In this document: piece by piece, positions 1-64,000 of the stretch
Position numbering within the stretch: position 1 is the first letter of the stretch
Layout: every line of letters begins with the position of its first letter
From: Saprospiraceae bacterium
GTDB taxonomy: Bacteria; Bacteroidota; Bacteroidia; Chitinophagales; Saprospiraceae
Length of the DNA stretch: 64,000 bases
Reading direction: 5' to 3'
Assembly (NCBI GenBank): GCA_027488935.1
Contig: JAIYAP010000014.1
Location: forward strand, 62,001 to 126,000
Made by a program: the position numbers and the translations under genes
Notes under the pieces: generated by a model
The model's input: only the letters and a program-made list of their open reading frames with translations
What the model was told of the DNA's origin: nothing
Database searches by the model: none

Positions 1-2756
1 GGCAGTATTTGTCCCATTAAAAAGGCAACCGTGGTGGTGCGGATTTTTCCAGTCAACGCCTTAAAGGTGCGCAACTGACCATTGAGGTAAATGGCCATCA
101 AAGTACCATCGTAGGTTACGGTGACCTGGTAAAAACTGTCGATTTTCAACGCGATATCCGTATCCAGATCGGCCACCGTATTGAGGGTATTGACCGTCCA
201 GCGCAGGTATTTATCGGGGGTGATGGATATTTTCCAGCGGTTTTGCCAACTGCCGTGCGACAATAAAAAGGATTCTTTTTCGGGCAGGGCATTGGCTTTA
301 AACCAGCAGCTCACCGTGATGGCATTTTGAAAATTGAGCACGGGCTGGTTGACAACGGCAATATGCTGGGCCCCGCCATTGAAATAATAGGCACTTTGCG
401 GAACACCATTTTGGTCAGGCACCAACAAAGCCCCGTTTGCCTGGCCATTGAGTTGGTTGCCGCTTACGTCGTTGGCATTGCTGGTAAAAGGATAATGCGC
501 AATGAGGGTTGTTGGCGTTGTAGTGAAGTTTTTTACCAATAATTTGATGTTGCGTTCGGCAAAAAGGCCCTGATCGTCGGTCACTTTTACATTTACCTGA
601 AAGATACCTTCGCTCGCAGGGGCCGTCCAGTTGATGGTGCTGCCCGTTCCGCTGATGTTGCCGCCAACGGCTGTCCAGGTGTACCCCAACGGATCATTGT
701 TGGCATCCGAGGCGAGGCATTGGAGTTGCACCACGCTGCCTGGGGTGGTATAGATTGAACTGGTTTGAATATCCTGAATTTGCGGGGCGATATTGATTTT
801 CTCCACCACGGTGAGAATCAATTGCGCAGTATCGCTGTTGCCTTCCGGGTCGCTGACGATCAATTGCAGGGTAGCATCGCCTGTAGTGGCGGGGGCATTA
901 TAGGTGACTTGTGCGCCGGTGCCCGAAATGGTCCCCAGATTGCTGCTCCATTGGTAATTGAGCGTGCCCGAATCAGCATCTTCAACGGTTGCAAAAACCG
1001 CAGTTTGGGTGTTGATCGGGAGCGGGTTTTGAGCAGCGCCCAAGCCTTTGACGCGGGGAGTGCGGTTGTAAGGCTGGGCGTGCTGGGCATAATCGACCAC
1101 CACGCCATTGATTAACAATTGGTTGCGGCGGTACGTTTTGGCACCTGCGGGAGGCGTCAGCGTAATCATGATGGCCTGGTTGGCTGGAATCGTCACATTC
1201 ACCAATCCCGACACATTTTGCAAGACAAAGGTTTCACTTAAAGCCTCATACACATCTACCGGGGTATTGCCCGCATCAAGTTGAATGGTTTGTAGCGTGG
1301 GGTAAGGATTGTAATATAAATAGGTAGGATAGGCTGCATCGTTGTAAAAATCGGTTTTGAGCAGGTCCAATTGCAGGATTTTGTCCACATTGGTTTTTTG
1401 CAACATACAGCCTAAATACCCGATTGCGGAGGTACCGTACAAGGCTAAGTTGGTGGCTGCCCATCCGCCGCCGAGTGCATCGCCTGTCGAAAAAGGCGAA
1501 AGATTTTGGTATTTTTGTTTCATGGCTTCGTAGCCCATGACCCGTTGTGGGTCGTTGGTATTTGACCAAGCGGAAGCATCTTGCTGGTTGTTGGGCAAAA
1601 AACCGGGATAGAACAAGCGGGTGGCATTGGCCAAATTGAGTACCCATTTGCCGATTGCGCGGGCGAAACGTTTGTCGTACCGCACCATGGGCGTGAGCGC
1701 CGCGGCTTGTTGTACCCCGTTGAGTTGGAAGGCGTAATCATTGCCAGCGTCGTTGGCCTCCCCCACCAGTCCAGATACGTCAAAGCCGCCCCAGGTGCCT
1801 ACAATGGTACCCCAGCCGCGTAAAGCCCCGCGGTTGAACGACCAATTGACCATTTTCTCCACATCGTAGTTGGTGCCGAGTTCGGCATTCATTTTGGCCG
1901 CCACATAGGTTCCGTACGGTAATTGCAGTTCATAAGACGGGTTGCTGGTCCAGTTGTTCAGGAATTCGATGGACCATTCGGCACCTTTTCGGTAGGCGGG
2001 GTTGCCGGTTTTTTTCCAGGCATGGTACAATATCCAGGCGTAAGCACCGGCCGCTTCGGGTTCTTTTACGCCGTTGGCATTGGGCTCCTGGGTGATAAAA
2101 TTATAAGCCCGGTAATTCATGTTGGCGGGTGTCCAGGGTGTTTCCTTTCCGCCCAGTACCTGAACCGACTCCAAAAAGCGATCGGCAATGGTGGTAAACT
2201 GCACATCCGCCTCGCCGATGCCCGGAGTCGGGTACAAATCATGCAATTGGTAAAAAAACAAATTGGGCATCACATCGTACCACCAATCGCTGCCACTGCC
2301 GCCGCCTGCGTTGTTGAGGTAAATGTTTTGCCCATTGGCTTTGTTGAAAAAATCCTGGCTCATGAGCAGCCAGTTTTGCCCATATTGATTGGTTTTATCG
2401 GCTCCTACCAGCGTTGCACCCACCAGCGAAGGCAGTACATTGATTGCTTCGTTGCCAAAAGGCGAATTGGTACCCACGTAAGTATGTAATCGGAACGTAG
2501 GATTTTGCGGGTAATTCACGCCGCCGTTGCCCAGAAAACTCAAAGGCAGGTATTGCCCTGTTTTTTGCACATTATATACAAAAGAATCGTATTGCAAGGC
2601 GACCTGTCGCCAGTCACGCACATTGAACGGCGCGGGTTGGTTGGGCATCAGATCAATGCGGGGAATGGCGATTTGACCGGTTTGTCCCAACAGCCCAGTG
2701 GCCGATAAAAGCAAAGCAATCGTTGCTCCGAACATGTTGCGGAGGAAATGCATCAT
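1..2756 (-). CDS. Secreted LamG-domain protein, putative (alpha/alpha)-fold glycan-active enzyme, C-terminus outside window
   Basis: The reading frame is open from the ATG at 2756 to the left edge, so the 3' end is missing. A signal peptide ends near LLGQTGQ. The N-terminal about 550 residues are rich in Trp, Tyr and helical segments (for example YAWILYHAWKKTGNPAYR and LQLDLLKTDFYNDAAYPTYL) and look like an alpha/alpha-barrel glycosidase-type module. Two Ig/cadherin-like segments follow, each with a Y/TW...G.I.GTG pattern, and then a LamG/concanavalin-like jelly roll (LIAHYPFTSNANDVSG, then TVSCWFKA). It lies 51 nt downstream of SusD in the same direction, so it is probably the third gene of the SusC-SusD operon and attacks the glycan that pair imports. 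Substrate and catalytic residues are not recognisable. The fold assignment is inference; secretion and the LamG domain are clearer. Confidence 0.75.
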   Translation of the reverse strand, partial: MMHFLRNMFGATIALLLSATGLLGQTGQIAIPRIDLMPNQPAPFNVRDWRQVALQYDSFVYNVQKTGQYLPLSFLGNGGVNYPQNPTFRLHTYVGTNSPFGNEAINVLPSLVGATLVGADKTNQYGQNWLLMSQDFFNKANGQNIYLNNAGGGSGSDWWYDVMPNLFFYQLHDLYPTPGIGEADVQFTTIADRFLESVQVLGGKETPWTPANMNYRAYNFITQEPNANGVKEPEAAGAYAWILYHAWKKTGNPAYRKGAEWSIEFLNNWTSNPSYELQLPYGTYVAAKMNAELGTNYDVEKMVNWSFNRGALRGWGTIVGTWGGFDVSGLVGEANDAGNDYAFQLNGVQQAAALTPMVRYDKRFARAIGKWVLNLANATRLFYPGFLPNNQQDASAWSNTNDPQRVMGYEAMKQKYQNLSPFSTGDALGGGWAATNLALYGTSAIGYLGCMLQKTNVDKILQLDLLKTDFYNDAAYPTYLYYNPYPTLQTIQLDAGNTPVDVYEALSETFVLQNVSGLVNVTIPANQAIMITLTPPAGAKTYRRNQLLINGVVVDYAQHAQPYNRTPRVKGLGAAQNPLPINTQTAVFATVEDADSGTLNYQWSSNLGTISGTGAQVTYNAPATTGDATLQLIVSDPEGNSDTAQLILTVVEKINIAPQIQDIQTSSIYTTPGSVVQLQCLASDANNDPLGYTWTAVGGNISGTGSTINWTAPASEGIFQVNVKVTDDQGLFAERNIKLLVKNFTTTPTTLIAHYPFTSNANDVSGNQLNGQANGALLVPDQNGVPQSAYYFNGGAQHIAVVNQPVLNFQNAITVSCWFKANALPEKESFLLSHGSWQNRWKISITPDKYLRWTVNTLNTVADLDTDIALKIDSFYQVTVTYDGTLMAIYLNGQLRTFKALTGKIRTTTVAFLMGQIL

Positions 2757-2807
2757 AAAACTTATTTTAAAAGATGAAACGGAAATACAGGATTTTAGGC
2801 CGTTTTC

Positions 2808-4232
2808 TTAGTATCCGTTGTTCTGTAACAATGCCGAATTCAAGTCAATTTCTGTTTGTGGGATCGGAAAAACCTCGTGTTTGCCTGTTTGGAAACCCGG
2901 TAAGGTTTGTGCTGCAATGCCCCAGCGCACCAGGTCAAAAAAGCGGTGCATTTCAAAACCCAGTTCTACCTGGCGTTCGTGGCGAATTGCGGTGCGCATG
3001 GTCGCCTGGTCGGTGGTGGTAATGGTCGGTAAAGCGGTCAATGGGTCGCTTGCCTGGGCGCGGGCCCTGGCGCGCACTTGTTCGAGTGGCGCCTGGGCAT
3101 CCTGCACCCGGTTAAGTTCTGTAAGCGCTTCCGCCTCCCAAAGCAGTACTTCGGCATAGCGGATTGCCGTGTAATTGATGTCGCCGTCGGCTTTTTGCGT
3201 CACCTCTGCTTTGGGTTGGAGGTATTTACGCACGCCGTATTTGGTGGTGGAAAACGAGTTTTTGTACACCACCCCAAAATAATCCTCATTGTTGAGGGCT
3301 ACGGTAAATTTGCGCCGTGGATCGCCCGTTTCAAAAGCCTGCACAAATGCTTCGGTGGCTTCGGCAAATCCGTACCCTTCAAATTTTTTGGAAGCCCACC
3401 ACTGGTTCAGGAAATTGCCAACGCCTAATTGTAAGTTGGTGTGTTGTATTTCCCATACGGATTCTGCGTTGTTTTGGGTGGTTTTGCGAAAATTGTCTTG
3501 GTAATCGGGCACCAGGCTGTACACATTGAGTGCCTTTACTTTACCCACAAACTCTACCGTTTTTTCCCAGTTTTTATCGTACAAATAGGCTTTGGCGGCT
3601 AAAGCGAGTGCCGCGCCTTTGGTAGCCCGTCCGGCTTCTGATGCAGCAACCGTTGCGGGCAATAAATCGGCCGCGCGGGCAGCATCGGCTTCAATTTGGG
3701 CCAAAACCGCTGCTTTAGGCGTTTTGGGCACCTTCAGTTCGTCAGGAGGTGTCACCTTGATGAGCAAAGGCACCTCGCCGTACACCTGTACAAGCAAAAA
3801 GTAGTAGTAGGAACGCAAAAACAGCGCCTCGCCGCGGAGTTGGTTGCGGCGGGTTTCGTTGATTTCAATGGCATCTATATTGTCCAATACTAAATTGCAT
3901 TGAGTAATGCCGGTGTATTGCAATTTCCAAAAGGTATTGAACTCCTCGGTGCGGGGCGTGTACGTGAGGGCATCCATTTCGGTAATGCCCGGCCGGGAGC
4001 CATCGCCGCCGGTAATGGCTTCATCGGCGGTAACCACCCCAAAAGCCCAGTAATAGTTGTTGTTTTCGTTGCTGAATACCAGGGGTTGGTACGCCGCATT
4101 GAGGGCCTGAATGGCATCGGCTTCGGTTTGAAAATAAGAACCGGCATCCAAAATAGCGATCGGATCTTTATCCAGGATGCCCTGGCAAGCCGTAAAACTC
4201 AAAAAAATAAAAAAAAAAAGGGTTGTGCGCAT
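2808..4232 (-). CDS. susD-like: SusD/RagB-family outer-membrane glycan-binding lipoprotein
   Basis: SusD proteins are surface lipoproteins that cap a SusC barrel and capture glycan. Starting at the ATG at 4232, the product has a short lipoprotein signal (FFFIFLSFTAC) with the lipidated Cys at about residue 16, followed by GILDKDPIAILD. The body has the family helical pattern: FNTFWKLQYTGITQCNLVLDNID near the N-terminus, LRGEALFLRSYYYFLLVQVYGEVPL with its TPR-like helices, and the C-terminal RHERQVELGFEMHRFFDLVRWG and VFPIPQTEIDLN motifs. About 474 residues is normal for the family. An in-frame ATG at 4244 would add four residues; the inner one fits the signal peptide better. It follows SusC by about 44 nt and is certainly co-transcribed with it. 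Confidence 0.95.
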   Translation of the reverse strand: MRTTLFFFIFLSFTACQGILDKDPIAILDAGSYFQTEADAIQALNAAYQPLVFSNENNNYYWAFGVVTADEAITGGDGSRPGITEMDALTYTPRTEEFNTFWKLQYTGITQCNLVLDNIDAIEINETRRNQLRGEALFLRSYYYFLLVQVYGEVPLLIKVTPPDELKVPKTPKAAVLAQIEADAARAADLLPATVAASEAGRATKGAALALAAKAYLYDKNWEKTVEFVGKVKALNVYSLVPDYQDNFRKTTQNNAESVWEIQHTNLQLGVGNFLNQWWASKKFEGYGFAEATEAFVQAFETGDPRRKFTVALNNEDYFGVVYKNSFSTTKYGVRKYLQPKAEVTQKADGDINYTAIRYAEVLLWEAEALTELNRVQDAQAPLEQVRARARAQASDPLTALPTITTTDQATMRTAIRHERQVELGFEMHRFFDLVRWGIAAQTLPGFQTGKHEVFPIPQTEIDLNSALLQNNGY

Positions 4233-4276
4233 ATGGCTAAGCATTGAACCACCTGGTGAATACAGGTGGCAGGTTT

Positions 4277-7200
4277 TTAAAATTCAATTTTGAAACCGCC
4301 GATGAACGTACGCGGGGAAGGCACGGTACCCCAATCGATACCCACCGCCAAATCGGAAGAAAGTCCCAAGCCGCGGGTATCATTGGAATTGGCCTGTATT
4401 TCGGGGTCCAAACCGCTGTATTTGGTGAAGGTGAACGCATTTTGAGCCGTTACGTACACGCGCAAACCGCCGATGCCTTTCCATTTCAACCAGTCTTTCA
4501 GGTTGTAGCCGATGGAAATATTGCGCACCCGCAGGTAAGACCCTTTTTCCAAAAATCGGGTAGAGGGCCTGCGGTTGCCATTGCGGTCGTCCACGCTCAC
4601 TTTCGGAATGTTCGTATTGGTGTTGTTGGGCGTCCAACGGTTGAGAATTTCCTGGTACGAATTGAACCCGCGCAATTGGGTTTCGTAGGCAAAATTGCCA
4701 TATAGGAAATACACATCATTGCCTTGTACGCCTTGCAGGAGGGTCGAGAAATCGAAGTTTTTCCAGGTGCAATTGAGGGTAAGGCCGTAAGAGAATTTAG
4801 GGAATGGACTGCCTGTATGCTTTCGGTCTTTGTCGTCAATTTTATTGTCGCCATTCAAATCGGCAAATTTGACATCTCCTGGCTGGGTGTACTGTGTTTG
4901 GAACGGGCTGGCATCAATTTCGGCCTGATTCTGGAAAATACCTTCCATTTCATACAGAAAGAACGATCCGACCGGATAGCCGGGCTCTGTTTTGGTGAGG
5001 GCACCATCCGAAAGTCCAAAGCCGCCTAATATAGGTTCGCTGTTGGCTAAGGATAGTACCTTGTTTTGGATGGTCGTAATATTACCGCCGATATTGTAAT
5101 TAAAATCACCGATGCGATTTTTGTAAATCAGGCCGAGTTCGATGCCTTTGTTTTCAACTGCAGCGGCGTTGACAAACGGGGCACGAGTAGCGCCGCCCGC
5201 CTGCGGTATAGGCACGCGCACGAGGATGTCTTCGGTGCGTTTGCGGTAAAGATCAAGGGTGACGGAGAGGCGGTCTTTCCAAAAAGACATGTCCAAACCG
5301 GCGTTGATTTGGGTACTGGTTTCCCAGCGGATGTTGCTGTTGCCGGTTTCTAGGATTTTAGCACCGGTAACAATTTGATCGCCAAAGGAATACACATAAC
5401 TACCTGTTTGTACCAAGGAACTATACGGATAGTTGCCAATTTCCTGGTTGCCCAATTGTCCCCAACTGCCGCGTAATTTCAGGCTGGACATAAAACGCAC
5501 GGGCTGGAAAAAGGCTTCATTCGAAATATTCCAGGCTGCCGAAACGGAAGGGAACGTGCCCCAACGGTTGTTTGGGCCAAATCGGGAAGAGCCGTCCCGT
5601 CGGACCGTTGCACTCACCACATATCGGTTGCTGTACGTGTAGCCTGCTTGTGCAAAAAAGGAAAGCAGGGCAAATTCGGTCGCAATACCGGAAGCGCTGA
5701 TGTTTTTAATATCGATGGGCGTACTGGCATCAATGTACCGGAACAAAGGATCGGTGCTGCGGAAATTGTTGGCCGAAGCGCCTAGGTAATCGGTATGGTT
5801 CTGGATGGCCTCCATGCCCAATAAACCAGAAATATGGTGTTCGCCAAAATCGCGTTGATAATCGGCCGTATTGTTCCAGGTAAGGGTTTGGTTAAAAATG
5901 CGGCCCTCTGTGAGCGAAGTAGGTGAATAAATCGCGGGAGAAAGAATTTCTTTAAATTTCTTTTCATTTTCAAATTGAAAATCGCCGCCCAGGGTACTCC
6001 TGATTTTCAAACCTTTAAACAATTGCAATTCGGCAAATACATTTCCAAATACCCGGTAGCGCCGAATATGCCAGTCGGTATTGTCGATAAATACCAATGG
6101 ATTGGGATTGCCGTCGCCATATAAATTGGCATCGCCGAGTTCGGACGACACCTTTACGGGGTCGCCATTGCCGTTGGTGGTTCTGAAAACGGGAGAGGCA
6201 ATCAGGGCGTAACGCACCCCACTTAATTCATTGCCCGCACCAAAACCGTCGCCGGAAGCGCCAATTACTTTGCGATCGGTATGCGAAAAAGACAGGTTTT
6301 GGCCTATTTTAACGCGCTTATTGCCTACTTCGCCGTTGAAGCGCACCTGGTATTTATCAAAACCCTGTCCTTTAAAAATGCCGTCCTGCTTGTGGTATTC
6401 ACCCGAAATGTAATAGTTGCTAAATTCCCCGCCGCCCATGGCCGACAGATTGTAATGCTGGATGCTGGCCGGGTTGAACACTTGGTCGAGCCAGTTGACA
6501 TCCGGTAAGGTATCGAGGATGGCCGGATCATAAGTAGGCAATTGGTTGGCTACATTCCGTTGAGTATTGGCATTGGTGATGGCCTCGTTGCGAATGGTGA
6601 GGTATTCCTGCGCATTGAGCAACTTGGGCAGTTTAAAGGCGTTTTGCACCCCGGTGTAGGCCTCAAAGGCAAAAGACGGTTTGCCTGATTTGCCGCGTTT
6701 GGTAGTAATCAGGATAACGCCGTTGGCAGCCCGCGAACCGTAAATGGCCGCTGCTGCACCGTCTTTCAGCACTTCAATCGATTCTATATCGGCGGGCGAG
6801 AACATATTGATATTGCCGGTGGTGGGCACGCCGTCGATGACAAACAATGGGTTGTTGTTGCCCAAGGTGCCTGCACCCCGGATCCGCACTGCTATATCGT
6901 CGCCGGGTGAGCCCGTTACCTGGGTAACCTGTACCCCCGGTGCCTGGCCTTGCAGCGCCTGATCGATGCCGACAATGACGAGTTTCTCAATATCTTTAGA
7001 TTTCACTGTAGCAATGGCCGAGGCGATGTTGCTGCGAATTTCCTTGCGGTAACCTGTTACCACCACATCTTGCAGCTGGTTGGCAGCAGTGGTGAGTACA
7101 ACATCAAGGGTCGTTCGGCCATTGAGTTCCATTTCCAACTCGATAAAACCCGTGTACCTAAATATCAAAATTGCATTTGCCGAGCCTACCTCTATTTTGA

Positions 7201-7417
7201 ATTTACCGTTCAGGTCGGTCATCGCGCCATTGGTGGTTCCGCGCTCAAAAACACTTACCCCAATGAGGGCCTGCTGATCTTCGGCACCCAACACGGTGCC
7301 CGTTACTGGAACTGTTTGCGCGCGCGCAGAGGTGCCACAAAGCAAACAAAGCATGGCCACAGCAAAAGTGGCCGCCTGGGAAGTTCGGGTAATATAATTG
7401 GTAAAAATTGAAAGCAT
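4277..7417 (-). CDS. susC-like: SusC/RagA-family TonB-linked outer-membrane transporter
   Basis: This is an energy-dependent outer-membrane importer. A signal peptide (ending SARAQ) is followed by a carboxypeptidase-like regulatory domain (VTGTVLGAEDQQALIGVSV, residues about 37-120). The plug domain carries the SusC signatures DVVVTGY, ALQGQAPGVQVTQVTG, RIRGAGTLGNNNPLFVIDG and IESIEVLKDGAAAAIYGSRA. A 22-stranded barrel fills the rest and ends in a membrane-type strand (RTFIGGFKIEF). The length, 1046 residues, is typical. It is the first gene of the operon with SusD and the LamG protein and is divergent from the AraC regulator. No perfect Bacteroidota -7 box precedes it; CACTTTTG upstream is a one-base mismatch, which would fit activator dependence. 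Confidence 0.96.
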   Translation of the reverse strand: MLSIFTNYITRTSQAATFAVAMLCLLCGTSARAQTVPVTGTVLGAEDQQALIGVSVFERGTTNGAMTDLNGKFKIEVGSANAILIFRYTGFIELEMELNGRTTLDVVLTTAANQLQDVVVTGYRKEIRSNIASAIATVKSKDIEKLVIVGIDQALQGQAPGVQVTQVTGSPGDDIAVRIRGAGTLGNNNPLFVIDGVPTTGNINMFSPADIESIEVLKDGAAAAIYGSRAANGVILITTKRGKSGKPSFAFEAYTGVQNAFKLPKLLNAQEYLTIRNEAITNANTQRNVANQLPTYDPAILDTLPDVNWLDQVFNPASIQHYNLSAMGGGEFSNYYISGEYHKQDGIFKGQGFDKYQVRFNGEVGNKRVKIGQNLSFSHTDRKVIGASGDGFGAGNELSGVRYALIASPVFRTTNGNGDPVKVSSELGDANLYGDGNPNPLVFIDNTDWHIRRYRVFGNVFAELQLFKGLKIRSTLGGDFQFENEKKFKEILSPAIYSPTSLTEGRIFNQTLTWNNTADYQRDFGEHHISGLLGMEAIQNHTDYLGASANNFRSTDPLFRYIDASTPIDIKNISASGIATEFALLSFFAQAGYTYSNRYVVSATVRRDGSSRFGPNNRWGTFPSVSAAWNISNEAFFQPVRFMSSLKLRGSWGQLGNQEIGNYPYSSLVQTGSYVYSFGDQIVTGAKILETGNSNIRWETSTQINAGLDMSFWKDRLSVTLDLYRKRTEDILVRVPIPQAGGATRAPFVNAAAVENKGIELGLIYKNRIGDFNYNIGGNITTIQNKVLSLANSEPILGGFGLSDGALTKTEPGYPVGSFFLYEMEGIFQNQAEIDASPFQTQYTQPGDVKFADLNGDNKIDDKDRKHTGSPFPKFSYGLTLNCTWKNFDFSTLLQGVQGNDVYFLYGNFAYETQLRGFNSYQEILNRWTPNNTNTNIPKVSVDDRNGNRRPSTRFLEKGSYLRVRNISIGYNLKDWLKWKGIGGLRVYVTAQNAFTFTKYSGLDPEIQANSNDTRGLGLSSDLAVGIDWGTVPSPRTFIGGFKIEF

Positions 7418-7495
7418 GGTTACCTTATTTTATTTATTATGACAAAAGTGCCAAACATTAAAAGACCGTTCTGATACTATTATGCGAATATGTGA

Positions 7496-7503
7496 TACTT
7501 TTG
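7496..7503 (+). promoter_or_regulatory. Candidate -7 box (TACTTTTG) for the AraC gene
   Basis: TACTTTTG matches the Bacteroidota sigma-ABfr -7 consensus TAnnTTTG and would start transcription near 7510, about 90 nt before the AraC start. No good TTTG box is seen 19-21 nt upstream. Confidence 0.45.
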
Positions 7504-7599
7504 TGTGCAAAGCCGATTCAGGGTGTTTTTTTCATGAACAAGCCGAACCAGTTTTTAAAAATTGGCGCAGAAAGTATTTAGCAAAATGAAATTCTGAAA

Positions 7600-8577
7600 A
7601 TGAATATCTACCGTGAAATTACCCCCCTCGAAAAGCCCGATGTATTCATCGTACTGGATTCGGTGTGCAATGGCTTCAATTACCCCATCCACAACCACCC
7701 CGAATATGAACTTAACCTAATCGCAGGCATGTCGGGTACCCGCATTGTAGGCGACTCAACCGATCGATACAACAATTATGACTTGGTGTTGCTGGGACCT
7801 TATTTATACCATAAGTGGGATGGCGACGAGCACTTGCAAGCCGCCGGACAGCCTTATCGGGTGATTACCATTCAGTTTGCAATGGATTTGTTTAGCGGCC
7901 CGTTGTTTCAGAAAGAGCGTTTTATCAAAATTCGAAAAATGCTGCGCGATTCGAGCCGGGGCATTCGGTTTGAGGGCAAAACCTTTGGCGAGGCCATGCA
8001 AATCATGATTGACTTGACCGAAGACAAGGGTTTTACCAACATCATTCAGTTTTTGCAATTGCTGGATCTGCTGTCGCAATCTGCCGACACGGCGTTTTTG
8101 GCCAGTGAGGGATTTTCGCCCCAAGCGCCCGCCACCGAAAACAACCGCATGCAGGTAGCCTATAATTACATTTTGAAAAATTTCACCGAGCCGGAATTGA
8201 AAATACGCGATGTAGCGGCCTTGGTGAACATGAGCGACTCAGCTTTTAGCCATTTTTTCAAACATTACGCCTTTCGCAATTTTACCCAGTTTCTGGTAGA
8301 TGTGCGCATTGGGCATGCTTGCAAGTTATTACTTAATACCGATGAAACGGTCAATCAGATTTGTTTCAAATCGGGTTTTACCAATTTAGCCAACTTCAAT
8401 CGCCTGTTTAAAAAGTATCGGCTGTGTACGCCTTTGGCTTATCGCCGCAAATATTTGGATAAAAATGATTTTGATTGGACCAATCAGGTAACGCCTTGGC
8501 AGTTTTTGCCGGGCAAATCGAACACCCAGGAGCGGATTAAGCCAGCAGCCTATTCTACGCGGTTGGTGCATTTATAA
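7600..8577 (+). CDS. AraC-family transcriptional regulator
   Basis: The protein has 325 residues. The N-terminal about 100 residues form a cupin-like sensing domain (YPIHNHPEYELNLIAG, then DLVLLGPYLYHKW). The C-terminal AraC DNA-binding domain, residues about 180-285, has two helix-turn-helix units: LKIRDVAALVNMSDSAFSHFFK and ETVNQICFKSGFTNLANFNRLFKK, the second being the family signature. It is divergent from the SusC operon across a 182-nt intergenic region and is the obvious candidate to control it. The inducer, probably a sugar, is inferred only from context. The C-terminal tail after the second HTH (KYLDKNDFDWTNQ onward) extends about 50 residues past the usual end. Confidence 0.93.
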   Translation: MNIYREITPLEKPDVFIVLDSVCNGFNYPIHNHPEYELNLIAGMSGTRIVGDSTDRYNNYDLVLLGPYLYHKWDGDEHLQAAGQPYRVITIQFAMDLFSGPLFQKERFIKIRKMLRDSSRGIRFEGKTFGEAMQIMIDLTEDKGFTNIIQFLQLLDLLSQSADTAFLASEGFSPQAPATENNRMQVAYNYILKNFTEPELKIRDVAALVNMSDSAFSHFFKHYAFRNFTQFLVDVRIGHACKLLLNTDETVNQICFKSGFTNLANFNRLFKKYRLCTPLAYRRKYLDKNDFDWTNQVTPWQFLPGKSNTQERIKPAAYSTRLVHL

Positions 8578-8583
8578 AATAAG

Positions 8584-8612
8584 TTGGTCTGCAACTCGTA
8601 TGGGTACTTTTG
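8584..8612 (+). promoter_or_regulatory. Promoter of the channel gene (TTG-N18-TACTTTTG)
   Basis: TTG at 8584-8586 and TACTTTTG at 8605-8612 fit the Bacteroidota -33/-7 pattern. A second TACTTTTG lies at 8624-8631. Both place the transcription start after 8610, so the open frame before 8665 is not translated and the ATG at 8665 is the start. Confidence 0.6.
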
Positions 8613-8664
8613 TGTGGAATGCGTACTTTTGGGCTGCAACATACCAATCCGGCCCGCCGCCAAT

Positions 8665-10821
8665 ATGAAAAACGTCATTTTTGCCCTGTCCGTACTGTTT
8701 TTTACAGTACACACTGCCTGCGTCCGTTCGCCTTTTTCCAGGCCTGTCAAATATGTGGCGTATATCGGCTTCAATTACCTGAACGCCGCCAAAGACAGCG
8801 CCAACAATTACCTCGATTCGCTGTATATCGTTGCGCTCGAAACCTACCTCCAACGCATCAATGCGCAACAATCGCCCAAACCTTATCCCGTCGAATTTCG
8901 CCTAAAAACCTATCAGTGCGATTATAATGCGGATACGATTCCACAACTCTATCAATCGATTGTACAGGACACCAATATTTACCTGGTCATTGATAATACC
9001 TGGGGCAAGTATATTCGGCTGGCCGCGCCGATTATTCGCGATCAATTGCCTGTAATGTCGATGAGCGCCGACCAAAACCGCCTCGATTTTGGCGAAAACG
9101 CGCTCTTTTTGCAGCCCAACGACCCGCAGCCGAATTATTGCGTGCAGTTTATTGATAAAGTACTGAAAAAGAAATCGGTTGGTTTTGTAACGGAATGTGA
9201 CTACTTATTGCACAATTTATTCCTGGAAAGCCTCAACAACAACAACATTCAGTACGATTCGGTGTGCCTTTGGCAACGCAGTTATGTACTCAACCGGGAA
9301 GTACCCAAGGATTCGGTGGTGGTGATGGAACGGTATCTGCAGCGCATGCTGGAAAAACCGGAGCCCGAAATTATCCTGCTCAATACCCACACCGGTTATG
9401 GCGATTCGATGATGCGCTTTTTGGAACGCAGCAAGTTGCCGCCCAAAACATTTGTGGGTATTTCTACCGACCTGACCGACCAGGAATTGGAAAAAATTTC
9501 GCGGGAAAAAGGCCATACGTTTATTCGTTACGCCGCCGCCGAGGAGGCTTTGCCCGAAAAAGTGTACCGCGATAAACAGGAAATTAAAAAACGGTTTTCA
9601 AAGCCGTTCCACAACCGCGACCCGAAAAAAGAAGGGCAGGCGGACAACAACCTGCGCCGCTGCTATGATGCGATGCATATTTTTGAAATTGCCCTGCGGG
9701 AAAATTGTACCAGTCGGGCGCAATTAATAGGGTATTTCAAGGGGCTGAAAAACCGAAAAATTTCGTACAACGACGATTTATTCGAATTTGACAACTTACT
9801 CATTCAGCGCAAAGACCCCAGTTTTGACCAAATTCATGGTGGCAAAACACGCAGTTGTCCTACCCAAATCAATACGTACGGCGAACCCATTGCCAACCTG
9901 CGCGTCGGTATAGACGTCATTGACATCAACGACATTGATGTGCGCAAAAATACCTTCGATTGTAACCTGCTGTATTGGGTGATTGCCGATTCGCAATACA
10001 TTAAAAAAGAAGGCTATATCGACTTTAGCAACATCAGTTCCGAAGAGGCCAACCGTTACCTGATTGCCGAAGAAAAAGACAGCAATTATGTGGTGCGCAT
10101 TTACCGGATCAGTGGAAAGTTTTTGGGCAATTTTAAGTCGTTTAAGTTTCCGTTCGACCGCCACGAACTAAAAATCCCCATTGCGGCGCTCAGTTCGAGC
10201 AACAAAATCAGGATTAGTTTTGATTACAGTCGTTTGCAAATCAACGATAAAATCAAAGATTTTGAATTTAATGACTGGGATACGCAGGAGTATTTTGTTA
10301 CGCTTGATAACCAGTTGTCGAATGCCCTGGGCTCGTTGGATAAAGTCACCTTTGATCCAGACGACAAAGCAAAGTACCTTGAAAATTATAAAAGTTTGAA
10401 CGTACACTTGGGTGTGGCACGGCAGCCCTGGGGGGCCATTATCCTGATTATTTTGCCGTTTTTGATGTTCAGCGCCTTGCCCATTTTTATGTTGTTTTTC
10501 CATAAAGCCAGTTTTGAAGAGGTGGGCGAACTTATTATCACCTCTTTCCTGGCTACGGTGGCGTACTCGATCAACCTGGTGCAAATTTCTCCCGCCACCG
10601 ATTCGATGAACTTGGCCTACATCTTTTTGATGCTCACGCTGGCCATCAATTTTTGCTGTTTTATCTATGTCACCATTATTGATCGGCAAAAAAAGACCGT
10701 ATTGGCGACGGAAAAAGCGGATGAAAACAAACCCCAGCCTCGATTCAGTGTACTGCGCATCTGGATGCCGATCTTGTTGCTGCTGGTGTTTTTGATGTTG
10801 TTGTATATGGTGTTTGGGTAA
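8665..10821 (+). CDS. Periplasmic binding protein type 1 domain fused to a pentameric ligand-gated ion channel (GLIC/Cys-loop-like)
   Basis: The 718-residue product has a signal sequence (residues 1-19, ending HTAC). Residues about 28-390 form a LivJ-like bilobed domain (YLVIDNTWGKYIRLAAPII, IRDQLPVMSMSAD, RCYDAMHIFEIAL). Residues about 405-585 form a channel extracellular domain: VGIDVIDINDIDVRKNTFDC with LLYW (W438), the Pro-loop FPFDRHELKIPI (495-506), and NDWDTQEYF. Four membrane helices follow: M1 586-612 starting ARQPWGAIILIILP, M2 618-640, M3 647-673, M4 694-718, with an M3-M4 loop of only about 20 residues. M2 aligns without gaps to GLIC from memory, giving Glu at -2' (E618), Glu at 2' (E622), Thr 6', Leu 9' (L629), Ala 13' and Ile 16'. 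Glu -2' suggests cation selectivity; the GLIC 11' His is Thr here. The ligand is unknown. The gene appears monocistronic. The first 27 codons of the longer open frame are rejected because of the promoter. Confidence 0.9.
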   Translation: MKNVIFALSVLFFTVHTACVRSPFSRPVKYVAYIGFNYLNAAKDSANNYLDSLYIVALETYLQRINAQQSPKPYPVEFRLKTYQCDYNADTIPQLYQSIVQDTNIYLVIDNTWGKYIRLAAPIIRDQLPVMSMSADQNRLDFGENALFLQPNDPQPNYCVQFIDKVLKKKSVGFVTECDYLLHNLFLESLNNNNIQYDSVCLWQRSYVLNREVPKDSVVVMERYLQRMLEKPEPEIILLNTHTGYGDSMMRFLERSKLPPKTFVGISTDLTDQELEKISREKGHTFIRYAAAEEALPEKVYRDKQEIKKRFSKPFHNRDPKKEGQADNNLRRCYDAMHIFEIALRENCTSRAQLIGYFKGLKNRKISYNDDLFEFDNLLIQRKDPSFDQIHGGKTRSCPTQINTYGEPIANLRVGIDVIDINDIDVRKNTFDCNLLYWVIADSQYIKKEGYIDFSNISSEEANRYLIAEEKDSNYVVRIYRISGKFLGNFKSFKFPFDRHELKIPIAALSSSNKIRISFDYSRLQINDKIKDFEFNDWDTQEYFVTLDNQLSNALGSLDKVTFDPDDKAKYLENYKSLNVHLGVARQPWGAIILIILPFLMFSALPIFMLFFHKASFEEVGELIITSFLATVAYSINLVQISPATDSMNLAYIFLMLTLAINFCCFIYVTIIDRQKKTVLATEKADENKPQPRFSVLRIWMPILLLLVFLMLLYMVFG

Positions 10822-10879
10822 AAGTTTAACGCAAATAAGAAACCTGCGGAAAGGTTTAAAATGCGATACGGTACTTGAT

Positions 10880-11080
10880 CTATTCCTCCCGGTTGCGTAT
10901 CGAAAAACAGGTGCGATCCAACCGATGTACTTCATCAACGTTGAGATTCCAGGCACAACAAGTTAAGTACCACGAGGCAGCCAATCGTTCGCGCGGAGGT
11001 TTTGATAACCAATAAGCCCTCTGATTTGCAGCCGATTCAAAAGTTTGGATAGTAAAAGCTTGCCGGTCCAGACGATACAT
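10880..11080 (-). CDS. Small uncharacterised protein with duplicated LDR-x-x-F motif
   Basis: The product has 66 residues and no signal peptide. It begins MYRLDRQAFTIQTFESAANQ and ends HRLDRTCFSIRNREE, so an LDR..F.I motif occurs near both ends. Between them is a Trp/Cys-rich helical segment (RLAASWYLTCCAWNL). I recall similar short proteins (DRxAFxIQTF...ANQRAYWLSKTP) as hypotheticals in Bacteroidota, which supports a real gene, but I cannot assign a function. It is 105 nt downstream of the PIN toxin on the same strand and could be co-transcribed with it. Confidence 0.65.
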   Translation of the reverse strand: MYRLDRQAFTIQTFESAANQRAYWLSKPPRERLAASWYLTCCAWNLNVDEVHRLDRTCFSIRNREE

Positions 11081-11185
11081 TTTGCCTTATTTTGGGTAAA
11101 AATAGAGGTTGTTATTGGATGAAAAAAATAATTATGAAAGGTTGGAGCATTTGCTGCGCATCTTTCCCCTTTCAGCCTTTTTTGT

Positions 11186-11566
11186 TTATATTATTCTAAT
11201 TCCCGGAATATGTTCAAAATGCCTAGTATTGAGCGTTGCAATAGGGTAATTCCAAACACGGGCAGTTGCCGCGATCAGAATATCCAAGGGTTGCTGATGC
11301 TGGTTGAGCGGCTTGAGATAGGCGTATATGTTTGCTGCCTCGCGTGCGCAGGCACTATCAAACGGTAAAACCCTGACCTTAGCAAAAAATTCATCCCAAA
11401 AGGGATTTGAAGGGTGTTTTTCACCACGAAGGATTTCATACTCCACCACAGCAGGAACCACCAGCGTATCAAATTCTCTGCTTAGTTGAAAAAGGCGCGT
11501 CTGTGCTTTGTCTTTGTGCCGATAATATGCTATTAATATGCTTGAGTCAAGACAAACTACATCCAT
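11186..11566 (-). CDS. vapC-like: PIN-domain ribonuclease toxin (VapC-like)
   Basis: PIN proteins are Mg-dependent ribonucleases. The 126 residues show the family layout: first acidic residue in VVCLDSSILIAYY (D7), second in VEYEILRG (Glu near 45), third in QPLDILIAATA (Asp near 95), and the closing TLNTRHFEHIPGI segment where the fourth acidic position is less clear. Its start overlaps the end of the upstream gene by 10 nt, the usual antitoxin-toxin coupling. Context and motifs indicate a type II toxin that cleaves RNA, typically tRNA in this family; the target here is unknown. Confidence 0.9.
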   Translation of the reverse strand: MDVVCLDSSILIAYYRHKDKAQTRLFQLSREFDTLVVPAVVEYEILRGEKHPSNPFWDEFFAKVRVLPFDSACAREAANIYAYLKPLNQHQQPLDILIAATARVWNYPIATLNTRHFEHIPGIRII

Positions 11567-12345
11567 GTATTAAAATGCGTCCGTTTTTCTTTGATAAATT
11601 GGAGTTGCTCAGCATTGGCCACTGGTCCAGCAAGCAGAAAATCTTGGAAATCAGACAAAGGCGATTGATACCAGGGTAGTTGAGTTTGGTCAATCCCGAG
11701 TCCAGCGGCATATTGCTTAATCGCTTCTGCTGAAAGATATTCCAGTTCGTGGTACATGGCTGTTTCGGGTGCTGAATAACCTTCTTCGATTTGGTGAAGT
11801 GCAAACAAGAGTAGTTCTATCATTAGAGAACTGTGCAAAAAATCGCTTGTTAATTTGGTCTGATCTTTTTCTGTCAGACTGATTTGAGCCAATATCGCAT
11901 CGTAATCAATTGCCAGATTTGAGATTGATTCGGCTATTTTCCACAATAAGTCCGGTTCATTTTCAAGTGATTTTTGCATAAATTTAGCCATCAATTCAAT
12001 CCCAAATTGCAGCCGTTCGACAGTTGCTTTTAATTGCGGAACATGTGCTGATACAGACTGTAAATCAATGCGTATTTTTAGTAACGCCCCCGTTATTTCC
12101 AAATTAGCCAAGAAGGGCAGAGATGCCATTCGCAATTGCCACAACTCCGGAAACAAGGCTTCCAGATTTTCTTCTAATTGATCTTCATCAACTTGCAAAG
12201 CGACTTGAATCTTTTCCTTTAGTTGCTCCACACCGTTCAAAAGATGCTTAGGCACAGGCGTACCAGCATCTTGCAAAGCCTCCAACAGACTTGGGACTTG
12301 AGGAAGTAACATATCCGAAAATTGACCCATAGGAATCGTTATCAA
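11557..12345 (-). CDS. Unusually large putative antitoxin partner of the PIN toxin
   Basis: The protein has 262 residues, almost all predicted helical and Leu/Glu/Gln-rich, with no signal or membrane segment. It occupies the antitoxin position: first in the unit, with the PIN gene overlapping its last 10 nt. The final about 30 residues (SDFQDFLLAGPVANAEQLQF then KEKRTHFNTW) resemble the C-terminal toxin-binding tail of many VapB-type antitoxins, with a hydrophobic D-F-L-L-xGP start and a K/R-rich F-N-x-W end. The N-terminal about 225 residues are unlike the 70-90 residue VapB/Phd antitoxins, and no ribbon-helix-helix or AbrB domain is visible. It may be a chaperone-like or sensory extension, or an unrelated protein fused to an antitoxin tail. 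Confidence 0.7.
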   Translation of the reverse strand: MITIPMGQFSDMLLPQVPSLLEALQDAGTPVPKHLLNGVEQLKEKIQVALQVDEDQLEENLEALFPELWQLRMASLPFLANLEITGALLKIRIDLQSVSAHVPQLKATVERLQFGIELMAKFMQKSLENEPDLLWKIAESISNLAIDYDAILAQISLTEKDQTKLTSDFLHSSLMIELLLFALHQIEEGYSAPETAMYHELEYLSAEAIKQYAAGLGIDQTQLPWYQSPLSDFQDFLLAGPVANAEQLQFIKEKRTHFNTWM

Positions 12346-12392
12346 AAAATGGGAAAAAACAATCAGCCAATAATTGACTGAAACCTGTTCAA

Positions 12393-12423
12393 CAAAGATA
12401 AGGGTGTTTGTACTTTTTTCAAA
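12393..12423 (-). promoter_or_regulatory. Promoter of the toxin-antitoxin operon (TTTG-N19-TATCTTTG)
   Basis: On the minus strand TTTG (12423-12420) is followed after exactly 19 nt by TATCTTTG (12400-12393), a near-perfect Bacteroidota promoter. The antitoxin start is about 48 nt downstream of the -7 box. Confidence 0.7.
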
Positions 12424-12644
12424 ATATTGAAAATGGCTTACCCATCTTTGATATATCTAGGAGTTTTCGTTTTCTATAAAAATTATCAACATCTTAGTTT
12501 TTTCATAAAATCCCCCTATTCCACTTTTAGACATTTGTCCAGTATTCCAGCTCGGAAGCGCCCCCACCTTTGCAGCATCAAAGCCAATCAATCAGGTATG
12601 GCGAATGATACGCACCTTTTCCCATTTCAACGATCAAGATTATC

Positions 12645-14972
12645 ATGCATTCCAAAAGTATCATTGCACTATGCTCCTTGCTGTTGAGCGCCATCGCAGG
12701 ATTTGCACAAAACAGCGCCACCTTGAGTGGCAGTATCAAAGACCAATCAACCGGAGAAACGCTCATCGGCGCTACCATTCGACTTCAGGAATTGCCTAAT
12801 ACCGGCGCAACTTCGAACGAGTACGGATTTTACTCCATTACCGCACCCGTGGGTACCTATACGATATTGGTACAGTATATTGGATATCAAACTTTTACCC
12901 AAAAAATAAATTTGCAGGAACGCCTAAAATACGACATCCTGCTCAACGACGGAGCAACCCTTCAGGAAGTAACCATCCAGGCCGAAAAGAAACAGGAAGC
13001 CGTGGAACGTCCGCTCATGGGCGTAGAAAAACTCAGCATGGCCGAGATAAAAACCCTGCCAACCCTGTTGGGCGAACGCGATTTGGTTAAAACCATTCAA
13101 CTGTTGCCTGGCGTAAAATCGGCCGGAGAAGGCAACGCGGGCTTTTACGTACGCGGGGGCGCGGCCGATCAGAATTTGATCCTGCTCGATGAAGCGCAAG
13201 TGTACAATGCCAGCCATCTGCTCGGTTTTTTTAGCACCTTCAATGCCGATGCAATCAAAGACGCCACCCTTTATAAAGGAGGCATGCCCGCCCAATTTGG
13301 TGGCCGACTGTCATCGGTCCTGGATATCAAGATGAACGACGGGAACAACCAGCGCCTGGGCGTAAGCGGTGGTATCGGACTCATTTCCAGTAAATTAAAT
13401 ATTGAAACACCCATTCAAAAAGGGAAAAGTTCGTTGCTTGTTACGGGCCGCCGCACCTATGCCGATTTGTTTTTACGCGCTTCCTCCGATACAACCCTCA
13501 ACAACAATACCCTGTATTTTTACGACCTGAATGCCAAAATGAACTACCAACTGGGCGCAAAAGACCGCTTGTTTATTTCGGGGTATTTCGGACGCGACAA
13601 ACTGGGGCTGGGCGACGAATTTGGCCTGAATTGGGGGAATGCGACCGCTACCCTGCGCTGGAACCACCTTTTCAGCGATAAACTGTTTTCCAATACCTCC
13701 CTGATTTTCAGCAACTATAACAACAATATCCGTATTAAAAGCGGCACCAACGATTTTAAAATTTCGTCTCAAATACGCGATTATAACCTAAAACAGGATT
13801 TTCAATGGTTTCCTAACAGCCGCAATACCTGGAAATACGGTTTGCAAATAATCCACCATACCATTACCCCCAGTAGCATCAATGCCAGTGAAAGTTCCAG
13901 TTTCGCCAGTTTAGCCGCCCAAAAACGCTTCGGCCTCGAAAGTGCAGCCTACATCGCACACGAATGGCAGGTGCAACCCCGCCTCAAGCTGTTATACGGC
14001 CTGCGGGTTTCTGCCTTTAATGTGCTCGGGGCGGGCGATTTTTATACTTACGACCAGGAAGGAAACATGCTGGATACTATGGTGTATCAAAATGGCAAAA
14101 TTGTAAAAACGTATGTCAATTTAGAACCCCGTTTGGCCCTGAGCTACCTGATTTCAGACCGGCAATCGTTCAAATTCGGGTATAACCGCAATTCCCAATA
14201 CCTCCACCTGTTGAGTAATAGCACCTCCGGCAACCCTACCGACCTTTGGATGCCGACCACCAACAATGTCAAACCTGAAATTGCCGACCAGATCGCCCTT
14301 GGCTATTTTCATAATTTTGAAGGAAAAGGCCAGGTTGAACTTTCGATCGAAACCTATTATAAAACCATGCAAAATCAGCTGGATTACCGCAATGGCGCCG
14401 ATGTGCAAGGTAATTCCAACGTAGAAGGCGAACTTTTGTACGGCCCCGGTCGCGCGTATGGACTGGAACTGCTCCTGAAAAAACGCAGCGGTCGACTTAC
14501 AGGCTGGGTAGGATACACCCTGGCGCGCACAGAACGCAAAATTGAAGGCATCAACCAAGGCGCATATTATCCGGCCAAACAAGATCGCACCCATGAAATC
14601 AGCATTGTGGCCATGTATCAACTCTCGCGGCGTTGGGCGCTTTCAGGTACCTGGATTTATTACACGGGCAATGCCGTTACTTTCCCCAGTGGAAAATACG
14701 GCGTAAACAATGCAACGGCTTATTACTACACCGAGCGCAACGCTTATCGTATGCCCAATTATCATCGCCTCGACCTGGGGGCAACCTTCCAGGCGCGTAA
14801 AACCAAACGCTTCGAATCCGAATGGGCTTTTTCGGCTTTTAATGCCTACAACCGACTGAACGCTTACACCATCACCTTCCGCGATTCAAAAACAGAACCG
14901 GGCACCACCGAAGCAGTACAAACCTCCTTGTTTGGTATTGTGCCTGCTGTTTCCTGGAATTTCAAATTTTAA
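12645..14972 (+). CDS. TonB-dependent outer-membrane receptor with carboxypeptidase-like N-terminal domain
   Basis: The protein has 775 residues. Signal peptide 1-21 (ending GFAQN), then a CarboxypepD-regulatory-like domain (ATLSGSIKDQSTGETLIGAT, residues about 23-105). The plug (about 110-230) carries LLPGVKSAGEGNAGFYVRGG, LILLDEAQVYNASHLLGFFS and YKGGMPAQFGGRLSSVLDI. The barrel ends with the hydrophobic strand FGIVPAVSWNFKF. It is shorter than SusC and belongs to the receptor group usually paired with a DUF4249 lipoprotein, which follows directly. The substrate is unknown; siderophore, peptide or small-ligand uptake are all possible. Confidence 0.93.
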   Translation: MHSKSIIALCSLLLSAIAGFAQNSATLSGSIKDQSTGETLIGATIRLQELPNTGATSNEYGFYSITAPVGTYTILVQYIGYQTFTQKINLQERLKYDILLNDGATLQEVTIQAEKKQEAVERPLMGVEKLSMAEIKTLPTLLGERDLVKTIQLLPGVKSAGEGNAGFYVRGGAADQNLILLDEAQVYNASHLLGFFSTFNADAIKDATLYKGGMPAQFGGRLSSVLDIKMNDGNNQRLGVSGGIGLISSKLNIETPIQKGKSSLLVTGRRTYADLFLRASSDTTLNNNTLYFYDLNAKMNYQLGAKDRLFISGYFGRDKLGLGDEFGLNWGNATATLRWNHLFSDKLFSNTSLIFSNYNNNIRIKSGTNDFKISSQIRDYNLKQDFQWFPNSRNTWKYGLQIIHHTITPSSINASESSSFASLAAQKRFGLESAAYIAHEWQVQPRLKLLYGLRVSAFNVLGAGDFYTYDQEGNMLDTMVYQNGKIVKTYVNLEPRLALSYLISDRQSFKFGYNRNSQYLHLLSNSTSGNPTDLWMPTTNNVKPEIADQIALGYFHNFEGKGQVELSIETYYKTMQNQLDYRNGADVQGNSNVEGELLYGPGRAYGLELLLKKRSGRLTGWVGYTLARTERKIEGINQGAYYPAKQDRTHEISIVAMYQLSRRWALSGTWIYYTGNAVTFPSGKYGVNNATAYYYTERNAYRMPNYHRLDLGATFQARKTKRFESEWAFSAFNAYNRLNAYTITFRDSKTEPGTTEAVQTSLFGIVPAVSWNFKF

Positions 14973-15006
14973 AATCAACTTTTTTAACAAAAAAACATTC
15001 TTTTTC

Positions 15007-15801
15007 ATGTATAATTCATTCAAAAATAATACTTTGCTGCTGTTTTCGCTTTTCATTCTAAGCAGTTGTGAAAAGGTGATTCAAATCGATCTCAACAGCA
15101 GCGACCCGCAAATTGTCATTGAAGGCGCAGTTACCAACGCCGTGGCGCCCTATCAGGTTAAAATTAGCCGATCTGTTAATTTTGACGCGTCCAACCAATA
15201 TCCTGCCGTTTCCAATGCCTTGGTAATCATCCGCAGCGATGCCGGAGAAAGGGATACACTCCTCGAAACCGTTCCTGGGCTATATGTTGGTACGCGGATC
15301 GCCGAAGGTAAGCCTGGCAAGACCTATACCCTGGAAGTGTTTGCCGACGGCCAGCGCTTTGAGGCAAGTTCTACCATGCCTGCTGTGGTTCCTTTTTTGG
15401 GACTTTCAGCCGTGAAATTCACCTTTGGCGGTCCCGATGCGTATGCCGTGGTGCCTTCCTTTGTAGATCCGGGGGCTGAACAGAATTACTATCAGTTCAT
15501 CCAGTTCAACAATGGCCGCCAACTGGAGCAAATTTTTGTGCTGGATGATAAAAACAACAATGGCATTGCCGTACAAATTCCCTTGCTGGGCGATACCGAA
15601 ATTGCCCTGGGCGATACCGTTACCATCGAAATGCGCTCCATTGATGCGCCGAGTTATCAATATTTGTTTGCACTACAATCGGCCACCGGCGATGTCGGAA
15701 ACGCAAGCGCGCCCGCCAATCCTGATAACAATTGGAAGGGCACAGCCTTGGGCTTTTTCTCTGCCCATACCGTGCAACGCAAAACGGTGGTGGTGCAGTA
15801 G
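15007..15801 (+). CDS. DUF4249-family lipoprotein
   Basis: The ATG at 15007 gives a 264-residue lipoprotein with signal sequence LLLFSLFILSSC and the lipidated Cys at about residue 21, followed by EKVIQIDLNSSDPQIVIEG, the characteristic DUF4249 opening. The body is beta-rich. The family is uncharacterised and nearly always encoded next to a TonB receptor, as here with a 34-nt gap, suggesting an accessory surface subunit. Members are often 300-400 residues, so this one is at the short end; it stops after RKTVVVQ without obvious truncation. Confidence 0.88.
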   Translation: MYNSFKNNTLLLFSLFILSSCEKVIQIDLNSSDPQIVIEGAVTNAVAPYQVKISRSVNFDASNQYPAVSNALVIIRSDAGERDTLLETVPGLYVGTRIAEGKPGKTYTLEVFADGQRFEASSTMPAVVPFLGLSAVKFTFGGPDAYAVVPSFVDPGAEQNYYQFIQFNNGRQLEQIFVLDDKNNNGIAVQIPLLGDTEIALGDTVTIEMRSIDAPSYQYLFALQSATGDVGNASAPANPDNNWKGTALGFFSAHTVQRKTVVVQ

Positions 15802-15830
15802 GAAGTGACGGAATCATTTGCCTATTTCAA

Positions 15831-15996
15831 TAGACTTGTTGCGGTAATTACGATTATACTAAACGCCGCCTGAAAGGCTGCATTCATTGTCATGCTGAGC
15901 GCTGATTGTCAATGACTTATGCCGAAGGCCATGCACAAAACAATACAGCGTGAAGTATACTTTTCAGCAGTCTTCATCAATTAGACTTGTTGGGGT
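15831..15996 (+). repeat. Two copies of a dispersed TAGACTTGTTG element between convergent genes
   Basis: TAGACTTGTTGCGG at 15831-15844 and TTAGACTTGTTGGGG at 15981-15995 lie in the 222-nt gap between DUF4249 and the caspase gene. Related copies occur at 28117, 28156, 29781 and 62593, all near gene ends. The rest of the gap has no recognisable gene. Confidence 0.6.
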
Positions 15997-16023
15997 GCGA
16001 TTTGGGTCTAGTAAGGGTAACCG

Positions 16024-19000
16024 CTAACGCAAAATCGTGATAATCGGAAAATCCTGGCCATAGCCATAACTGGAAGGATACTGTGGCGAACCTTTATACC
16101 GCGCGGTAACATCTGGCACTTTTTCCTGCAAATAAGCATCCAACTCCTTCACGGTCAGTTTTTTATCGCCGGTGTCGCCAGCGCCTTTGAAGGCCTCCAG
16201 CAAACAATAGGTAAATGCACCATGCCCCAATTGGGCAAATTCCGAAGCAAATTGGGCACTTCCTGAGGCCGTCAGCCAATGTGTACCGGTAGAGCGGGCA
16301 AGTTGGGCAATGGCCTTTTCTTCGGCCGCACCCCTCGACGCAATCACCTGCTCCAGCGCGCCTGCCGACTGACAAGCATCCAGGATAAACAATTGTTTTT
16401 GGGCTTTTATTTCCTTCGAATAATTTTGTAGTTCATTGGCACTCAGTCCTTTTTGTGCCAGGGCTTCATCGTTCCCATACAACTGCGTCACATCTTGCGG
16501 TACCAGGAAAAAGGCTTTTTGATCGTTGATGACCCCATGCCCGGCATAGTAAAACAAGAACAAATCTTGTGGATTGGCGGCGGCTTTCACTTTGTCGAGG
16601 GCGGCTACAATCCCCGCTTTCGTGGCTTGTTCATTGGTGATATACGTGGTGTTTACACGGGAAAAAATACTTTTAGCGCCTTGTTCGATGGCCTCTTTAA
16701 AGGCCAATGCATCCGCTTGTGCATAGTTCAGGCTGTATTTCGGGTTTTTATAGGTATTAATCCCAATGACCACCAGGTGCAATTGCAGACCACCCGTAGT
16801 GCTTGTGTTTTTGTCTGAGCCAGCCAGGACAATAACCATCTCTGCGGGAATAGATTCGGTGCGTTGTTTGTTGATGGCGACTGCACGGATCGTATTTTCA
16901 CCGGGTAAAAGCGGCAGGTTGTATGATTTGTTAAATTGACTATTGCTGGCATTTTCCTCCTCTACGATCAGGTTGCGGGTGCTAGATTCGACCAATTTGC
17001 CATTGTGAAACAAACGAATTTCGGCAATTTCACCGCCTGTGCTCGCTGCTTCCAGTTGGATATTTACCGAGGATTGCGTGGCGTCGTACACCTCCAATTT
17101 GGGGTCGTTGCGCTTTTTGCCACCGTTAAACATCATTTTGATCGTAGGAAGCGCCTTTAATTGTTTGATATTCGGCAAATTCTGCGGCAAATTTTGGTCC
17201 CACACCTGGGAAAGCAACCCTGGTACGTAATACTGCTCGTATAAACTTTCCAGCGGAATAATTTCAGTTCCCCGGCTGTAATACATTTTCTGCATAGCGC
17301 CTGCAGAAGCATCAAAACGGCCATCGGGGGTAAATACCAGCCAGTCCTCGGTTTCTTCAAAGAGTAAAATCCGGGCCACTTGTCGCTTTTTTTCCAGATC
17401 GTATATGCTCAATCCACTGCTTTCGGAAGTAACCAGGTAGCGTTCGTTGCGCAGGAAAAAGACATCCCCGCCGCGATCTTCCGGGCATTTAATCACATGG
17501 GTTTGCTTTTGGGTAATTACGTCTACAATGGCAAGGTCATCGCCCACTGCATCATTTGTCTTGTTGTTCAGTTGCACCGCTGCCGTTTTCCCGGAAGGAG
17601 ATAGGGTCGTCCACCATTCCGTAGCCGGGAGTTGGTAGGTGGCCTTGTTCGGGGTGCCTGTGGCCGCATCCAACCAAATTAGTTGATCTTTTTCGGTAAA
17701 ACTGGCTGTTTTGCCACCGTTTTCGAATCGTACATTATCAATCCAGTTGCCCACATGTTGCCAAAGGATCCGTTTACCCACTAAATCATAACAATACACT
17801 AAATCAAAACCCTCCGAACCATCGACGCGAAACAGCAACCGCGATTTGTCGGGCGCAAGATCACAGATGTAATTATGGCCGCTTTCATACAACACATAAT
17901 CGCTGGCGGCTTCCGGTTTGGGAACAAAACTCCGCAGTTTGTAGTTTTTTAAGTCGATTATATAAATTCCTTCATTGGCCACCGCCGCCAGAAAACCTGC
18001 CGCCTCAAATATCCGCAAACCCACCAAACCTACCGCCGGTACGGTTTCTATTTGTTTGTAAACGAGTTCTTTACTATTCGGATCAAATTCATATAATCCC
18101 TGGGTATTTACCACCACAAATCCGCGTTTGCCATCGGCGGTGAGTCGATAAACACAATCCGCATTTTCTACAGGCGCATTAAACCGCTTCACATGCAGAC
18201 CATTTTGGTCAAAATACAACGCACGGTCTTGCAACCACAAACCATCTGTGTGTTGCATGGAATAATTTTGTTCGGCATGCAAAGGTGTGTATCCGTATTT
18301 ACCTTGATACACGTCGCCCGGCATCGTATATTTACCCATCGTGATCCCCATGATGTAATATTTTCCAGAAGGGGCAAAACGCAGGTTTTGGGGGCCATTC
18401 ATGCCGTAACCAGGATATTCAAATTTGCTGACGCTGCTTGCCGTAAAAGTGCGCACATCAAAAATCCGGTATTCCCCCTGGTATTCGAGCGCAAGTTGAT
18501 CGGCGTTGATCGGGTAGGCCTCTGTAATACTCAACGGATCGATATCTGATTCGACGCTGAACAACACCGAAGATTTGCGTTTCGACTGGCCGTTGCTGGC
18601 GTCTAATTCTTCCAAAAAGAAGGTCTTTTCATTTTCACCGGAAAAGGCCAGCATATTCCCACTGGGCAAGTAGGTATACGGAAAGGTTTTTTTGTCGTAA
18701 TTTTTAACTAACTTATTGGTAGCCAAGTTAATGATACGGGTTCCCATCACCTGATCGTACAATAGCAATTGTTGCTCATCGGGGCGCAAACTTAGACGGT
18801 TGATGGCGTGGGTGGCCATGGTTTTTACCGTGTAGGCGTATATCGTAGTCGGTATGCCCGTTGCAAGGACGATTTTTTGCACAAAAAGGTTGTCATATTT
18901 CTCCGTTTCGCGGCCGCCTGCATACAATGTTTTCCCGTCGGCAGTAAAAATCAGCGTGCCCAGGGTATGGGCTAATTTGATTTTTTGCGTCAGCACAAAA

Positions 19001-19323
19001 CGATTCAGGTTGTATAGGTATAAGGTGTCAGCGTTTTGGAAAGCCAGCCATTGATTGTCAGGACTCACCGTGAGCAAATGTTCAAAATTGAGTTGCCGAC
19101 CGCCGGTGTAGGTTGGAAAAACAATGTTTTTGAGCAACCGCCGGGTTTCGTTTTCCCATATTTTTATTTCTGAAGCCCCCGCCGTAATCAGGTATTTTTC
19201 ATCATGGGTAAAAACAACATTATCTGCATAGTGCCGAGCTGGAAAAATCAATGCGGGTGCGTCTGTTTGTGCCAGAGAAACAAAGGCCTGGAGCAATAAT
19301 ATAATGGAAAAAAGGTATTTCAT
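16024..19323 (-). CDS. Secreted WD40-like repeat protein with C-terminal caspase (peptidase C14) domain
   Basis: The protein has 1099 residues and a signal peptide (LQAFVSLAQ). Residues about 25-680 contain beta-propeller-type repeats (VVFTHDEKYLITAGASEIKIW, LRFAPSGKYYIMG, VFTPDGRFDAS). A beta-sandwich linker covers about 740-840. The caspase-like domain runs from 846 to the end: LHLVVIGINTYKNP, catalytic His in FYYAGHG (about H929), catalytic Cys in LFILDACQSAG (about C984), then WLTASGSAQFA and GHGAFTYCLLEAF. Both catalytic residues are intact, so an active Arg/Lys-type metacaspase-like peptidase is expected, here outside the cytoplasm. It is the last gene of the regulated cluster, 39 nt after the previous gene. 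Confidence 0.92.
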   Translation of the reverse strand: MKYLFSIILLLQAFVSLAQTDAPALIFPARHYADNVVFTHDEKYLITAGASEIKIWENETRRLLKNIVFPTYTGGRQLNFEHLLTVSPDNQWLAFQNADTLYLYNLNRFVLTQKIKLAHTLGTLIFTADGKTLYAGGRETEKYDNLFVQKIVLATGIPTTIYAYTVKTMATHAINRLSLRPDEQQLLLYDQVMGTRIINLATNKLVKNYDKKTFPYTYLPSGNMLAFSGENEKTFFLEELDASNGQSKRKSSVLFSVESDIDPLSITEAYPINADQLALEYQGEYRIFDVRTFTASSVSKFEYPGYGMNGPQNLRFAPSGKYYIMGITMGKYTMPGDVYQGKYGYTPLHAEQNYSMQHTDGLWLQDRALYFDQNGLHVKRFNAPVENADCVYRLTADGKRGFVVVNTQGLYEFDPNSKELVYKQIETVPAVGLVGLRIFEAAGFLAAVANEGIYIIDLKNYKLRSFVPKPEAASDYVLYESGHNYICDLAPDKSRLLFRVDGSEGFDLVYCYDLVGKRILWQHVGNWIDNVRFENGGKTASFTEKDQLIWLDAATGTPNKATYQLPATEWWTTLSPSGKTAAVQLNNKTNDAVGDDLAIVDVITQKQTHVIKCPEDRGGDVFFLRNERYLVTSESSGLSIYDLEKKRQVARILLFEETEDWLVFTPDGRFDASAGAMQKMYYSRGTEIIPLESLYEQYYVPGLLSQVWDQNLPQNLPNIKQLKALPTIKMMFNGGKKRNDPKLEVYDATQSSVNIQLEAASTGGEIAEIRLFHNGKLVESSTRNLIVEEENASNSQFNKSYNLPLLPGENTIRAVAINKQRTESIPAEMVIVLAGSDKNTSTTGGLQLHLVVIGINTYKNPKYSLNYAQADALAFKEAIEQGAKSIFSRVNTTYITNEQATKAGIVAALDKVKAAANPQDLFLFYYAGHGVINDQKAFFLVPQDVTQLYGNDEALAQKGLSANELQNYSKEIKAQKQLFILDACQSAGALEQVIASRGAAEEKAIAQLARSTGTHWLTASGSAQFASEFAQLGHGAFTYCLLEAFKGAGDTGDKKLTVKELDAYLQEKVPDVTARYKGSPQYPSSYGYGQDFPIITILR

Positions 19324-19362
19324 GTTGGAATATTTGATTTGTTAAAACAGCCGCGCTGCGTT

Positions 19363-20358
19363 TTACTCTTTGCCCGTTTCAATTTTTACGCCATAGCGGT
19401 TGCTGCCCAAGGCGTACAATTGAACTTTCAGCAACACGCCAAGGTCTTGATCGTCAAAGGTTTGCACCGTCCAGACGTAGGTATTGCCTGTATTGGTGCT
19501 GTATTCGGCTTTGCGCACCAGGCGGTATTCCAGGCCTTCGAGGGTTGAAATGCTTTTCAGGGTTTCATCGTAATAAGTGCGGGCTTCGTTCAGCGCGTTG
19601 AAGTTGCGTCGAGCCTCCAAGCGCCATTGTCCGGCGGCATTTTTGCGAATAATGGTTTGTTCGGCGCCGTCAAAAGCAATCGTTGCAGTAAACTCATCTT
19701 TTTTACCTTCAACCGGGGTGGCCCGCAAGTCCTTGAGATCCTGCTCGGCCGCACTTTTCAGGTAGGTATTGAGCGCCAGGGTTTGGGTTTCATCGGCATT
19801 GGGTGCCGGAGCAACACCGTCTTCAACGGGCTCGTCGTTGAACAGGTTGTCCGGCACATCAAAACTGGGTTCATGGGCAAATTCAGTGTCCGGTAAATTG
19901 GCGGCAATGACAATTTTATTGTTAAAAGCCCAAAGCATCGAAACCGTGCCCCCTGCTGTTTTATTCAATAACCAGTGGTTGGCAAGGCTGGGATGACTGG
20001 CAGGACCTAATTCGGCCGTAAGCAATGCCTCCAACGTATCGGCGTTCTCAAACTCAAAAATCACCTCATACAAGGGCCGGTAACCATCCATGTCAAAAAT
20101 ATATGAAATACCCAGCATGCCTTTTTCCTGGATAGGCCGGTAATATTCCTGGCGAAAACTAATGCCGCTGTCGACCTTTTTAACCGGAAAACGGCGGCTC
20201 AAAAAAGTATCTAAAGGCGTTGTGATCGGCACATTTTGGTTGGCCGTAACCGTGGCAAAAATTTCACCATATTCCTTGATGGTAGCACCGCTTTGAGCAT
20301 GGATTAAATCATTGAAAATCAAAAAAACATACAGAATATGCAGGATTCGCTTGTTCAT
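19363..20358 (-). CDS. Secreted protein of unknown function
   Basis: The 331-residue product has an N-terminal signal (ILYVFLIFNDLIHAQ). No known family is recognised. Two similarly built alpha/beta segments are visible: residues about 60-165 (YIFDMDGYRPLYEVIFEFEN) and about 210-330 (EFTATIAFDGAEQTIIRKNA, AGQWRLEARRNFNALNEART). An acidic Pro-rich linker (about 165-195) joins them. It lies 42 nt after the TPR/barrel gene and 39 nt before the caspase gene, so it is co-transcribed with them and probably acts in the periplasm or at the surface together with the caspase. Confidence 0.8.
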   Translation of the reverse strand: MNKRILHILYVFLIFNDLIHAQSGATIKEYGEIFATVTANQNVPITTPLDTFLSRRFPVKKVDSGISFRQEYYRPIQEKGMLGISYIFDMDGYRPLYEVIFEFENADTLEALLTAELGPASHPSLANHWLLNKTAGGTVSMLWAFNNKIVIAANLPDTEFAHEPSFDVPDNLFNDEPVEDGVAPAPNADETQTLALNTYLKSAAEQDLKDLRATPVEGKKDEFTATIAFDGAEQTIIRKNAAGQWRLEARRNFNALNEARTYYDETLKSISTLEGLEYRLVRKAEYSTNTGNTYVWTVQTFDDQDLGVLLKVQLYALGSNRYGVKIETGKE

Positions 20359-20400
20359 GTTGCGACAGATTTATTTGAAAAAAAGGAGCAAATACAGGGA

Positions 20401-22137
20401 CTATAAAGAAAAGCCCAGGGTCATACCCATGCGTATTTGAAAACCCCAATAGGTTTCTTTTCGGGCAGATAAAAAGGCGTTGCTGAAATTGTAATCGGCG
20501 CGCGGATAGGTAGGGCTGTTAAGGTCGAACAGGTTGTACGTGGCACCTAAGCCAAAGTAGAAATCGGCGCCAAAGGGCCGGTGTTGCCAAAGTTGACCAA
20601 AATTCAGCATCGCGCCGTAGGAGGTAAGTTTTGGGGTAAAAGGCAAGTCTGTGGTGATCGCAACGCCACTCGTTTTATCCAGTACGGCACTCATTTGAGG
20701 CTGATAATTGCGTTCATTGTAGGTAAGCAAAAAGCCCTTGTACCCGCGGGATGAGCCGCGTTCGGATTTTAATTTTTTATATCCGAAGTGGGCATAAAAA
20801 CCGTCCCAGTGCGGGTTTGGGAAATCCGTCAGGTTTTCGGCATTGCTCAGCCGCTCATTCGAGAGGTAATCCTGATCATTTTTGGCCTTCATATAAGAAA
20901 ACTCGAACATCGATTGGCCAATTGGAAGGTTGATTACGCCGCCTAAATCAATGTATTGCGGACGTTGCACCATGCGCAGCACGTAAGCGCCCACGTACAT
21001 GCGGTTCCGATTGGCGCGTCTTGCAGCCCTTTCCTGGCGTTTTTGGGCTTCCTGGGCGCGTTTTTGGGCTTCGTCGCGGCATCGGCTGGCCGTTTGTTCG
21101 ATGGCTTTTGCTTTATTTGCATCACCGAATTTTTTAAAATAAGCCGCCAGGCGTTCATATTCTGCACAATTTTCGGAGCTGATTTGCGGTAAAATTTTAT
21201 TGCAAAATTTCCAGCCGCCTGCCGACATGCCCGCCTGTTCAAATAAGGGCAACAAATCCCAGCACTGCCCAATGTTAAAACCAAAACCCAAATCCAGGGC
21301 CTGGCTGTAAAACTGGCCTGCCAGGGCATTCATATCGCCCGGAATGCGCAACGTTTCTGCAATTGAAAAGGAGGCCGACCCGTTTTTATCCCAACCCAAC
21401 GGCGCTGATTTGCCTGCCAGGAACAAATCCGCCATGGGTTTCAGGAGTACGGTGCCAAAATTCACCCGATTCATATCAGCCCGTTGGGCTGCGTCCATTT
21501 TGGCGTACAAATCAATCAATTTTCGGGCTTCCTCCATTTTACCCGGTTTTTCTACCGCGAAGTCATACAGATATTTATGCATAAAAAATGTTACAACATA
21601 ATATCCTTCCGGCTGGAGATCAAATACCTTTTGCGCATATTTTCTCAAATTGACCGCATCGGACTTTCGGAAATAGTATTCGGCCAATTCGCCATAAAAA
21701 CGCTGCCGGACTGGTAGAAAGCCCGTATATTGAATCACAAACGCAGCTCCGCCGGATTGATACTTAAACGGGAATTCGGCAGGGCCCAGGCGATCAAATT
21801 CGCTTTCAATGGATTTCAAAATCTGGTCGCCCACGGCCTTATCCTGACTGCCCGGTTTATTTAAGTACACCTCCGCCCGCAATTGGGTGAGTACCGCCAG
21901 GAAATATTTTGCCGTGCGCTGTTCTTCTGACGTTCCTTTTTTGAGCACACTTTTGAAGAGTTGTTCAGCATTGTCGGCCAGTTTCAACAAGCTGGCGGGA
22001 TCCGCCTCCGGTTTTGGGGAGGATTCGAGGATGGTTTGATAAACGCGAATAGCATTTTCGAGTTGCTGCTCGGTTTGGGCCATAGCAGTAAGGTGCAGCA
22101 TGGTGAGCATGCTGCCGATCAAGTAGTATTTTCTCAT
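20401..22137 (-). CDS. TPR-like periplasmic domain joined to an outer-membrane beta-barrel
   Basis: The protein has 578 residues with a signal peptide (ending LTAMAQ). The N-terminal about 340 residues are helical and TPR-like (ANKAKAIEQTASRCRDEAQ, EYERLAAYFKKFGDAN). A highly charged stretch near residues 345-375 (AQKRAQEAQKRQERAARRAN) looks like a rod or coiled coil. The C-terminal about 200 residues alternate in outer-membrane style (WDGFYAHFGYKKL, FYFGLGATYNLFDL) and end in GFQIRMGMTLGFSL, a good terminal barrel strand. A role as surface anchor or receptor for the clustered peptidases is inference. It is 25 nt after the response-regulator gene, in the same unit. Confidence 0.75.
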   Translation of the reverse strand: MRKYYLIGSMLTMLHLTAMAQTEQQLENAIRVYQTILESSPKPEADPASLLKLADNAEQLFKSVLKKGTSEEQRTAKYFLAVLTQLRAEVYLNKPGSQDKAVGDQILKSIESEFDRLGPAEFPFKYQSGGAAFVIQYTGFLPVRQRFYGELAEYYFRKSDAVNLRKYAQKVFDLQPEGYYVVTFFMHKYLYDFAVEKPGKMEEARKLIDLYAKMDAAQRADMNRVNFGTVLLKPMADLFLAGKSAPLGWDKNGSASFSIAETLRIPGDMNALAGQFYSQALDLGFGFNIGQCWDLLPLFEQAGMSAGGWKFCNKILPQISSENCAEYERLAAYFKKFGDANKAKAIEQTASRCRDEAQKRAQEAQKRQERAARRANRNRMYVGAYVLRMVQRPQYIDLGGVINLPIGQSMFEFSYMKAKNDQDYLSNERLSNAENLTDFPNPHWDGFYAHFGYKKLKSERGSSRGYKGFLLTYNERNYQPQMSAVLDKTSGVAITTDLPFTPKLTSYGAMLNFGQLWQHRPFGADFYFGLGATYNLFDLNSPTYPRADYNFSNAFLSARKETYWGFQIRMGMTLGFSL

Positions 22138-22162
22138 ATCAGACGATTGAAAAAAGGGTAAA

Positions 22163-22807
22163 TCAAATGATTCCTTTGCGGCGGGCCTGTTCGACGGCGG
22201 CGGTTTTATTATTTACCTGAAGTTTTCGGTAAACATGTTCAATATGGGTTCGTACGGTGCCGGTCGAAACAATCAGGTTGTCGGCTACTTGTTGGTAGCT
22301 CAGGCCACGGCTTAATTGTTCCAAAATTTCAACTTCGCGGGGGGTAAGATTATGTTCGGGCGTTTCGGCAGGCGGGGTGCTTCGGCGCATCATTTGAAGT
22401 GCTTTGCGGGCAATGGCGGGCGACATCGGTGCGCCGCCCTCCAAGGCTTCATGGAGGTTGCGGTGCAAACTTTCTGGCGTTTCATCTTTCAACAAATAGC
22501 CGTCAGCACCGGCCAGGATGGCATCAAAAATGTGATTTTCATCCTCAAATACCGTTGCCATCACCACTTTTACCTGCGGATACAGATCTTTAAGCGCCTG
22601 GGTCGCCACAATCCCATTCATTTCAGGCATGTTAATATCCATCAGCACCAAATCGGGTTTGTTGTAGCAGCGTTCGAGCCATTGCAGCAGCAAGCGACCA
22701 TTCATGGCCACATGCACCACCTGGAAATCGGCAGAGGCCTCAACATTTTCCTGTAACATCCGCGCCAAACGCGGCAGGTCTTCAGCAATGGCGATGTGGT
22801 ATGGCAT
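22163..22807 (-). CDS. NarL/LuxR-type response regulator
   Basis: The protein has 214 residues. The receiver domain (1-120) has the acidic pair E9/D10, phospho-acceptor D57 in LVLMDINMPEMNG, and the conserved Lys in GYLLKDETPE. The C-terminal LuxR HTH domain runs from LTPREVEILEQLSRGLSYQQ through VSTGTVRTHIEHVYRKLQ. It is separated by 113 nt from its cognate kinase gene upstream, and that gap contains a promoter and a palindrome also found before the protease gene. It therefore probably regulates its own unit (regulator, TPR/barrel, unknown, caspase) and the protease-kinase unit. Confidence 0.95.
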   Translation of the reverse strand: MPYHIAIAEDLPRLARMLQENVEASADFQVVHVAMNGRLLLQWLERCYNKPDLVLMDINMPEMNGIVATQALKDLYPQVKVVMATVFEDENHIFDAILAGADGYLLKDETPESLHRNLHEALEGGAPMSPAIARKALQMMRRSTPPAETPEHNLTPREVEILEQLSRGLSYQQVADNLIVSTGTVRTHIEHVYRKLQVNNKTAAVEQARRKGII

Positions 22808-22858
22808 GCGTGGACTGGATTTGCGGCTGCTTTTTTCGAAGCAGCCTGTTCAACACGA

Positions 22859-22907
22859 CAAAGGTAGGCTTCCTTTTCTTGTCGGCTTATCCGACGAATA
22901 TCGGATA
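22859..22907 (-). promoter_or_regulatory. Promoter and palindromic operator of the response-regulator/caspase unit
   Basis: On the minus strand the -7 box TACCTTTG lies at 22866-22859. The palindrome TATCCGAC-N4-ATCGGATA occupies 22888-22907, leaving 21 nt between them. It sits where the -33 box would be, and no TTTG is present there. The same arrangement recurs at 26290-26338. It is a likely binding site for the adjacent LuxR-type regulator acting as activator. Confidence 0.72.
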
Positions 22908-22920
22908 TTGCGGGTAAGGC

Positions 22921-24714
22921 TTAAGGTGTGCGCAAAGGCACCAGGATTGTAATCGATGTTCCCGTATCGGGTATGCTGGAGATATTGCAAGTGCCGCCAA
23001 TTTCGACGGCGCGCTGGCGCATATTTTGCAATCCATAACCCATTGCTTGTTGCGTGTTTATCTGAAATCCTCGGCCATCATCATACAGCACCATGCGCAA
23101 TTCCAGGCCTTGGAGGTCGAACAAAATATGCACGGCATCGGCAGCAGCATGTTTGATGGCATTGGTGATGCCTTCCTGGGCAATACGATACAAGTTGAGC
23201 AAAATGCCGGGACTGAGTATTAGCGACTCCAAATCGGGCTTGCAGTTGATATTTACTTCAACCTGGGTGTTTTTACCTGCAAATTCGCTTATTTTGGTCA
23301 ATAATTCCTGCAATGGAGCATCCTGGGTTTGGATGGCCCAGATCGTTTCCCGCAATTGCTGCATGGCGGTTCGCGTATTGTCCACAATGTTTTTTAGGGC
23401 ATTTTGTTGCGTTTGATCGCCAGTACGCTGCACCTGGCGGGTCAATTCCGATCCGATCAGGGTCAATTCGGCCCCTAAATTGTCGTGCAGGTCGCGGCTG
23501 ATGCGCAGTCGTTCTTCCTGAAGTCCGTTGTACATTTCGGCCCGGAGCAGTTCTTCCTGCAGTTGGGCTTCCCGTTGCAATTGGGCTTGTTTTTCGCGTT
23601 GGCGTTTGATCAGCACATATCCAACAGCGATACTCAGCAGCAGCAGCCCAATCAACGCTAAAAGCCAAAAATTCCGGCTGCGCACCCGCAGTTGTTCCCG
23701 AATCAGGTCTTTTTCTTTGCGGGTAGTTTCGTATTTGGTTTGCATTTCTGCAATCTGTCGGCTGCGGTTGCTGTTAAAAAGACTGTCTTTAAGGGTGTTA
23801 CTCAGGTTGAGCCAGTGGAGCGCTTCTTTAAAATTGCCGCCTTGCTGCTCGCATTTTGCCAGCATTTCGAGGTCGTACTGCCACAAATCCAGGAAATTGA
23901 TGCTGGAAGCGATGGCCAGGCTTTTTTCAAAATAGGTTTTTGCTTCTTTGTAATTGTTTGCAGCCAGGTAGGCTTCCCCGATGTTGCAATAATTGACCGC
24001 CATGCCTTGTTTGTCGCCCATTTTTGCCCGAATTTGCGTCGATTGTTCGATCAAATCAATGGCCAAGCGTGTGTTGCCCGCGTCGGAGGCGACAGAAGCG
24101 AGGTTGTTTAAAACATAGCCCAGCCCGATGCTATCGCCGATGGCCTGCCGGATCGAAAATACGCGCAAAAACAATTCCTGGGCCTGGGGCCATTCATTGT
24201 GCTGCATGGCTATGATGCCCCGATTATCGAGTGCCGTTGCCAGTAAACTCGAATCCCGGGCTTTCAAGGCGGCCTGCTCTGCGGCTACTGTATATTGTAC
24301 CGCCTTTTCTTGTTCCTGAAAACGGGAATAATAGATGGCCATTTCATTGAGCACCGAGGCCTTTCCTGCTTCATCGCTCAGTGCCTCAAAATAGTCGAGC
24401 GCTTGCTGGTAATAACCCAGTGCTAATTCATATTTTCCTAATAAATAGTAGTTTACACCCAAGTTTTTGAGGGTTTTAGCCTCTAATAATCGGAGTTTAT
24501 TGTTCCGTGCAATGGTGAGGGCACGTTCTCCCAATACTTTGCCTTGTTCAAAATCGGCTGATGAAATTGCATAAAACCGTGCATTGATCAGCATTACCTG
24601 TGCCTCCGGGGCAAGTTTGGGCAAAGCCGCCAGTACTGAGTCAAGCGTAGTTTGTGCCTGGCAGAAGGCCGCCAGGCACAAACAAACCATCCATGTCAGT
24701 ATCCGTTTTTGCAA
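22921..24714 (-). CDS. TPR-domain sensor histidine kinase (HisKA_3 type)
   Basis: The protein has 597 residues. Signal-like N-terminus (MQKRILTWMVCLCLAAFCQ), then periplasmic TPR repeats at about 40-310 (LKNLGVNYYLLGKYELALGY, VNYCNIGEAYLAANNYKEAK). One membrane helix lies at about 350-371 (WLLALIGLLLLSIAVGYVLI), followed by a coiled-coil linker. The dimerisation/phospho-acceptor segment ERLRISRDLHDNLGAELTLI carries H411. The ATPase domain has the N-box IAQEGITNAIKHA and G-boxes DDGRGF and GYGLQNM. The start is 2 nt after the protease stop, so the two are co-transcribed. It is the expected partner of the regulator at 22163. Confidence 0.94.
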   Translation of the reverse strand: MQKRILTWMVCLCLAAFCQAQTTLDSVLAALPKLAPEAQVMLINARFYAISSADFEQGKVLGERALTIARNNKLRLLEAKTLKNLGVNYYLLGKYELALGYYQQALDYFEALSDEAGKASVLNEMAIYYSRFQEQEKAVQYTVAAEQAALKARDSSLLATALDNRGIIAMQHNEWPQAQELFLRVFSIRQAIGDSIGLGYVLNNLASVASDAGNTRLAIDLIEQSTQIRAKMGDKQGMAVNYCNIGEAYLAANNYKEAKTYFEKSLAIASSINFLDLWQYDLEMLAKCEQQGGNFKEALHWLNLSNTLKDSLFNSNRSRQIAEMQTKYETTRKEKDLIREQLRVRSRNFWLLALIGLLLLSIAVGYVLIKRQREKQAQLQREAQLQEELLRAEMYNGLQEERLRISRDLHDNLGAELTLIGSELTRQVQRTGDQTQQNALKNIVDNTRTAMQQLRETIWAIQTQDAPLQELLTKISEFAGKNTQVEVNINCKPDLESLILSPGILLNLYRIAQEGITNAIKHAAADAVHILFDLQGLELRMVLYDDGRGFQINTQQAMGYGLQNMRQRAVEIGGTCNISSIPDTGTSITILVPLRTP

Positions 24715-24716
24715 AT

Positions 24717-26210
24717 TTAGTTGTGTGTTATTTCTACCATCAGCGGCACCACGGTACCCTGATGGTTGTCTTTTTTTACTTGAAATCCAATTTCGTCCAA
24801 AACGTAACTGACTTCCGACGGCAGGATTAATTGATCACCCAGGGCGGCTTTGATTTTTTGCGATAAACCGCCCGTGGTTTGGTTCATTTTATTCAATATT
24901 TGGGACGTATTGAGCGGTGCCTGGCTGTATAAAATCAGCATATAGTCCGTACCCGCTTGTTGATCCATTTTTACAATTTTTGTTTCGGAAGGGAAGGCCA
25001 CTTCACTTTCGGCACCGATATGCGGCGACATATTATCGTCAAAAGGCAGGATTTTATTCACTTTTCCCGACAAATCGGTTGCGAAGGCGTAAATATAAGA
25101 CTCTGAATTGGTAGTAATGTAAAATCTAAATTTAGTGCCACTGGGATAGGCATCATCCATGCGGTAGGCCACCAAATCTTCTTTGTAAGCAGGCGTCTCG
25201 TCTTCTACAATCAGGTTGCGGGTAAGGATCCGGTTGGCAGGCATTTGGGCACCCGTATTGGTTTGAAAACGCACTTTTCCTGCCAGCAATACATCCATAA
25301 CCGGGTCGATCGGGCTCGGCGTAGGAGTCGGTGCGGGTGTCGGCGCAGGTTCGGGCTGAACGACCGTAGCAGGATAAGCCTGGATCGCAATCAATGAATA
25401 TTCGGCGAAGTCTTTGTATTTTATCCATACAAAACCGCCATCGCCCCAGGTACTTCCCCAACTGTTGAGGACCCGAAATGCGCCCCCGTATTGGTTGTCA
25501 TCATACCCAACGATGCACATAGCGTGCCGTCCGTGTTGTCCGGTTGGACCATCGTCGGTCGCCAAGGGTTCCCAGAGCGCTTTGGAATTGTAAAATGATT
25601 CGGCTACGATAAAGCCCAGCATACAGGGATAACCTTCTGAAAGTGCTTTTTTTACAGTATTTATTTTTACGGATGCGTCTGGTTCATCGGGCAAATAAAG
25701 AATTTGGTAATCGGCAATGCGAAAATCAAAACCCTCCAGCATGGCTTCCACGGCCACCGTTGCCCCACATTGATAAGGCATGGTTTGGTTGGTTGCAACC
25801 CCCAGGTTTTTCATCAGTTCAAAAGCGTCGACCGGGTTGGTGCCTTCCTGGCAATTGACATCCCCTGCAGCCTTGATTTGTTCGTACACATAAGAGGGCG
25901 AAAAAATGCGCTGGTTGATTTTTGAGGGGTCCGTGAGGTTGTTTTGTTTGGCCCATAAGATGGTGCGCAAATGATAAGCCACCGAAAAAGCCACGCAAGT
26001 GCTGTATTGTCCCTGATCGCCCGGTGTTGGGCAGAATTTTTCGAGGGAAGCCGCCCTGGGCATGGATTTATAACTTTGGTTGGTGAGTTTGGCTTTGTAG
26101 GGAATCGCCCGCAGCGTAGGCGGGTCAAAGATCATTCCGGTAGTTTTTTTTTGGGCAAAAACGGTCGTAGCTGCCAACAAAAGGGCAGCAAGCAAGGTAA
26201 CATGTTTCAT
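24717..26210 (-). CDS. Secreted papain-like (C1-type) cysteine protease with C-terminal DUF4384 domain
   Basis: The ATG at 26210 gives a normal signal peptide (LLAALLLAATTVFAQ) and 497 residues; the longer frame to 26288 is rejected. The papain core shows the oxyanion Gln and nucleophile in GDQGQYSTCVAFS (Q66, C72), catalytic His in GRHAMCIVGYDD and Asn in VLNSWGSTWGDGGF. After a Pro/Thr linker (QPEPAPTPAPTPTPSP) comes a DUF4384-type domain (FRFYITTNSESYIYAFATD, TDYMLILYSQAPL). DUF4384 is often linked to caspase-domain proteins, and a caspase gene lies in the same cluster. First gene of the cluster, with the kinase 2 nt downstream; its promoter carries the shared palindrome. Confidence 0.92.
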   Translation of the reverse strand: MKHVTLLAALLLAATTVFAQKKTTGMIFDPPTLRAIPYKAKLTNQSYKSMPRAASLEKFCPTPGDQGQYSTCVAFSVAYHLRTILWAKQNNLTDPSKINQRIFSPSYVYEQIKAAGDVNCQEGTNPVDAFELMKNLGVATNQTMPYQCGATVAVEAMLEGFDFRIADYQILYLPDEPDASVKINTVKKALSEGYPCMLGFIVAESFYNSKALWEPLATDDGPTGQHGRHAMCIVGYDDNQYGGAFRVLNSWGSTWGDGGFVWIKYKDFAEYSLIAIQAYPATVVQPEPAPTPAPTPTPSPIDPVMDVLLAGKVRFQTNTGAQMPANRILTRNLIVEDETPAYKEDLVAYRMDDAYPSGTKFRFYITTNSESYIYAFATDLSGKVNKILPFDDNMSPHIGAESEVAFPSETKIVKMDQQAGTDYMLILYSQAPLNTSQILNKMNQTTGGLSQKIKAALGDQLILPSEVSYVLDEIGFQVKKDNHQGTVVPLMVEITHN

Positions 26211-26289
26211 AAGGACGATCGGATCGTAAGTTTCGAAAAACGCGAAGGCCGCCATGAAATAAGCGCACGGCAACAACGCGATGGTCAAA

Positions 26290-26338
26290 CAAAGGTCGGG
26301 GCAGGAGGGCAGCGGGCCTATCCGATGTTTATCGGATA
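26290..26338 (-). promoter_or_regulatory. Promoter and palindromic operator of the protease/kinase unit
   Basis: On the minus strand GACCTTTG (26297-26290) is a near-match to TAnnTTTG. The perfect palindrome TATCCGAT-N4-ATCGGATA lies at 26319-26338, again 21 nt away from the -7 box as at 22859-22907, with no TTTG at -33. The protease ATG is 79 nt downstream of the -7 box. Confidence 0.7.
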
Positions 26339-26405
26339 TTGGTTTTTGGGGGATAAAGAGAATAATTGCGAAATGTGGGTCGGCATAAAATGGTTGCGCG
26401 TATTC

Positions 26406-26727
26406 ATTGTCTGAACCTGGATTTGGGGGGATTTGGGGATTTTGGGATGCGTTAATTGTCTGAACCTGGATTGGGGGGGATTATGAGATTTTTGCGCGCA
26501 TTAATTGTCTGAACCTGGATTTGGGGGGATTTTGGGATTTAAGGATTTTTGAGATTATTAATAGTAATACATCCTCAAATCAAAAAATCCCCCCAAATCC
26601 CGGTTCAGACAATGTATACGCACAACCATCCTAAAATCCTAAAATCCCCCCAAATCCAGGTTCAGACAATGAATGCGCGCAACCATCCACAAATCCACAA
26701 CTCCCCCCAAATCCCGGTCCAGACAAT
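26406..26727. repeat. Six-copy inverted array of a REP-like ATTGTCTGAACCTGG element
   Basis: Three copies of ATTGTCTGAACCTGGATT followed by a G-rich run (starting 26406, 26455, 26502) face three reverse-complement copies (CCCAAATCC[A/C]GGT[T/C]CAGACAAT) ending near 26614, 26671 and 26727. The transcript could form a very long hairpin. The spacers are G/T-rich on one arm and C/A-rich on the other. No gene is present between 26211 and 26828. Related GTCTGAACC repeats are, to my recollection, common in Bacteroidota genomes. Confidence 0.8.
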
Positions 26728-26795
26728 TACCCCAAAACCACCCAACTTCTGCCCAAATTAGGCAAAATATAAAATCGCATCTAACCAAATCCCCA

Positions 26796-26803
26796 TAGTT
26801 TTG
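26796..26803 (+). promoter_or_regulatory. Candidate -7 box (TAGTTTTG)
   Basis: TAGTTTTG fits TAnnTTTG and would start transcription near 26810. This favours the ATG at 26829 over one at 26808 for the next gene. Confidence 0.45.
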
Positions 26804-26828
26804 TTCTTTGCTGGCAAAATCGGTTTAT

Positions 26829-28115
26829 ATGCGACATTTCCCTTATTACATCCTCCTGTTGCTTTGTATTGGATCCATCCAGGCCAATGCACAAATTATT
26901 TACTTCAACGACACCAACTCCGATATTTATCGTTTTGATGTTGGCACCTGTACGGCCACGCTGGTCTTCGCCGGGCATGCATTTAACGATATGGCAGTTG
27001 GGCCGGATACAACCATTTATGAGTTATTTGGGCAGACATATTGGAAAACAGATTTAGTGACCAATACGACCGTGCAATTAGCCAACCATCCAAGTGCGCT
27101 TGCCACGGCTGTTGAATTTGGAGGCAACGGTTTGATCTATGTTATGGGCCAAAGCTTATGGACCGTGAATCCGATATCGGGTGCATTAACGACGATCGGA
27201 CCTCTTCCCGCTAACTGGAATAGCATTGGAGATTTGGTATATCAAAATGGACTTTACTATGGTGCCGTATTTGTAAACTCCGCGCCCAAACTGGCACTGA
27301 TCAATATTACAAATCCAGCAGCCTCTACGATTATTACGGATTTACCCAAACCATTTATTGGAGGAGCGTCTGCGTATGATCCTACTTGTCCCAAACAATA
27401 CTGGTTTTCAGGGACAATTCCTCCGAATAATGTGTATGAATATGATGTCAATGCGAATACCTGGACACCCATTTGTCCGGGTTTCAACTTTTTTGTAGGC
27501 GGCGCGGGATCGCCCACCAATTACACGTTCCCCTTCACTTGCGGTTGCATCACCAATGCGGGCACTGTAACCAATGGCAACACCAACTACTGTTTGCCCA
27601 CTGCAGCCACCGTACCCTACAACAACAATGCTACCCTGGAGGCAAATGACCTGTTGCAATATGTATTGTACACCAATGCCAGCAACCCCGCAGGCAGCAT
27701 CCTTGCACAAAGCAATACCGCTACTATCCCGTTCAACCCGGCCACCATGCAAACCAACGTTACCTATTATCTTGCTACTGTGGCGGGGAATGCCCTCAAT
27801 GGCAATGTTAACTTAAGCGATCCCTGCCTCGATTTTTCCAACGCGGCACAAGCCATCTGGAAGCCAGCACCGACCGTAGCACTGACAGCTGCAAATCCCA
27901 ACTTATGTGAAGGATCCTGTAAAACCGTAAATGTGAGTTTTACCGGCACCCCTCCGTTTAATTTAACTTACAACACCCCGGCCGCCAGCAATTTGACGCA
28001 GACATTTGGTTCAAATACCGGAACCTTACAAATTTGTGCACCCATCGGAACAAATATGGGGAATTTTAATGTGGCCGCTACGATGTTGATGGATGCTAAT
28101 TGTACTTGTCAGTGA
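26829..28115 (+). CDS. Secreted beta-propeller/Ig-like protein, possibly truncated at the C-terminus
   Basis: The ATG at 26829 gives 428 residues with signal peptide YILLLLCIGSIQANAQ. Residues about 25-230 have propeller-like repeats (IYRFDVGTCTATLVFAG, WTVNPISGALTTIGPLP). A Cys-containing domain at about 230-345 (CGCITNAGTVTNGNTNYCLP) and an Ig-like segment (VALTAANPNLCEGSCKTVNV to the end) follow. This architecture is typical of long T9SS surface proteins ending in a sorting domain, but the frame stops after MDANCTCQ with no sorting domain, two nucleotides before an inverted repeat at 28117. It may be a truncated adhesin; a natural short secreted protein cannot be excluded. Confidence 0.75.
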   Translation: MRHFPYYILLLLCIGSIQANAQIIYFNDTNSDIYRFDVGTCTATLVFAGHAFNDMAVGPDTTIYELFGQTYWKTDLVTNTTVQLANHPSALATAVEFGGNGLIYVMGQSLWTVNPISGALTTIGPLPANWNSIGDLVYQNGLYYGAVFVNSAPKLALINITNPAASTIITDLPKPFIGGASAYDPTCPKQYWFSGTIPPNNVYEYDVNANTWTPICPGFNFFVGGAGSPTNYTFPFTCGCITNAGTVTNGNTNYCLPTAATVPYNNNATLEANDLLQYVLYTNASNPAGSILAQSNTATIPFNPATMQTNVTYYLATVAGNALNGNVNLSDPCLDFSNAAQAIWKPAPTVALTAANPNLCEGSCKTVNVSFTGTPPFNLTYNTPAASNLTQTFGSNTGTLQICAPIGTNMGNFNVAATMLMDANCTCQ

Positions 28116-28116
28116 G

Positions 28117-28168
28117 TAGACTTGTTGCGTTTTTACATCGTTTTCAATTTCCCACCGCAACAAGTCTA
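28117..28168. repeat. Perfect 13-bp inverted repeat, possible terminator
   Basis: TAGACTTGTTGCG (28117-28129) and CGCAACAAGTCTA (28156-28168) form a perfect 13-bp stem around a 26-nt loop, starting 1 nt after the upstream stop. Positions 28128-28174 also match 29752-29798 with only a few differences. Confidence 0.75.
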
Positions 28169-28201
28169 ATATTAAATCAACCTACACAACCCTCCCCCCT
28201 T

Positions 28202-29701
28202 ATGGCAAAATCCTTCCAAACGCCCGGTGTCTACATCAACGAAATTAATGCTTTTGGCAATTCTATTGTACCAGTACCTACTGCAGTGCCCGCTTTTATC
28301 GGGTACACAGAAAAGGCGCTCCTAGATAAGAAAGACCTTACCCATGTGCCTGTCCGCATCTCCTCTTTAGCGGAATACCATTTTTACTTCGGCGCAGCCC
28401 CTAAACCAATTTACAAGTTCAAAACAGCGAAAAATGCTAAAACATTTGAATTGGTTGAACCTACTGGCCGGTACCTCTTGTATGATGCTTTGAAACTGTT
28501 CTTTGCTAATGGCGGCTCCGATTGCTACATTGTTTCGATCGGCAACTACAGCACACCCGTGCGCAAGGACGATATGGACGGCGAGGCATTGGATGCGCAA
28601 CAGAAAATCGTGCTGAAAGGCATCCGCGCGCTAACCAAGGAACAGGAAGCTACCTTGGTGGTTATTCCCGATGCCGTATTGCTATCGGCAGAAGATTGCG
28701 CTGTCATCCAAAGGGCTATGCTGGAACATTGCGGCACCCTGCGCAACCGAATGGCGATCCTGGATGTACACAACGGATTCAACCAGGATCCAAAGTCAGA
28801 TGCGATTGAGCAGTTCCGCGCATCGGTGGTCGACCATTTGCAATGGGGCGCAGCCTACTATCCATGGGTGTATACTACCATCACAGATTTAATTGCTTTA
28901 GATTACAACTCAATTGAGGAAACGTCGCGTACCGATCTGATGGCTGCCTTGATCGCGGAAGTAGATGCATGGATGTTGGATATTAAGCGTGCCAACGCGC
29001 TGAAAGCAGAAATTAACAAAATCAGCACGGCGAAGGAAGATGAAATCGGCCTTGTTCACAATACCTTGTTAAACATAAGCCCGCTTTACAAAGCCGTGAT
29101 GGTGTCATTGCTGGAGCAGATCAACCTGTTACCGCCCAGCGCAGGGATTGCAGGGATTTACGCCCAGATAGACAACAACATCGGTGTATTTCATGCACCC
29201 GCGAATGTTAGCATCAATTCCGCGCTGCGGCCCGCCATTGAGATAACCGATGAAATACAAGAAGACCTGAACACCCCGCTTTCCGGGAAAGCCGTCAATG
29301 CCATCCGCACATTTCATGGCAAAGGCACATTGATCTGGGGTGCGCGTACCCTTGATGGTAACAGCCTTGATTGGCGCTACATTCCCATCCGCCGAACGGT
29401 CACCTTCATCGAACAATCTATCAAATACGGGATAGCGCCCTATGTCTTTTCACCCAACTCGGCTGCTACCTGGATCAACGTAAAGGCTATGATTACCAAC
29501 TTTTTGACCAACGTGTGGCAACAAGGCGGACTAGCAGGCGCGACCCCTGTCGAGGCATTTGCCGTAGCCATCGGCTTAGGCGAAACCATGACACCCGTGG
29601 ATGTAATGAACGGCAAAATGCGCATTGTAATAAACCTAGCCTTGACGCATCCCGCGGAATTTATCGTGCTTACCTTTGAGCAGCAAATGCAGCAATCGTG
29701 A
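28202..29701 (+). CDS. Orphan contractile tail-sheath protein
   Basis: The ATG at 28202 gives 499 residues. The start AKSFQTPGVYINEINAFGNS is the standard sheath opening (TPGVYIEEI), followed by VPTAVPAFIGYTEKA. Mid-protein segments DCYIVSIGNY and LVVIPDAVLLSAEDCAVIQ fit the sheath subtilisin-like core. The C-terminal LIWGARTLDGNSLDWRYIPI, RRTVTFIEQSIKYGIAPYVF and WQQGGLAGATPVEAFAVAIG are the classic phage/extracellular-injection-system sheath C-terminus. No tube, baseplate, spike or ATPase gene is nearby, so it cannot build a machine alone from this locus. It may serve a system encoded elsewhere or be a stranded copy. It lies between two copies of a 47-bp repeat. Confidence 0.93.
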   Translation: MAKSFQTPGVYINEINAFGNSIVPVPTAVPAFIGYTEKALLDKKDLTHVPVRISSLAEYHFYFGAAPKPIYKFKTAKNAKTFELVEPTGRYLLYDALKLFFANGGSDCYIVSIGNYSTPVRKDDMDGEALDAQQKIVLKGIRALTKEQEATLVVIPDAVLLSAEDCAVIQRAMLEHCGTLRNRMAILDVHNGFNQDPKSDAIEQFRASVVDHLQWGAAYYPWVYTTITDLIALDYNSIEETSRTDLMAALIAEVDAWMLDIKRANALKAEINKISTAKEDEIGLVHNTLLNISPLYKAVMVSLLEQINLLPPSAGIAGIYAQIDNNIGVFHAPANVSINSALRPAIEITDEIQEDLNTPLSGKAVNAIRTFHGKGTLIWGARTLDGNSLDWRYIPIRRTVTFIEQSIKYGIAPYVFSPNSAATWINVKAMITNFLTNVWQQGGLAGATPVEAFAVAIGLGETMTPVDVMNGKMRIVINLALTHPAEFIVLTFEQQMQQS

Positions 29702-29751
29702 TTGGTTGTAGGGCAGGTTAAAATGCCGACCTTCGATGCCTGGGGCTCGGG

Positions 29752-29798
29752 GCGTTTTTACGTCGTTTTAAACTTCACACCGCAACAAGTTTAATATC
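29752..29798 (+). repeat. Second copy of the 47-bp repeat flanking the sheath gene
   Basis: The sequence GCGTTTTTACGTCG...CACCGCAACAAGT matches 28128-28174 almost base for base. Each copy ends about 30 nt before the start of a gene (28202 and 29834). It could be a shared leader element or the scar of a cassette. The rest of 29702-29833 shows no gene. Confidence 0.65.
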
Positions 29799-29833
29799 CA
29801 TTATATTATAGTAACCAGTAAACCCAACATAAC

Positions 29834-30934
29834 ATGCTCAAAAAACGCTACTTCAGCTTCCTATTTGCCCATTGCCTCTTAGCCGTATTGCAAGGACAAT
29901 CCTGCCTATGCAGCCAACAAGATGAACATAGAGTACAAGATTGGTACAAAGTCACCGCGCCTTCGGGCTTGGTGTTGCGCAAAGGCCCTGATCGAACTAC
30001 CGCCAAAATAGGATCTGTTCCGTTCGATGAAGAGGTGTTTTCCTGCGACAATACCGGTATCCGAGAAACCATAGAAGAAAAAACCGGCGATTGGTTAAAG
30101 GTGACCTGGGCCGATAAAACCGGGTACTTATTCAGTGGCTTTTTAACGAAGATTTATGAATCCGAGCGAAAAGTGCAAATGTTGATCCCGGGCGCGGGCA
30201 TTGATTCTGAATGGGGATGCCTGCAACTATCGCCGGAAATGCAATGGCAGGCGCTGGTTGGTACGGAAAAAAAACATGTTCAATCTGAAGAAGAATACGG
30301 CAGTCGTTTTTCCACCTTTCCTTTAAAAATAGGCAAAAAAAAGGCAAATTCACATTGCGGATCTGATGGCGTATTAAACAATGGTATATTGAATGTTTCG
30401 GATGAGCCTTTTGCCATTTTCGCTGGTTTCAAACTGATAGAAAAGGTTCGGAACCATGTAAAAAAGCCTGCCAAACTATTGCCGGGTGAAGTGATTACTT
30501 TTTCTACCCAAGACCCGATCACAAAAGAAAGGAAGAATTATATGGTTTCCGTAGAAGGAAATGTAATTCCTAATAAAAACATAAACACCGGAGCGCTCGT
30601 AAACGGCTATAATGCTCCGATTTACAGCATTGAAAATTATAAAATCAACTTATATGAACAGACGGAAAATTTTTCTCCAAACCGTAGTAAAACGCCTTGG
30701 AAACATCAAAAAATCGTGGATAGAAGGGTAACCGCCCCCAATGATAGTGACGTTATAAAGATGGATGTTTATTTCATCTATTTCGCCGGGGACCTGGACG
30801 GAGATAACGAACTGGATTTAATCCTTGCAAGATTGGGAGGCATTGGGACCAGTTTTAAGTTGTATTTATCCTCCACAAAATTACCTGGATTTATACTGCG
30901 CTATATGGCTGAATGTTCAGACACTTCCTGTTGA
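29834..30934 (+). CDS. Secreted protein with bacterial SH3 domain and FG-GAP-like C-terminus
   Basis: The product has 366 residues. Signal sequence FAHCLLAVLQGQSC at the N-terminus. Residues about 35-110 are a bacterial SH3 domain (YKVTAPSGLVLRKGPDRTTA, GDWLKVTWADKTGYLFSGFL), usually a cell-wall or peptide-binding module. The middle is unassigned. Near the C-terminus FAGDLDGDNELDLILARLGG is a calcium-binding-like D-x-D-G-D-x-x-D-L motif as in FG-GAP/VCBS repeats. The function is unknown. A copy of the local 47-bp repeat precedes it, as for the sheath gene. Confidence 0.82.
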   Translation: MLKKRYFSFLFAHCLLAVLQGQSCLCSQQDEHRVQDWYKVTAPSGLVLRKGPDRTTAKIGSVPFDEEVFSCDNTGIRETIEEKTGDWLKVTWADKTGYLFSGFLTKIYESERKVQMLIPGAGIDSEWGCLQLSPEMQWQALVGTEKKHVQSEEEYGSRFSTFPLKIGKKKANSHCGSDGVLNNGILNVSDEPFAIFAGFKLIEKVRNHVKKPAKLLPGEVITFSTQDPITKERKNYMVSVEGNVIPNKNINTGALVNGYNAPIYSIENYKINLYEQTENFSPNRSKTPWKHQKIVDRRVTAPNDSDVIKMDVYFIYFAGDLDGDNELDLILARLGGIGTSFKLYLSSTKLPGFILRYMAECSDTSC

Positions 30935-30980
30935 GTTTATAGGCACTACGCCACCGACCCCAACCGTTCTTCAACCCCGC

Positions 30981-31763
30981 TCACTCATAAAAATACTCCA
31001 CCAAATGCCCGGCAATCATTCTTTTGACGGGTAACCCGTCGGTGTTGTATTCATATTGGTATTCAATTGGTCCGGGAAGAAAATCCGCATTATCCCAATG
31101 TATAATTTCGCTAATTGATTCATTATAAATCGAATAATAATCTGGATCAATTTCATATAGCCCAATCAAATATTCCGGGTTATAGGTGTTGGAATAAGTT
31201 GCCACACGGAGCCTGTTTTCATGGTTATCTGAAATTATAAAATCCTGAGATTGAATGTCGTTTCCGCAAGCGTCGCGGGTATAAAGGGTATAATAATCCG
31301 AGCCATTTACCCAGGTTTTATGCACAAACCCTTGCGTATCCCATTCAAAATTTTTCACCAATTTCCAACTTAGGGTTCCATCGGGATTGTATATATTAGT
31401 TTCTATTTTAGTTAACAGTCCATTATTATAAAAGTACTGCTTCACCTGGTTCGGCGCATTGGGAATGGACGAAATCACTTGATCCACACGACCTGCGGCA
31501 TTGTACCGGATTTTATGGCCCCCTGAAATGCTGTCAAGTCGGTTGTTTGCATCAAAAAAATATTGATCTTGATACACCAAGTTTATTTTGCCGGTTGTCT
31601 CATCGAAAGCAGTGTGCAGCACTTTATAAAGCCGCTTTGGGAACGTTTGGGACAAACAAGGGTTTGTAACTTTGGCCATTTCGGTATTTTCATCAGCAGT
31701 GCGGTCGCAAGATGGCAAAATTAAGGCGACGCAAATGGCAATTAGGAGCGAAAAAGGTTTCAT
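30981..31763 (-). CDS. Lipoprotein with RHS/YD-like repeat pattern
   Basis: The ATG at 31763 gives 260 residues with lipoprotein signal LLIAICVALILPSC. The longer open frame, to 32000, would run over the GNAT gene and is rejected. The body has YD-repeat-like strands (YFFDANNRLDSISGGHKIRY, NAAGRVDQVI, YNTDGLPVKRMI) typical of short Bacteroidota lipoproteins related to RHS cores. It ends HLVEYFYE. No catalytic motif is visible. It faces the SH3 gene convergently, with 46 nt between the stops. Confidence 0.82.
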   Translation of the reverse strand: MKPFSLLIAICVALILPSCDRTADENTEMAKVTNPCLSQTFPKRLYKVLHTAFDETTGKINLVYQDQYFFDANNRLDSISGGHKIRYNAAGRVDQVISSIPNAPNQVKQYFYNNGLLTKIETNIYNPDGTLSWKLVKNFEWDTQGFVHKTWVNGSDYYTLYTRDACGNDIQSQDFIISDNHENRLRVATYSNTYNPEYLIGLYEIDPDYYSIYNESISEIIHWDNADFLPGPIEYQYEYNTDGLPVKRMIAGHLVEYFYE

Positions 31764-31842
31764 ATCTTTTATGGAATTTGGTTCGTCTAGATTACGAAGG
31801 ATCGGGTAGAATGGTTGGGGAGGGTAATAAAAACTCTCCCAA

Positions 31843-32271
31843 CTAAAGACTTCTCTGAAAATGATACCCAATAATATCATAGCCCCGATTAATCCAAAAT
31901 CGCACCCCCTTTTTATTGGCCACGTAACAATTGAGTTCAGAGGCAATACAGCCCTGGGAACGACCATATTCGAAGATCCAGGCCAGCATTTGTTCGCCAA
32001 TGCCCTTACCCCGATAATCGGGATGAATGATTACGTTATCGGGTTCGATGTGTTTGCCGACATAAAACTTGGTCATGATCCACAAGCCGGAAACCCCAAT
32101 GAGGCGATCCCCGTCGTACGCGCCCACGCACACGTATGCCTGGGTGCGCATCTCTTCCAGCCGGGCCAACATGGTGGTTTCGTCGGATTTAGGATTGAGC
32201 AGCATGATAAACGGCAGGATGGTATGGAGCGATTCATTGGGAATCAGGGCAAAATGCGGCATTTTATGCAA
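31843..32271 (-). CDS. GNAT-family N-acetyltransferase
   Basis: The 142-residue protein has the GNAT core: strand YVCVGAYDGDRLIGVSGLWI, then the acetyl-CoA motif V.IHPDYRGKGIGEQMLAWIF (R/QxxGxG/A), and the closing strand NCYVANKKGVRFWINRGYDI. It transfers acetyl from acetyl-CoA to an amine; the substrate cannot be told. It precedes the RHS-like lipoprotein on the same strand by 79 nt. Confidence 0.92.
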   Translation of the reverse strand: MHKMPHFALIPNESLHTILPFIMLLNPKSDETTMLARLEEMRTQAYVCVGAYDGDRLIGVSGLWIMTKFYVGKHIEPDNVIIHPDYRGKGIGEQMLAWIFEYGRSQGCIASELNCYVANKKGVRFWINRGYDIIGYHFQRSL

Positions 32272-32297
32272 TTTTTTTAAAAAACAAGGTTAAAAAC

Positions 32298-32846
32298 TTA
32301 CTCCCGTCCAAACCCAATCATCCGACGTTCTTTTTTGGGCGTTTCCGCAGTTTCTGAGGCTTCCAGGGCGGCAATTGCATCGGCACGGGCCTGGTTTTCT
32401 TCGCCCAGCCAATGTAATACGGTGTGAATATCAGACAATTCTTTGCCCATGAATGCTTCCAGTTCAGCAATTTTTAAGGCCAGCGCCTGGTGTGCAAAGG
32501 CAAAATGCCGCAAGGAAACAAAGGCCCGGATGATCTCGATGTTCATTTGAACTGCCTTGGGACTGTTCAATATGCCGGAAATCATGGCGACCCCATGCTC
32601 CGTGAAAGCAAAAGGCAAATAACGGGTGCCGCCTTTCTTTGAGGTCACATTTTGCGACTTCAAAGTTTCAAACTCCGCTTTGGTAAGTTCGAACATAAAA
32701 TCTTCGGGGAAACGATCTATGTTCCGACGAACGGCCTCTTTCAAGCGCTTCGTTTCGGTACCAAAAAATGCTGCCAGATCATAATCCAGCATTACTCTTT
32801 GATCGCGAATGGAATGTATTTTCGATTGTATAATTTGTATTTCCAT
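32298..32846 (-). CDS. ORF6N-domain DNA-binding protein
   Basis: The ATG at 32846 gives 182 residues beginning with the ORF6N signature IHSIRDQRVMLDYDLAAFF, then ETKRLKEAVRRNIDRFPEDF and LPFAFTEHGVAMISGILNS. ORF6N/KilA-N domains come from phage-derived regulators and occur in many copies in Bacteroidota. The C-terminal tail (ELEAFMGKELSDIHTVLHWL and onward) is coiled-coil-like. Function is likely DNA binding. A degenerate relative lies at 36985-37105. Confidence 0.9.
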   Translation of the reverse strand: MEIQIIQSKIHSIRDQRVMLDYDLAAFFGTETKRLKEAVRRNIDRFPEDFMFELTKAEFETLKSQNVTSKKGGTRYLPFAFTEHGVAMISGILNSPKAVQMNIEIIRAFVSLRHFAFAHQALALKIAELEAFMGKELSDIHTVLHWLGEENQARADAIAALEASETAETPKKERRMIGFGRE

Positions 32847-32977
32847 GGGTTTATAGCGGGTGCAATGGGCACCTTTGTTTAGAAACACAAACATAAATAA
32901 TTCGGGCGCTAAGCTGGATACCCTATTACTTTTGTTTATCTAATAAACATTATGTAAGATAAACGTCAATTGGCCTA

Positions 32978-33008
32978 TTTGAAAATTTTAAATTTGGGAA
33001 TATATTTG
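32978..33008 (+). promoter_or_regulatory. Promoter (TTTG-N19-TATATTTG)
   Basis: TTTG at 32978-32981 and TATATTTG at 33001-33008, 19 nt apart, form a full Bacteroidota promoter. Transcription would begin near 33015, giving a leader of about 135 nt before the gene at 33149. Confidence 0.7.
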
Positions 33009-33026
33009 TAACATTAAAAAATCCAC

Positions 33027-33110
33027 ATGAACCCATATACCCCTTTGATCTTGAACCATTGCGTCAAGCGAGCTTTTGCAGTTGGCTTGACGCAATTTTT
33101 ATATGGGTAA
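33027..33110 (+). other. 27-codon leader ORF enclosed by nested inverted repeats
   Basis: The ATG at 33027, about 12 nt after the predicted transcription start, opens a 27-residue frame (MNPYTPLILNHCVKRAFAVG and seven more). It is enclosed by ACCCATAT (33031-33038) / ATATGGGT (33101-33108) and contains a perfect 12-bp stem ATTGCGTCAAGC (33058-33069) / GCTTGACGCAAT (33085-33096) followed by TTTT. It could be a leader peptide with attenuator, a small RNA, or a chance frame on a hairpin. Confidence 0.4.
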
Positions 33111-33148
33111 TATGATAATAATTCATCACTTACATCTAAATCATACGT

Positions 33149-36100
33149 ATGAAAATCAAATTATGTACACTTTGCCTGCTGCTGGTCAGTATTTATGCAA
33201 AAACATTTGCCCAAATTAATTGGCAACCCACCAATGGCCCGGAAGGTGGATCCTTTTTGAATATTTACGATGATGGCCAGTACGCTTTTGCTGCCGATGA
33301 ATATCAGTTTTTTAGAACCAGCGACGGGCTACACTGGGAACATTTACCCCATGGAAACATTTGGCCACTGGCTACTTCACCTACCAAATTAGCCGCGGGT
33401 AAAGGATATGGGTATAATAATGACCCCAGTTCAAGCCCCACCTTCGTAGTAAGTTATGATCATGGCAATACTTGGAAAGAGGGAACCATGCCCCCTACCA
33501 CCTATGGAAATTTTAGCAGCATCGCTGTGTGTTCGCATGGCGTGTATGTACCTGATGGATCAAATGGTAAAATTTTTAGGACGCAAGATGATGGGCTAAC
33601 TTGGGATGCGATACCTGTACCTGGCATGTATTGTTACGATGTTTGGGCCTTTGATGACCGATTGTACACAGAATGGAATAGAAGGTTTTGGCGGCTTGGT
33701 TTAAACGGAACCGATTGGGAGATTGTATCGCCTTTATTTGGCAGTGGTGACTACGCTTCCAATATGTATGCTTCCGATTCCCTTTTGTTTTTTGCTACCA
33801 AATACAGCCTTTGGTGCTCCAGTAATGCAGGTGGGACATGGAGCCAAAGCCCCCTAGTATTTCACAGCAATCAAGACAAATTTTGCAAAATTGGAAACCG
33901 AGTATATACAGGCGGCGGACAATCAGGTGTTGTGTACACCGATGATTTTGGATATAGTTGGCAGGAATTGCCAATCCAGAATGATTTTAGCACATTTGAC
34001 GTGGCAACAGCAGGCGGGCAACTACTTTGCGGCAGTTCCAACAAAGGAGTATTCCGGTATGATATGCCCAATCAACAACTAGTTCCCAGCAATGAAGGAC
34101 TTAACTCTGCAACAGTACATAGTTTGGCCGCCGGCAATGGACAATTGTGGGCGGCGTGTGGAAACGGCGTATTTGCATATGATTTAGCACAAGATATCTG
34201 GGTTGATAAAGCCCTTTTATCAAAGCCTTATAATTATTTCGAAAGGGTTGCAGTAAGTCCCGCTGGAAAAATAATAGCCCACGATAAATACCCATACCAT
34301 TTTTATCTGTCTGTAAATGGCGGCGCTTCCTGGGACACGATTTCCACAATTGACATCGGAAACGGGACGCATATAAATATTTACAACATGTACTGGGTTG
34401 AAGAAAATATATTACTCAAGTCAGAATCGGATAACTATGCCTGGTCTGCCGATCTTGGCCAAAGCTGGAAATATGGTGAGTTTCCCGATAATATTGTCTT
34501 TTTTGCTGGACGATATTTTGGAATAAAATGGTCAGAGGGACTCGTTTCAAGCAACAACTCTGGCCATAGCTGGAAGCTTGAGGCTGGCCCAAAAGGATTA
34601 GATATTATTAAACTTTATGCTTCCGATGATAAACTATTTGCCTTGATATATGATGTTCAGGGCAGAACTAAACTCTACAGCACTTCTGATTTGATTACGT
34701 GGACCTATTCCGGCGACGGCCTTCCGCAAATAAATGCACCCGATCCTAACCAAGATCCCTACTATGGTGGAATTTGGCACAAAGGCAACCGGTATTACCT
34801 GCATGAGACCCCTATTGGCCTTTTTACCTCCTTGGACACCTGTAAAACCTGGCTCCCGATAGAACGCTATTCTGGCAGCGTTATGGAGGCCGTAGAAAGC
34901 ACCTTATATCAAGGAGGTTTTGGCGGAGGCGTTCTCAAAACCGGTTTGCCTCAAAATTACGGCGCGCTTTCCACGGGCCATGTGTATCAAGATGATAACA
35001 ATAACAGCATCTGGGACGCCAATGAAGCCGCATTACCCAGTGTGTCGGTCAGCGTTAAAGAACCCGGTGCCTGGTATCCCTATTGGTTTGTAAATACCGA
35101 ATCAGATGGCAACTATTCAATTGGTAGTTCGCCCGGAAACATTGATACGCTACAGGTGAGTATTCCGTCCGTGTATGTAGAAAACATCAATCCGCCGCAA
35201 TACATTGTAACGAATGCGGGCAATAACCGTGATTTTGGTATCCATTCCAAACGAGATATTACCGATGTTTCCATCGAAGGATACTATGGAGCCCAGCCCA
35301 GACCAGGGTTTTCACTCAACGCTTATATCGGGTATCACAATGAAGGAACTGTACCCGCCAGTGGAAAAATCGGTATTAAACTCGATCCGAAATACAATTT
35401 TGTTAGCGCCGACCCGCTCCCCACTGCAATGGTCGGCACCGATAGCCTGATTTGGGATTTTGACTCCATTCCGCCTTTTAGCCAGCAGCAGATTCGAATT
35501 TCCGGGGTAGTGGATGTTTCCACGGTAATTGGCAATCCCTTTAAATTAAAGGGCCACATCGAGCCAACTTTATCCGATTTCAAACCTAGTAACAACCATT
35601 TTGTACGGATCGAAATCGTGGTTGGCTCCTTCGATCCCAATGAAAAACGCGTTGAACCGGCACAAGGGCTTACGCCAACCGAAATCGCGGCCGGAAAAGA
35701 ACTGGTGTACACCGTGCATTTTCAAAACACGGGCACTTACCAGGCAGACCGGGTGCGCATCACCGATATACTGGATACTGCTTTGAATGTAAAAACATTA
35801 CGCTTAATCACATCAAGCCATGCGATTACTAGTTTTCGACTGCTCCCGGGCAATTTGCTGGAAGTCGTCTTTGATCAAATCGCCTTGCCCGATAGCAACA
35901 GCAATGAGCCCGCGAGCCACGGTTTTGTTTCCTTTGCCATCCAGCGAAACAAAGCCTTCAACAAAACCCGTAAAGTCCTAAACACGGCCGCGATTTATTT
36001 CGATTTCAATGAACCCATAATTACCAACACGGTAATTACGCCGGTAGCAACTCCCACGGTGTCGAGTTTTGAACCGAATACAACGGATACGAAATTTGCT

Positions 36101-36343
36101 GGACTGGTCATCACACCCAATCCAACCGCCAAGGATTTTGTGGTTGATACCCGTGGCCGCTTGTCAGGCACCGGAAACATGGAGTTGTTCAACGCACAAG
36201 GGAAAATATGCCTTTCAATACCCGTGACCGACTTGTCAAGTCCAATCAATGTAGCAATTACCGGCCTAACGGAGGGTGCTTACATGGTGCGTGCTACTGG
36301 TAAAAACGGGGTTTTGTTTGGGAAAGTGGTGGTTGTGCGGTAA
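33149..36343 (+). CDS. T9SS-exported beta-propeller protein with SdrD-like and DUF7619-like domains and type A sorting domain
   Basis: The product has 1064 residues, with a signal peptide (CLLLVSIYAKTFAQ). Residues about 25-630 are sortilin/BNR-like propeller repeats (FRTSDGLHWEHLPHG, YSTSDLITWTYSGDGLP). A Cna-B/SdrD-like module follows (GHVYQDDNNNSIWDANEAAL), then a region with FDPNEKRVEPAQGLTPTEIA and LVYTVHFQNTGTYQADRVRI, characteristic of a Bacteroidota repeat-stalk domain. The last 75 residues are a type A sorting domain (ITPNPTAKDFVVDTRG, ELFNAQGKICLS, EGAYMVRATGKNGVLFGKVV). It is probably surface-attached or released; the ligand is unknown. Confidence 0.92.
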   Translation: MKIKLCTLCLLLVSIYAKTFAQINWQPTNGPEGGSFLNIYDDGQYAFAADEYQFFRTSDGLHWEHLPHGNIWPLATSPTKLAAGKGYGYNNDPSSSPTFVVSYDHGNTWKEGTMPPTTYGNFSSIAVCSHGVYVPDGSNGKIFRTQDDGLTWDAIPVPGMYCYDVWAFDDRLYTEWNRRFWRLGLNGTDWEIVSPLFGSGDYASNMYASDSLLFFATKYSLWCSSNAGGTWSQSPLVFHSNQDKFCKIGNRVYTGGGQSGVVYTDDFGYSWQELPIQNDFSTFDVATAGGQLLCGSSNKGVFRYDMPNQQLVPSNEGLNSATVHSLAAGNGQLWAACGNGVFAYDLAQDIWVDKALLSKPYNYFERVAVSPAGKIIAHDKYPYHFYLSVNGGASWDTISTIDIGNGTHINIYNMYWVEENILLKSESDNYAWSADLGQSWKYGEFPDNIVFFAGRYFGIKWSEGLVSSNNSGHSWKLEAGPKGLDIIKLYASDDKLFALIYDVQGRTKLYSTSDLITWTYSGDGLPQINAPDPNQDPYYGGIWHKGNRYYLHETPIGLFTSLDTCKTWLPIERYSGSVMEAVESTLYQGGFGGGVLKTGLPQNYGALSTGHVYQDDNNNSIWDANEAALPSVSVSVKEPGAWYPYWFVNTESDGNYSIGSSPGNIDTLQVSIPSVYVENINPPQYIVTNAGNNRDFGIHSKRDITDVSIEGYYGAQPRPGFSLNAYIGYHNEGTVPASGKIGIKLDPKYNFVSADPLPTAMVGTDSLIWDFDSIPPFSQQQIRISGVVDVSTVIGNPFKLKGHIEPTLSDFKPSNNHFVRIEIVVGSFDPNEKRVEPAQGLTPTEIAAGKELVYTVHFQNTGTYQADRVRITDILDTALNVKTLRLITSSHAITSFRLLPGNLLEVVFDQIALPDSNSNEPASHGFVSFAIQRNKAFNKTRKVLNTAAIYFDFNEPIITNTVITPVATPTVSSFEPNTTDTKFAGLVITPNPTAKDFVVDTRGRLSGTGNMELFNAQGKICLSIPVTDLSSPINVAITGLTEGAYMVRATGKNGVLFGKVVVVR

Positions 36344-36365
36344 TTATTCGACATTAATTCAATTT

Positions 36366-36406
36366 CATTGCCGAGTTGCCTGGATGTTTTGGGTGGCTCG
36401 GCAATG
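36366..36406 (+). terminator. Stem-loop terminator after the propeller gene
   Basis: CATTGCCGAG (36366-36375) pairs with CTCGGCAATG (36397-36406) and is followed by AATTTT, 22 nt after the stop at 36343. Confidence 0.6.
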
Positions 36407-36478
36407 AATTTTGGATAGAAGCCGGTCTTTGTTTTTTCATACGTGATGCCCCGTTGTGCTTTGATCTTCCCGATTAAC

Positions 36479-36844
36479 TTATCCAAGCACTGAAACAATC
36501 AAGTCAAGCAGCCCACATAATCCCGCTCCAATAATAATAGTCCAGGATATCCAGTCCTTGAATTCATTGTTTTTGTGCCCAAGAAACAAAATATGAAGTC
36601 CTAAATGCACCACCATAAAAATATTAAATCCCTTTATAAATACGCTTAAGTCCTGAATGTGTGTCAGTTGCCAATAAATAAAAAAGAAAAGCGGAATGTG
36701 TGCAAATACAAACACGATGTGCCCTAATTTGTCGCTGAGCAAGGAAAGGCCCGGAAAAATACGCCACTCTCGGCAACGAATCGCGTCCATTTCGTGCATG
36801 GTTAAAAGGGAAAGTCCCATGTAAAAGAAAACATGCTCCTCCAT
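36479..36844 (-). CDS. Small integral membrane protein, DUF6713-like
   Basis: The 121-residue product has four hydrophobic segments (FFYMGLSLLTMHEMD, IVFVFAHIPLFFFIYW, NIFMVVHLGLHILFLG, WTIIIGAGLCGLLDLIVSVL). Acidic and His residues in the membrane regions (HEMDAIRCREW near residue 17, HLGLHILFLGHKN near 80) resemble HXXEE/DUF6713-type proteins, possible metal ligands. I am moderately sure of the family and do not know the function. No operon partner is evident. Confidence 0.75.
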   Translation of the reverse strand: MEEHVFFYMGLSLLTMHEMDAIRCREWRIFPGLSLLSDKLGHIVFVFAHIPLFFFIYWQLTHIQDLSVFIKGFNIFMVVHLGLHILFLGHKNNEFKDWISWTIIIGAGLCGLLDLIVSVLG

Positions 36845-36984
36845 ATTAAAATTTTTTTATTAATTATATGTCTTTGACAGGCCTTTAATCCTTGCAAGTA
36901 CAAATTGAAAGTACTGGATCAATTTTCGAAACGGGTTATTTTCCCTGCCAACGCGCGTTGGGCATCCTGTGTGGAACGACGAAT

Positions 36985-37105
36985 ATTTCTTTGAGGTCGC
37001 AAATTGCGACCTCAAAGAATTAAACGCTGCTTGGGTACGTTCAATATAAAATCATCAAGGAAACGGCTATGCTCAGACAAACGGCTTCTTTCAAGCGCAA
37101 CAAAG
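36985..37105 (-). pseudogene. Decayed ORF6N gene fragment
   Basis: The minus strand retains pieces of an ORF6N gene in different frames: RLKEAV (near 37097), a stretch aligning at the DNA level with the RNIDRFPEDFMF region but with small deletions and stops, and SLRSQFATSKK (near 37015-36985), the family motif that reads LKSQNVTSKK in the intact gene at 32298-32846. Identity to that gene is roughly 75-80 percent over the best stretch by eye. Positions 36988-37018 also form a perfect 15-bp palindrome with a one-base centre. The rest of 36845-37108 shows no gene. Confidence 0.65.
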
Positions 37106-37108
37106 CGC

Positions 37109-40100
37109 TTAATTTTGAATCACCGTCAAATCCCCTTTGATCAGTTCTATTGTTCCATCGACCAGGCGCACTTTCAAATAATACACATACACGCCCACGC
37201 CCACTTCTTTACCGCCAACCCGGCCATCCCAACCCGGCCATTCATTGGGCCCGATGGGCGTATCCAGGATATACACGGCGTTGCCCCAACGGTCGAAAAT
37301 GCGCAACTCTTCCATGCGCAATACCGACGGACCCGCACCGATTGTAAACAGGTCGTTATCGTTGCGGTTATCCGGCGAAAACACGTTGGGTACATAAACC
37401 GGCGAAGTCTTTTTCACAATAACACGAATGGTCGCTTTGGATACACAACCAAAAGTATCCACTTGCGTAACGGTATAACTACCCGAACTGAAGGGGATCC
37501 AGGTTTGGGTAAGGCAATTGGCACAACTGGAATCAGCCAAAGGCGACCAACTAATGCTGCGCCAAACATCCAGGTTGGTTTGGGCCTCAATGATCAATAC
37601 CTGCCCAAGTTGCACCACGGTATCGGAAGGCAGCGAAATAACACCCGATTCGGGCACCACCAACGAGAACGTCGAGTCGACAATACAATCGTTGGCATCT
37701 TGCACCACAATGTTGTGGGAGCCGCTGCCAATAGACGGAATGGTACCACTTACCAGGTTTCCATCCAAAAATACATCATACAACTGAACCCCACCCAAGG
37801 GGGTAATGGCCACATCTGCCACCTGTTCACCGCAGTCCGGACGGTCCACGGCCAGAATAAACCGCAGGGGATCGGGTGCTTTTAAACTCGTAGTACCGAG
37901 TGTTGGACAACCGTTGTTATCCGTAATCGTAACAGTATAATCGCCTTCACCCAACTTGCTGTTTGTAGCCAAAGTATCGCCATTGCTCCACAGGTATTGA
38001 TAAGGGCCGGTACCGCCGCCGACCACTGCGGTCGCCGAACCATCGGTATCGCCAGCACAACGCACCCCAAAACCATTGTATAATTGCAGCGGGGTGACGA
38101 GTACCGACAAAGCAGGTGGTGCGGTCACTACACTTTGCAAGGTCAGGGTTGGGCCGGTAGTCTGGGTAATGGTAATGCTAAAGGTGCCTGCCGCCAGCCC
38201 GGGTATTTGAAATGCCGTATTCAATCCGGCGGTTGTGCCGCTACCGGAGTTGCCTTGCCCATCGATCCAGTTGTATTGAAACGGCGGCAGTCCCGAATTG
38301 ATCAGAACCGTCACCTGGCCATCGTCGTTGTCGGCACAAGTGGTGGGTGTACTGCCAATGACCCCACTTGGCGCGCAAAGGGTTGGATCATACACGGTGA
38401 TGCGTACCACAACCGAATCGCAACCGTCAATACCGCTGAGGGTTTCGATTAATTGACCGGCCTGGGTTTGGTCGCAAGTGGTCAGCGTAATTTGGGTCGT
38501 ATCCAGCTGCGTCGGGTCGAAAATTACGATGCGTGTGACCACCGAGTCACAGCCATTGATGTTATAGGTGTCAATAAAGGTACCCGCGTTATTCGGTTTG
38601 CAGGTAAATACGTTCACCGTATTGGTAATGGGCGGTGCCAGGGTCGTGTTGGTGATCACCACGGAGTCGCAACCGTTGGAGCCGCTTAAGATGATTTGTG
38701 CAATACCAACTTGCGCCGCATTGCAGGTTACGGCAGTTAAAAAGGTAGAATCAATCAAACTCGGATCAAACACAACCGTGGTGGTTCGAATCGAGTCACA
38801 ACCGTCGATGCTTACCAGGTTTTGGGTAAATACGCCCGCTTCATTGGGTTTGCAAGTGATCGTTGAAAAGGCCAGCGCATAACTTGGGGCCAAGGTACGG
38901 TTGGTGATCAAAACAGAATCGCAGCCATTGACACCCAAAAACGTTTGTGCGACCTGGCCCACCTGGCCTGGCAAACAGGTTTTGGTATTTAAAAGGGTAG
39001 TATCAATCAAACTTGGATCAAACACAACCGTGGTCGTTACCGTAGAGTCACAACCGAAAATATTAGTCAAATTTTGGGTAAATACCCCAGCTTCTGCTGG
39101 TTTACAAGTCACTGCACTCAGGTTGATGGTATTGCTAGGCAACAAAGTAGTGTTGGTAATCACCAGGGAGTCGCAGCCATCAACGCCCACCAGCAATACC
39201 TGGGTGGGTACCGCATTGGCCGGAATACAAGTAGTTGCTCCCAGGATCGTGGTATCAATATTGGCCGGATTGAACGTAATCGTATTGATTACGGTGGAAT
39301 CGCAGCCAAATATATTGGTCAAATTTTGGGTAAATACCCCTGCATTTGCCGGATTACAGGTAACACTGCTCAAATTCACGGTATTGCTGGGCAGGAATTG
39401 TGTGGTAAGAATCACCGTACTGTCGCAACCAAATTGATTGAAAAAATTGGTAACCACCACGCCGGTGTCTAATGGATTACAACTGCTTGCGCTAAGGTTG
39501 GTGATGTTGAGCGGATTGACCGTAACGGTGGTATTGGCCAGGGCCGTACAACCCACTGCATCGCTTACAATCACGGCGTAGTTGGTGGTTGCGTTGGGGA
39601 CAACCGTGATGGAATTCGACATTTGGCCGCCGCTCCAGTTGTAACTGGTGCCACCATTGGCAGTGAGGGTCGTGCCATCACCGCTGCACAGGGTCGTTAC
39701 GCCGGTAATGGTCGCCACCGGTGCTGGGTTGATGTTTATGGTAAATACTTCTGCCACCCCGGTACACGTGCCGATTTGGGGCGTTACGGTGATTTGGGCG
39801 GTTTCTACGGCGGTCACATTGGCGCCAATAAAACTCAGGTTTCCGGTGCCACTTGCCGCCAAACCAATGGCCGGGTTGTTGTTGGTCCAGTTGTACACGG
39901 TGTTGCCGGTGCCAAATGTAACCGCCACCGGCGTGTTGGCACATGCATTGGTGATACCTGGATTGGTAACCGTGGGTATAGTAACAACTGTGATATTAAA
40001 GGTTTGGGTAGGACCCGTGCAGGTGCCGTTTACCGGGGTTACCGAAATGGTGCCGGTGGTAGGACCTGCTACATTTGCTGCAGTAAAATTGATGTTGCCA

Positions 40101-43100
40101 TTTCCGGTAGCACCCAGGCCAATGGCCGGGTTGTTGTTGGTCCAGTTAAAGATCGTACCGGCAGCGCCTACAAAGTTGACATCCAGCACGTTGCCGCCAC
40201 ACACATTTTGGTCGCCCGGGTTGGTCATCGTCGCTGCCGGTTGCACCGTGATGGCAAAGGTTTGTGGTGCGCCGTTACAAGAGCCCAATACAGGTGTAAC
40301 ACTGATGTTGCCCACCAGCGGGGCCGCTACATTGGCTGCCGTAAACATGATACTGCCATTGCCACTGGCACCCAATCCGATGCCAGTATTGTCATTTATC
40401 CAGGTAAAAGAAGTGCCGGTTTGGTTGGCGCTGAAATCAATTTGCAGCACATTGGTGGCACATACCTGCAAATCAGCGGGTGGTGATACCTGTGGGGTTG
40501 GGTTGACGGTGATGTTAAATTGAACAGTTGCGCCGGTACAGGTGCCAATTTGCGGCGTTATCGTGATCACAGCGGTTTGCGGATTAACTACATCCGCAGA
40601 AGTAAATACCAAGTTACCAGTTCCGCTGGCTGCCAAACCGATGGCAGGATTGGAATTGGTCCAGTTGAAACTACCCGCGCTGCCACTCAAGGCTATATTG
40701 ACCGCCTGGTTGCCGCAAATAATTTGATCGACAGGCGCGGTGGCGGTCGGCTGACTTTCGATGGTAATGGAAAAACTCAGGGGTGTTCCAGGACAACCAT
40801 TGGCGGTAGGGGTAACCGTTACCACGCCGGTAGTCGTGTTTGCTACATTGGGGCTGGTATAACTAATATTTCCACTGCCGCTTGCGCCCAGGCCCGTTGC
40901 GGTATTGCTGTTGGTCCAGTTGAACGTTGCACCGGCCGTTCCGGTAAAATTGACATTTACAGGCTGACCACCGCATACCAATACATCGGCAGGTTGGTTG
41001 AGCACCGCGGCAGGGTTGACGGTAATGGTAAATGTGCGCGCGACACCCGGGCAGGTGCCCGATTGGGGTGTTACGGTTATATTGGCTATTTGCTGGGTTG
41101 TCACATTGGCGCTGGTAAAACTGATATTTCCATTGCCCGACGCGCCCAGGCCTACTATCGGGTTGTCGTTGGTCCAGCTATAGGTAACCCCCACCGGTGT
41201 GCCGGCAAAAGCCACATTCACGGGCGCGCCTGCACAAACCACCACATTGGCCGGTTGGTTGGCCGTGGGAATGGGTGCTACAGTAACCGTAAAGGTCTGC
41301 GGCGCGCCGGGGCATCCACTGGCATTTGGGGTAACAGTAATGGTTCCGGTTTGGGTGGCAGCCACATTGGCTGCATTAAAGTTAATATTGCCAGTACCGG
41401 AAGCCCCCAGACCAATGGCCGGATTGGAGTTGGTCCAGTTCAGGGTTGGATTGCCCGTGGCGGCAAAATTGACCACAACCGGGTCGCCTGCGCAAACAGC
41501 CTGATCCAGCGGGTCGGTCAGCACCGGAGTCGGATTGATGGTTATGGTAAATGTGCGCGCTACACCCGGGCAGGTGCCAAATTGGGGCGTTACCGTAATA
41601 TTGGCAATTTGCTGGGTTGCCACATTGGCGCTGGTAAAACTGATATTGCCGTTGCCCGACGCACCCAGGCCTACTGCCGGGTTGTCGTTGGTCCAGCTAT
41701 ACGTTACCCCCACTGGCGTACCGGCAAAAGCCACATTCACGGGCGCGCCTGCACAAATCACCACATTGGCCGGTTGGTTAGCCGTGGGAATGGGTGCTAC
41801 AGTAACCGTAAAGGTCTGCGGTGTGCCAGGACATCCACTAGCATTTGGGGTAACGGTAATGGTTCCGGTTTGGGTGGCAGCCACATTGGCTGCATTAAAG
41901 TTAATATTGCCCGTGCCAGAAGCACCCAGGCCAATAGCAGGATTGGAGTTGGTCCAGTTCAGGGTTGCGTTGCCTGTAGCGGCAAAATTTACAACAACCG
42001 GATCGCCCGCACAAACAGCCTGGTCCAGGGGGTCGGTCAGCACCGGAGTAGGGTTGATGGTGATGGTAAAGGTACGCGGTACCCCTGGGCAGGTGCCAAA
42101 TTGAGGCGTAACTGTAATATTGGCAATTTCCTGATTGGCCACATTGGCGCTGGTAAAACTGATATTGCCCGTACCTGAAACGCCCAAGCCTACTGCCGGG
42201 TTGTCGTTGGTCCAGCTATACGTCACCCCCACCGGCGTACCGGCAAAAGCCACATTCACGGGCGCACCAGCACAAACCGTTACATTGGCGGGCTGGTTGG
42301 CTGTGGGCGCAGGTGCAACCGTGATGGTAAACAACTGCGGAGTTCCTGGACACCCGCCACTGTTGGGCGTTACGGTGATGGTACCAGTTTGGGTCGTTGC
42401 CACGTTTGCGGCATTAAAATTAATATCGCCATTGCCGGAAGCACCTAAACCGATCGCAGTGTTGTTATTGGTCCAAGAAAAACTCGGGTTACCGTTGCCT
42501 GTAAATACCAAGATAACCGGATCGCCGGCACATACATTTTGATCACCCGGATCGTTTACCGTGGGCGACGGATTGATAATAATGGCAAAAGTCCGCGGAA
42601 TACCTGGGCAGGCACCATTTTGTGGAGTTACCGTGATGTTGGCAATTTCCTGATTGGCCACATTTAAGCTGGTAAAACTAATATTTCCAGTGCCAGACGC
42701 ACCCAGGCCGATGCTAGGGTTATCGTTGGTCCAGTTGTAAATATTGCCGCCGGGCGTCCCGTTAAAGTTTACGACCACCGGTGCGCCGCCGCAAACGGTT
42801 ACATCGTTGGGCTGGTTAAGTACGGGCGTCGGACTAACACTAATATTGAAATTTTGCGGAGTACCCGGACAGCCTGCCAGAACAGGCGTAACCGTGACAA
42901 CACCAGTCGTGACGCCAGCCACACTGGCGGCTGTAAAATTAATGTCCCCGGTACCGCTGCCACTCAATCCAATGGACGGGTTGGTATTGGTCCAGTTAAA
43001 CGTTGGGCTTCCTGTACCAGTGAAGGTAACACCCACCGGATCACCGCCACAGACACTCAAATTGGGTGGATCATCCACTGTTGGGGTAGGGTTGATGGTG

Positions 43101-44491
43101 ATGGTAAAGGTTTGGGGCGTACCTGGGCAGGTGCCAAACTGGGGGCTTACCGTAATACTGGCTACTTCCTGATTGGCCACATTGGCGCTGGTAAAACTAA
43201 TATTTCCGGTGCCGGAAGCGCCCAGACCTACGGTTGTATTATCGTTGGTCCAGCTGTAGGTAACACCACCTGGAGTACCGCTAAAATTGACCGTTACTGG
43301 TCCACCGCCACATACCGTAATGTTAGCCGGAATATTGACCGTGGGAGCCGGATTGACGGTAATAGTAAAATTCTGGGAAGGCCCCGGACAGCCGTTTTCA
43401 TTGGCCGAAACTGTTACAGTACCAACTTGGGTAGCAGCCACGTTAGCGGAGGTAAAACTTAAATCGCCACTGCCAGAAGCCCCCAAACCAATGGCCGTAT
43501 TGTTATTGGTCCAGTTAAACGTAGCCCCCCCATTGCCACCGGTATAAGTTACATTCACCGTTTCATTGGCACAGACGGTAATATTTGGCGGATCGGCTAC
43601 CACAGGCAGCGGATTTACCGTAACCGTGAAAGTAATCGGTGGGCCTGGGCAACTCGGCAACGTAGGCGTAACGGTGATGGTGCCTACCTGCTGGGTTGCA
43701 ACATTTGCTGAAGTAAAATTCACATTGCCCGTACCACTGGCACCCAAGCCAATAGCGGTATTGTTGTTGGTCCAGTTATACACAGTGCCTGAGGGACCTG
43801 TAAAAATAGCGCTCACGGGGCTATTGGCACAAACGGTAATATCAGCAGGCTGCGTCATTACAGGCGCTGTAGTTCCTGTAACAGAAACATTATCAAACCA
43901 ATAGGTTTCTGCAGTTGCTTTATTGGAAGGCTGAATTCTAATTTCCAGGGTGGTGCCACTCAAACCATTGATGGTGGCTGTACCTGCCATGCCGCCGCAC
44001 ACATAAGCAAATTGAATCCAGGGCCCGCCATTAATGCGGTATTGAAATACAATTTGGTCATGGCCATTGTCGATTGCAACATTGCCCTGACAGCCGAAAT
44101 AAGGACCACCAGCAGTACATTCAAACGAGCCACTAAAGCCATACGTCACCGAAATGCCTACATTACAAAATCCGGCGATGTTAATCGGGTTGGTGACCCA
44201 TTCATTATCGCCGCCGCCGCCAGATGGGCAACAAGGCGCTCCCTCCATATCCGTAACTTCAAAACGGTTGTTCTGTACGCCCGCAAAGGAAGCCGCCGTT
44301 CCATCACAATCGGTAAAATTCTGTGTCCAGCCCTGGTTGGCACCGGAAAAATCTTCCTGCCAGATTTGAGCGTGGAGGTCCTTGGGCAGTACCAGCATCA
44401 AAAAGAGCAGGGCTCCAAGGGTGCTTAGGGGAGTACGTTGTTTCAACAAGGAAGGAAATTGGAAAATAAAGAGAGGGGACTTGAATGCCAT
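37109..44491 (-). CDS. Giant T9SS surface protein with 16 Ig-like repeats, GCDS repeats and gliding-motility C-terminal domain
   Basis: The protein has 2460 residues. Signal region (ALLFLMLVLPKDLHAQ), an N-terminal domain of about 45-207 (IWQEDFSGANQGWTQNFTDC, ETYWFDNVSVTGT) resembling a carbohydrate-binding or MAM-like sandwich, then 16 Ig-like repeats of about 86 residues (about 208-1580) with consensus VC.G.PV.V.F.GT..TFNWTN.NPAIGLGASGTGNI.FT. A further Ig-like unit (about 1585-1655) and nine short repeats each containing GCDS (about 1660-2030) follow, then SprB-like modules (ATAVVGGGTGPYQYLWSNGD). The C-terminus (VYVPNVFSPDNRNDNDLF, LRIFDRWGNAVY, GVGVYVYYLKVRLVDG) is the type B gliding-motility/CHU_C sorting domain. 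A cell-surface adhesin or motility filament is likely. Confidence 0.94.
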   Translation of the reverse strand: MAFKSPLFIFQFPSLLKQRTPLSTLGALLFLMLVLPKDLHAQIWQEDFSGANQGWTQNFTDCDGTAASFAGVQNNRFEVTDMEGAPCCPSGGGGDNEWVTNPINIAGFCNVGISVTYGFSGSFECTAGGPYFGCQGNVAIDNGHDQIVFQYRINGGPWIQFAYVCGGMAGTATINGLSGTTLEIRIQPSNKATAETYWFDNVSVTGTTAPVMTQPADITVCANSPVSAIFTGPSGTVYNWTNNNTAIGLGASGTGNVNFTSANVATQQVGTITVTPTLPSCPGPPITFTVTVNPLPVVADPPNITVCANETVNVTYTGGNGGATFNWTNNNTAIGLGASGSGDLSFTSANVAATQVGTVTVSANENGCPGPSQNFTITVNPAPTVNIPANITVCGGGPVTVNFSGTPGGVTYSWTNDNTTVGLGASGTGNISFTSANVANQEVASITVSPQFGTCPGTPQTFTITINPTPTVDDPPNLSVCGGDPVGVTFTGTGSPTFNWTNTNPSIGLSGSGTGDINFTAASVAGVTTGVVTVTPVLAGCPGTPQNFNISVSPTPVLNQPNDVTVCGGAPVVVNFNGTPGGNIYNWTNDNPSIGLGASGTGNISFTSLNVANQEIANITVTPQNGACPGIPRTFAIIINPSPTVNDPGDQNVCAGDPVILVFTGNGNPSFSWTNNNTAIGLGASGNGDINFNAANVATTQTGTITVTPNSGGCPGTPQLFTITVAPAPTANQPANVTVCAGAPVNVAFAGTPVGVTYSWTNDNPAVGLGVSGTGNISFTSANVANQEIANITVTPQFGTCPGVPRTFTITINPTPVLTDPLDQAVCAGDPVVVNFAATGNATLNWTNSNPAIGLGASGTGNINFNAANVAATQTGTITVTPNASGCPGTPQTFTVTVAPIPTANQPANVVICAGAPVNVAFAGTPVGVTYSWTNDNPAVGLGASGNGNISFTSANVATQQIANITVTPQFGTCPGVARTFTITINPTPVLTDPLDQAVCAGDPVVVNFAATGNPTLNWTNSNPAIGLGASGTGNINFNAANVAATQTGTITVTPNASGCPGAPQTFTVTVAPIPTANQPANVVVCAGAPVNVAFAGTPVGVTYSWTNDNPIVGLGASGNGNISFTSANVTTQQIANITVTPQSGTCPGVARTFTITVNPAAVLNQPADVLVCGGQPVNVNFTGTAGATFNWTNSNTATGLGASGSGNISYTSPNVANTTTGVVTVTPTANGCPGTPLSFSITIESQPTATAPVDQIICGNQAVNIALSGSAGSFNWTNSNPAIGLAASGTGNLVFTSADVVNPQTAVITITPQIGTCTGATVQFNITVNPTPQVSPPADLQVCATNVLQIDFSANQTGTSFTWINDNTGIGLGASGNGSIMFTAANVAAPLVGNISVTPVLGSCNGAPQTFAITVQPAATMTNPGDQNVCGGNVLDVNFVGAAGTIFNWTNNNPAIGLGATGNGNINFTAANVAGPTTGTISVTPVNGTCTGPTQTFNITVVTIPTVTNPGITNACANTPVAVTFGTGNTVYNWTNNNPAIGLAASGTGNLSFIGANVTAVETAQITVTPQIGTCTGVAEVFTININPAPVATITGVTTLCSGDGTTLTANGGTSYNWSGGQMSNSITVVPNATTNYAVIVSDAVGCTALANTTVTVNPLNITNLSASSCNPLDTGVVVTNFFNQFGCDSTVILTTQFLPSNTVNLSSVTCNPANAGVFTQNLTNIFGCDSTVINTITFNPANIDTTILGATTCIPANAVPTQVLLVGVDGCDSLVITNTTLLPSNTINLSAVTCKPAEAGVFTQNLTNIFGCDSTVTTTVVFDPSLIDTTLLNTKTCLPGQVGQVAQTFLGVNGCDSVLITNRTLAPSYALAFSTITCKPNEAGVFTQNLVSIDGCDSIRTTTVVFDPSLIDSTFLTAVTCNAAQVGIAQIILSGSNGCDSVVITNTTLAPPITNTVNVFTCKPNNAGTFIDTYNINGCDSVVTRIVIFDPTQLDTTQITLTTCDQTQAGQLIETLSGIDGCDSVVVRITVYDPTLCAPSGVIGSTPTTCADNDDGQVTVLINSGLPPFQYNWIDGQGNSGSGTTAGLNTAFQIPGLAAGTFSITITQTTGPTLTLQSVVTAPPALSVLVTPLQLYNGFGVRCAGDTDGSATAVVGGGTGPYQYLWSNGDTLATNSKLGEGDYTVTITDNNGCPTLGTTSLKAPDPLRFILAVDRPDCGEQVADVAITPLGGVQLYDVFLDGNLVSGTIPSIGSGSHNIVVQDANDCIVDSTFSLVVPESGVISLPSDTVVQLGQVLIIEAQTNLDVWRSISWSPLADSSCANCLTQTWIPFSSGSYTVTQVDTFGCVSKATIRVIVKKTSPVYVPNVFSPDNRNDNDLFTIGAGPSVLRMEELRIFDRWGNAVYILDTPIGPNEWPGWDGRVGGKEVGVGVYVYYLKVRLVDGTIELIKGDLTVIQN
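38400..39520 (-). repeat. Array of nine GCDS-containing repeats inside the giant gene
   Basis: Nine units of about 38-42 codons share the pattern T-C-x-P-x-x-A-G-x-F-T-Q-N-L followed by GCDS-x-V. Alternate units are more alike, giving a two-unit period of about 240 bp. Confidence 0.75.
39750..43870 (-). repeat. Sixteen tandem Ig-like repeats inside the giant gene
   Basis: Sixteen units of about 258 bp encode the repeats VC...PV...F.G.....W.N.N..IGLGASG. Each contains the nearly invariant block coding NWTNxNPAIGLGASGTGNI. Units at the two ends are more divergent than those in the middle. Confidence 0.88.
41020..42310 (-). repeat. Recent 519-bp tandem expansion
   Basis: Within the array, repeats 7-11 alternate two types, A (ANQPANVxVCAGAPVNVAFAG) and B (LTDPLDQAVCAGDPVVVNFA). 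The string CCGGCAAAAG recurs at 41202, 41721 and 42240, exactly 519 bp (173 codons) apart, with near-identical flanks. This indicates recent duplication of an A-B pair. Confidence 0.88.
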
Positions 44492-44610
44492 ACAAGTGCA
44501 ATGGATTGGTGAATGGACAATTAACCAAGGAGATTCCGTAAAATTTTACTGGAATTGTGGGAAAAATCGGATTAGGATGGATAAATCAAAAGGAAAGTGC
44601 AAAACGAACA

Positions 44611-44618
44611 CAAAGGTA
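44611..44618 (-). promoter_or_regulatory. Candidate -7 box (TACCTTTG) of the giant adhesin gene
   Basis: TACCTTTG on the minus strand fits TAnnTTTG and lies about 120 nt before the start codon at 44491. No clear -33 box is visible. Confidence 0.45.
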
Positions 44619-44707
44619 TGTCCTATATACGATATAAAATTTGGATCGGACGTTAATTAACCTTGGCTTTACAGCAACAAAAAGAAATTTATTGTTTTTA
44701 TAGGATG

Positions 44708-44715
44708 TATCTTTG
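44708..44715 (+). promoter_or_regulatory. Candidate -7 box (TATCTTTG) of prfA
   Basis: TATCTTTG fits TAnnTTTG and lies 22 nt before the ATG at 44738. It excludes the in-frame ATG at 44663 as the start of the release-factor gene. Confidence 0.55.
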
Positions 44716-44737
44716 CCCCCCAATTTTATATAGTACC

Positions 44738-45814
44738 ATGCTCGAGAAATTACCTGCTATCCGCGATAAATACCTGCACCTGGAAGAACAACTGTCCGAC
44801 CCCGGCATTGTGGCCGATATGGACAAATCCAAAAAGGTGAACAAGGAGTACAAAAAACTTCAGCCTATCATGCAGGCTTTTACCCAATATGAAAGAACGC
44901 ATCAGGATATTGAAAGTGCACGTGCCCTGTTGAGCACCGAAACCGATCCGGAAATGCGCGAAATGGCCAAAGAGGAAATCGAAAGCCTGCTCCCCGCCCT
45001 AGATGCCCTGGAAGAGCAATTGAAAGATATGCTCACGCCCAAAGATCCGGAAGATGAAAAGGACGTGATTTTTGAAATTCGTTCGGGTACCGGTGGCGAT
45101 GAAGCGGCCTTGTTTGCCGGCGATTTGTACCGGATGTATATGCGCTATTTCCAGGACCAAAAATGGGAAGTGGAAGTGGTGGACGAAACCCCCGGCTCTG
45201 CGGGCGGTTATTCCAAAATTATCCTGGAAGTAAGCGGTGACAATGTATATGGCCGACTAAAATTCGAATCGGGCGCACACCGGGTACAACGTATCCCGGA
45301 AACCGAGGCAAAAGGCCGGGTACATACTTCAGCCGCCACGGTGGTGGTGATGCCGAAACTGGAAATGGAAGATGTGGACATCCGCAAAGAAGATATTCGG
45401 ACCGACGTGTTCCGCGCGAGCGGTGCGGGTGGTCAGCACGTAAATAAAACGGAATCAGGGGTGCGTTTTACCCACTTACCCACAGGTGCGGTGGCGGAAA
45501 GTACCGAGAGCCGTTCACAACATAAAAACCGCGACATCGCCATGGGCCGCTTGATCCAGGTGATCCGCGATGCACAAATCAATGCCCACAATTCGAGCAT
45601 CGCCTCCGCGCGGCGCTCGCTCGTAGGCACAGGCGACCGCTCTGAAAAGATCAGAACCTACAACTGGCCACAAAACCGCGTTACCGACCATCGTTTGGAA
45701 GGCGATAACAAGAACTTTAACCTCGATAAAGTGGTGGAAGGCGATTTGGAAGGCCTGATTCAGGCGCTGATTATTGCCGATAATGCGGCAAAATTACAGG
45801 AAGAGGCGGCATAA
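44738..45814 (+). CDS. prfA: Peptide chain release factor 1
   Basis: RF1 terminates translation at UAA and UAG. The 358-residue length is typical. The catalytic GGQ loop is in FRASGAGGQHVNKTESGVRF; Gln is the residue methylated and placed in the peptidyl-transferase centre. The codon-recognition tripeptide P-x-T of RF1 (rather than SPF of RF2) is in VQRIPETEAKGRVHTSAATV. The N-terminal helical domain starts MLEKLPAIRDKYLHLEEQLS. The start at 44738 is set by homology and the promoter. Neighbouring genes are on the opposite strand, so it appears monocistronic here; no hemK/prmC methylase gene is adjacent. Confidence 0.98.
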   Translation: MLEKLPAIRDKYLHLEEQLSDPGIVADMDKSKKVNKEYKKLQPIMQAFTQYERTHQDIESARALLSTETDPEMREMAKEEIESLLPALDALEEQLKDMLTPKDPEDEKDVIFEIRSGTGGDEAALFAGDLYRMYMRYFQDQKWEVEVVDETPGSAGGYSKIILEVSGDNVYGRLKFESGAHRVQRIPETEAKGRVHTSAATVVVMPKLEMEDVDIRKEDIRTDVFRASGAGGQHVNKTESGVRFTHLPTGAVAESTESRSQHKNRDIAMGRLIQVIRDAQINAHNSSIASARRSLVGTGDRSEKIRTYNWPQNRVTDHRLEGDNKNFNLDKVVEGDLEGLIQALIIADNAAKLQEEAA

Positions 45815-45903
45815 AAGCCAAACTCACCTCCGTCCAACCACTGCCAGTTTACCGCTTTGCCCCCTCCCCGCTCGCGCGCGGTTCTACCGCGTGTGTCCAT
45901 CAT

Positions 45904-45960
45904 TGGGGCTCTGCCCCATCGGGTGGAACCCGAATGATCGGAGCACGGGGTGGAACCCCG
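45904..45960. repeat. Three consecutive small GC hairpins
   Basis: TGGGGC-TCT-GCCCCA (about 45904-45918), CGGG-TGGAA-CCCG (45920-45932) and CGGGG-TGGAA-CCCCG (45946-45960) follow each other in the gap after prfA. The last two share the TGGAA loop. Confidence 0.6.
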
Positions 45961-45974
45961 CGCTAGCAGAAAAA

Positions 45975-46007
45975 AAATGCCGGAGCGGTATCCCCACCCC
46001 GGCATTT
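45975..46007. terminator. Bidirectional terminator between prfA and the DUF1080 gene
   Basis: AAATGCCGG (45975-45983) pairs with CCGGCATTT (45999-46007). An A-run precedes it on the plus strand, so the minus-strand transcript ends in U residues. The two genes converge here. Confidence 0.7.
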
Positions 46008-46022
46008 CCATATTACTTCCCC

Positions 46023-49000
46023 TTAAGGCAACTTCTTGATTTTCACATTCTTATACCAAACCAAATTCCCGTGATCCTGCAAGGAAATACGGCCTTTTTT
46101 CGATTTGCCAAAATCGGGCATGTCTTTGAATTTGCTGCCGGCAATCAGTTTGGGCCATTCCGGCGAATTCATATCGTATTCCACCAGTTTGCGGTTGTTG
46201 AGCCAGTGCTCTACTTTGCCTTTGTTGTTTACCAAACGCACATGGTTCCATTCGCCGGCCGGTTTTACCGTTTCGTATTTGCAAGGAATCAGGTCGTACA
46301 AATCGCCTGCACGGTGTTTGTGAATCCGGGCGTCGGGGTGGCAGGAATTGTCCAAAACCTGCATTTCCGGGCCGGTTTTCCAGACATAATCATATTTGGC
46401 CGGGTCTTCCACCACATTGTAAATGATGCCGGAGTTGCCACAGGCGCCTATTTTCCAATCTAATTCCAGTTCATAATTTTCATACGCATCGGCGGTTAAA
46501 ATATCGCCGCCATCGGGTGCCTGCCAGTCGCCGCTCGGATTGGGAACCGCATGCAGGTGGATGGCGTTTTCGTCAATGATCCAGGATTTTCCGATGGTTG
46601 TTTTGCCATAATTATGCCAGCCATTCATTGATTTTCCATCAAACAACAAGGCCCAGCCTGCCGCTTTTTCCGCTTCGGTCAGTTCATTGTCTCCGGTATT
46701 GACCATGGTTGGAGCACTGGTTTTTACCCCAAAATCGTTGGCCGGAATGCTGTTCATGGTGTACCAGGCATCGGTGGTCCAAATTTCATGGTTTAAACTG
46801 CTGAGGGGCAATTTGCGCAAACCAATATGCTGCACATACCCAGCCTTAATACCCGGAATTTCCAAAAATACTTTTTTGCGGTCGGCGCTTACATTGGCCG
46901 ACAAAACAGTTAATGTCGTTTCATCCAACTTCGGACCGCCATATTGGTTGGTAGGCTTATAATACCATTGTTTTATTTCAAATTGTGCCGGATTCCAGCC
47001 ATCGCCTTCGCGCAAAGGTTCGGTAAATTCAATTTCCAAACCATTCGTTTTGGCGCGCACGGCCAGCATTTCAAATGCCGATTGACCATTGTACTGCATC
47101 CGTTGCAAACCGTACCACAACTTGCCTTCCTGGCTCCAGTTGCCCGGATTGCCAATGCCCCCAATATACAAAGCGCCATCAGGTCCCCAAACCAAACGAT
47201 TGGTACCCGCCTCTAAGCCCTGACTGAATTTGAACACACAACCCTGGTAATCGCCGTTTACTTTTTCCATAAATACCCGCTGCAAACCGCCATAACACAC
47301 GTCGCCGTGAATCAACTGGCCTTTGTACGGACCATCGTTCAAAACAACAGGCTGCGTGGGTGAATTGCCAATTTCATCCTGGGGCAACCAAACCACCGGT
47401 TGTTGTACCGGCATTTGGGCCACCACGGCGCTATCCACGGCAAAAGAGCCAAAAAACGCATTCGGTTTTACATGCAAAATTTTAGAAGAAGGCAGCCAGT
47501 CGCCCTGGTTATCGGCCACAAAAATTTCGCCATCCGGGCCAATGCCAATGCCGTTGGGCGTACGCAAACCTCGTGCTATAAATTCAATGCTGCCGTCTTT
47601 TTTGCTGATGCGCACCACTTTACCCCGGTCGAGGATCTGCGGACGCGCGCTCGCGCCACCCGGCATGATCGCAATGGCCAAAGTCACATAAAAATAATCG
47701 TCTTTGTACACAATGCCAAATGCAAATTCATGGAAATTGGCCGAAGCCTTCCAACCCTTGGCAAAACACTGGTATTCATCAATAATATCGTCTTTGTTTT
47801 TGTCGACAAGCCGTGTAAGTTCTTGTTTTTGAAGTACATAGATGTCACCATCCACTACTTTAACCCCCAGCGGCTCCGCAAGGCCCTGGGCAATGCGTTT
47901 TACCTTAATCTTTTTCGGATCACCGCTTTGCACATTTTCCAACACATACACCGCACCCATGGCATCCCAGGTACACACCACCAAACGGCCATCCGGTAAA
48001 AAGTCCATACCCGATACTTTGGGTAAAAACCCGTCCGGACGCGCCTGGGTCAAAGTGTAGGCCGGATGAACTTCCTGCAAGGGGACACCATCGCCGGGAA
48101 TGGCTGTTACACCACCCGACAAACGCGCCATGCCTTTTTCGGCATCCGTTTTTTTGTGGTAGAAGAAATTTTCTGGAATGACCTCAAAGCCGGGTTTGCC
48201 AAAGCGTGCCCATTTCAGCACGATGCCGCGGCCGCCGCCCCCCTGGTAATAATCAATACGCAGCGGATGGTAGCCCGCGCGCAAGGCCAATTCGGCCTCT
48301 TTGGGCTGCATGCCATGGTCGCCGTCGTTGTCGATCAGCAACCGACCGTCTAAATAAAGTTGCGAACCATCATCGGACGACAATTGCAACACAATATTAT
48401 CGTCTTTTTCGAGGTACAGATAGCCTTCACCACGCAGGGCAAACTGATCTTTAAAATCTCCAAAGTCGCCATTTCCGGCATTTACCGATCCGGCTAAGGC
48501 GCTTAAAGCGGGTTTTGCGTTAAAATTGATTTCGGCTAATTTGGACGGCATTTTCGGCAATTTGATCAAATTGACCGTAATACCCGGTTGCATATTTTCG
48601 GCCTTAATGCCCGGATCGGCATTTAACCATTGGTTGGCCGGAATGGCATTCAAATCTTTCGCACCAGCCGTCGAGCCGCCTTCCCCATCGTCTTCGCCTT
48701 TATCCAGGCCCAAAATGTACGATAACATGGTAGCCGCATCGGCCGGTTGCAAATCAGGGTGCGCGCTCATCGCGGCCACGCCCCACACGCCCGAACCACC
48801 CTTGATAATCTTGGCGGTCAACATTTCTACGTTCGCAGGTGTGTTTTTGTACCGTTCTGCGATATCAATGTACGCAGGTCCAACTGTTTTTACTTCCGGG
48901 TTGTGGCAAGTGCGGCAATCGGATTTTGCCATCAGGCGTTCGCCGGCACTCACCGTGGTGGTCGCTTCGGCCTCCGTTTTGCGGCGTTCATCAAACGGAT

Positions 49001-49742
49001 TTGGTTCCAGCGGCGTTTTTACAAACATGGCGCGCAGGTGGGTTGTCCCGCTGTTGCGCAATTCGAGGGTGCCTTTTACGGCAATGGCCTGAATGCCTTC
49101 TGCGCGGTCGTCGGCTTTGGTTTCAGCGGTTGTCCAGGTTCCGTTGGTTTCAATGCTGTTGCTGGCGGCGATACTGCCGATATTGGCTTGCAACACCACC
49201 GAAACGCCTTGTGGCACATTTTCGAGGGTATAATTGCGTTCAAACCCATTTTGATGATCTACTTCCAGGAATTCGGGGCGTTCGTTGACCCGAATGCGCT
49301 GGCCGTCGTTCAAAACAAGGTCGTACATAATTTCTGCATGTCCGTCTTTGGTATACCGATGGCCTTTGTAATCCGTTTGGGGCGTTTCGGTTTTGCCATT
49401 GCGGTTGATCTGCCATGGCTGCCGGTATTGATTTGAAAACCAGGCATTTCCGACGCTCATGGGTTGCGGTCCGTGGCGCATGTTGTACACGGCCCCTTCA
49501 AAATCGACGCTACCCGACCACACCTTATACAAAGCGCAAGAATCGGTAGAATAAGCGGCCCACATATCATCGCTGAGGGCGAAGGTGATCATGCGGGGTT
49601 GTTCGTCGAGCACCGAGCGGAACACCCAAGGGTCGTTGGGCCGGTCGATGGCAACCGCTTGGGCATTGTTTCGGCTGGCAAACCACCAAAGTCCCAGCAA
49701 TACCGCCAGGATCAACAGAAAAAGTGTACGTGACTTTAACAT
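46023..49742 (-). CDS. Multidomain secreted protein: cytochrome c, PA14, glucose/sorbosone-dehydrogenase-like propeller and DUF1080
   Basis: The ATG at 49742 gives 1239 residues starting with a membrane/signal segment (LFLLILAVLLGLWWFA). A beta-rich region (about 35-250) is followed by a cytochrome c domain with haem motif in KSDCRTCHNPEVKTVGPAY (CxxCH near 276). A PA14-like carbohydrate-binding domain follows (LQLSSDDGSQLYLDGRLLID, YYQGGGGRGIVLKW), then a propeller resembling soluble glucose/sorbosone dehydrogenase (GLRTPNGIGIGPDGEIFVAD, LVWGPDGALYIGG). The C-terminal about 200 residues are a DUF1080/3-keto-disaccharide-hydrolase domain (GWALLFDGKSMNGWHNYGKT, GACGNSGIIYNV). This suggests periplasmic oxidation of a sugar passing electrons to haem, followed by keto-glycoside cleavage; inference from domains. 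The upstream in-frame ATG at 49772 is less likely. Confidence 0.9.
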   Translation of the reverse strand: MLKSRTLFLLILAVLLGLWWFASRNNAQAVAIDRPNDPWVFRSVLDEQPRMITFALSDDMWAAYSTDSCALYKVWSGSVDFEGAVYNMRHGPQPMSVGNAWFSNQYRQPWQINRNGKTETPQTDYKGHRYTKDGHAEIMYDLVLNDGQRIRVNERPEFLEVDHQNGFERNYTLENVPQGVSVVLQANIGSIAASNSIETNGTWTTAETKADDRAEGIQAIAVKGTLELRNSGTTHLRAMFVKTPLEPNPFDERRKTEAEATTTVSAGERLMAKSDCRTCHNPEVKTVGPAYIDIAERYKNTPANVEMLTAKIIKGGSGVWGVAAMSAHPDLQPADAATMLSYILGLDKGEDDGEGGSTAGAKDLNAIPANQWLNADPGIKAENMQPGITVNLIKLPKMPSKLAEINFNAKPALSALAGSVNAGNGDFGDFKDQFALRGEGYLYLEKDDNIVLQLSSDDGSQLYLDGRLLIDNDGDHGMQPKEAELALRAGYHPLRIDYYQGGGGRGIVLKWARFGKPGFEVIPENFFYHKKTDAEKGMARLSGGVTAIPGDGVPLQEVHPAYTLTQARPDGFLPKVSGMDFLPDGRLVVCTWDAMGAVYVLENVQSGDPKKIKVKRIAQGLAEPLGVKVVDGDIYVLQKQELTRLVDKNKDDIIDEYQCFAKGWKASANFHEFAFGIVYKDDYFYVTLAIAIMPGGASARPQILDRGKVVRISKKDGSIEFIARGLRTPNGIGIGPDGEIFVADNQGDWLPSSKILHVKPNAFFGSFAVDSAVVAQMPVQQPVVWLPQDEIGNSPTQPVVLNDGPYKGQLIHGDVCYGGLQRVFMEKVNGDYQGCVFKFSQGLEAGTNRLVWGPDGALYIGGIGNPGNWSQEGKLWYGLQRMQYNGQSAFEMLAVRAKTNGLEIEFTEPLREGDGWNPAQFEIKQWYYKPTNQYGGPKLDETTLTVLSANVSADRKKVFLEIPGIKAGYVQHIGLRKLPLSSLNHEIWTTDAWYTMNSIPANDFGVKTSAPTMVNTGDNELTEAEKAAGWALLFDGKSMNGWHNYGKTTIGKSWIIDENAIHLHAVPNPSGDWQAPDGGDILTADAYENYELELDWKIGACGNSGIIYNVVEDPAKYDYVWKTGPEMQVLDNSCHPDARIHKHRAGDLYDLIPCKYETVKPAGEWNHVRLVNNKGKVEHWLNNRKLVEYDMNSPEWPKLIAGSKFKDMPDFGKSKKGRISLQDHGNLVWYKNVKIKKLP

Positions 49743-49849
49743 GGAAAAATCAAAAAAGGGTGGAAGGATCAATTACAGGTTGAATGCAACCGTTGTTACA
49801 CAGTGCACATTTATTGCGAAAATAAGATGATATTTGGTAAAGGCAAGGG

Positions 49850-49880
49850 CAAAGTTAGTTTTTGTGTTGGCAAAAACAAG
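49850..49880 (-). promoter_or_regulatory. Promoter of the DUF1080 multidomain gene (TTG-N19-TAACTTTG)
   Basis: TAACTTTG on the minus strand (49857-49850) is preceded by CTTG (49880-49877) with 19 nt between the boxes. The start codon is 108 nt downstream. The gap 49773-49940 holds nothing else recognisable. Confidence 0.55.
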
Positions 49881-49940
49881 AACTCAAAATTTACCTTATC
49901 TTATTTTTTATCTTATTTTTTAATATCCTTCCAGCCGCTT

Positions 49941-51008
49941 TTAATTCGGGGTGCTTTTTACACCGGCCTTTTCCAAGCGCTCCTTGGCGGTCTTGGCTTC
50001 CTCGTAGGTCGGATTCATTTTATAGGCCTGTTTGTAATCAGCCAAAGCAGCAACTGTATTGCCTTTGAGTTCCGAACTCAATCCCCGATAATAAAACGCA
50101 TCGACAAACAACACATCTGTTTTGGTGGCCAGGTCAAAATGCGCGTATGCTTTATCCAACGAATCCAGTTCGAGGTAAATCACCCCCATGTCAAAATAGG
50201 CATTGGCGTAATCGGGGTTGCGGGTAATGATGTCCCGGTAAATGTTAAAAGCCTGATCAAACTGGCCCTGGCGTTTGTAAAAAGCGGCTTTAAACTCGCG
50301 GGCTTCCAGGCTGGTAGAGTCTACCCGCAAGGCATTATCAAAATATTGAATGGCCTGTGGGTTGTTCTTAGTGCTATAAATACGTCCTAAAAAAATCCAG
50401 GCATCCACATTATCGGCATTCAATTGCACCGATTTTTTCATGGAGGCGATGGCGTTGAGCGTATCGGCTTTATCGAGGGCTACCCGGCCGCTCATAAAAT
50501 ACGCCTCTGCGTTTTGTGGGTCGCGCAGCAACACCTGGTTGAGGGTTTCGAGTGCATCGCCGTGTTTGCGCACAATGAGTTGAAATTCACTCAGTTTGAG
50601 CAGGGTTGAAAGGCGGTTAGGAAACTTTCGAGTAGCCGTTTTTAATACTTCAATGGCCCGTTTGGAGTCGTTCGGGCGGCCATAATCGAGCAAAACATCG
50701 GCCATCAGGTGGTAATACGGTGCTTTACTGGAGTCGATTTGGATTGCTTTCCCCACATCCAGCAGGGCTTCGTCGTACCCGTCGAGGCGATAATAGAGCA
50801 GTGCACGGCGGTACAACAGGGTATCATTGTTGGGGTTCGATTCCAGCAATTGATTGAGTTGCACCATTTCAGGGTCTTGCTGAACGGCCTGGGCTGCTTC
50901 CGACATTTTTTTGGAATCACCGGAACAGGCATAAAACAAACAAAAGGCTGCTAAAATGGCAGAAAAGAACAGGGGGCTGCGGGCAAAAGTTGGAAACACA
51001 GGTGTCAT
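49941..51008 (-). CDS. TPR-repeat lipoprotein
   Basis: The protein has 355 residues, with a lipoprotein signal (FFSAILAAFCLFYACSG) and lipidated Cys near residue 28. The rest is about eight tetratricopeptide repeats (LLYRRALLYYRLDGYDEALL, AEAYFMSGRVALDKADTLNA, FVDAFYYRGLSSELKGNTVA, ALADYKQAYKMNPTYEEAKT). TPR lipoproteins act as protein-interaction scaffolds at the periplasmic face; the partner is unknown. It is divergent from the alpha/beta hydrolase gene. Confidence 0.9.
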   Translation of the reverse strand: MTPVFPTFARSPLFFSAILAAFCLFYACSGDSKKMSEAAQAVQQDPEMVQLNQLLESNPNNDTLLYRRALLYYRLDGYDEALLDVGKAIQIDSSKAPYYHLMADVLLDYGRPNDSKRAIEVLKTATRKFPNRLSTLLKLSEFQLIVRKHGDALETLNQVLLRDPQNAEAYFMSGRVALDKADTLNAIASMKKSVQLNADNVDAWIFLGRIYSTKNNPQAIQYFDNALRVDSTSLEAREFKAAFYKRQGQFDQAFNIYRDIITRNPDYANAYFDMGVIYLELDSLDKAYAHFDLATKTDVLFVDAFYYRGLSSELKGNTVAALADYKQAYKMNPTYEEAKTAKERLEKAGVKSTPN

Positions 51009-51064
51009 TGCGCTAAATGATTCGTTGAATGGTGTGCTTGGGGTGTTTAAAAAGATTTAATCCG

Positions 51065-51072
51065 CAAAATTA
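51065..51072 (-). promoter_or_regulatory. Candidate -7 box (TAATTTTG) of the TPR lipoprotein gene
   Basis: TAATTTTG on the minus strand fits TAnnTTTG and lies 56 nt before the start codon at 51008. Confidence 0.45.
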
Positions 51073-51240
51073 GCCCTTTCAAGTGAGCCGTAGTCGGTAA
51101 TTTCGCAGCGCTTTTGCAAATACAGAACCATCGGGTGTGTTTTTTGTTAAAAAGTCGTTGATTTTCAATTTATTACCCTGCCTCAGATCGTTTTCACCGG
51201 CCTTGGGCATTGTGTGAACGATCTTTTGCCTTGTTACATT

Positions 51241-52002
51241 ATGGAACTATTTTCGCGTGAATTCGGCCAGGGCAACCCGGTTATTATCCTGCACGGTTTG
51301 TTTGGTTTTTCCGACAACTGGCAAAGCATCGCCAAAGCATTGGCCGATGAGCGCCTGGTCATTACCCCCGATTTGCGCAACCACGGCCGTTCGCCCCATG
51401 CCTCTACCCATACTTATATAGATATGGCGGAAGATCTCCACGATTTTATGCAAAGCCGCTGGATGTTCTCGGCCGACATTGTCGGGCATTCGATGGGTGG
51501 AAAAGTGGCCATGCAATTGGCCTTGAACTACCCCGATATGGTCAACCGGCTGGTGGTGGTAGACATAGAGCCCGGTCAGGCCGAAGACAACCATTCGGGC
51601 ATTTTTGAGGCTTTATTGGCACTCGATTTGAATAAAGTGCAAACGCGCCAGGAAATTGAAGACTTTTTGGCACCCCGCATCCCCGAAAATGGCACCCGAC
51701 AGTTTTTGTTAAAAAATATCACCCGCACGGAGGCCGGCGGTTTTGCATGGAAAATGAATTTGCCGGTGCTGTGGGCCGCTTTTCAGGATATCCTGAGCCC
51801 GGTTACCGGCGACCCATTCACTAAACCCGCGCTTTTTGTGCGGGGCAGCAAATCCGATTATGTCAAAGATGAAGACATTCCGGGAATTCGCCAACTTTTC
51901 CCCAATTCGGAAGTCGTGACCATTCAGGATGCCGGACATTGGGTACATGCCGACCAGCCTGCGGCGTTGCTTCAGGTTTTAAAAGACTTTTTAACCGATT
52001 AA
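51241..52002 (+). CDS. Alpha/beta hydrolase, YbfF-like esterase
   Basis: The ATG at 51241 gives 253 residues with the alpha/beta-hydrolase fold: oxyanion segment VIILHGLFGFSDNW, nucleophile elbow DIVGHSMGGKVAMQLAL (Ser in GHSMGG), the RNHGRSPH loop, a late strand PALFVRGSKSDYVKDEDI carrying the acid, and catalytic His in IQDAGHWVHADQPAAL. The pattern LRNHGRSPH and the 250-residue length match the cytosolic YbfF/abhydrolase-11 esterase group, which cleaves acyl esters or thioesters. No signal peptide. The frame opens earlier, at 51214, but that part lacks homology to the fold. Confidence 0.9.
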   Translation: MELFSREFGQGNPVIILHGLFGFSDNWQSIAKALADERLVITPDLRNHGRSPHASTHTYIDMAEDLHDFMQSRWMFSADIVGHSMGGKVAMQLALNYPDMVNRLVVVDIEPGQAEDNHSGIFEALLALDLNKVQTRQEIEDFLAPRIPENGTRQFLLKNITRTEAGGFAWKMNLPVLWAAFQDILSPVTGDPFTKPALFVRGSKSDYVKDEDIPGIRQLFPNSEVVTIQDAGHWVHADQPAALLQVLKDFLTD

Positions 52003-52143
52003 ATGCCTGTAAAAAAAGCCCTAAACACGTTTTTGACCTAAATGCAAGTAAAATTGGTCGGAAAAGCACGCAAACATTCCGTTCTTCGTTTTAGTTTTCC
52101 GTCCCAAGGACCCCTATCGTTTTTCAAGTATTTCAACCGTATC

Positions 52144-53784
52144 ATGACCATAAAAAACAGTGCACTGCTATTATTCCTGGTACCCTGCATCGGGTTTGCC
52201 CAGCCAGCAGCAAGTCCAACACCCGCTGGAAAGTATTTCGATATCGCCAAAAACCTCGAAATTTTTGCCAACGCCTTCAAAGAAATCAACCACGGATATG
52301 TCGACGAACTCGATCCCGGACAAGTAATGCGCCGTGGCATGGATGCGATGCTCGAAGGATTGGACCCCTTTACCAACTATATTTCGGAAACGGATATTGA
52401 AGGATATCGCATTCAATCGGATGCCCGATATAACGGCGTGGGCGCTTCGGGTATGAAGATGGGCGAATACATGGTCGTGACCGAAATTTTTGAAAACAGC
52501 CCGGCCCATAAAGCCGGTTTGAAAGTAGGCGACGCCATTGTTGCCGTAGACGGTATTACTGCCAAAGGCAAAACCGAACAGGAAGTGCTCGATTTTTTGC
52601 GCGGCTTTCCCGGCACCGAAACCATGCTCACCCTGCGTCGGCCGGGGACGAGCAAAGACCTGAACGTGACGCTCAAACGCGAAGAAGTGGAGGTGCCCAA
52701 TGTGCCCCATTCGGGCATCGTGGCTGAGCATATTGGCTACATCAACCTCACCACCTTCACCCAAAATGCAGGCGGCAATATTGGCGCGGCCCTGCAAAAA
52801 CTGAAAGATAAAGACAGCGGATTAAAAGGTATCATCCTCGACCTGCGCAACAACGGCGGCGGTTTGTTGAACGAAGCGGTGAACATTATCAACCTGTTTG
52901 TGCCCCGCGGCTTGAGCGTTGTAACCACCCACGGCAAAGTAATTGAGTGGGACAATACGTTCAAAACAACCGCAGAACCGCTCGATAAAGACATTCCAGT
53001 GGTCATTTTGGTCAATAAAATGAGCGCTTCGGCTAGTGAAGTGGTTTCCGGTTCGTTGCAAGACCTGGATCGGGCGGTCATTATGGGCCAGCGCACGTAC
53101 GGAAAAGGCCTGGTGCAAAACACCCGCGACATTGGGTACAATGCCAAAGTAAAACTCACCACCGCCAAATATTATATTCCATCCGGGCGCTGTATTCAGT
53201 CTTCCCGGTATAAAGACGGGGTTCCGGTCGATATCCCGGAGGCCGAACGTGCACAATTTAAAACCACCAATGGCCGCACCGTATTGGATGGCGGTGGCAT
53301 CAAACCCGATGTCGTGCTGCCCCATGATTCTGCGACCAGCCTGGTAAAGGCCCTGCTAGACCAGCATTTGTTGTTCGACTACGTGACCCAATGGGCCATC
53401 AAGCACACTTCGATTGATTCGATTGAAGTGTTCAACTTTACCGATTGGGACGATTTTACCCAATACCTGAAAAACAGCAGTTTCAGTTACCAATCGGCAT
53501 CGGAGCGAAAAATAATAGAATTAAAGGGCCTGCTCGCACAAGAAAATTATCCAATAAACGTCGAACTAGATGCCCTCGAAGCCAAGTTGAAAGTGGAAAA
53601 GCAAGGGGATTTGCTGAAAAACAAAGCCCGCATCATCCACGAAATCGAACAGGAAATTGTGGGGCGGTACTATTTTCAACGCGGAAAGGTGCGTAAAAAC
53701 CTGAAAAACGACCCGGAAGTTGAAGCCGCTGTGCAATTGCTCAACGACACGACCCGTTACGAAGGCATTTTAAAGGGTAAATAA
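52144..53784 (+). CDS. S41-family C-terminal processing peptidase (CtpA-like)
   Basis: The ATG at 52144 gives 546 residues with signal peptide SALLLFLVPCIGFAQ. The N-terminal helical part (INHGYVDELDPGQVMRRGMD, MLEGLDPFTNYISE) is followed by a PDZ domain (YMVVTEIFENSPAHKAGLKV, GDAIVAVDGITAKG) and the protease core: GYINLTTFTQNAGG, KGIILDLRNNGGGLL, catalytic Ser in VNKMSASASEVVSGSLQD and general-base Lys in RTYGKGLVQ. A helical C-terminal extension follows. These periplasmic serine proteases trim or degrade exported proteins. The Ser/Lys dyad is intact. Confidence 0.95.
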   Translation: MTIKNSALLLFLVPCIGFAQPAASPTPAGKYFDIAKNLEIFANAFKEINHGYVDELDPGQVMRRGMDAMLEGLDPFTNYISETDIEGYRIQSDARYNGVGASGMKMGEYMVVTEIFENSPAHKAGLKVGDAIVAVDGITAKGKTEQEVLDFLRGFPGTETMLTLRRPGTSKDLNVTLKREEVEVPNVPHSGIVAEHIGYINLTTFTQNAGGNIGAALQKLKDKDSGLKGIILDLRNNGGGLLNEAVNIINLFVPRGLSVVTTHGKVIEWDNTFKTTAEPLDKDIPVVILVNKMSASASEVVSGSLQDLDRAVIMGQRTYGKGLVQNTRDIGYNAKVKLTTAKYYIPSGRCIQSSRYKDGVPVDIPEAERAQFKTTNGRTVLDGGGIKPDVVLPHDSATSLVKALLDQHLLFDYVTQWAIKHTSIDSIEVFNFTDWDDFTQYLKNSSFSYQSASERKIIELKGLLAQENYPINVELDALEAKLKVEKQGDLLKNKARIIHEIEQEIVGRYYFQRGKVRKNLKNDPEVEAAVQLLNDTTRYEGILKGK

Positions 53785-53840
53785 GCCCATTTTGTCGAAA
53801 CCTGTTCAAATTGAATGTTAAGGTGGTGTGAAAACAAACC

Positions 53841-53867
53841 TTGTTTCGCATTTTACCCTTAATTTTG
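53841..53867 (+). promoter_or_regulatory. Promoter of the Cys-rich protein gene (TTG-N16-TAATTTTG)
   Basis: TTG (53841-53843) and TAATTTTG (53860-53867) place the transcription start near 53874, so the ATG at 53921, not 53828, begins the gene. Confidence 0.5.
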
Positions 53868-53920
53868 AAATTCTTTTTATTCATACGACTCATTTTTCAC
53901 TAGTAAACAATCGTTTTCCC

Positions 53921-54334
53921 ATGAAAAAAGTGATTTTTTTCTTCGCATTTTTCCTCGCGATCGGCATCGCAGGCGCACAAGCACAAGCATGCGCAGGCCA
54001 AGCATCCGCAGGTAAGTCTTGCTGCGCATCTAAAGCAACCAGCGCCGCTAAATCAGATCCAAGCATCGAAATGCGCAAAGCCGACGACGGTACCGTCGCT
54101 TATGTACGCAAAGAAGCGGACGCACAAGGCAATGTAAAATTTGTAAGTGTTCAGTTCGACGAGCAGTCTAACGCTTTTGTAAATGTTGCACCTAAAACCA
54201 TTGCTGCTGAAGACAAAGCCGTGATGACTAAAAAAGCATGTGCAGGCGAGAAAAAAGCTTGTGCAGGTGAAAAAGGTGGCAAATCATGCTGCGCTTCAAA
54301 AGGCACGGCTACTGCTACTCCATCTGAGCAATAG
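53921..54334 (+). CDS. Small secreted Cys-rich protein with paired GKSCCASK motifs
   Basis: The 137-residue product has a signal peptide (FFFAFFLAIGIAGAQAQ). The mature protein starts ACAGQASAGKSCCASK and ends with KKACAGEKKACAGEKGGKSC then CASKGTATATPSEQ. Thus the same CAG-x(n)-GKSCCASK block flanks a Cys-free core of about 70 residues (IEMRKADDGTVAYVRKEADA, VKFVSVQFDEQSNAFVNVAP). The vicinal CC pairs suggest thiol metal binding or disulphide cross-linking; I recognise no named family. It has its own promoter and a strong terminator, so it is probably well expressed. Confidence 0.82.
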   Translation: MKKVIFFFAFFLAIGIAGAQAQACAGQASAGKSCCASKATSAAKSDPSIEMRKADDGTVAYVRKEADAQGNVKFVSVQFDEQSNAFVNVAPKTIAAEDKAVMTKKACAGEKKACAGEKGGKSCCASKGTATATPSEQ

Positions 54335-54379
54335 TTTTTGAGCAAATCATTTGCACAGATTCTTATGCAATGGCCTATA

Positions 54380-54419
54380 AAAACGGCTGTCTTCGGTGTT
54401 TACCGGAGGCAGCCGTTTT
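54380..54419 (+). terminator. Rho-independent terminator after the Cys-rich gene
   Basis: AAAACGGCTG (54380-54389) pairs with CAGCCGTTTT (54410-54419), a 10-bp GC-containing stem closed by a 20-nt loop and ending in T residues. It can also serve the opposing DUF547 gene. Confidence 0.8.
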
Positions 54420-54454
54420 CGTTTAGTTCCGTTAACCATCTCTGTGCAACATGT

Positions 54455-55168
54455 CTACGCGCCGGACTGGAAGTTATCCAGGTCCTCCGTCCAGTCATAC
54501 GCACGAAAGGAAAGTTGGTAGTGTGTACTTTTTAAGGCTAACCTTGCTTCCAACATACGCCGAATGCCTGTTTGCCCGCCAAAATCGCCGCGGTACCACC
54601 ATAACAAACGCGAAGTAGCCACCGCATGTTGATCTTCCGATACAATCGTTTCGCTTTCCAAAAAGGATTGGGTGGCCAATTCTAATTGCTGTTCTATTTT
54701 ATCCGGGGTATAAAAGGCAATCGGCGGACAACTTTTAGCCCCGCAATTGAGGGCAAAGTGGATACGGTAATCTCTTTGGGCAACCATCAATGTCCGCAAA
54801 ACCCGCCGCGAAAACGGGTTGGGCAAATATCCCAACGCCCATTTTAGCCGGTTTTTACGCAAAATGATGTGCTCTATATCATCCAGGCTCAGCCATAATC
54901 CGGCAATTGCGATGGCGCGTTTGGTAAAAATGGCCGGCGCTTCTAATTGCTGTTCCTTGCGCAAAATCAGGAAAAACGCATTGTACAGGTTGATCCAACA
55001 GGCGAGTTTATGGGCATCTTCGGGCAAGTCCTGTTTTAGTTCGGCCAGGGGCATACGCGCCAGTTGCTCCAGGGCTTGAGCGGTTGGTTGGTTTAATTTG
55101 GCGGATTGGAGGAGTTGTTGGGAGATTTGGTGGGTGCTACCTTCCTTACTTTGAAGTATTTTTATCAT
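54455..55168 (-). CDS. DUF547-domain protein
   Basis: The 237-residue product starts at the ATG at 55168; a GTG at 55174 is also possible. The DUF547 marks are ACWINLYNAFFLILRK, an IEHIILRKN segment, and RIHFALNCGAKSCPPIAFYT, with a conserved Cys pair. No signal peptide is visible, whereas many family members are secreted. The function of the family is unknown; the Cys/His/Asn-containing fold has been compared to papain-like or transglutaminase-like enzymes, which I treat as tentative. It follows the low-GC lipoprotein gene by only 6 nt. Confidence 0.85.
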   Translation of the reverse strand: MIKILQSKEGSTHQISQQLLQSAKLNQPTAQALEQLARMPLAELKQDLPEDAHKLACWINLYNAFFLILRKEQQLEAPAIFTKRAIAIAGLWLSLDDIEHIILRKNRLKWALGYLPNPFSRRVLRTLMVAQRDYRIHFALNCGAKSCPPIAFYTPDKIEQQLELATQSFLESETIVSEDQHAVATSRLLWWYRGDFGGQTGIRRMLEARLALKSTHYQLSFRAYDWTEDLDNFQSGA

Positions 55169-55174
55169 TTTCAC

Positions 55175-55819
55175 TTACCTCGTTTGTAATGAATCACACT
55201 TGTTTGTCTTGAAATAAATTTTCATTTTACTTCTTAGACAATCTCGTTGGTTTGGCACTTCTTTATCATTTTCATATTTTGGTTCGAAAAAATTCTTGCT
55301 TTCAAATTCTACAAGTCCAAAAATTATGTTTGGATGTTTTTTATCAGGCATATTAGATAAGGTAACTTTAGATGTTTTAGTTGGCACCTTTACACAATAT
55401 TCAAGATTTCCCTCTTTTGTATATGAAAACTGCCTTATCATATGATTACAAATGGAAAGATACACTTTGGGCGTTTTGTCTATTATATTTATTTCAAAAC
55501 CATACCTACCATTACTTTTAAAAAAACCATAGATAATTACTGTATCACCTTTTTCTCTCCAATAAGAACAAAATGGTCTATATTTATCATTTTCAATGTT
55601 ATCGTTTTGCAATAAATCGTTTGAATAACGTTCAAGGTACAGAGTATTCATATAATTTAAGTCGCATTCGCTTCCGTACTCGTGAAATGTATCAATTATT
55701 TCACTTTCTACTTCTTTTTGAATGTCCTTATCAATGATAATTTTATTGTAATTTTTAGCATTGAAAATACAATTTCCAAATACAAGTACCATAATTAGAT
55801 ATAGAAGTGCCTTTTTCAT
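55175..55819 (-). CDS. AT-rich lipoprotein of unknown function, possible immunity protein
   Basis: The 214-residue product has lipoprotein signal LLYLIMVLVFGNC (Cys near 17), then a Lys/Asn/Ile/Tyr-rich body (YNKIIIDKDIQKEVESEIID, GDTVIIYGFFKSNGRYGFEI) unlike the Gly/Ala/Pro-rich neighbours. Base composition is visibly AT-richer than flanking genes, which suggests recent acquisition. Its ATG overlaps by the ATGA pattern the stop of a short upstream frame (55816-55905) that looks like the end of a larger lost gene. Toxin-immunity pairs are commonly arranged this way, so an orphan immunity lipoprotein is a reasonable but unproven idea. Confidence 0.7.
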   Translation of the reverse strand: MKKALLYLIMVLVFGNCIFNAKNYNKIIIDKDIQKEVESEIIDTFHEYGSECDLNYMNTLYLERYSNDLLQNDNIENDKYRPFCSYWREKGDTVIIYGFFKSNGRYGFEINIIDKTPKVYLSICNHMIRQFSYTKEGNLEYCVKVPTKTSKVTLSNMPDKKHPNIIFGLVEFESKNFFEPKYENDKEVPNQRDCLRSKMKIYFKTNKCDSLQTR

Positions 55820-55905
55820 TGGTTCATTATTTTAATTCCTGTCATATCTGGTTTGCCATAACCCTGATTGCGTGCTCCTCTATTTGTTTCAATCAACAAC
55901 GATTC
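55816..55905 (-). pseudogene. Residual 3' end of a lost gene, coupled to the lipoprotein gene
   Basis: After an in-frame stop at 55908-55906 the minus strand reads about 29 codons (ESLLIETNRGARNQGYGKPD, then MTGIKIMNQ) to a TGA overlapping the next ATG. The sequence has the look of a toxin or RHS tail, but no homology can be confirmed. Confidence 0.35.
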
Positions 55906-56016
55906 TTATGTGGTTAGATTGACGCAACCATTTAAGTAAAAGGGGCGCACCGTTTATTAGGCAATTTTTACTTTGCAAATATATTGAAAAACTTCAATTA
56001 TCCAAATTGCGTCATC

Positions 56017-56024
56017 TATATTTG
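56017..56024 (+). promoter_or_regulatory. Candidate -7 box (TATATTTG)
   Basis: TATATTTG fits TAnnTTTG, 16 nt before the ATG at 56041, and excludes the earlier ATG at 55984. Confidence 0.5.
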
Positions 56025-56040
56025 CAGAAAAAATCACACC

Positions 56041-56298
56041 ATGCGCGTAGTCAAAATCGTGGAAGAAGACATCGCCGACAAGATCGACACTTTATACATT
56101 TTGAATCTTTTCCGACACATTGAAAACGTTGGAATCACCTTCGTCTGCACAAAAGACGGGCAATCAGAGGACGATTGGGTGGATGAAGACGGCCGGCACA
56201 TTGTGATTCAATTACCTTATTCCGAGGTTAAACAAATGGCGGATATAAAGCCCCTGATGCTTACGTGTGTAAAAGAACGGTTAGGATTGGTGGCGTAA
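56041..56298 (+). CDS. Small protein of unknown function
   Basis: The 85-residue acidic cytoplasmic product (MRVVKIVEEDIADKIDTLYI, then DWVDEDGRHIVIQLPYSEVK) has alternating short strands and helices and no recognised domain. Its own -7 box lies directly upstream, and it converges with the swivel/ATP-grasp gene, with 35 nt between the stops. Codon use is like the host genes. Confidence 0.65.
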   Translation: MRVVKIVEEDIADKIDTLYILNLFRHIENVGITFVCTKDGQSEDDWVDEDGRHIVIQLPYSEVKQMADIKPLMLTCVKERLGLVA

Positions 56299-56333
56299 TG
56301 CCCATAAAACCCAACAAAAAGCGTCCTGTTTTA

Positions 56334-58295
56334 TTAATCAAAACTCCGCGCCTGCTTGATGTAAATTTTACGGGTATTTTTATCCAATTTAAACTCAATA
56401 TCCATGGCAAAATCGAAAAACACCTCGTTGATCGCTTTGTATCCATTGGCCGTGTAAAAATGCCTTTTTATCGCATCCAGGTACACTGCAAGTAATTGAA
56501 TTTCTGCGTCTTGCAGCAGCGGTTGATAGGCATTCAGCGGAGAATGGGCCAAATAATCTACCGCAATTTTATTCATACCGGTTACATGAATTGAATATTT
56601 AATTAAAAACTGCTCCGGCATTTCATCTTTTTCGGGCGAAACAACACTGGCCTCGCCTTTTTGGGCATTAATGGTAAAAGCCGGGTAAGACTTGCGGTAT
56701 AAATCCTTGGTAATCGCTACTCCATTCACTTCTTCGGTTCCAAAGGCCCGGTGTACCAAAACCCCCATCGCAAGGTTTTTTTGATCAATTTTAGCATTTA
56801 CCCGTTCCTCAAAAGCCCTGGGCGACCATAAACTGGCCCAAACCTTTTTGATGGCCTTTTCAACCGATTTTTCCGGATTTACCAGACTGCCTGTTTTGGA
56901 GGTGTACAATCCGGCACCCGAAAACCCGGGAATATCCTCTGCATTGGTGGAAGAACGGAACCTGAATTCGGTATAGGCGGGGTAAGACTTTAGTTTTTGA
57001 ACGACCGTTTGCAAAAAAACAGGATCCAGTGGTTTGGCCAGGATACTGTCTTGAAGGGCTTTTAAATGGGTGAATAATAAAGTCCTGTTTTGGGAAATAC
57101 TATCCGATTGTAAGATCAAATCAATTTGTGGCTGCAGGGCATGCCGGTCGATATGGGCCTTGTAATAATAAAACGGAATGGCAAACGCGGCTTCCGGAAT
57201 TGGAATTTTAGTGCCATTAGGCAGCATAATCTTTTCCAATTCACCAAAGTTGGCCGCTTTCCCGCCCACTATATCAACGTCGAACATGTTAATCCGCTTT
57301 ATATCCAGCAACCCCTTTTTCTTGGTATTACAACGCAGTATTTGGCCGGGTTCTCCATTTTTTTGCAGCCAATAAGCATTTGCTTCTTCGAGACTTGCCT
57401 CTTTCAGGTAAAAACTATCCTGTTTGACCTCAAAACAAACCAGTTTTCCTACAAATTTTTGAAGATTGGGATCGTTCCAGGCGCGTTTATCGGCACAATT
57501 GGGCGTTTTTCTGTTTTGCGATAAAACGTTGATATGCGAAAGCGGCGTTTGAAATTCGGTGGTTAAAACACCCTGACAAAAAGGCAAATCGTTGGGCAAA
57601 AAATCGGTAAAAATGATGTCTTTGGTGGTGAAATTGTGGTGCTCGAAATCGGATTTTCCCACTTTTTGAAAATAGCCATACGACTTGGCGCAAACCATCG
57701 GCTGGTAGCGCAAATCCCCAAATATTCGATCTACCGAAATAATACGGGCCGGGTCAATTCCAGCCAGCCTTTCCTGGATACTACCATTCGAAAGGATATA
57801 TAATTTATCCTTAAAATAAGCATATTGCGCTACCTCGCCCAGTAAAAGTTTGATTTGCGCAGCCGAAATCTGATCATCTACAAAAAATTCGAGGGTATAA
57901 ATATCCGAAGCATGATAATAATTCAGGTTGGCAAGCAAGTAATTCCTTCCTGGTAACGCGCTGTATTCCAGCGTATTGAACGTGCCTAGCCCCCTGGAAT
58001 ACCCTAAATAATCGGCGCAAAAATTATAATGATAGGGGTATTTGCGCGAATTCATAAAAAACAACTTTTGCCGATTTAAATCATACACTACCTTGATGGC
58101 ATCTACTTCCGAGAATTTATTCGACAGGGGCAAACCTTTTAATACATCAAAATCCGACTGGTTCGTCAGCATACTCAAATAATCTTCTTCGCCTCGGACA
58201 GCGGTCGGAAGATTTTGTTTTTGGGGTGGTTGCCAACATGCACCCAAAAAGCAAAGGGATAAATAAAGGAGGAGGTAGGGAAATGGCTTTTGCAT
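56334..58295 (-). CDS. Lipoprotein with phosphohistidine-swivel domain followed by PEP/pyruvate-binding ATP-grasp domain
   Basis: The ATG at 58295 gives 653 residues with lipoprotein signal YLLLYLSLCFLGAC (Cys about 20). Residues about 20-230 are unassigned. A swivel motif TEFQTPLSHINVLSQNRKTP places the phospho-accepting His at about H254. The C-terminal about 310 residues are an ATP-grasp (PPDK-N-like) domain: DIVGGKAANFGELEKI, YTEFRFRSSTNAEDIPGFSG, VWASLWSPRAFEERV and a closing KIYIKQARSFD. PEP synthase and PPDK have the opposite order and a C-terminal barrel; glucan-water dikinases have swivel then ATP-grasp, as here. Location outside the cytoplasm, where ATP is scarce, is odd. Activity is unknown. 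Confidence 0.85.
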   Translation of the reverse strand: MQKPFPYLLLYLSLCFLGACWQPPQKQNLPTAVRGEEDYLSMLTNQSDFDVLKGLPLSNKFSEVDAIKVVYDLNRQKLFFMNSRKYPYHYNFCADYLGYSRGLGTFNTLEYSALPGRNYLLANLNYYHASDIYTLEFFVDDQISAAQIKLLLGEVAQYAYFKDKLYILSNGSIQERLAGIDPARIISVDRIFGDLRYQPMVCAKSYGYFQKVGKSDFEHHNFTTKDIIFTDFLPNDLPFCQGVLTTEFQTPLSHINVLSQNRKTPNCADKRAWNDPNLQKFVGKLVCFEVKQDSFYLKEASLEEANAYWLQKNGEPGQILRCNTKKKGLLDIKRINMFDVDIVGGKAANFGELEKIMLPNGTKIPIPEAAFAIPFYYYKAHIDRHALQPQIDLILQSDSISQNRTLLFTHLKALQDSILAKPLDPVFLQTVVQKLKSYPAYTEFRFRSSTNAEDIPGFSGAGLYTSKTGSLVNPEKSVEKAIKKVWASLWSPRAFEERVNAKIDQKNLAMGVLVHRAFGTEEVNGVAITKDLYRKSYPAFTINAQKGEASVVSPEKDEMPEQFLIKYSIHVTGMNKIAVDYLAHSPLNAYQPLLQDAEIQLLAVYLDAIKRHFYTANGYKAINEVFFDFAMDIEFKLDKNTRKIYIKQARSFD

Positions 58296-58338
58296 CAATT
58301 GGAGATTTATATCTGTTCCTAATTCCATATAACTTAAA

Positions 58339-58375
58339 ATGGCTGTCTCGGGTTAAACATACCCAAGACAGCCAT
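58339..58375 (-). terminator. Terminator of the GH3 gene
   Basis: ATGGCTGTCT-C-GGGT (58339-58353) and ACCC-A-AGACAGCCAT (58361-58375) form a long stem with one mismatch and a 7-nt loop. On the minus strand it lies 12 nt after the GH3 stop and is followed by TTTT. Confidence 0.8.
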
Positions 58376-58387
58376 CTACTGAATAAA

Positions 58388-60643
58388 CTATTTCAATTCA
58401 AAACCGGCACTTTTCACATCCCGCGCATTGCCCCCCACAAAAACGGTGAACTTGCCCGGATCTGCCTTGCGTTTGCTATTTTGATTCCAGTAAGACAAAT
58501 CAGCGGCCGTTAATTTGAACGTTACGGTTTTAGTTGCGCCTGCAGCCAGGTTTACCTTCTCAAAACCCTTCAGTTCCTGCACCGGACGTGCAATATCAGC
58601 GGCCACATCGTTGAGGTACAATTGTACCACTTCATCGCCCGCTACACCACCCGTGTTGGTCACATCCACCGATACCTCGAGGGTTTCGGTCAGGCTGATT
58701 TGCGATTTGCTCAAGCGAATATCCGAATAAGCAAATTTGGTATAACTCAAGCCAAATCCAAACGGATAGGCAGGGGTGCTCGGCAAATCCAGGTAGCCGC
58801 TGGTCCACATGGTACCAAAGTTTTCCTGGGGCCGACCCGTTTTCAAATGGTTGTAGTACAAAGGAATTTGGCCCGTGCTGCGCGGAAAAGTAACCGGCAG
58901 TTTGCCACCTGGGTTCACCTTGCCCGTCAGTACGTCCGAAAGTGCATTGCCTGCCTCAAAACCAGGCTGCCATGCCACCAGGATCGCAGGCACATTGTCG
59001 TTGGCCCATTGGAAGGTCATCGGACGGCTGTTAAACAGTACCATCACGGTCGGTTTATTGTTCCGGCTGGTTACGCGCAAAATCTGCTCCTGGTTATCGC
59101 GCAGGTTTAAATCACTCACACAACGGCTTTCTCCGCAATTGAGTCCCTCTTCCCCCACACAGGCAATCACCAAATCGGCCTCGCGTGCTGCCTGAATGGC
59201 CACACTTAGGTCCTTTTCGGTGCAGGTGGCATCGAGGCAGATTTCTTGTACCGACACCGAAAAGCCCAAGGCTTCCAACTGTGGTTTGAGCGCCATCGCA
59301 GGGGTCACCACTTTGGTCGAATCGTAGTAGCGCATGCCCAGCCCCAGGGTCCAGAAACTCATATAGTCTTTATTGGTATGGCTATCCGCATATGGACCAA
59401 TAATCAAAATGCGTTTGAAGGGGCTTTTTTCGGTTAAGGGCAAAATGCCGCCTTCATTTTTGAGCAATACCATACTTTTTGCTGCGGCCTCCCGCGAAAA
59501 CTGCCGGTATTCAGGCTTTTCCAAGGTTTCGGCCCGACGTTTTGGGTCCAGGCGCACAAAAGGATTGTCAAATAAGCCCAACTGAAATTTAAAACGTAAT
59601 ACCCGGCGAACAGCTTCATCAATTTGAGCCTTGGTCACCCGTCCTTTGTCTAACGCATTTTTTAACCCTTTTTGAAAGGTGGAGCCCGCCATATCCATAT
59701 CGCTGCCCGCATTCAGGCATTTTGCTGCGGCATCGGTTTCGTCGGCTGCAGCGCCGTGTACGATGGTTTCGCCGAAAGAATTCCAGTCGCTTACCACCAT
59801 ACCGCTCCAGCCCCATTCGCCGCGCAAAATGTCGGAAACCAGGTAATTATTCATACTGGCCGGCACGCCATTTAAGGTATTGAATGCGTTCATAAAGGTG
59901 GCGCTGCCCGCTTTAGCCGCCGCTTCAAATGGCGGCAACACCATTTCGCGCAGGCGTTGATCGCTCATATCGACCGTGTTATAATCGCGGCCACCTTCCG
60001 TAAAGCCATATCCGGCATAGTGTTTTACACAAGCCGCCACGGCAGTTGGACTGCTCAGGTCCGAGCCTTGAAAGCCTTTTACCCGGGCTGCGGCCACTTT
60101 ACTGCCCAAATAAGGGTCTTCACCAGCGCCTTCCATCACGCGGCCCCAACGTGGGTCGCGCGAAACATCCACCATGGGCGCAAAAGCCCAGTCTTGTCCG
60201 TCGGCTGCTGCTTCTGTTGCAGCAATCCGTTCAATTTGCTCAATCATACCCAAGTCCCAACTGGCAGCCTGCGCCAACGGAATCGGGAAAATCGTTTTGT
60301 AGCCATGAATAACATCAAACCCAAACACCAGCGGAATGCCCAAGCGGGTTTCCTTCACGGCCACCCGTTGCATGATGATTTTATTTTCAAAATTGGTGTT
60401 GCTAAGCACACTCCCCACCTGTCCACTGCGGATTTGGCTCATTAAATCGTCTTTCGCAACGGCAGTACCCGTACTAATATCGCCTGCCCGCTGCTGTAAT
60501 TGCCCGATTTTTTCGTCAAGGGTCATTTTGGCAAGCAGTTCGTTTACCTTTCGGTCAATATCTTTTACCGAAGTTTGTTGTGCGGCCGCCTGCACACACG
60601 CGAGGCAGGTTAGGGCGAACAAAAGAAATCCTGTTTTTTTCAT
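58388..60643 (-). CDS. bglX-like: Secreted GH3-family beta-glucosidase
   Basis: GH3 enzymes remove terminal beta-linked glucose or xylose. The ATG at 60643 gives 751 residues with signal peptide KKTGFLLFALTCLACVQAAA. The N-terminal TIM barrel shows GIPLVFGFDVIHGYKTIFPI, VDVSRDPRWGRVMEGAGEDP, CVKHYAGYGFTEGGRDYNTV and the nucleophile Asp in GWSGMVVSDWNSFGE. The alpha/beta sandwich follows (LVIACVGEEGLNCGESRCVS), and a fibronectin-III-like C-terminal domain (VSVDVTNTGGVAGDEVVQLY). Architecture and length match periplasmic BglX. In-frame ATGs upstream (60655, 60802) are disfavoured because the -7 box at 60665-60672 leaves no leader. Confidence 0.96.
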   Translation of the reverse strand: MKKTGFLLFALTCLACVQAAAQQTSVKDIDRKVNELLAKMTLDEKIGQLQQRAGDISTGTAVAKDDLMSQIRSGQVGSVLSNTNFENKIIMQRVAVKETRLGIPLVFGFDVIHGYKTIFPIPLAQAASWDLGMIEQIERIAATEAAADGQDWAFAPMVDVSRDPRWGRVMEGAGEDPYLGSKVAAARVKGFQGSDLSSPTAVAACVKHYAGYGFTEGGRDYNTVDMSDQRLREMVLPPFEAAAKAGSATFMNAFNTLNGVPASMNNYLVSDILRGEWGWSGMVVSDWNSFGETIVHGAAADETDAAAKCLNAGSDMDMAGSTFQKGLKNALDKGRVTKAQIDEAVRRVLRFKFQLGLFDNPFVRLDPKRRAETLEKPEYRQFSREAAAKSMVLLKNEGGILPLTEKSPFKRILIIGPYADSHTNKDYMSFWTLGLGMRYYDSTKVVTPAMALKPQLEALGFSVSVQEICLDATCTEKDLSVAIQAAREADLVIACVGEEGLNCGESRCVSDLNLRDNQEQILRVTSRNNKPTVMVLFNSRPMTFQWANDNVPAILVAWQPGFEAGNALSDVLTGKVNPGGKLPVTFPRSTGQIPLYYNHLKTGRPQENFGTMWTSGYLDLPSTPAYPFGFGLSYTKFAYSDIRLSKSQISLTETLEVSVDVTNTGGVAGDEVVQLYLNDVAADIARPVQELKGFEKVNLAAGATKTVTFKLTAADLSYWNQNSKRKADPGKFTVFVGGNARDVKSAGFELK

Positions 60644-60664
60644 AATTCCATTCATTATTTTAAG

Positions 60665-60672
60665 CAAATGTA
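60665..60672 (-). promoter_or_regulatory. Candidate -7 box (TACATTTG) of the GH3 gene
   Basis: TACATTTG on the minus strand fits TAnnTTTG and lies 21 nt before the chosen ATG at 60643. Confidence 0.5.
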
Positions 60673-60875
60673 AACTACTAATGCTAATCTGAAAGCAGAT
60701 TATCGGTAGGAATATTGGCTTATTGTAAAAAATACAATAAATCCTGCGTTCAATCTGGTTTTTTACCCACAAATCGGCTGTTTGTGTCGATTGGGCAATC
60801 AATTTTTTAGGCTTTTTGTCCCAAATCCCGTACTTTTACCTAAGATAAGGAGCAACTATCCGCTTCTTCACGGAT

Positions 60876-61205
60876 ATGGACAACGCAGCATTACAACAGA
60901 CTACCCAACTAATTAAAGGCGATTTTGAACTGAGCAGCGCGCCGGAATCGGAAGCCGCCTTGTTGGACATGTTGGCAGAGCGCATCGATCAGATGTTGGC
61001 AACCCAACCCGAATACCTCATGAGTATGTTGTACCGCATGGATGTGCTGGAGCATAAAATTAACCGGGTGATGCATCCCGCTGCGCCCGAACCCGCACCA
61101 ATGGGCCTTGCGCGCTTGGTCCTGGAGCGGCAGTTGCAACGGGTAGAAACCAAGCGCAACATCAAACCCGCGCCCCTGGATGATTGGGAAGAATGGACGC
61201 TTTAA
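60876..61205 (+). CDS. Small cytoplasmic protein of unknown function
   Basis: The 109-residue product is helical: MDNAALQQTTQLIKGDFELS, then EAALLDMLAERIDQMLATQP and YLMSMLYRMDVLEHKINRVM, a Pro-rich linker and a basic tail ending DDWEEWTL. Absence of a signal peptide and host-like codon use support a real gene. The segment around MLYRMDVLE-K suggests a homolog conserved across Bacteroidota, but I cannot name a family or function. Confidence 0.72.
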   Translation: MDNAALQQTTQLIKGDFELSSAPESEAALLDMLAERIDQMLATQPEYLMSMLYRMDVLEHKINRVMHPAAPEPAPMGLARLVLERQLQRVETKRNIKPAPLDDWEEWTL

Positions 61206-61323
61206 CGACATTTGTCCAAACGTCATTTGTCCAAACAGGTATTTTACGCCTGTGTGGCAAATTAAATTCGGTCAAAATAAGCAAATTGGATTTATGCAAA
61301 ACCGAGTTGGCAAAAACTTTGTT

Positions 61324-61331
61324 TACTTTTG
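61324..61331 (+). promoter_or_regulatory. Candidate -7 box (TACTTTTG) of the acyl-CoA dehydrogenase gene
   Basis: TACTTTTG fits TAnnTTTG and lies 35 nt before the ATG at 61367. No clear -33 box was found. Confidence 0.5.
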
Positions 61332-61366
61332 CACCAAAATTATCCTAACCAATATTTCGGCAAAAT

Positions 61367-62587
61367 ATGCAATCGAACGGCATTGATTCGTTAATTAAAC
61401 CCCGTACTGCACGGGAGGACCGCTACCAGCACCACGACTATTACCTGGTAGACGGGCTGCTTTCTCCCGAACACCTGCTCGCCCGCGATGCGGTGCGCGA
61501 TTGGGTAAAAGCGGAAGTGAGCCCCATCATTGAGGCTTATGCCGACAAAGCAGAATGCCCCACGCATTTGTTCAAAGGTTTGGCCGAAATCGGCGCTTTT
61601 GGACCGTCTTTACCAGCAGAATACGGCTGCGGCGGCATGGACGAAATCGCGTATGGCGTAATCATGCAAGAACTGGAACGCGGCGACTCGGGCATCCGCT
61701 CGATGGCTTCGGTGCAAGGTTCGCTGGTGATGTACCCCATTTACAAATTCGGCTCGGAAGAACAAAAACGCAAATACCTGCCCAAATTGGCAAAAGGCGA
61801 ACTGATTGGCTGCTTCGGTCTGACCGAACCCGACCACGGCTCTAACCCCAGCGGCATGGTAACCAATGTAAAAGACGATGGCGACCATTACATCCTGAAT
61901 GGCGCTAAAATGTGGATTACCAACAGCCCGCTGGCAGATATCGCGGTGGTTTGGGCCAAACGCGAAGATGGTAAAGTAATCGGTTTAATTGTTGAAAAAG
62001 GCATGCCTGGCTTCTCGGCACCCGAAATTCACGGTAAATGGTCGCTCCGCGCCAGCATCACCGGCGAATTGGTGTTTGAAGATGTACGTGTTCCTAAATC
62101 CAATGTGCTACCCGGTGTAGTGGGCATGCGCGGACCGCTTACCTGCCTCACCAAAGCGCGTTACGGTATTGCCTGGGGCGCCATTGGTGCGGCCCTGGAT
62201 TGTTATGACGCAGCCTTGCGTTATTCCAAGGAGCGTATTCAATTCGGCAAACCGATCGGTGCTTTCCAATTAACGCAGAAGAAATTGGCCGAAATGATTA
62301 CCGAAATCACCAAGGCACAATTGCTCGCCTGGCGCTTGGGTACCCTGGCCAATGAAGGCAAAATGACCTCGGCACAGGTATCTATGGCCAAACGTAACAA
62401 CGTACACATGGCGTTGGAGATCGCACGCGAATCCCGCCAGATACACGGTGGCATGGGCATTACCAACGAATACCCTTGCATGCGCCACATGATGAACCTG
62501 GAAACGGTGTTGACCTACGAAGGCACCCACGATATACACTTGCTCATTACCGGCCATGATATTACCGGACTGGAAGCATTTGGATAA
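61367..62587 (+). CDS. gcdH-like: Acyl-CoA dehydrogenase, glutaryl-CoA dehydrogenase type
   Basis: Glutaryl-CoA dehydrogenase oxidises and decarboxylates glutaryl-CoA to crotonyl-CoA in lysine/tryptophan breakdown, using FAD and passing electrons to ETF. The 406 residues carry the FAD/substrate motifs GCFGLTEPDHGSNPSGM and MWITNSPLADIAVVW, the helix RIQFGKPIGAFQLTQKKLAE, and the catalytic Glu in VLTYEGTHDIHLLITG. The N-terminal segment DYYLVDGLLSPEHLLARDAV, the SMASVQGSLVMYPIYKFGSE block and the Arg in PCMRHMMNLE match the glutaryl-CoA group better than short-chain dehydrogenases. It appears monocistronic. Confidence 0.92.
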   Translation: MQSNGIDSLIKPRTAREDRYQHHDYYLVDGLLSPEHLLARDAVRDWVKAEVSPIIEAYADKAECPTHLFKGLAEIGAFGPSLPAEYGCGGMDEIAYGVIMQELERGDSGIRSMASVQGSLVMYPIYKFGSEEQKRKYLPKLAKGELIGCFGLTEPDHGSNPSGMVTNVKDDGDHYILNGAKMWITNSPLADIAVVWAKREDGKVIGLIVEKGMPGFSAPEIHGKWSLRASITGELVFEDVRVPKSNVLPGVVGMRGPLTCLTKARYGIAWGAIGAALDCYDAALRYSKERIQFGKPIGAFQLTQKKLAEMITEITKAQLLAWRLGTLANEGKMTSAQVSMAKRNNVHMALEIARESRQIHGGMGITNEYPCMRHMMNLETVLTYEGTHDIHLLITGHDITGLEAFG

Positions 62588-62592
62588 GATAA

Positions 62593-62607
62593 CGCAATAA
62601 GTCTAAT
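62593..62607 (+). repeat. Diverged copy of the CGCAACAAGTCTAAT element
   Basis: CGCAATAAGTCTAAT differs by one base from the arm at 28156-28170 and lies 6 nt after the dehydrogenase stop. Confidence 0.5.
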
Positions 62608-62615
62608 GTGAATTT

Positions 62616-62653
62616 AAACGGCTTGCAAGCAGAAGGGGGCTTGCGAGCCGTTT
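62616..62653 (+). terminator. Rho-independent terminator after the dehydrogenase gene
   Basis: AAACGGCTTGCAAGC (62616-62630) pairs with GCTTGCGAGCCGTTT (62639-62653), with one mismatch and an 8-nt loop. Between here and 62889 no gene is visible. Confidence 0.8.
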
Positions 62654-62889
62654 ATCGGTACAAGGCTAAAACAAATGTCATTACGGCGCTGTTTCGTGTT
62701 AAAATCTGCGGTTTTATCTAAAACGGGACATGATTTGCGCGTTTTTGACGTTTAAGTATAAATTTTTGCACTGAGAAAACTTTTAAGGGCTATTAGAACT
62801 AGATCCATGCGCTTCCGAGGCATAGATTTTGTGTGGTGGCCTTTCACAATCCTGATCAAAACAATTACCGTACTATGTCTGCTGAATGT

Positions 62890-64000
62890 ATGTTTAAGTG
62901 GGTCCTAATCATCCTGTGCGTACCCGTATTTGGGTTCGGACAAACGAAAGAAGCGCCCATTTTGTTCAATAACCCTTCGTTTGAAGGATTTCCCAAAGCG
63001 GGTCAAACACCGGCAGGCTGGTATGATTGTGGCCCTCCCGGCGAAAGTGCTCCGGATATTCAGCCCGGCAGCTTTGATGTTACACGGCCAGCGAGCAACG
63101 GCAATTCATACCTCGGTTTGGTGGTGCGGGAAACCGATACCTGGGAATCGGTCGCACAACGCATCAGTCGGCCCCTGGAAATAAATCAATGCTATGAATT
63201 TAGCATGGATTTGTGCCGATCCGAAATTTACGTTAGCCCGCTGGCTAAAAGCGCAACCCCTGGTCCTAGAAACTTTGTTGCCCCTTGTAAAATTCGCATC
63301 TGGGGCGGCATGGGCTATTGCGACAAAGCGGAGTTGTTGTACGAAAGTTCCCTCATTACCCATACCCGCTGGATATCCTATAATGCACGTGTTAGTCCTA
63401 AAAAGGGCAGTTATACGTTCATCTTGATTGAGGCGTATTATAAAACGCCGATTTTGTTTCCTGAAAACGGCAATATCCTGCTGGACAACTTGTCCCCAAT
63501 TAAAAAAGTGGTTTGCGGACCGGATAAAATGCCCGATCCTAAACCAAAGTTGGCGGTAAAAGGGCCAGCCACCGCCAAGCCAACCACTGCCAAGCCTACC
63601 ACCGCAACGCCAAAGCCGGAAACCGGTGTCAAAAAACCTGTTGCACAATCTACCACAAATGAAAAGATTGAGCGCAGCAACATGAAAAAAGGCAAGGTGT
63701 TCCGGCTCGAAAAGGTATATTTTGATGCCAATAAATACGAGGTAAAACCCGAAAGCGAAACCGAATTGACCGCCTTGTTCAAGTTCCTGAACGATAATCC
63801 GGATGTCATGGTAGAAGTGGGCGGCCACACCAACAATAAAATGTGGCCCAATGAAGAATTTGCCAACGAACTTTCTACCAACCGCGCCAAAGCGGTAGCC
63901 GATTGGCTGATTGAAAAAGGCATCGCCACCGAACGGGTACAATATAAAGGCTATGGCTGGAAATACCCGATCGAACCGAACTCGACAGAAGCCGGGAAAA
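62890..64000 (+). CDS. Secreted OmpA-family protein, C-terminus cut by the window edge
   Basis: The frame is open to the right edge. The start is ATG 62890 (or in frame 62875), with signal peptide KWVLIILCVPVFGFGQ. Residues about 25-210 form a beta-sandwich (ILFNNPSFEGFPKAGQTPAG, SNGNSYLGLVVRETDTWESV) resembling carbohydrate-binding domains of gliding-bacteria OmpA proteins. A Pro/Thr/Lys linker (GPATAKPTTAKPTTATPKPE) precedes an OmpA/MotB peptidoglycan-binding domain (VYFDANKYEVKPESETELTA, VMVEVGGHTNNK, LSTNRAKAVADWLIEKGI), which should end just past the window. It probably anchors the outer membrane to peptidoglycan while exposing a binding domain. Confidence 0.9.
   Translation, partial: MFKWVLIILCVPVFGFGQTKEAPILFNNPSFEGFPKAGQTPAGWYDCGPPGESAPDIQPGSFDVTRPASNGNSYLGLVVRETDTWESVAQRISRPLEINQCYEFSMDLCRSEIYVSPLAKSATPGPRNFVAPCKIRIWGGMGYCDKAELLYESSLITHTRWISYNARVSPKKGSYTFILIEAYYKTPILFPENGNILLDNLSPIKKVVCGPDKMPDPKPKLAVKGPATAKPTTAKPTTATPKPETGVKKPVAQSTTNEKIERSNMKKGKVFRLEKVYFDANKYEVKPESETELTALFKFLNDNPDVMVEVGGHTNNKMWPNEEFANELSTNRAKAVADWLIEKGIATERVQYKGYGWKYPIEPNSTEAGK

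Follow-up and report, generated by a model that had tools for sequence, protein, structure and literature searches.

A gene in the analysed window (i.e., the whole stretch of 64,000 nucleotides taken from a Saprospiraceae bacterium) joins a predicted type I periplasmic-binding-protein (PBP-I) domain to a pentameric ligand-gated ion channel (pLGIC) within one chain of 718 residues. We consider it fairly probable that its product is an inner-membrane cation channel, with a small solute from the periplasm, bound in the PBP-I domain, as its gating or modulating ligand. The two-domain reading of the original prediction (i.e., a LivJ-type bilobed domain followed by a pLGIC) held up, with the first domain assigned by its predicted fold and the second through an intermediate profile. 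All coordinates below are window positions on the forward strand.

The fusion is encoded by a single, constrained reading frame

Checked against the sequence, the frame (8665..10821) and its stop codon are as originally predicted, and encode 718 residues. The mechanical open reading frame opens at a TTG codon (position 8584) and the ATG was taken as the start of the fusion protein; a Met is found at the matching start position in relatives, at which the rows of our full-length alignment of 11 fusions (alignment A1) were trimmed. The nearest records to the protein are from Saprospiraceae and Bacteroidota metagenome-assembled genomes, and the genome itself carries one copy of the gene. Over the whole gene, dN/dS was 0.014 against a 99% identical relative (L011), and 0.034 and 0.045 against two others (L012 and L013, respectively), for both of which dS exceeded 2 and was saturated; a fourth relative (L014) gave no computable value. 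These values document a gene under constraint.

Since the genome assembly is split into 88 contigs, two adjacent genes might conceivably have been fused by gene prediction or assembly. Such an artefact is, however, ruled out by the same fusion in relatives, and its probability is negligible: using a profile of alignment A1, the fusion was detected in 17 of the 31 sampled genomes of the same genus (own genome included), lying in one open frame in 16 of them and being split across two contigs in the other.

The N-terminal half is predicted to adopt a PBP-I fold

Residues 27–391 were predicted as a two-lobed alpha/beta structure, with a mean pLDDT of at least 70 in 34 of the 37 ten-residue blocks between residues 31 and 400. 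The whole-protein model (mean pLDDT of 66.3 and pTM of 0.56, with means of 56.6–61.8 for the other four models) was built on an alignment of only 11 related rows. When this whole model was compared to the PDB with Foldseek, the top match was the GABA-B receptor (4mqf; E-value of 2.0e-12), and the Leu/Ile/Val-binding protein (1z15) was matched at 6.1e-12; mGlu2, a LivK and glutamate-receptor amino-terminal domains were among the best 50 matches, and the rmsd was about 5–7 Å for most (about 5–6 Å for 4mqf and 1z15). Judging from the identities of these targets (no aligned range is printed by the tool), the matches most likely fall in the N-terminal half, and they recover the bilobed alpha/beta Venus-flytrap fold that defines the PBP-I superfamily. 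By sequence, the domain is scarcely recognisable: the Peripla_BP_6 profile scored the window copy at 15.9 bits (E-value of 0.01), under its cut-off of 31.7, and matched 7 of 10 fusion-family members at an E-value of up to 1 (best 1e-5). The predicted fold and the weak Peripla_BP_6 matches in relatives support the assignment that the N-terminal half (residues about 27–391; 8743..9837) is a PBP-I domain.

Elsewhere in the same genome, one other protein scored above the Peripla_BP_6 cut-off, in a family search that did not list the fusion gene. A phmmer search of the PDB with the N-terminal part gave no match, and the profile of this part found two in all, both to liprin (0.37 and 0.44), which were taken as chance; the single PDB match obtained with the N-terminal part of one relative also looked like chance. 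Running the N-terminal profile against 198 genomes of the order (E-value of up to 0.01) yielded no free-standing close relatives of the PBP domain, as its two matching genomes were the own genome and one with a 56-residue match to the leader (0.0041).

In a PBP fold, the ends of the strands point towards the cleft. Invariant residues were enriched in the five positions after the ends of the PBP strands (15 of 45 positions, vs. 57 of 274 in residues 27–300; uncorrected p-value of 0.023), with similar p-values for windows of four (0.017) or six positions (0.027), and no enrichment was seen before the strand starts (4 of 41). Because of where strand ends lie, this modest enrichment would fit a conserved ligand in the cleft. 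Moreover, the stretches N111-T112-W113-G114 and A135-D136-Q137-N138 were invariant across the 11 rows of A1, although Q137 is replaced by Phe in 1 of 19 sequences of a wider set.

The modest gathering of invariant residues at the cleft-facing strand ends and the two invariant stretches speak against a purely modulatory or assembly role for the PBP-I domain, in which no gating solute would be bound and the channel would be gated via its own extracellular domain by, e.g., protons, calcium or an amine. Such a role is nevertheless suggested by the conservation profile of the 11 fusions, the mean pairwise identity of which is 43.8% in the leader, 55.8% in the PBP domain, 71.9% in the extracellular domain and 88.9% from M1 to M3, i.e., the presumed sensor is less conserved than the parts it would act on. 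Taken together, we regard a modulatory or assembly role as possible but rather unlikely.

The C-terminal half belongs to the pLGIC superfamily via an intermediate profile

The original prediction was to fall if the C-terminal half failed to match the neurotransmitter-gated channel profiles, and taken literally it does so: neither PF02931 nor PF02932 matched the window protein or its channel half at an E-value of up to 5, nor any of the 11 members at up to 1. The NCBIfam model TIGR00860 LIC scored the window protein at 13.1 bits (0.03) vs. a cut-off of 280, and the Pfam and NCBIfam scans of this protein yielded no usable match. In a phmmer search of the PDB, GLIC was found at an E-value of 0.012 (over residues 476–718), and a profile of the 11 fusions found it at 0.014, without gain over the single sequence. 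Over 150 genomes of the family, PF02931 gave weak, stop-containing matches in two and missed both the window gene and the standalone channels detected by other searches.

The direct GLIC matches lay at only 0.012–0.014, and homology was called through a bridging profile (A3), which was built from eight Bacteroidota pLGICs that stand alone (L002–L006, L039, L042 and L043). This profile matched the fusion gene with an E-value of 3.6e-12, and in turn matched solved pLGICs with E-values of 6.5e-25 (GABA-A chimera), 8.5e-20 (ELIC) and 4e-18 (GLIC), while a profile-profile comparison (hhalign) gave a probability of 98 and an E-value of 2.6e-13 over 217 columns. The eight standalone relatives are themselves weakly matched by PF02931 (5 of 8; best 5.5e-5). 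A survey of 561 pLGICs lists, in its Table 1, the seven most conserved residues of the superfamily (PMC4795631). Their counterparts F495, P496, D498, W538, R586, P598 and P643 occurred in all 20 distinct sequences (own included). They comprise the F/Y-P-x-D pattern of the Pro-loop (F495, P496 and D498), the beta9 Trp (W538), the pre-M1 Arg (R586), the M1 proline (P598) and the M2-M3 proline (P643). The intermediate profile and these seven residues support membership of the C-terminal half in the pLGIC/Pro-loop superfamily.

The extracellular ligand-binding-type domain spans residues 394–585 (9844..10419), as supported by the profile match, hhalign and the invariant W538, and its fold was predicted without confidence. 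The Pro-loop FPFD was read in the sequence and the alignments at residues 495–498 (10147..10158), exactly where it had been claimed. Following the pre-M1 Arg, the M1 helix covers residues about 587–612 (10423..10500), based on the model and the conserved residues, with the same spacing of 12 between this Arg and the M1 proline as in GLIC. M3 was placed at residues about 646–673 (10600..10683) from alignment A1 and the model, followed by a short and variable M3-M4 loop at residues about 674–694 (10684..10746; mean pairwise identity of 24.6% over residues 674–698), and by M4 at residues about 695–717 (10747..10815) from the model and the identity profile, with a variable 51.9% mean pairwise identity among the 11 fusions. 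The four transmembrane helices were predicted with block pLDDT values of about 45–70, and residues 487–593 fell below 50. Folded alone, the channel half reached a mean pLDDT of 46.6.

The alignment to GLIC, originally described as free of gaps through M2, is continuous from late M1 onwards, up to and including M3. Inside M1 it is interrupted by two residues, and longer interruptions occur in the extracellular domain. Likewise, calling the channel GLIC-like overstates the resemblance, given that its clade sits on a very long branch and is only 16–22% identical to the eight standalone pLGICs of its own phylum.

The pore mouth is rebuilt around acidic residues

The M2 pore helix (residues about 617–641; 10513..10587) was delimited by the GLIC alignment, A1 and a joint alignment of fused, standalone and Cache-fused channels, and reads SFEEVGELIITSFLATVAYSINLVQISP. 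With the prime numbering taken from the phmmer alignment to GLIC, in which the aligned M2 Glu of GLIC is one that we take to be at -2', the residues are E618 (-2'), E619 (-1'), V620 (0'), E622 (2'), T626 (6'), L629 (9'), A633 (13') and I636 (16'), and the six that had been assigned from the sequence (i.e., all except -1' and 0') were correct on this numbering. The original prediction had missed three features, namely the -1' Glu, the lack of a basic residue at 0' and the leader Cys, the conservation of which is discussed below.

Among the 20 distinct sequences (own included), Glu was invariant at -1' and present at -2' in 18, the latter position being Glu in 16, Asp in one and Gly in one of the 18 fused rows of the joint alignment. 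Glu at both -1' and 2' was found in all 18 of these fused rows, and neither was found in the 33 standalone or five Cache-fused rows. Conversely, Arg at 0' was seen in none of the 18 fused rows vs. 30 of the 33 standalone and four of the five Cache-fused rows, and every one of the 20 distinct sequences had V, I or A at 0'. A basic residue at 0' is reported for 79% of superfamily members and is not absolute (PMC4795631).

Read from sequence, each subunit places two or three acids at the cytoplasmic pore mouth, where the basic 0' residue is missing. Because of these acids and the lacking basic residue, the usual rules of the superfamily predict cation selectivity, perhaps including divalent cations. 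Further up the pore, all 20 distinct sequences kept Leu 9', Ala 13' and Ile 16'. The loss of the 11' His of GLIC, as originally proposed, was borne out (Thr in 17 and Ala in three of the 20, and His in none), and this would be a reasonable but indirect argument against GLIC-type proton gating.

The fused channels form a divergent lineage within one genus

Outside the genus, profile A1 detected no fusion among 367 sampled genomes of the family's other genera, with up to two candidates scored per genome. An insensitive single-protein search of 395 genomes of the phylum revealed no other fusion either, with matches in two genomes, one of them being the own genome. No match to the full fusion protein was found among plasmids, and pattern-based scans of viral contigs confirmed neither the fusion protein nor standalone channels. 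Standalone pLGICs are also present in the same genus (at least 4 of 31 genomes), and the standalone-channel profile matched 32 of the 395 phylum genomes, own included. This profile also pointed to 12 long frames besides the own one, all in one other Bacteroidota family. At first sight they resembled further PBP fusions, but the five that were read by eye look to be of the Cache type; dCache_1 matched each of the three that were scanned (E-values of 1.7e-5 to 0.0031), always under its cut-off.

In a quick tree, the fused channels fell on one side of a branch with an SH-aLRT support of 100, and their stem was 4.29 changes per column long. As the tree program warns of long branches meeting, no claim is made on the place of the fused clade among other channels. 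The fused channels constitute a very divergent lineage that, in the family sample, was confined to a single genus.

Both this very long stem and the odd pore mouth, with its Glu at 2' and no basic residue at 0', could be taken to mean that the pLGIC part no longer conducts ions and, as a scaffold or relay, merely signals that solute has bound. A pore out of use should drift in sequence, however, and M2 is the most conserved segment measured (94.2% mean pairwise identity and 20 of 27 residues invariant among the 11 fusions), on top of its fixed 9', 13' and 16' residues. We consider a non-conducting relay improbable.

The leader ends in a conserved cysteine

The fusion protein starts with a hydrophobic leader (residues 1–19; 8665..8721) ending in Cys19 (codon 8719–8721), which was marked as a probable lipoprotein signal on the basis of Cys conservation. 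This Cys was present in all 19 distinct sequences that reach the position (own included), and M1 and C19 were the sole invariant leader residues in A1, the rows of which start at the trimmed Met. A conserved Cys closing a hydrophobic leader is a feature of bacterial lipoproteins. The lipoprotein attachment-site profile LPAM_1 matched only 1 of 10 fusion-family members (E-value of 0.13). A gene in the window that was identified by eye as SusD-type (2808–4244) has a leader ending in TAC, as in the fusion protein; SusD-type proteins are known lipoproteins. Among the eight standalone pLGICs, inspection by eye showed a leader ending in Cys in one (L006) and in none of the other seven. Based on the conserved Cys, the fusion protein is likely lipidated at Cys19.

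In the model, Cys19 is separated from the first PBP strand by eight residues, and this short spacing means that a lipid anchor would keep that PBP lobe near a membrane. Because Cys19 lies so close to this strand, a side-on geometry might be envisaged, in which lipidated Cys19 would hold the N terminus of each subunit in the membrane. The flytrap would then lie beside rather than atop the extracellular domain; one of its lobes would be positioned at the membrane and its other lobe connected to the upper end of that domain, and ligand-induced closure would pull like a lever to open the pore with its glutamate rings at -1' and 2'. Taken as a whole (i.e., lipid anchor, side-on flytrap, lever-like closure and a divalent-cation-permeable pore), we hold this arrangement to be doubtful, and to our knowledge no pLGIC or glutamate receptor operates with a side-on, lipid-anchored flytrap.

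Neighbouring genes differ between relatives

In the window, the fusion gene starts 87 bases behind a gene for an AraC-type regulator, and the downstream genes, one of them with a PIN domain, are on the opposite strand. A conserved operon was sought across 18 loci, some of which are cut by contig ends; the neighbours differ between relatives, and none is claimed. A GWxTD-type gene follows the fusion in 8 of these 18 loci, and in four the fusion is preceded within 150 bases by an S15 peptidase gene on the same strand; one member of each neighbour cluster was identified by Pfam (GWxTD at 26.3 bits vs. a cut-off of 26.9, and S15 at 1.3e-56). In some relatives, a POT peptide transporter gene is located further along the locus. 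The peptidase and transporter neighbours provide the sole hint to the class of ligand, and they are absent next to the window copy.

Proposed mechanism

In the mechanism that we favour, the gene product would be one subunit of a homopentameric, cation-permeable inner-membrane channel of the pLGIC/Pro-loop superfamily, with each subunit exposing its PBP-I Venus-flytrap domain in the periplasm. A small solute of the periplasm would bind in the cleft of this domain, the likeliest candidates being amino acids or comparable products of peptide breakdown, and the lobes would then close. This movement would be passed to the extracellular domain and, through coupling by the Pro-loop, the pre-M1 region and the M2-M3 region, to M2, so that the pore would open or its ease of opening would change. 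The ring charges at -2', -1' and 2' would create a strongly negative pore mouth that favours cations, possibly divalent ones.

Several observations were counted against this mechanism, i.e., the failed Pfam pLGIC models, the weak GLIC match of the fusion profile, the low-confidence model of the extracellular domain, the modest cleft enrichment and the variable neighbours. The same holds for the PBP-I domains of some receptors, which bind no agonist.

Comparison with known systems

Fusions of this kind, originally thought to have been noted rarely, are in fact an established theme. PBP-I fusions to pLGICs (ART-LGICs) were described in 2004 from Magnetospirillum and Bradyrhizobium and suggested to be chemotaxis receptors (PMC549065), and a 2022 review mentions that many N-terminal domains of prokaryotic channels resemble periplasmic binding proteins (PMC9221113). 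The architecture has thus been known since 2004, and the present protein shares the published layout of signal peptide, PBP-I domain, pLGIC ligand-binding domain and four-transmembrane channel, including the position of the PBP-I domain between signal peptide and pLGIC. The Magnetospirillum and Bradyrhizobium proteins belong to another phylum and were compared by their published description rather than by sequence (PMC549065). More generally, extra N-terminal domains on prokaryotic pLGICs represent two decades of knowledge.

DeCLIC is likewise a prokaryotic pLGIC with a large extra periplasmic N-terminal domain, but this domain consists of two jelly-roll lobes rather than a PBP-I fold (PMC12664993, PMC9897478). 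In a 2025 paper, it is presented as the only extra N-terminal pLGIC domain that is even partly characterised (PMC12664993). Cache-fused pLGICs are another theme in the study of Tasneem et al. (PMC549065), and those in the other Bacteroidota family (L083–L087; open frames of 721–740 residues in four and of 1074 in the fifth) similarly place an N-terminal small-molecule sensor on a pLGIC, although their sensor is of the Cache type and their channel forms a clade separate from the PBP-I-fused ones.

GLIC shares the Pro-loop, the pre-M1 Arg, the M1 and M2-M3 prolines and the Glu at -2' with the fusion, which differs by having Thr instead of the 11' His and by its Glu residues at -1' and 2'. GLIC also has no N-terminal domain. 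The comparison to ionotropic glutamate receptors, in which a PBP-type domain also sits on a pore, holds as an analogy of layout only, since their pore is unrelated to that of pLGICs. The open literature, with subscription papers mostly outside of it, yielded neither a PBP-I fusion tested by experiment nor a lipidated pLGIC. New in the present case are the divergent lineage, the combination of Glu at -1' and 2' with the lack of a basic 0' residue, and the likely lipoprotein N terminus.

The fusion family offers a conserved PBP-I version of these channels, with many relatives to pick from for expression. Its rebuilt selectivity region allows the rules that connect ion choice to the residues at -1', 0' and 2' to be probed. 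Finally, it would put directly the question whether a pore of the nicotinic type can be gated by a nutrient-binding protein, a design for which glutamate receptors use an unrelated pore.

Genes and repeats around the fusion gene

Close to the fusion gene in the window, a PIN-domain protein (E = 1.6e-13) is encoded on the reverse strand at 11186–11566, and is perhaps a member of a toxin–antitoxin pair; the 262-residue protein adjoining it had no Pfam match. In two relatives (the loci L054 and L057), the gene immediately 5′ of the fusion gene encodes a protein of 500–521 residues with hydrophobic stretches (8201–9700, reverse strand, and 5173–6735, forward strand, respectively). By eye, a SPOR-like C terminus is possible in this protein, and the L057 copy gave no Pfam match.

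Two large proteins are encoded on the reverse strand elsewhere in the window. The first (1099 residues; 16024–19323) carries a C-terminal caspase-like domain (Peptidase_C14, 7.3e-17), along with weak beta-propeller matches. The second (2460 residues; 37109–44491) is built of many similar repeats and is probably secreted, and its C-terminal region resembles, by eye, a gliding-motility type domain. Moreover, two short tandem arrays with 49-bp and 57-bp units (26402–26540 and 26570–26727), which by eye resemble each other's reverse complement, possibly represent a repetitive element of the genome.

Variation among related channels

When aligned with the other channels, the Cache-fused pLGICs (L083–L087) displayed an 11-column insertion at M2, which may reflect either an alignment effect or a real pore difference.

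Finally, the standalone pLGIC of L006 (1396–2463), which comes from a different family of Bacteroidota, has a lipoprotein-like leader (FLIFACG), separated from the channel domain by a long polar stretch. With such a leader also present in L006, lipid anchoring of pLGICs may have more than one origin.
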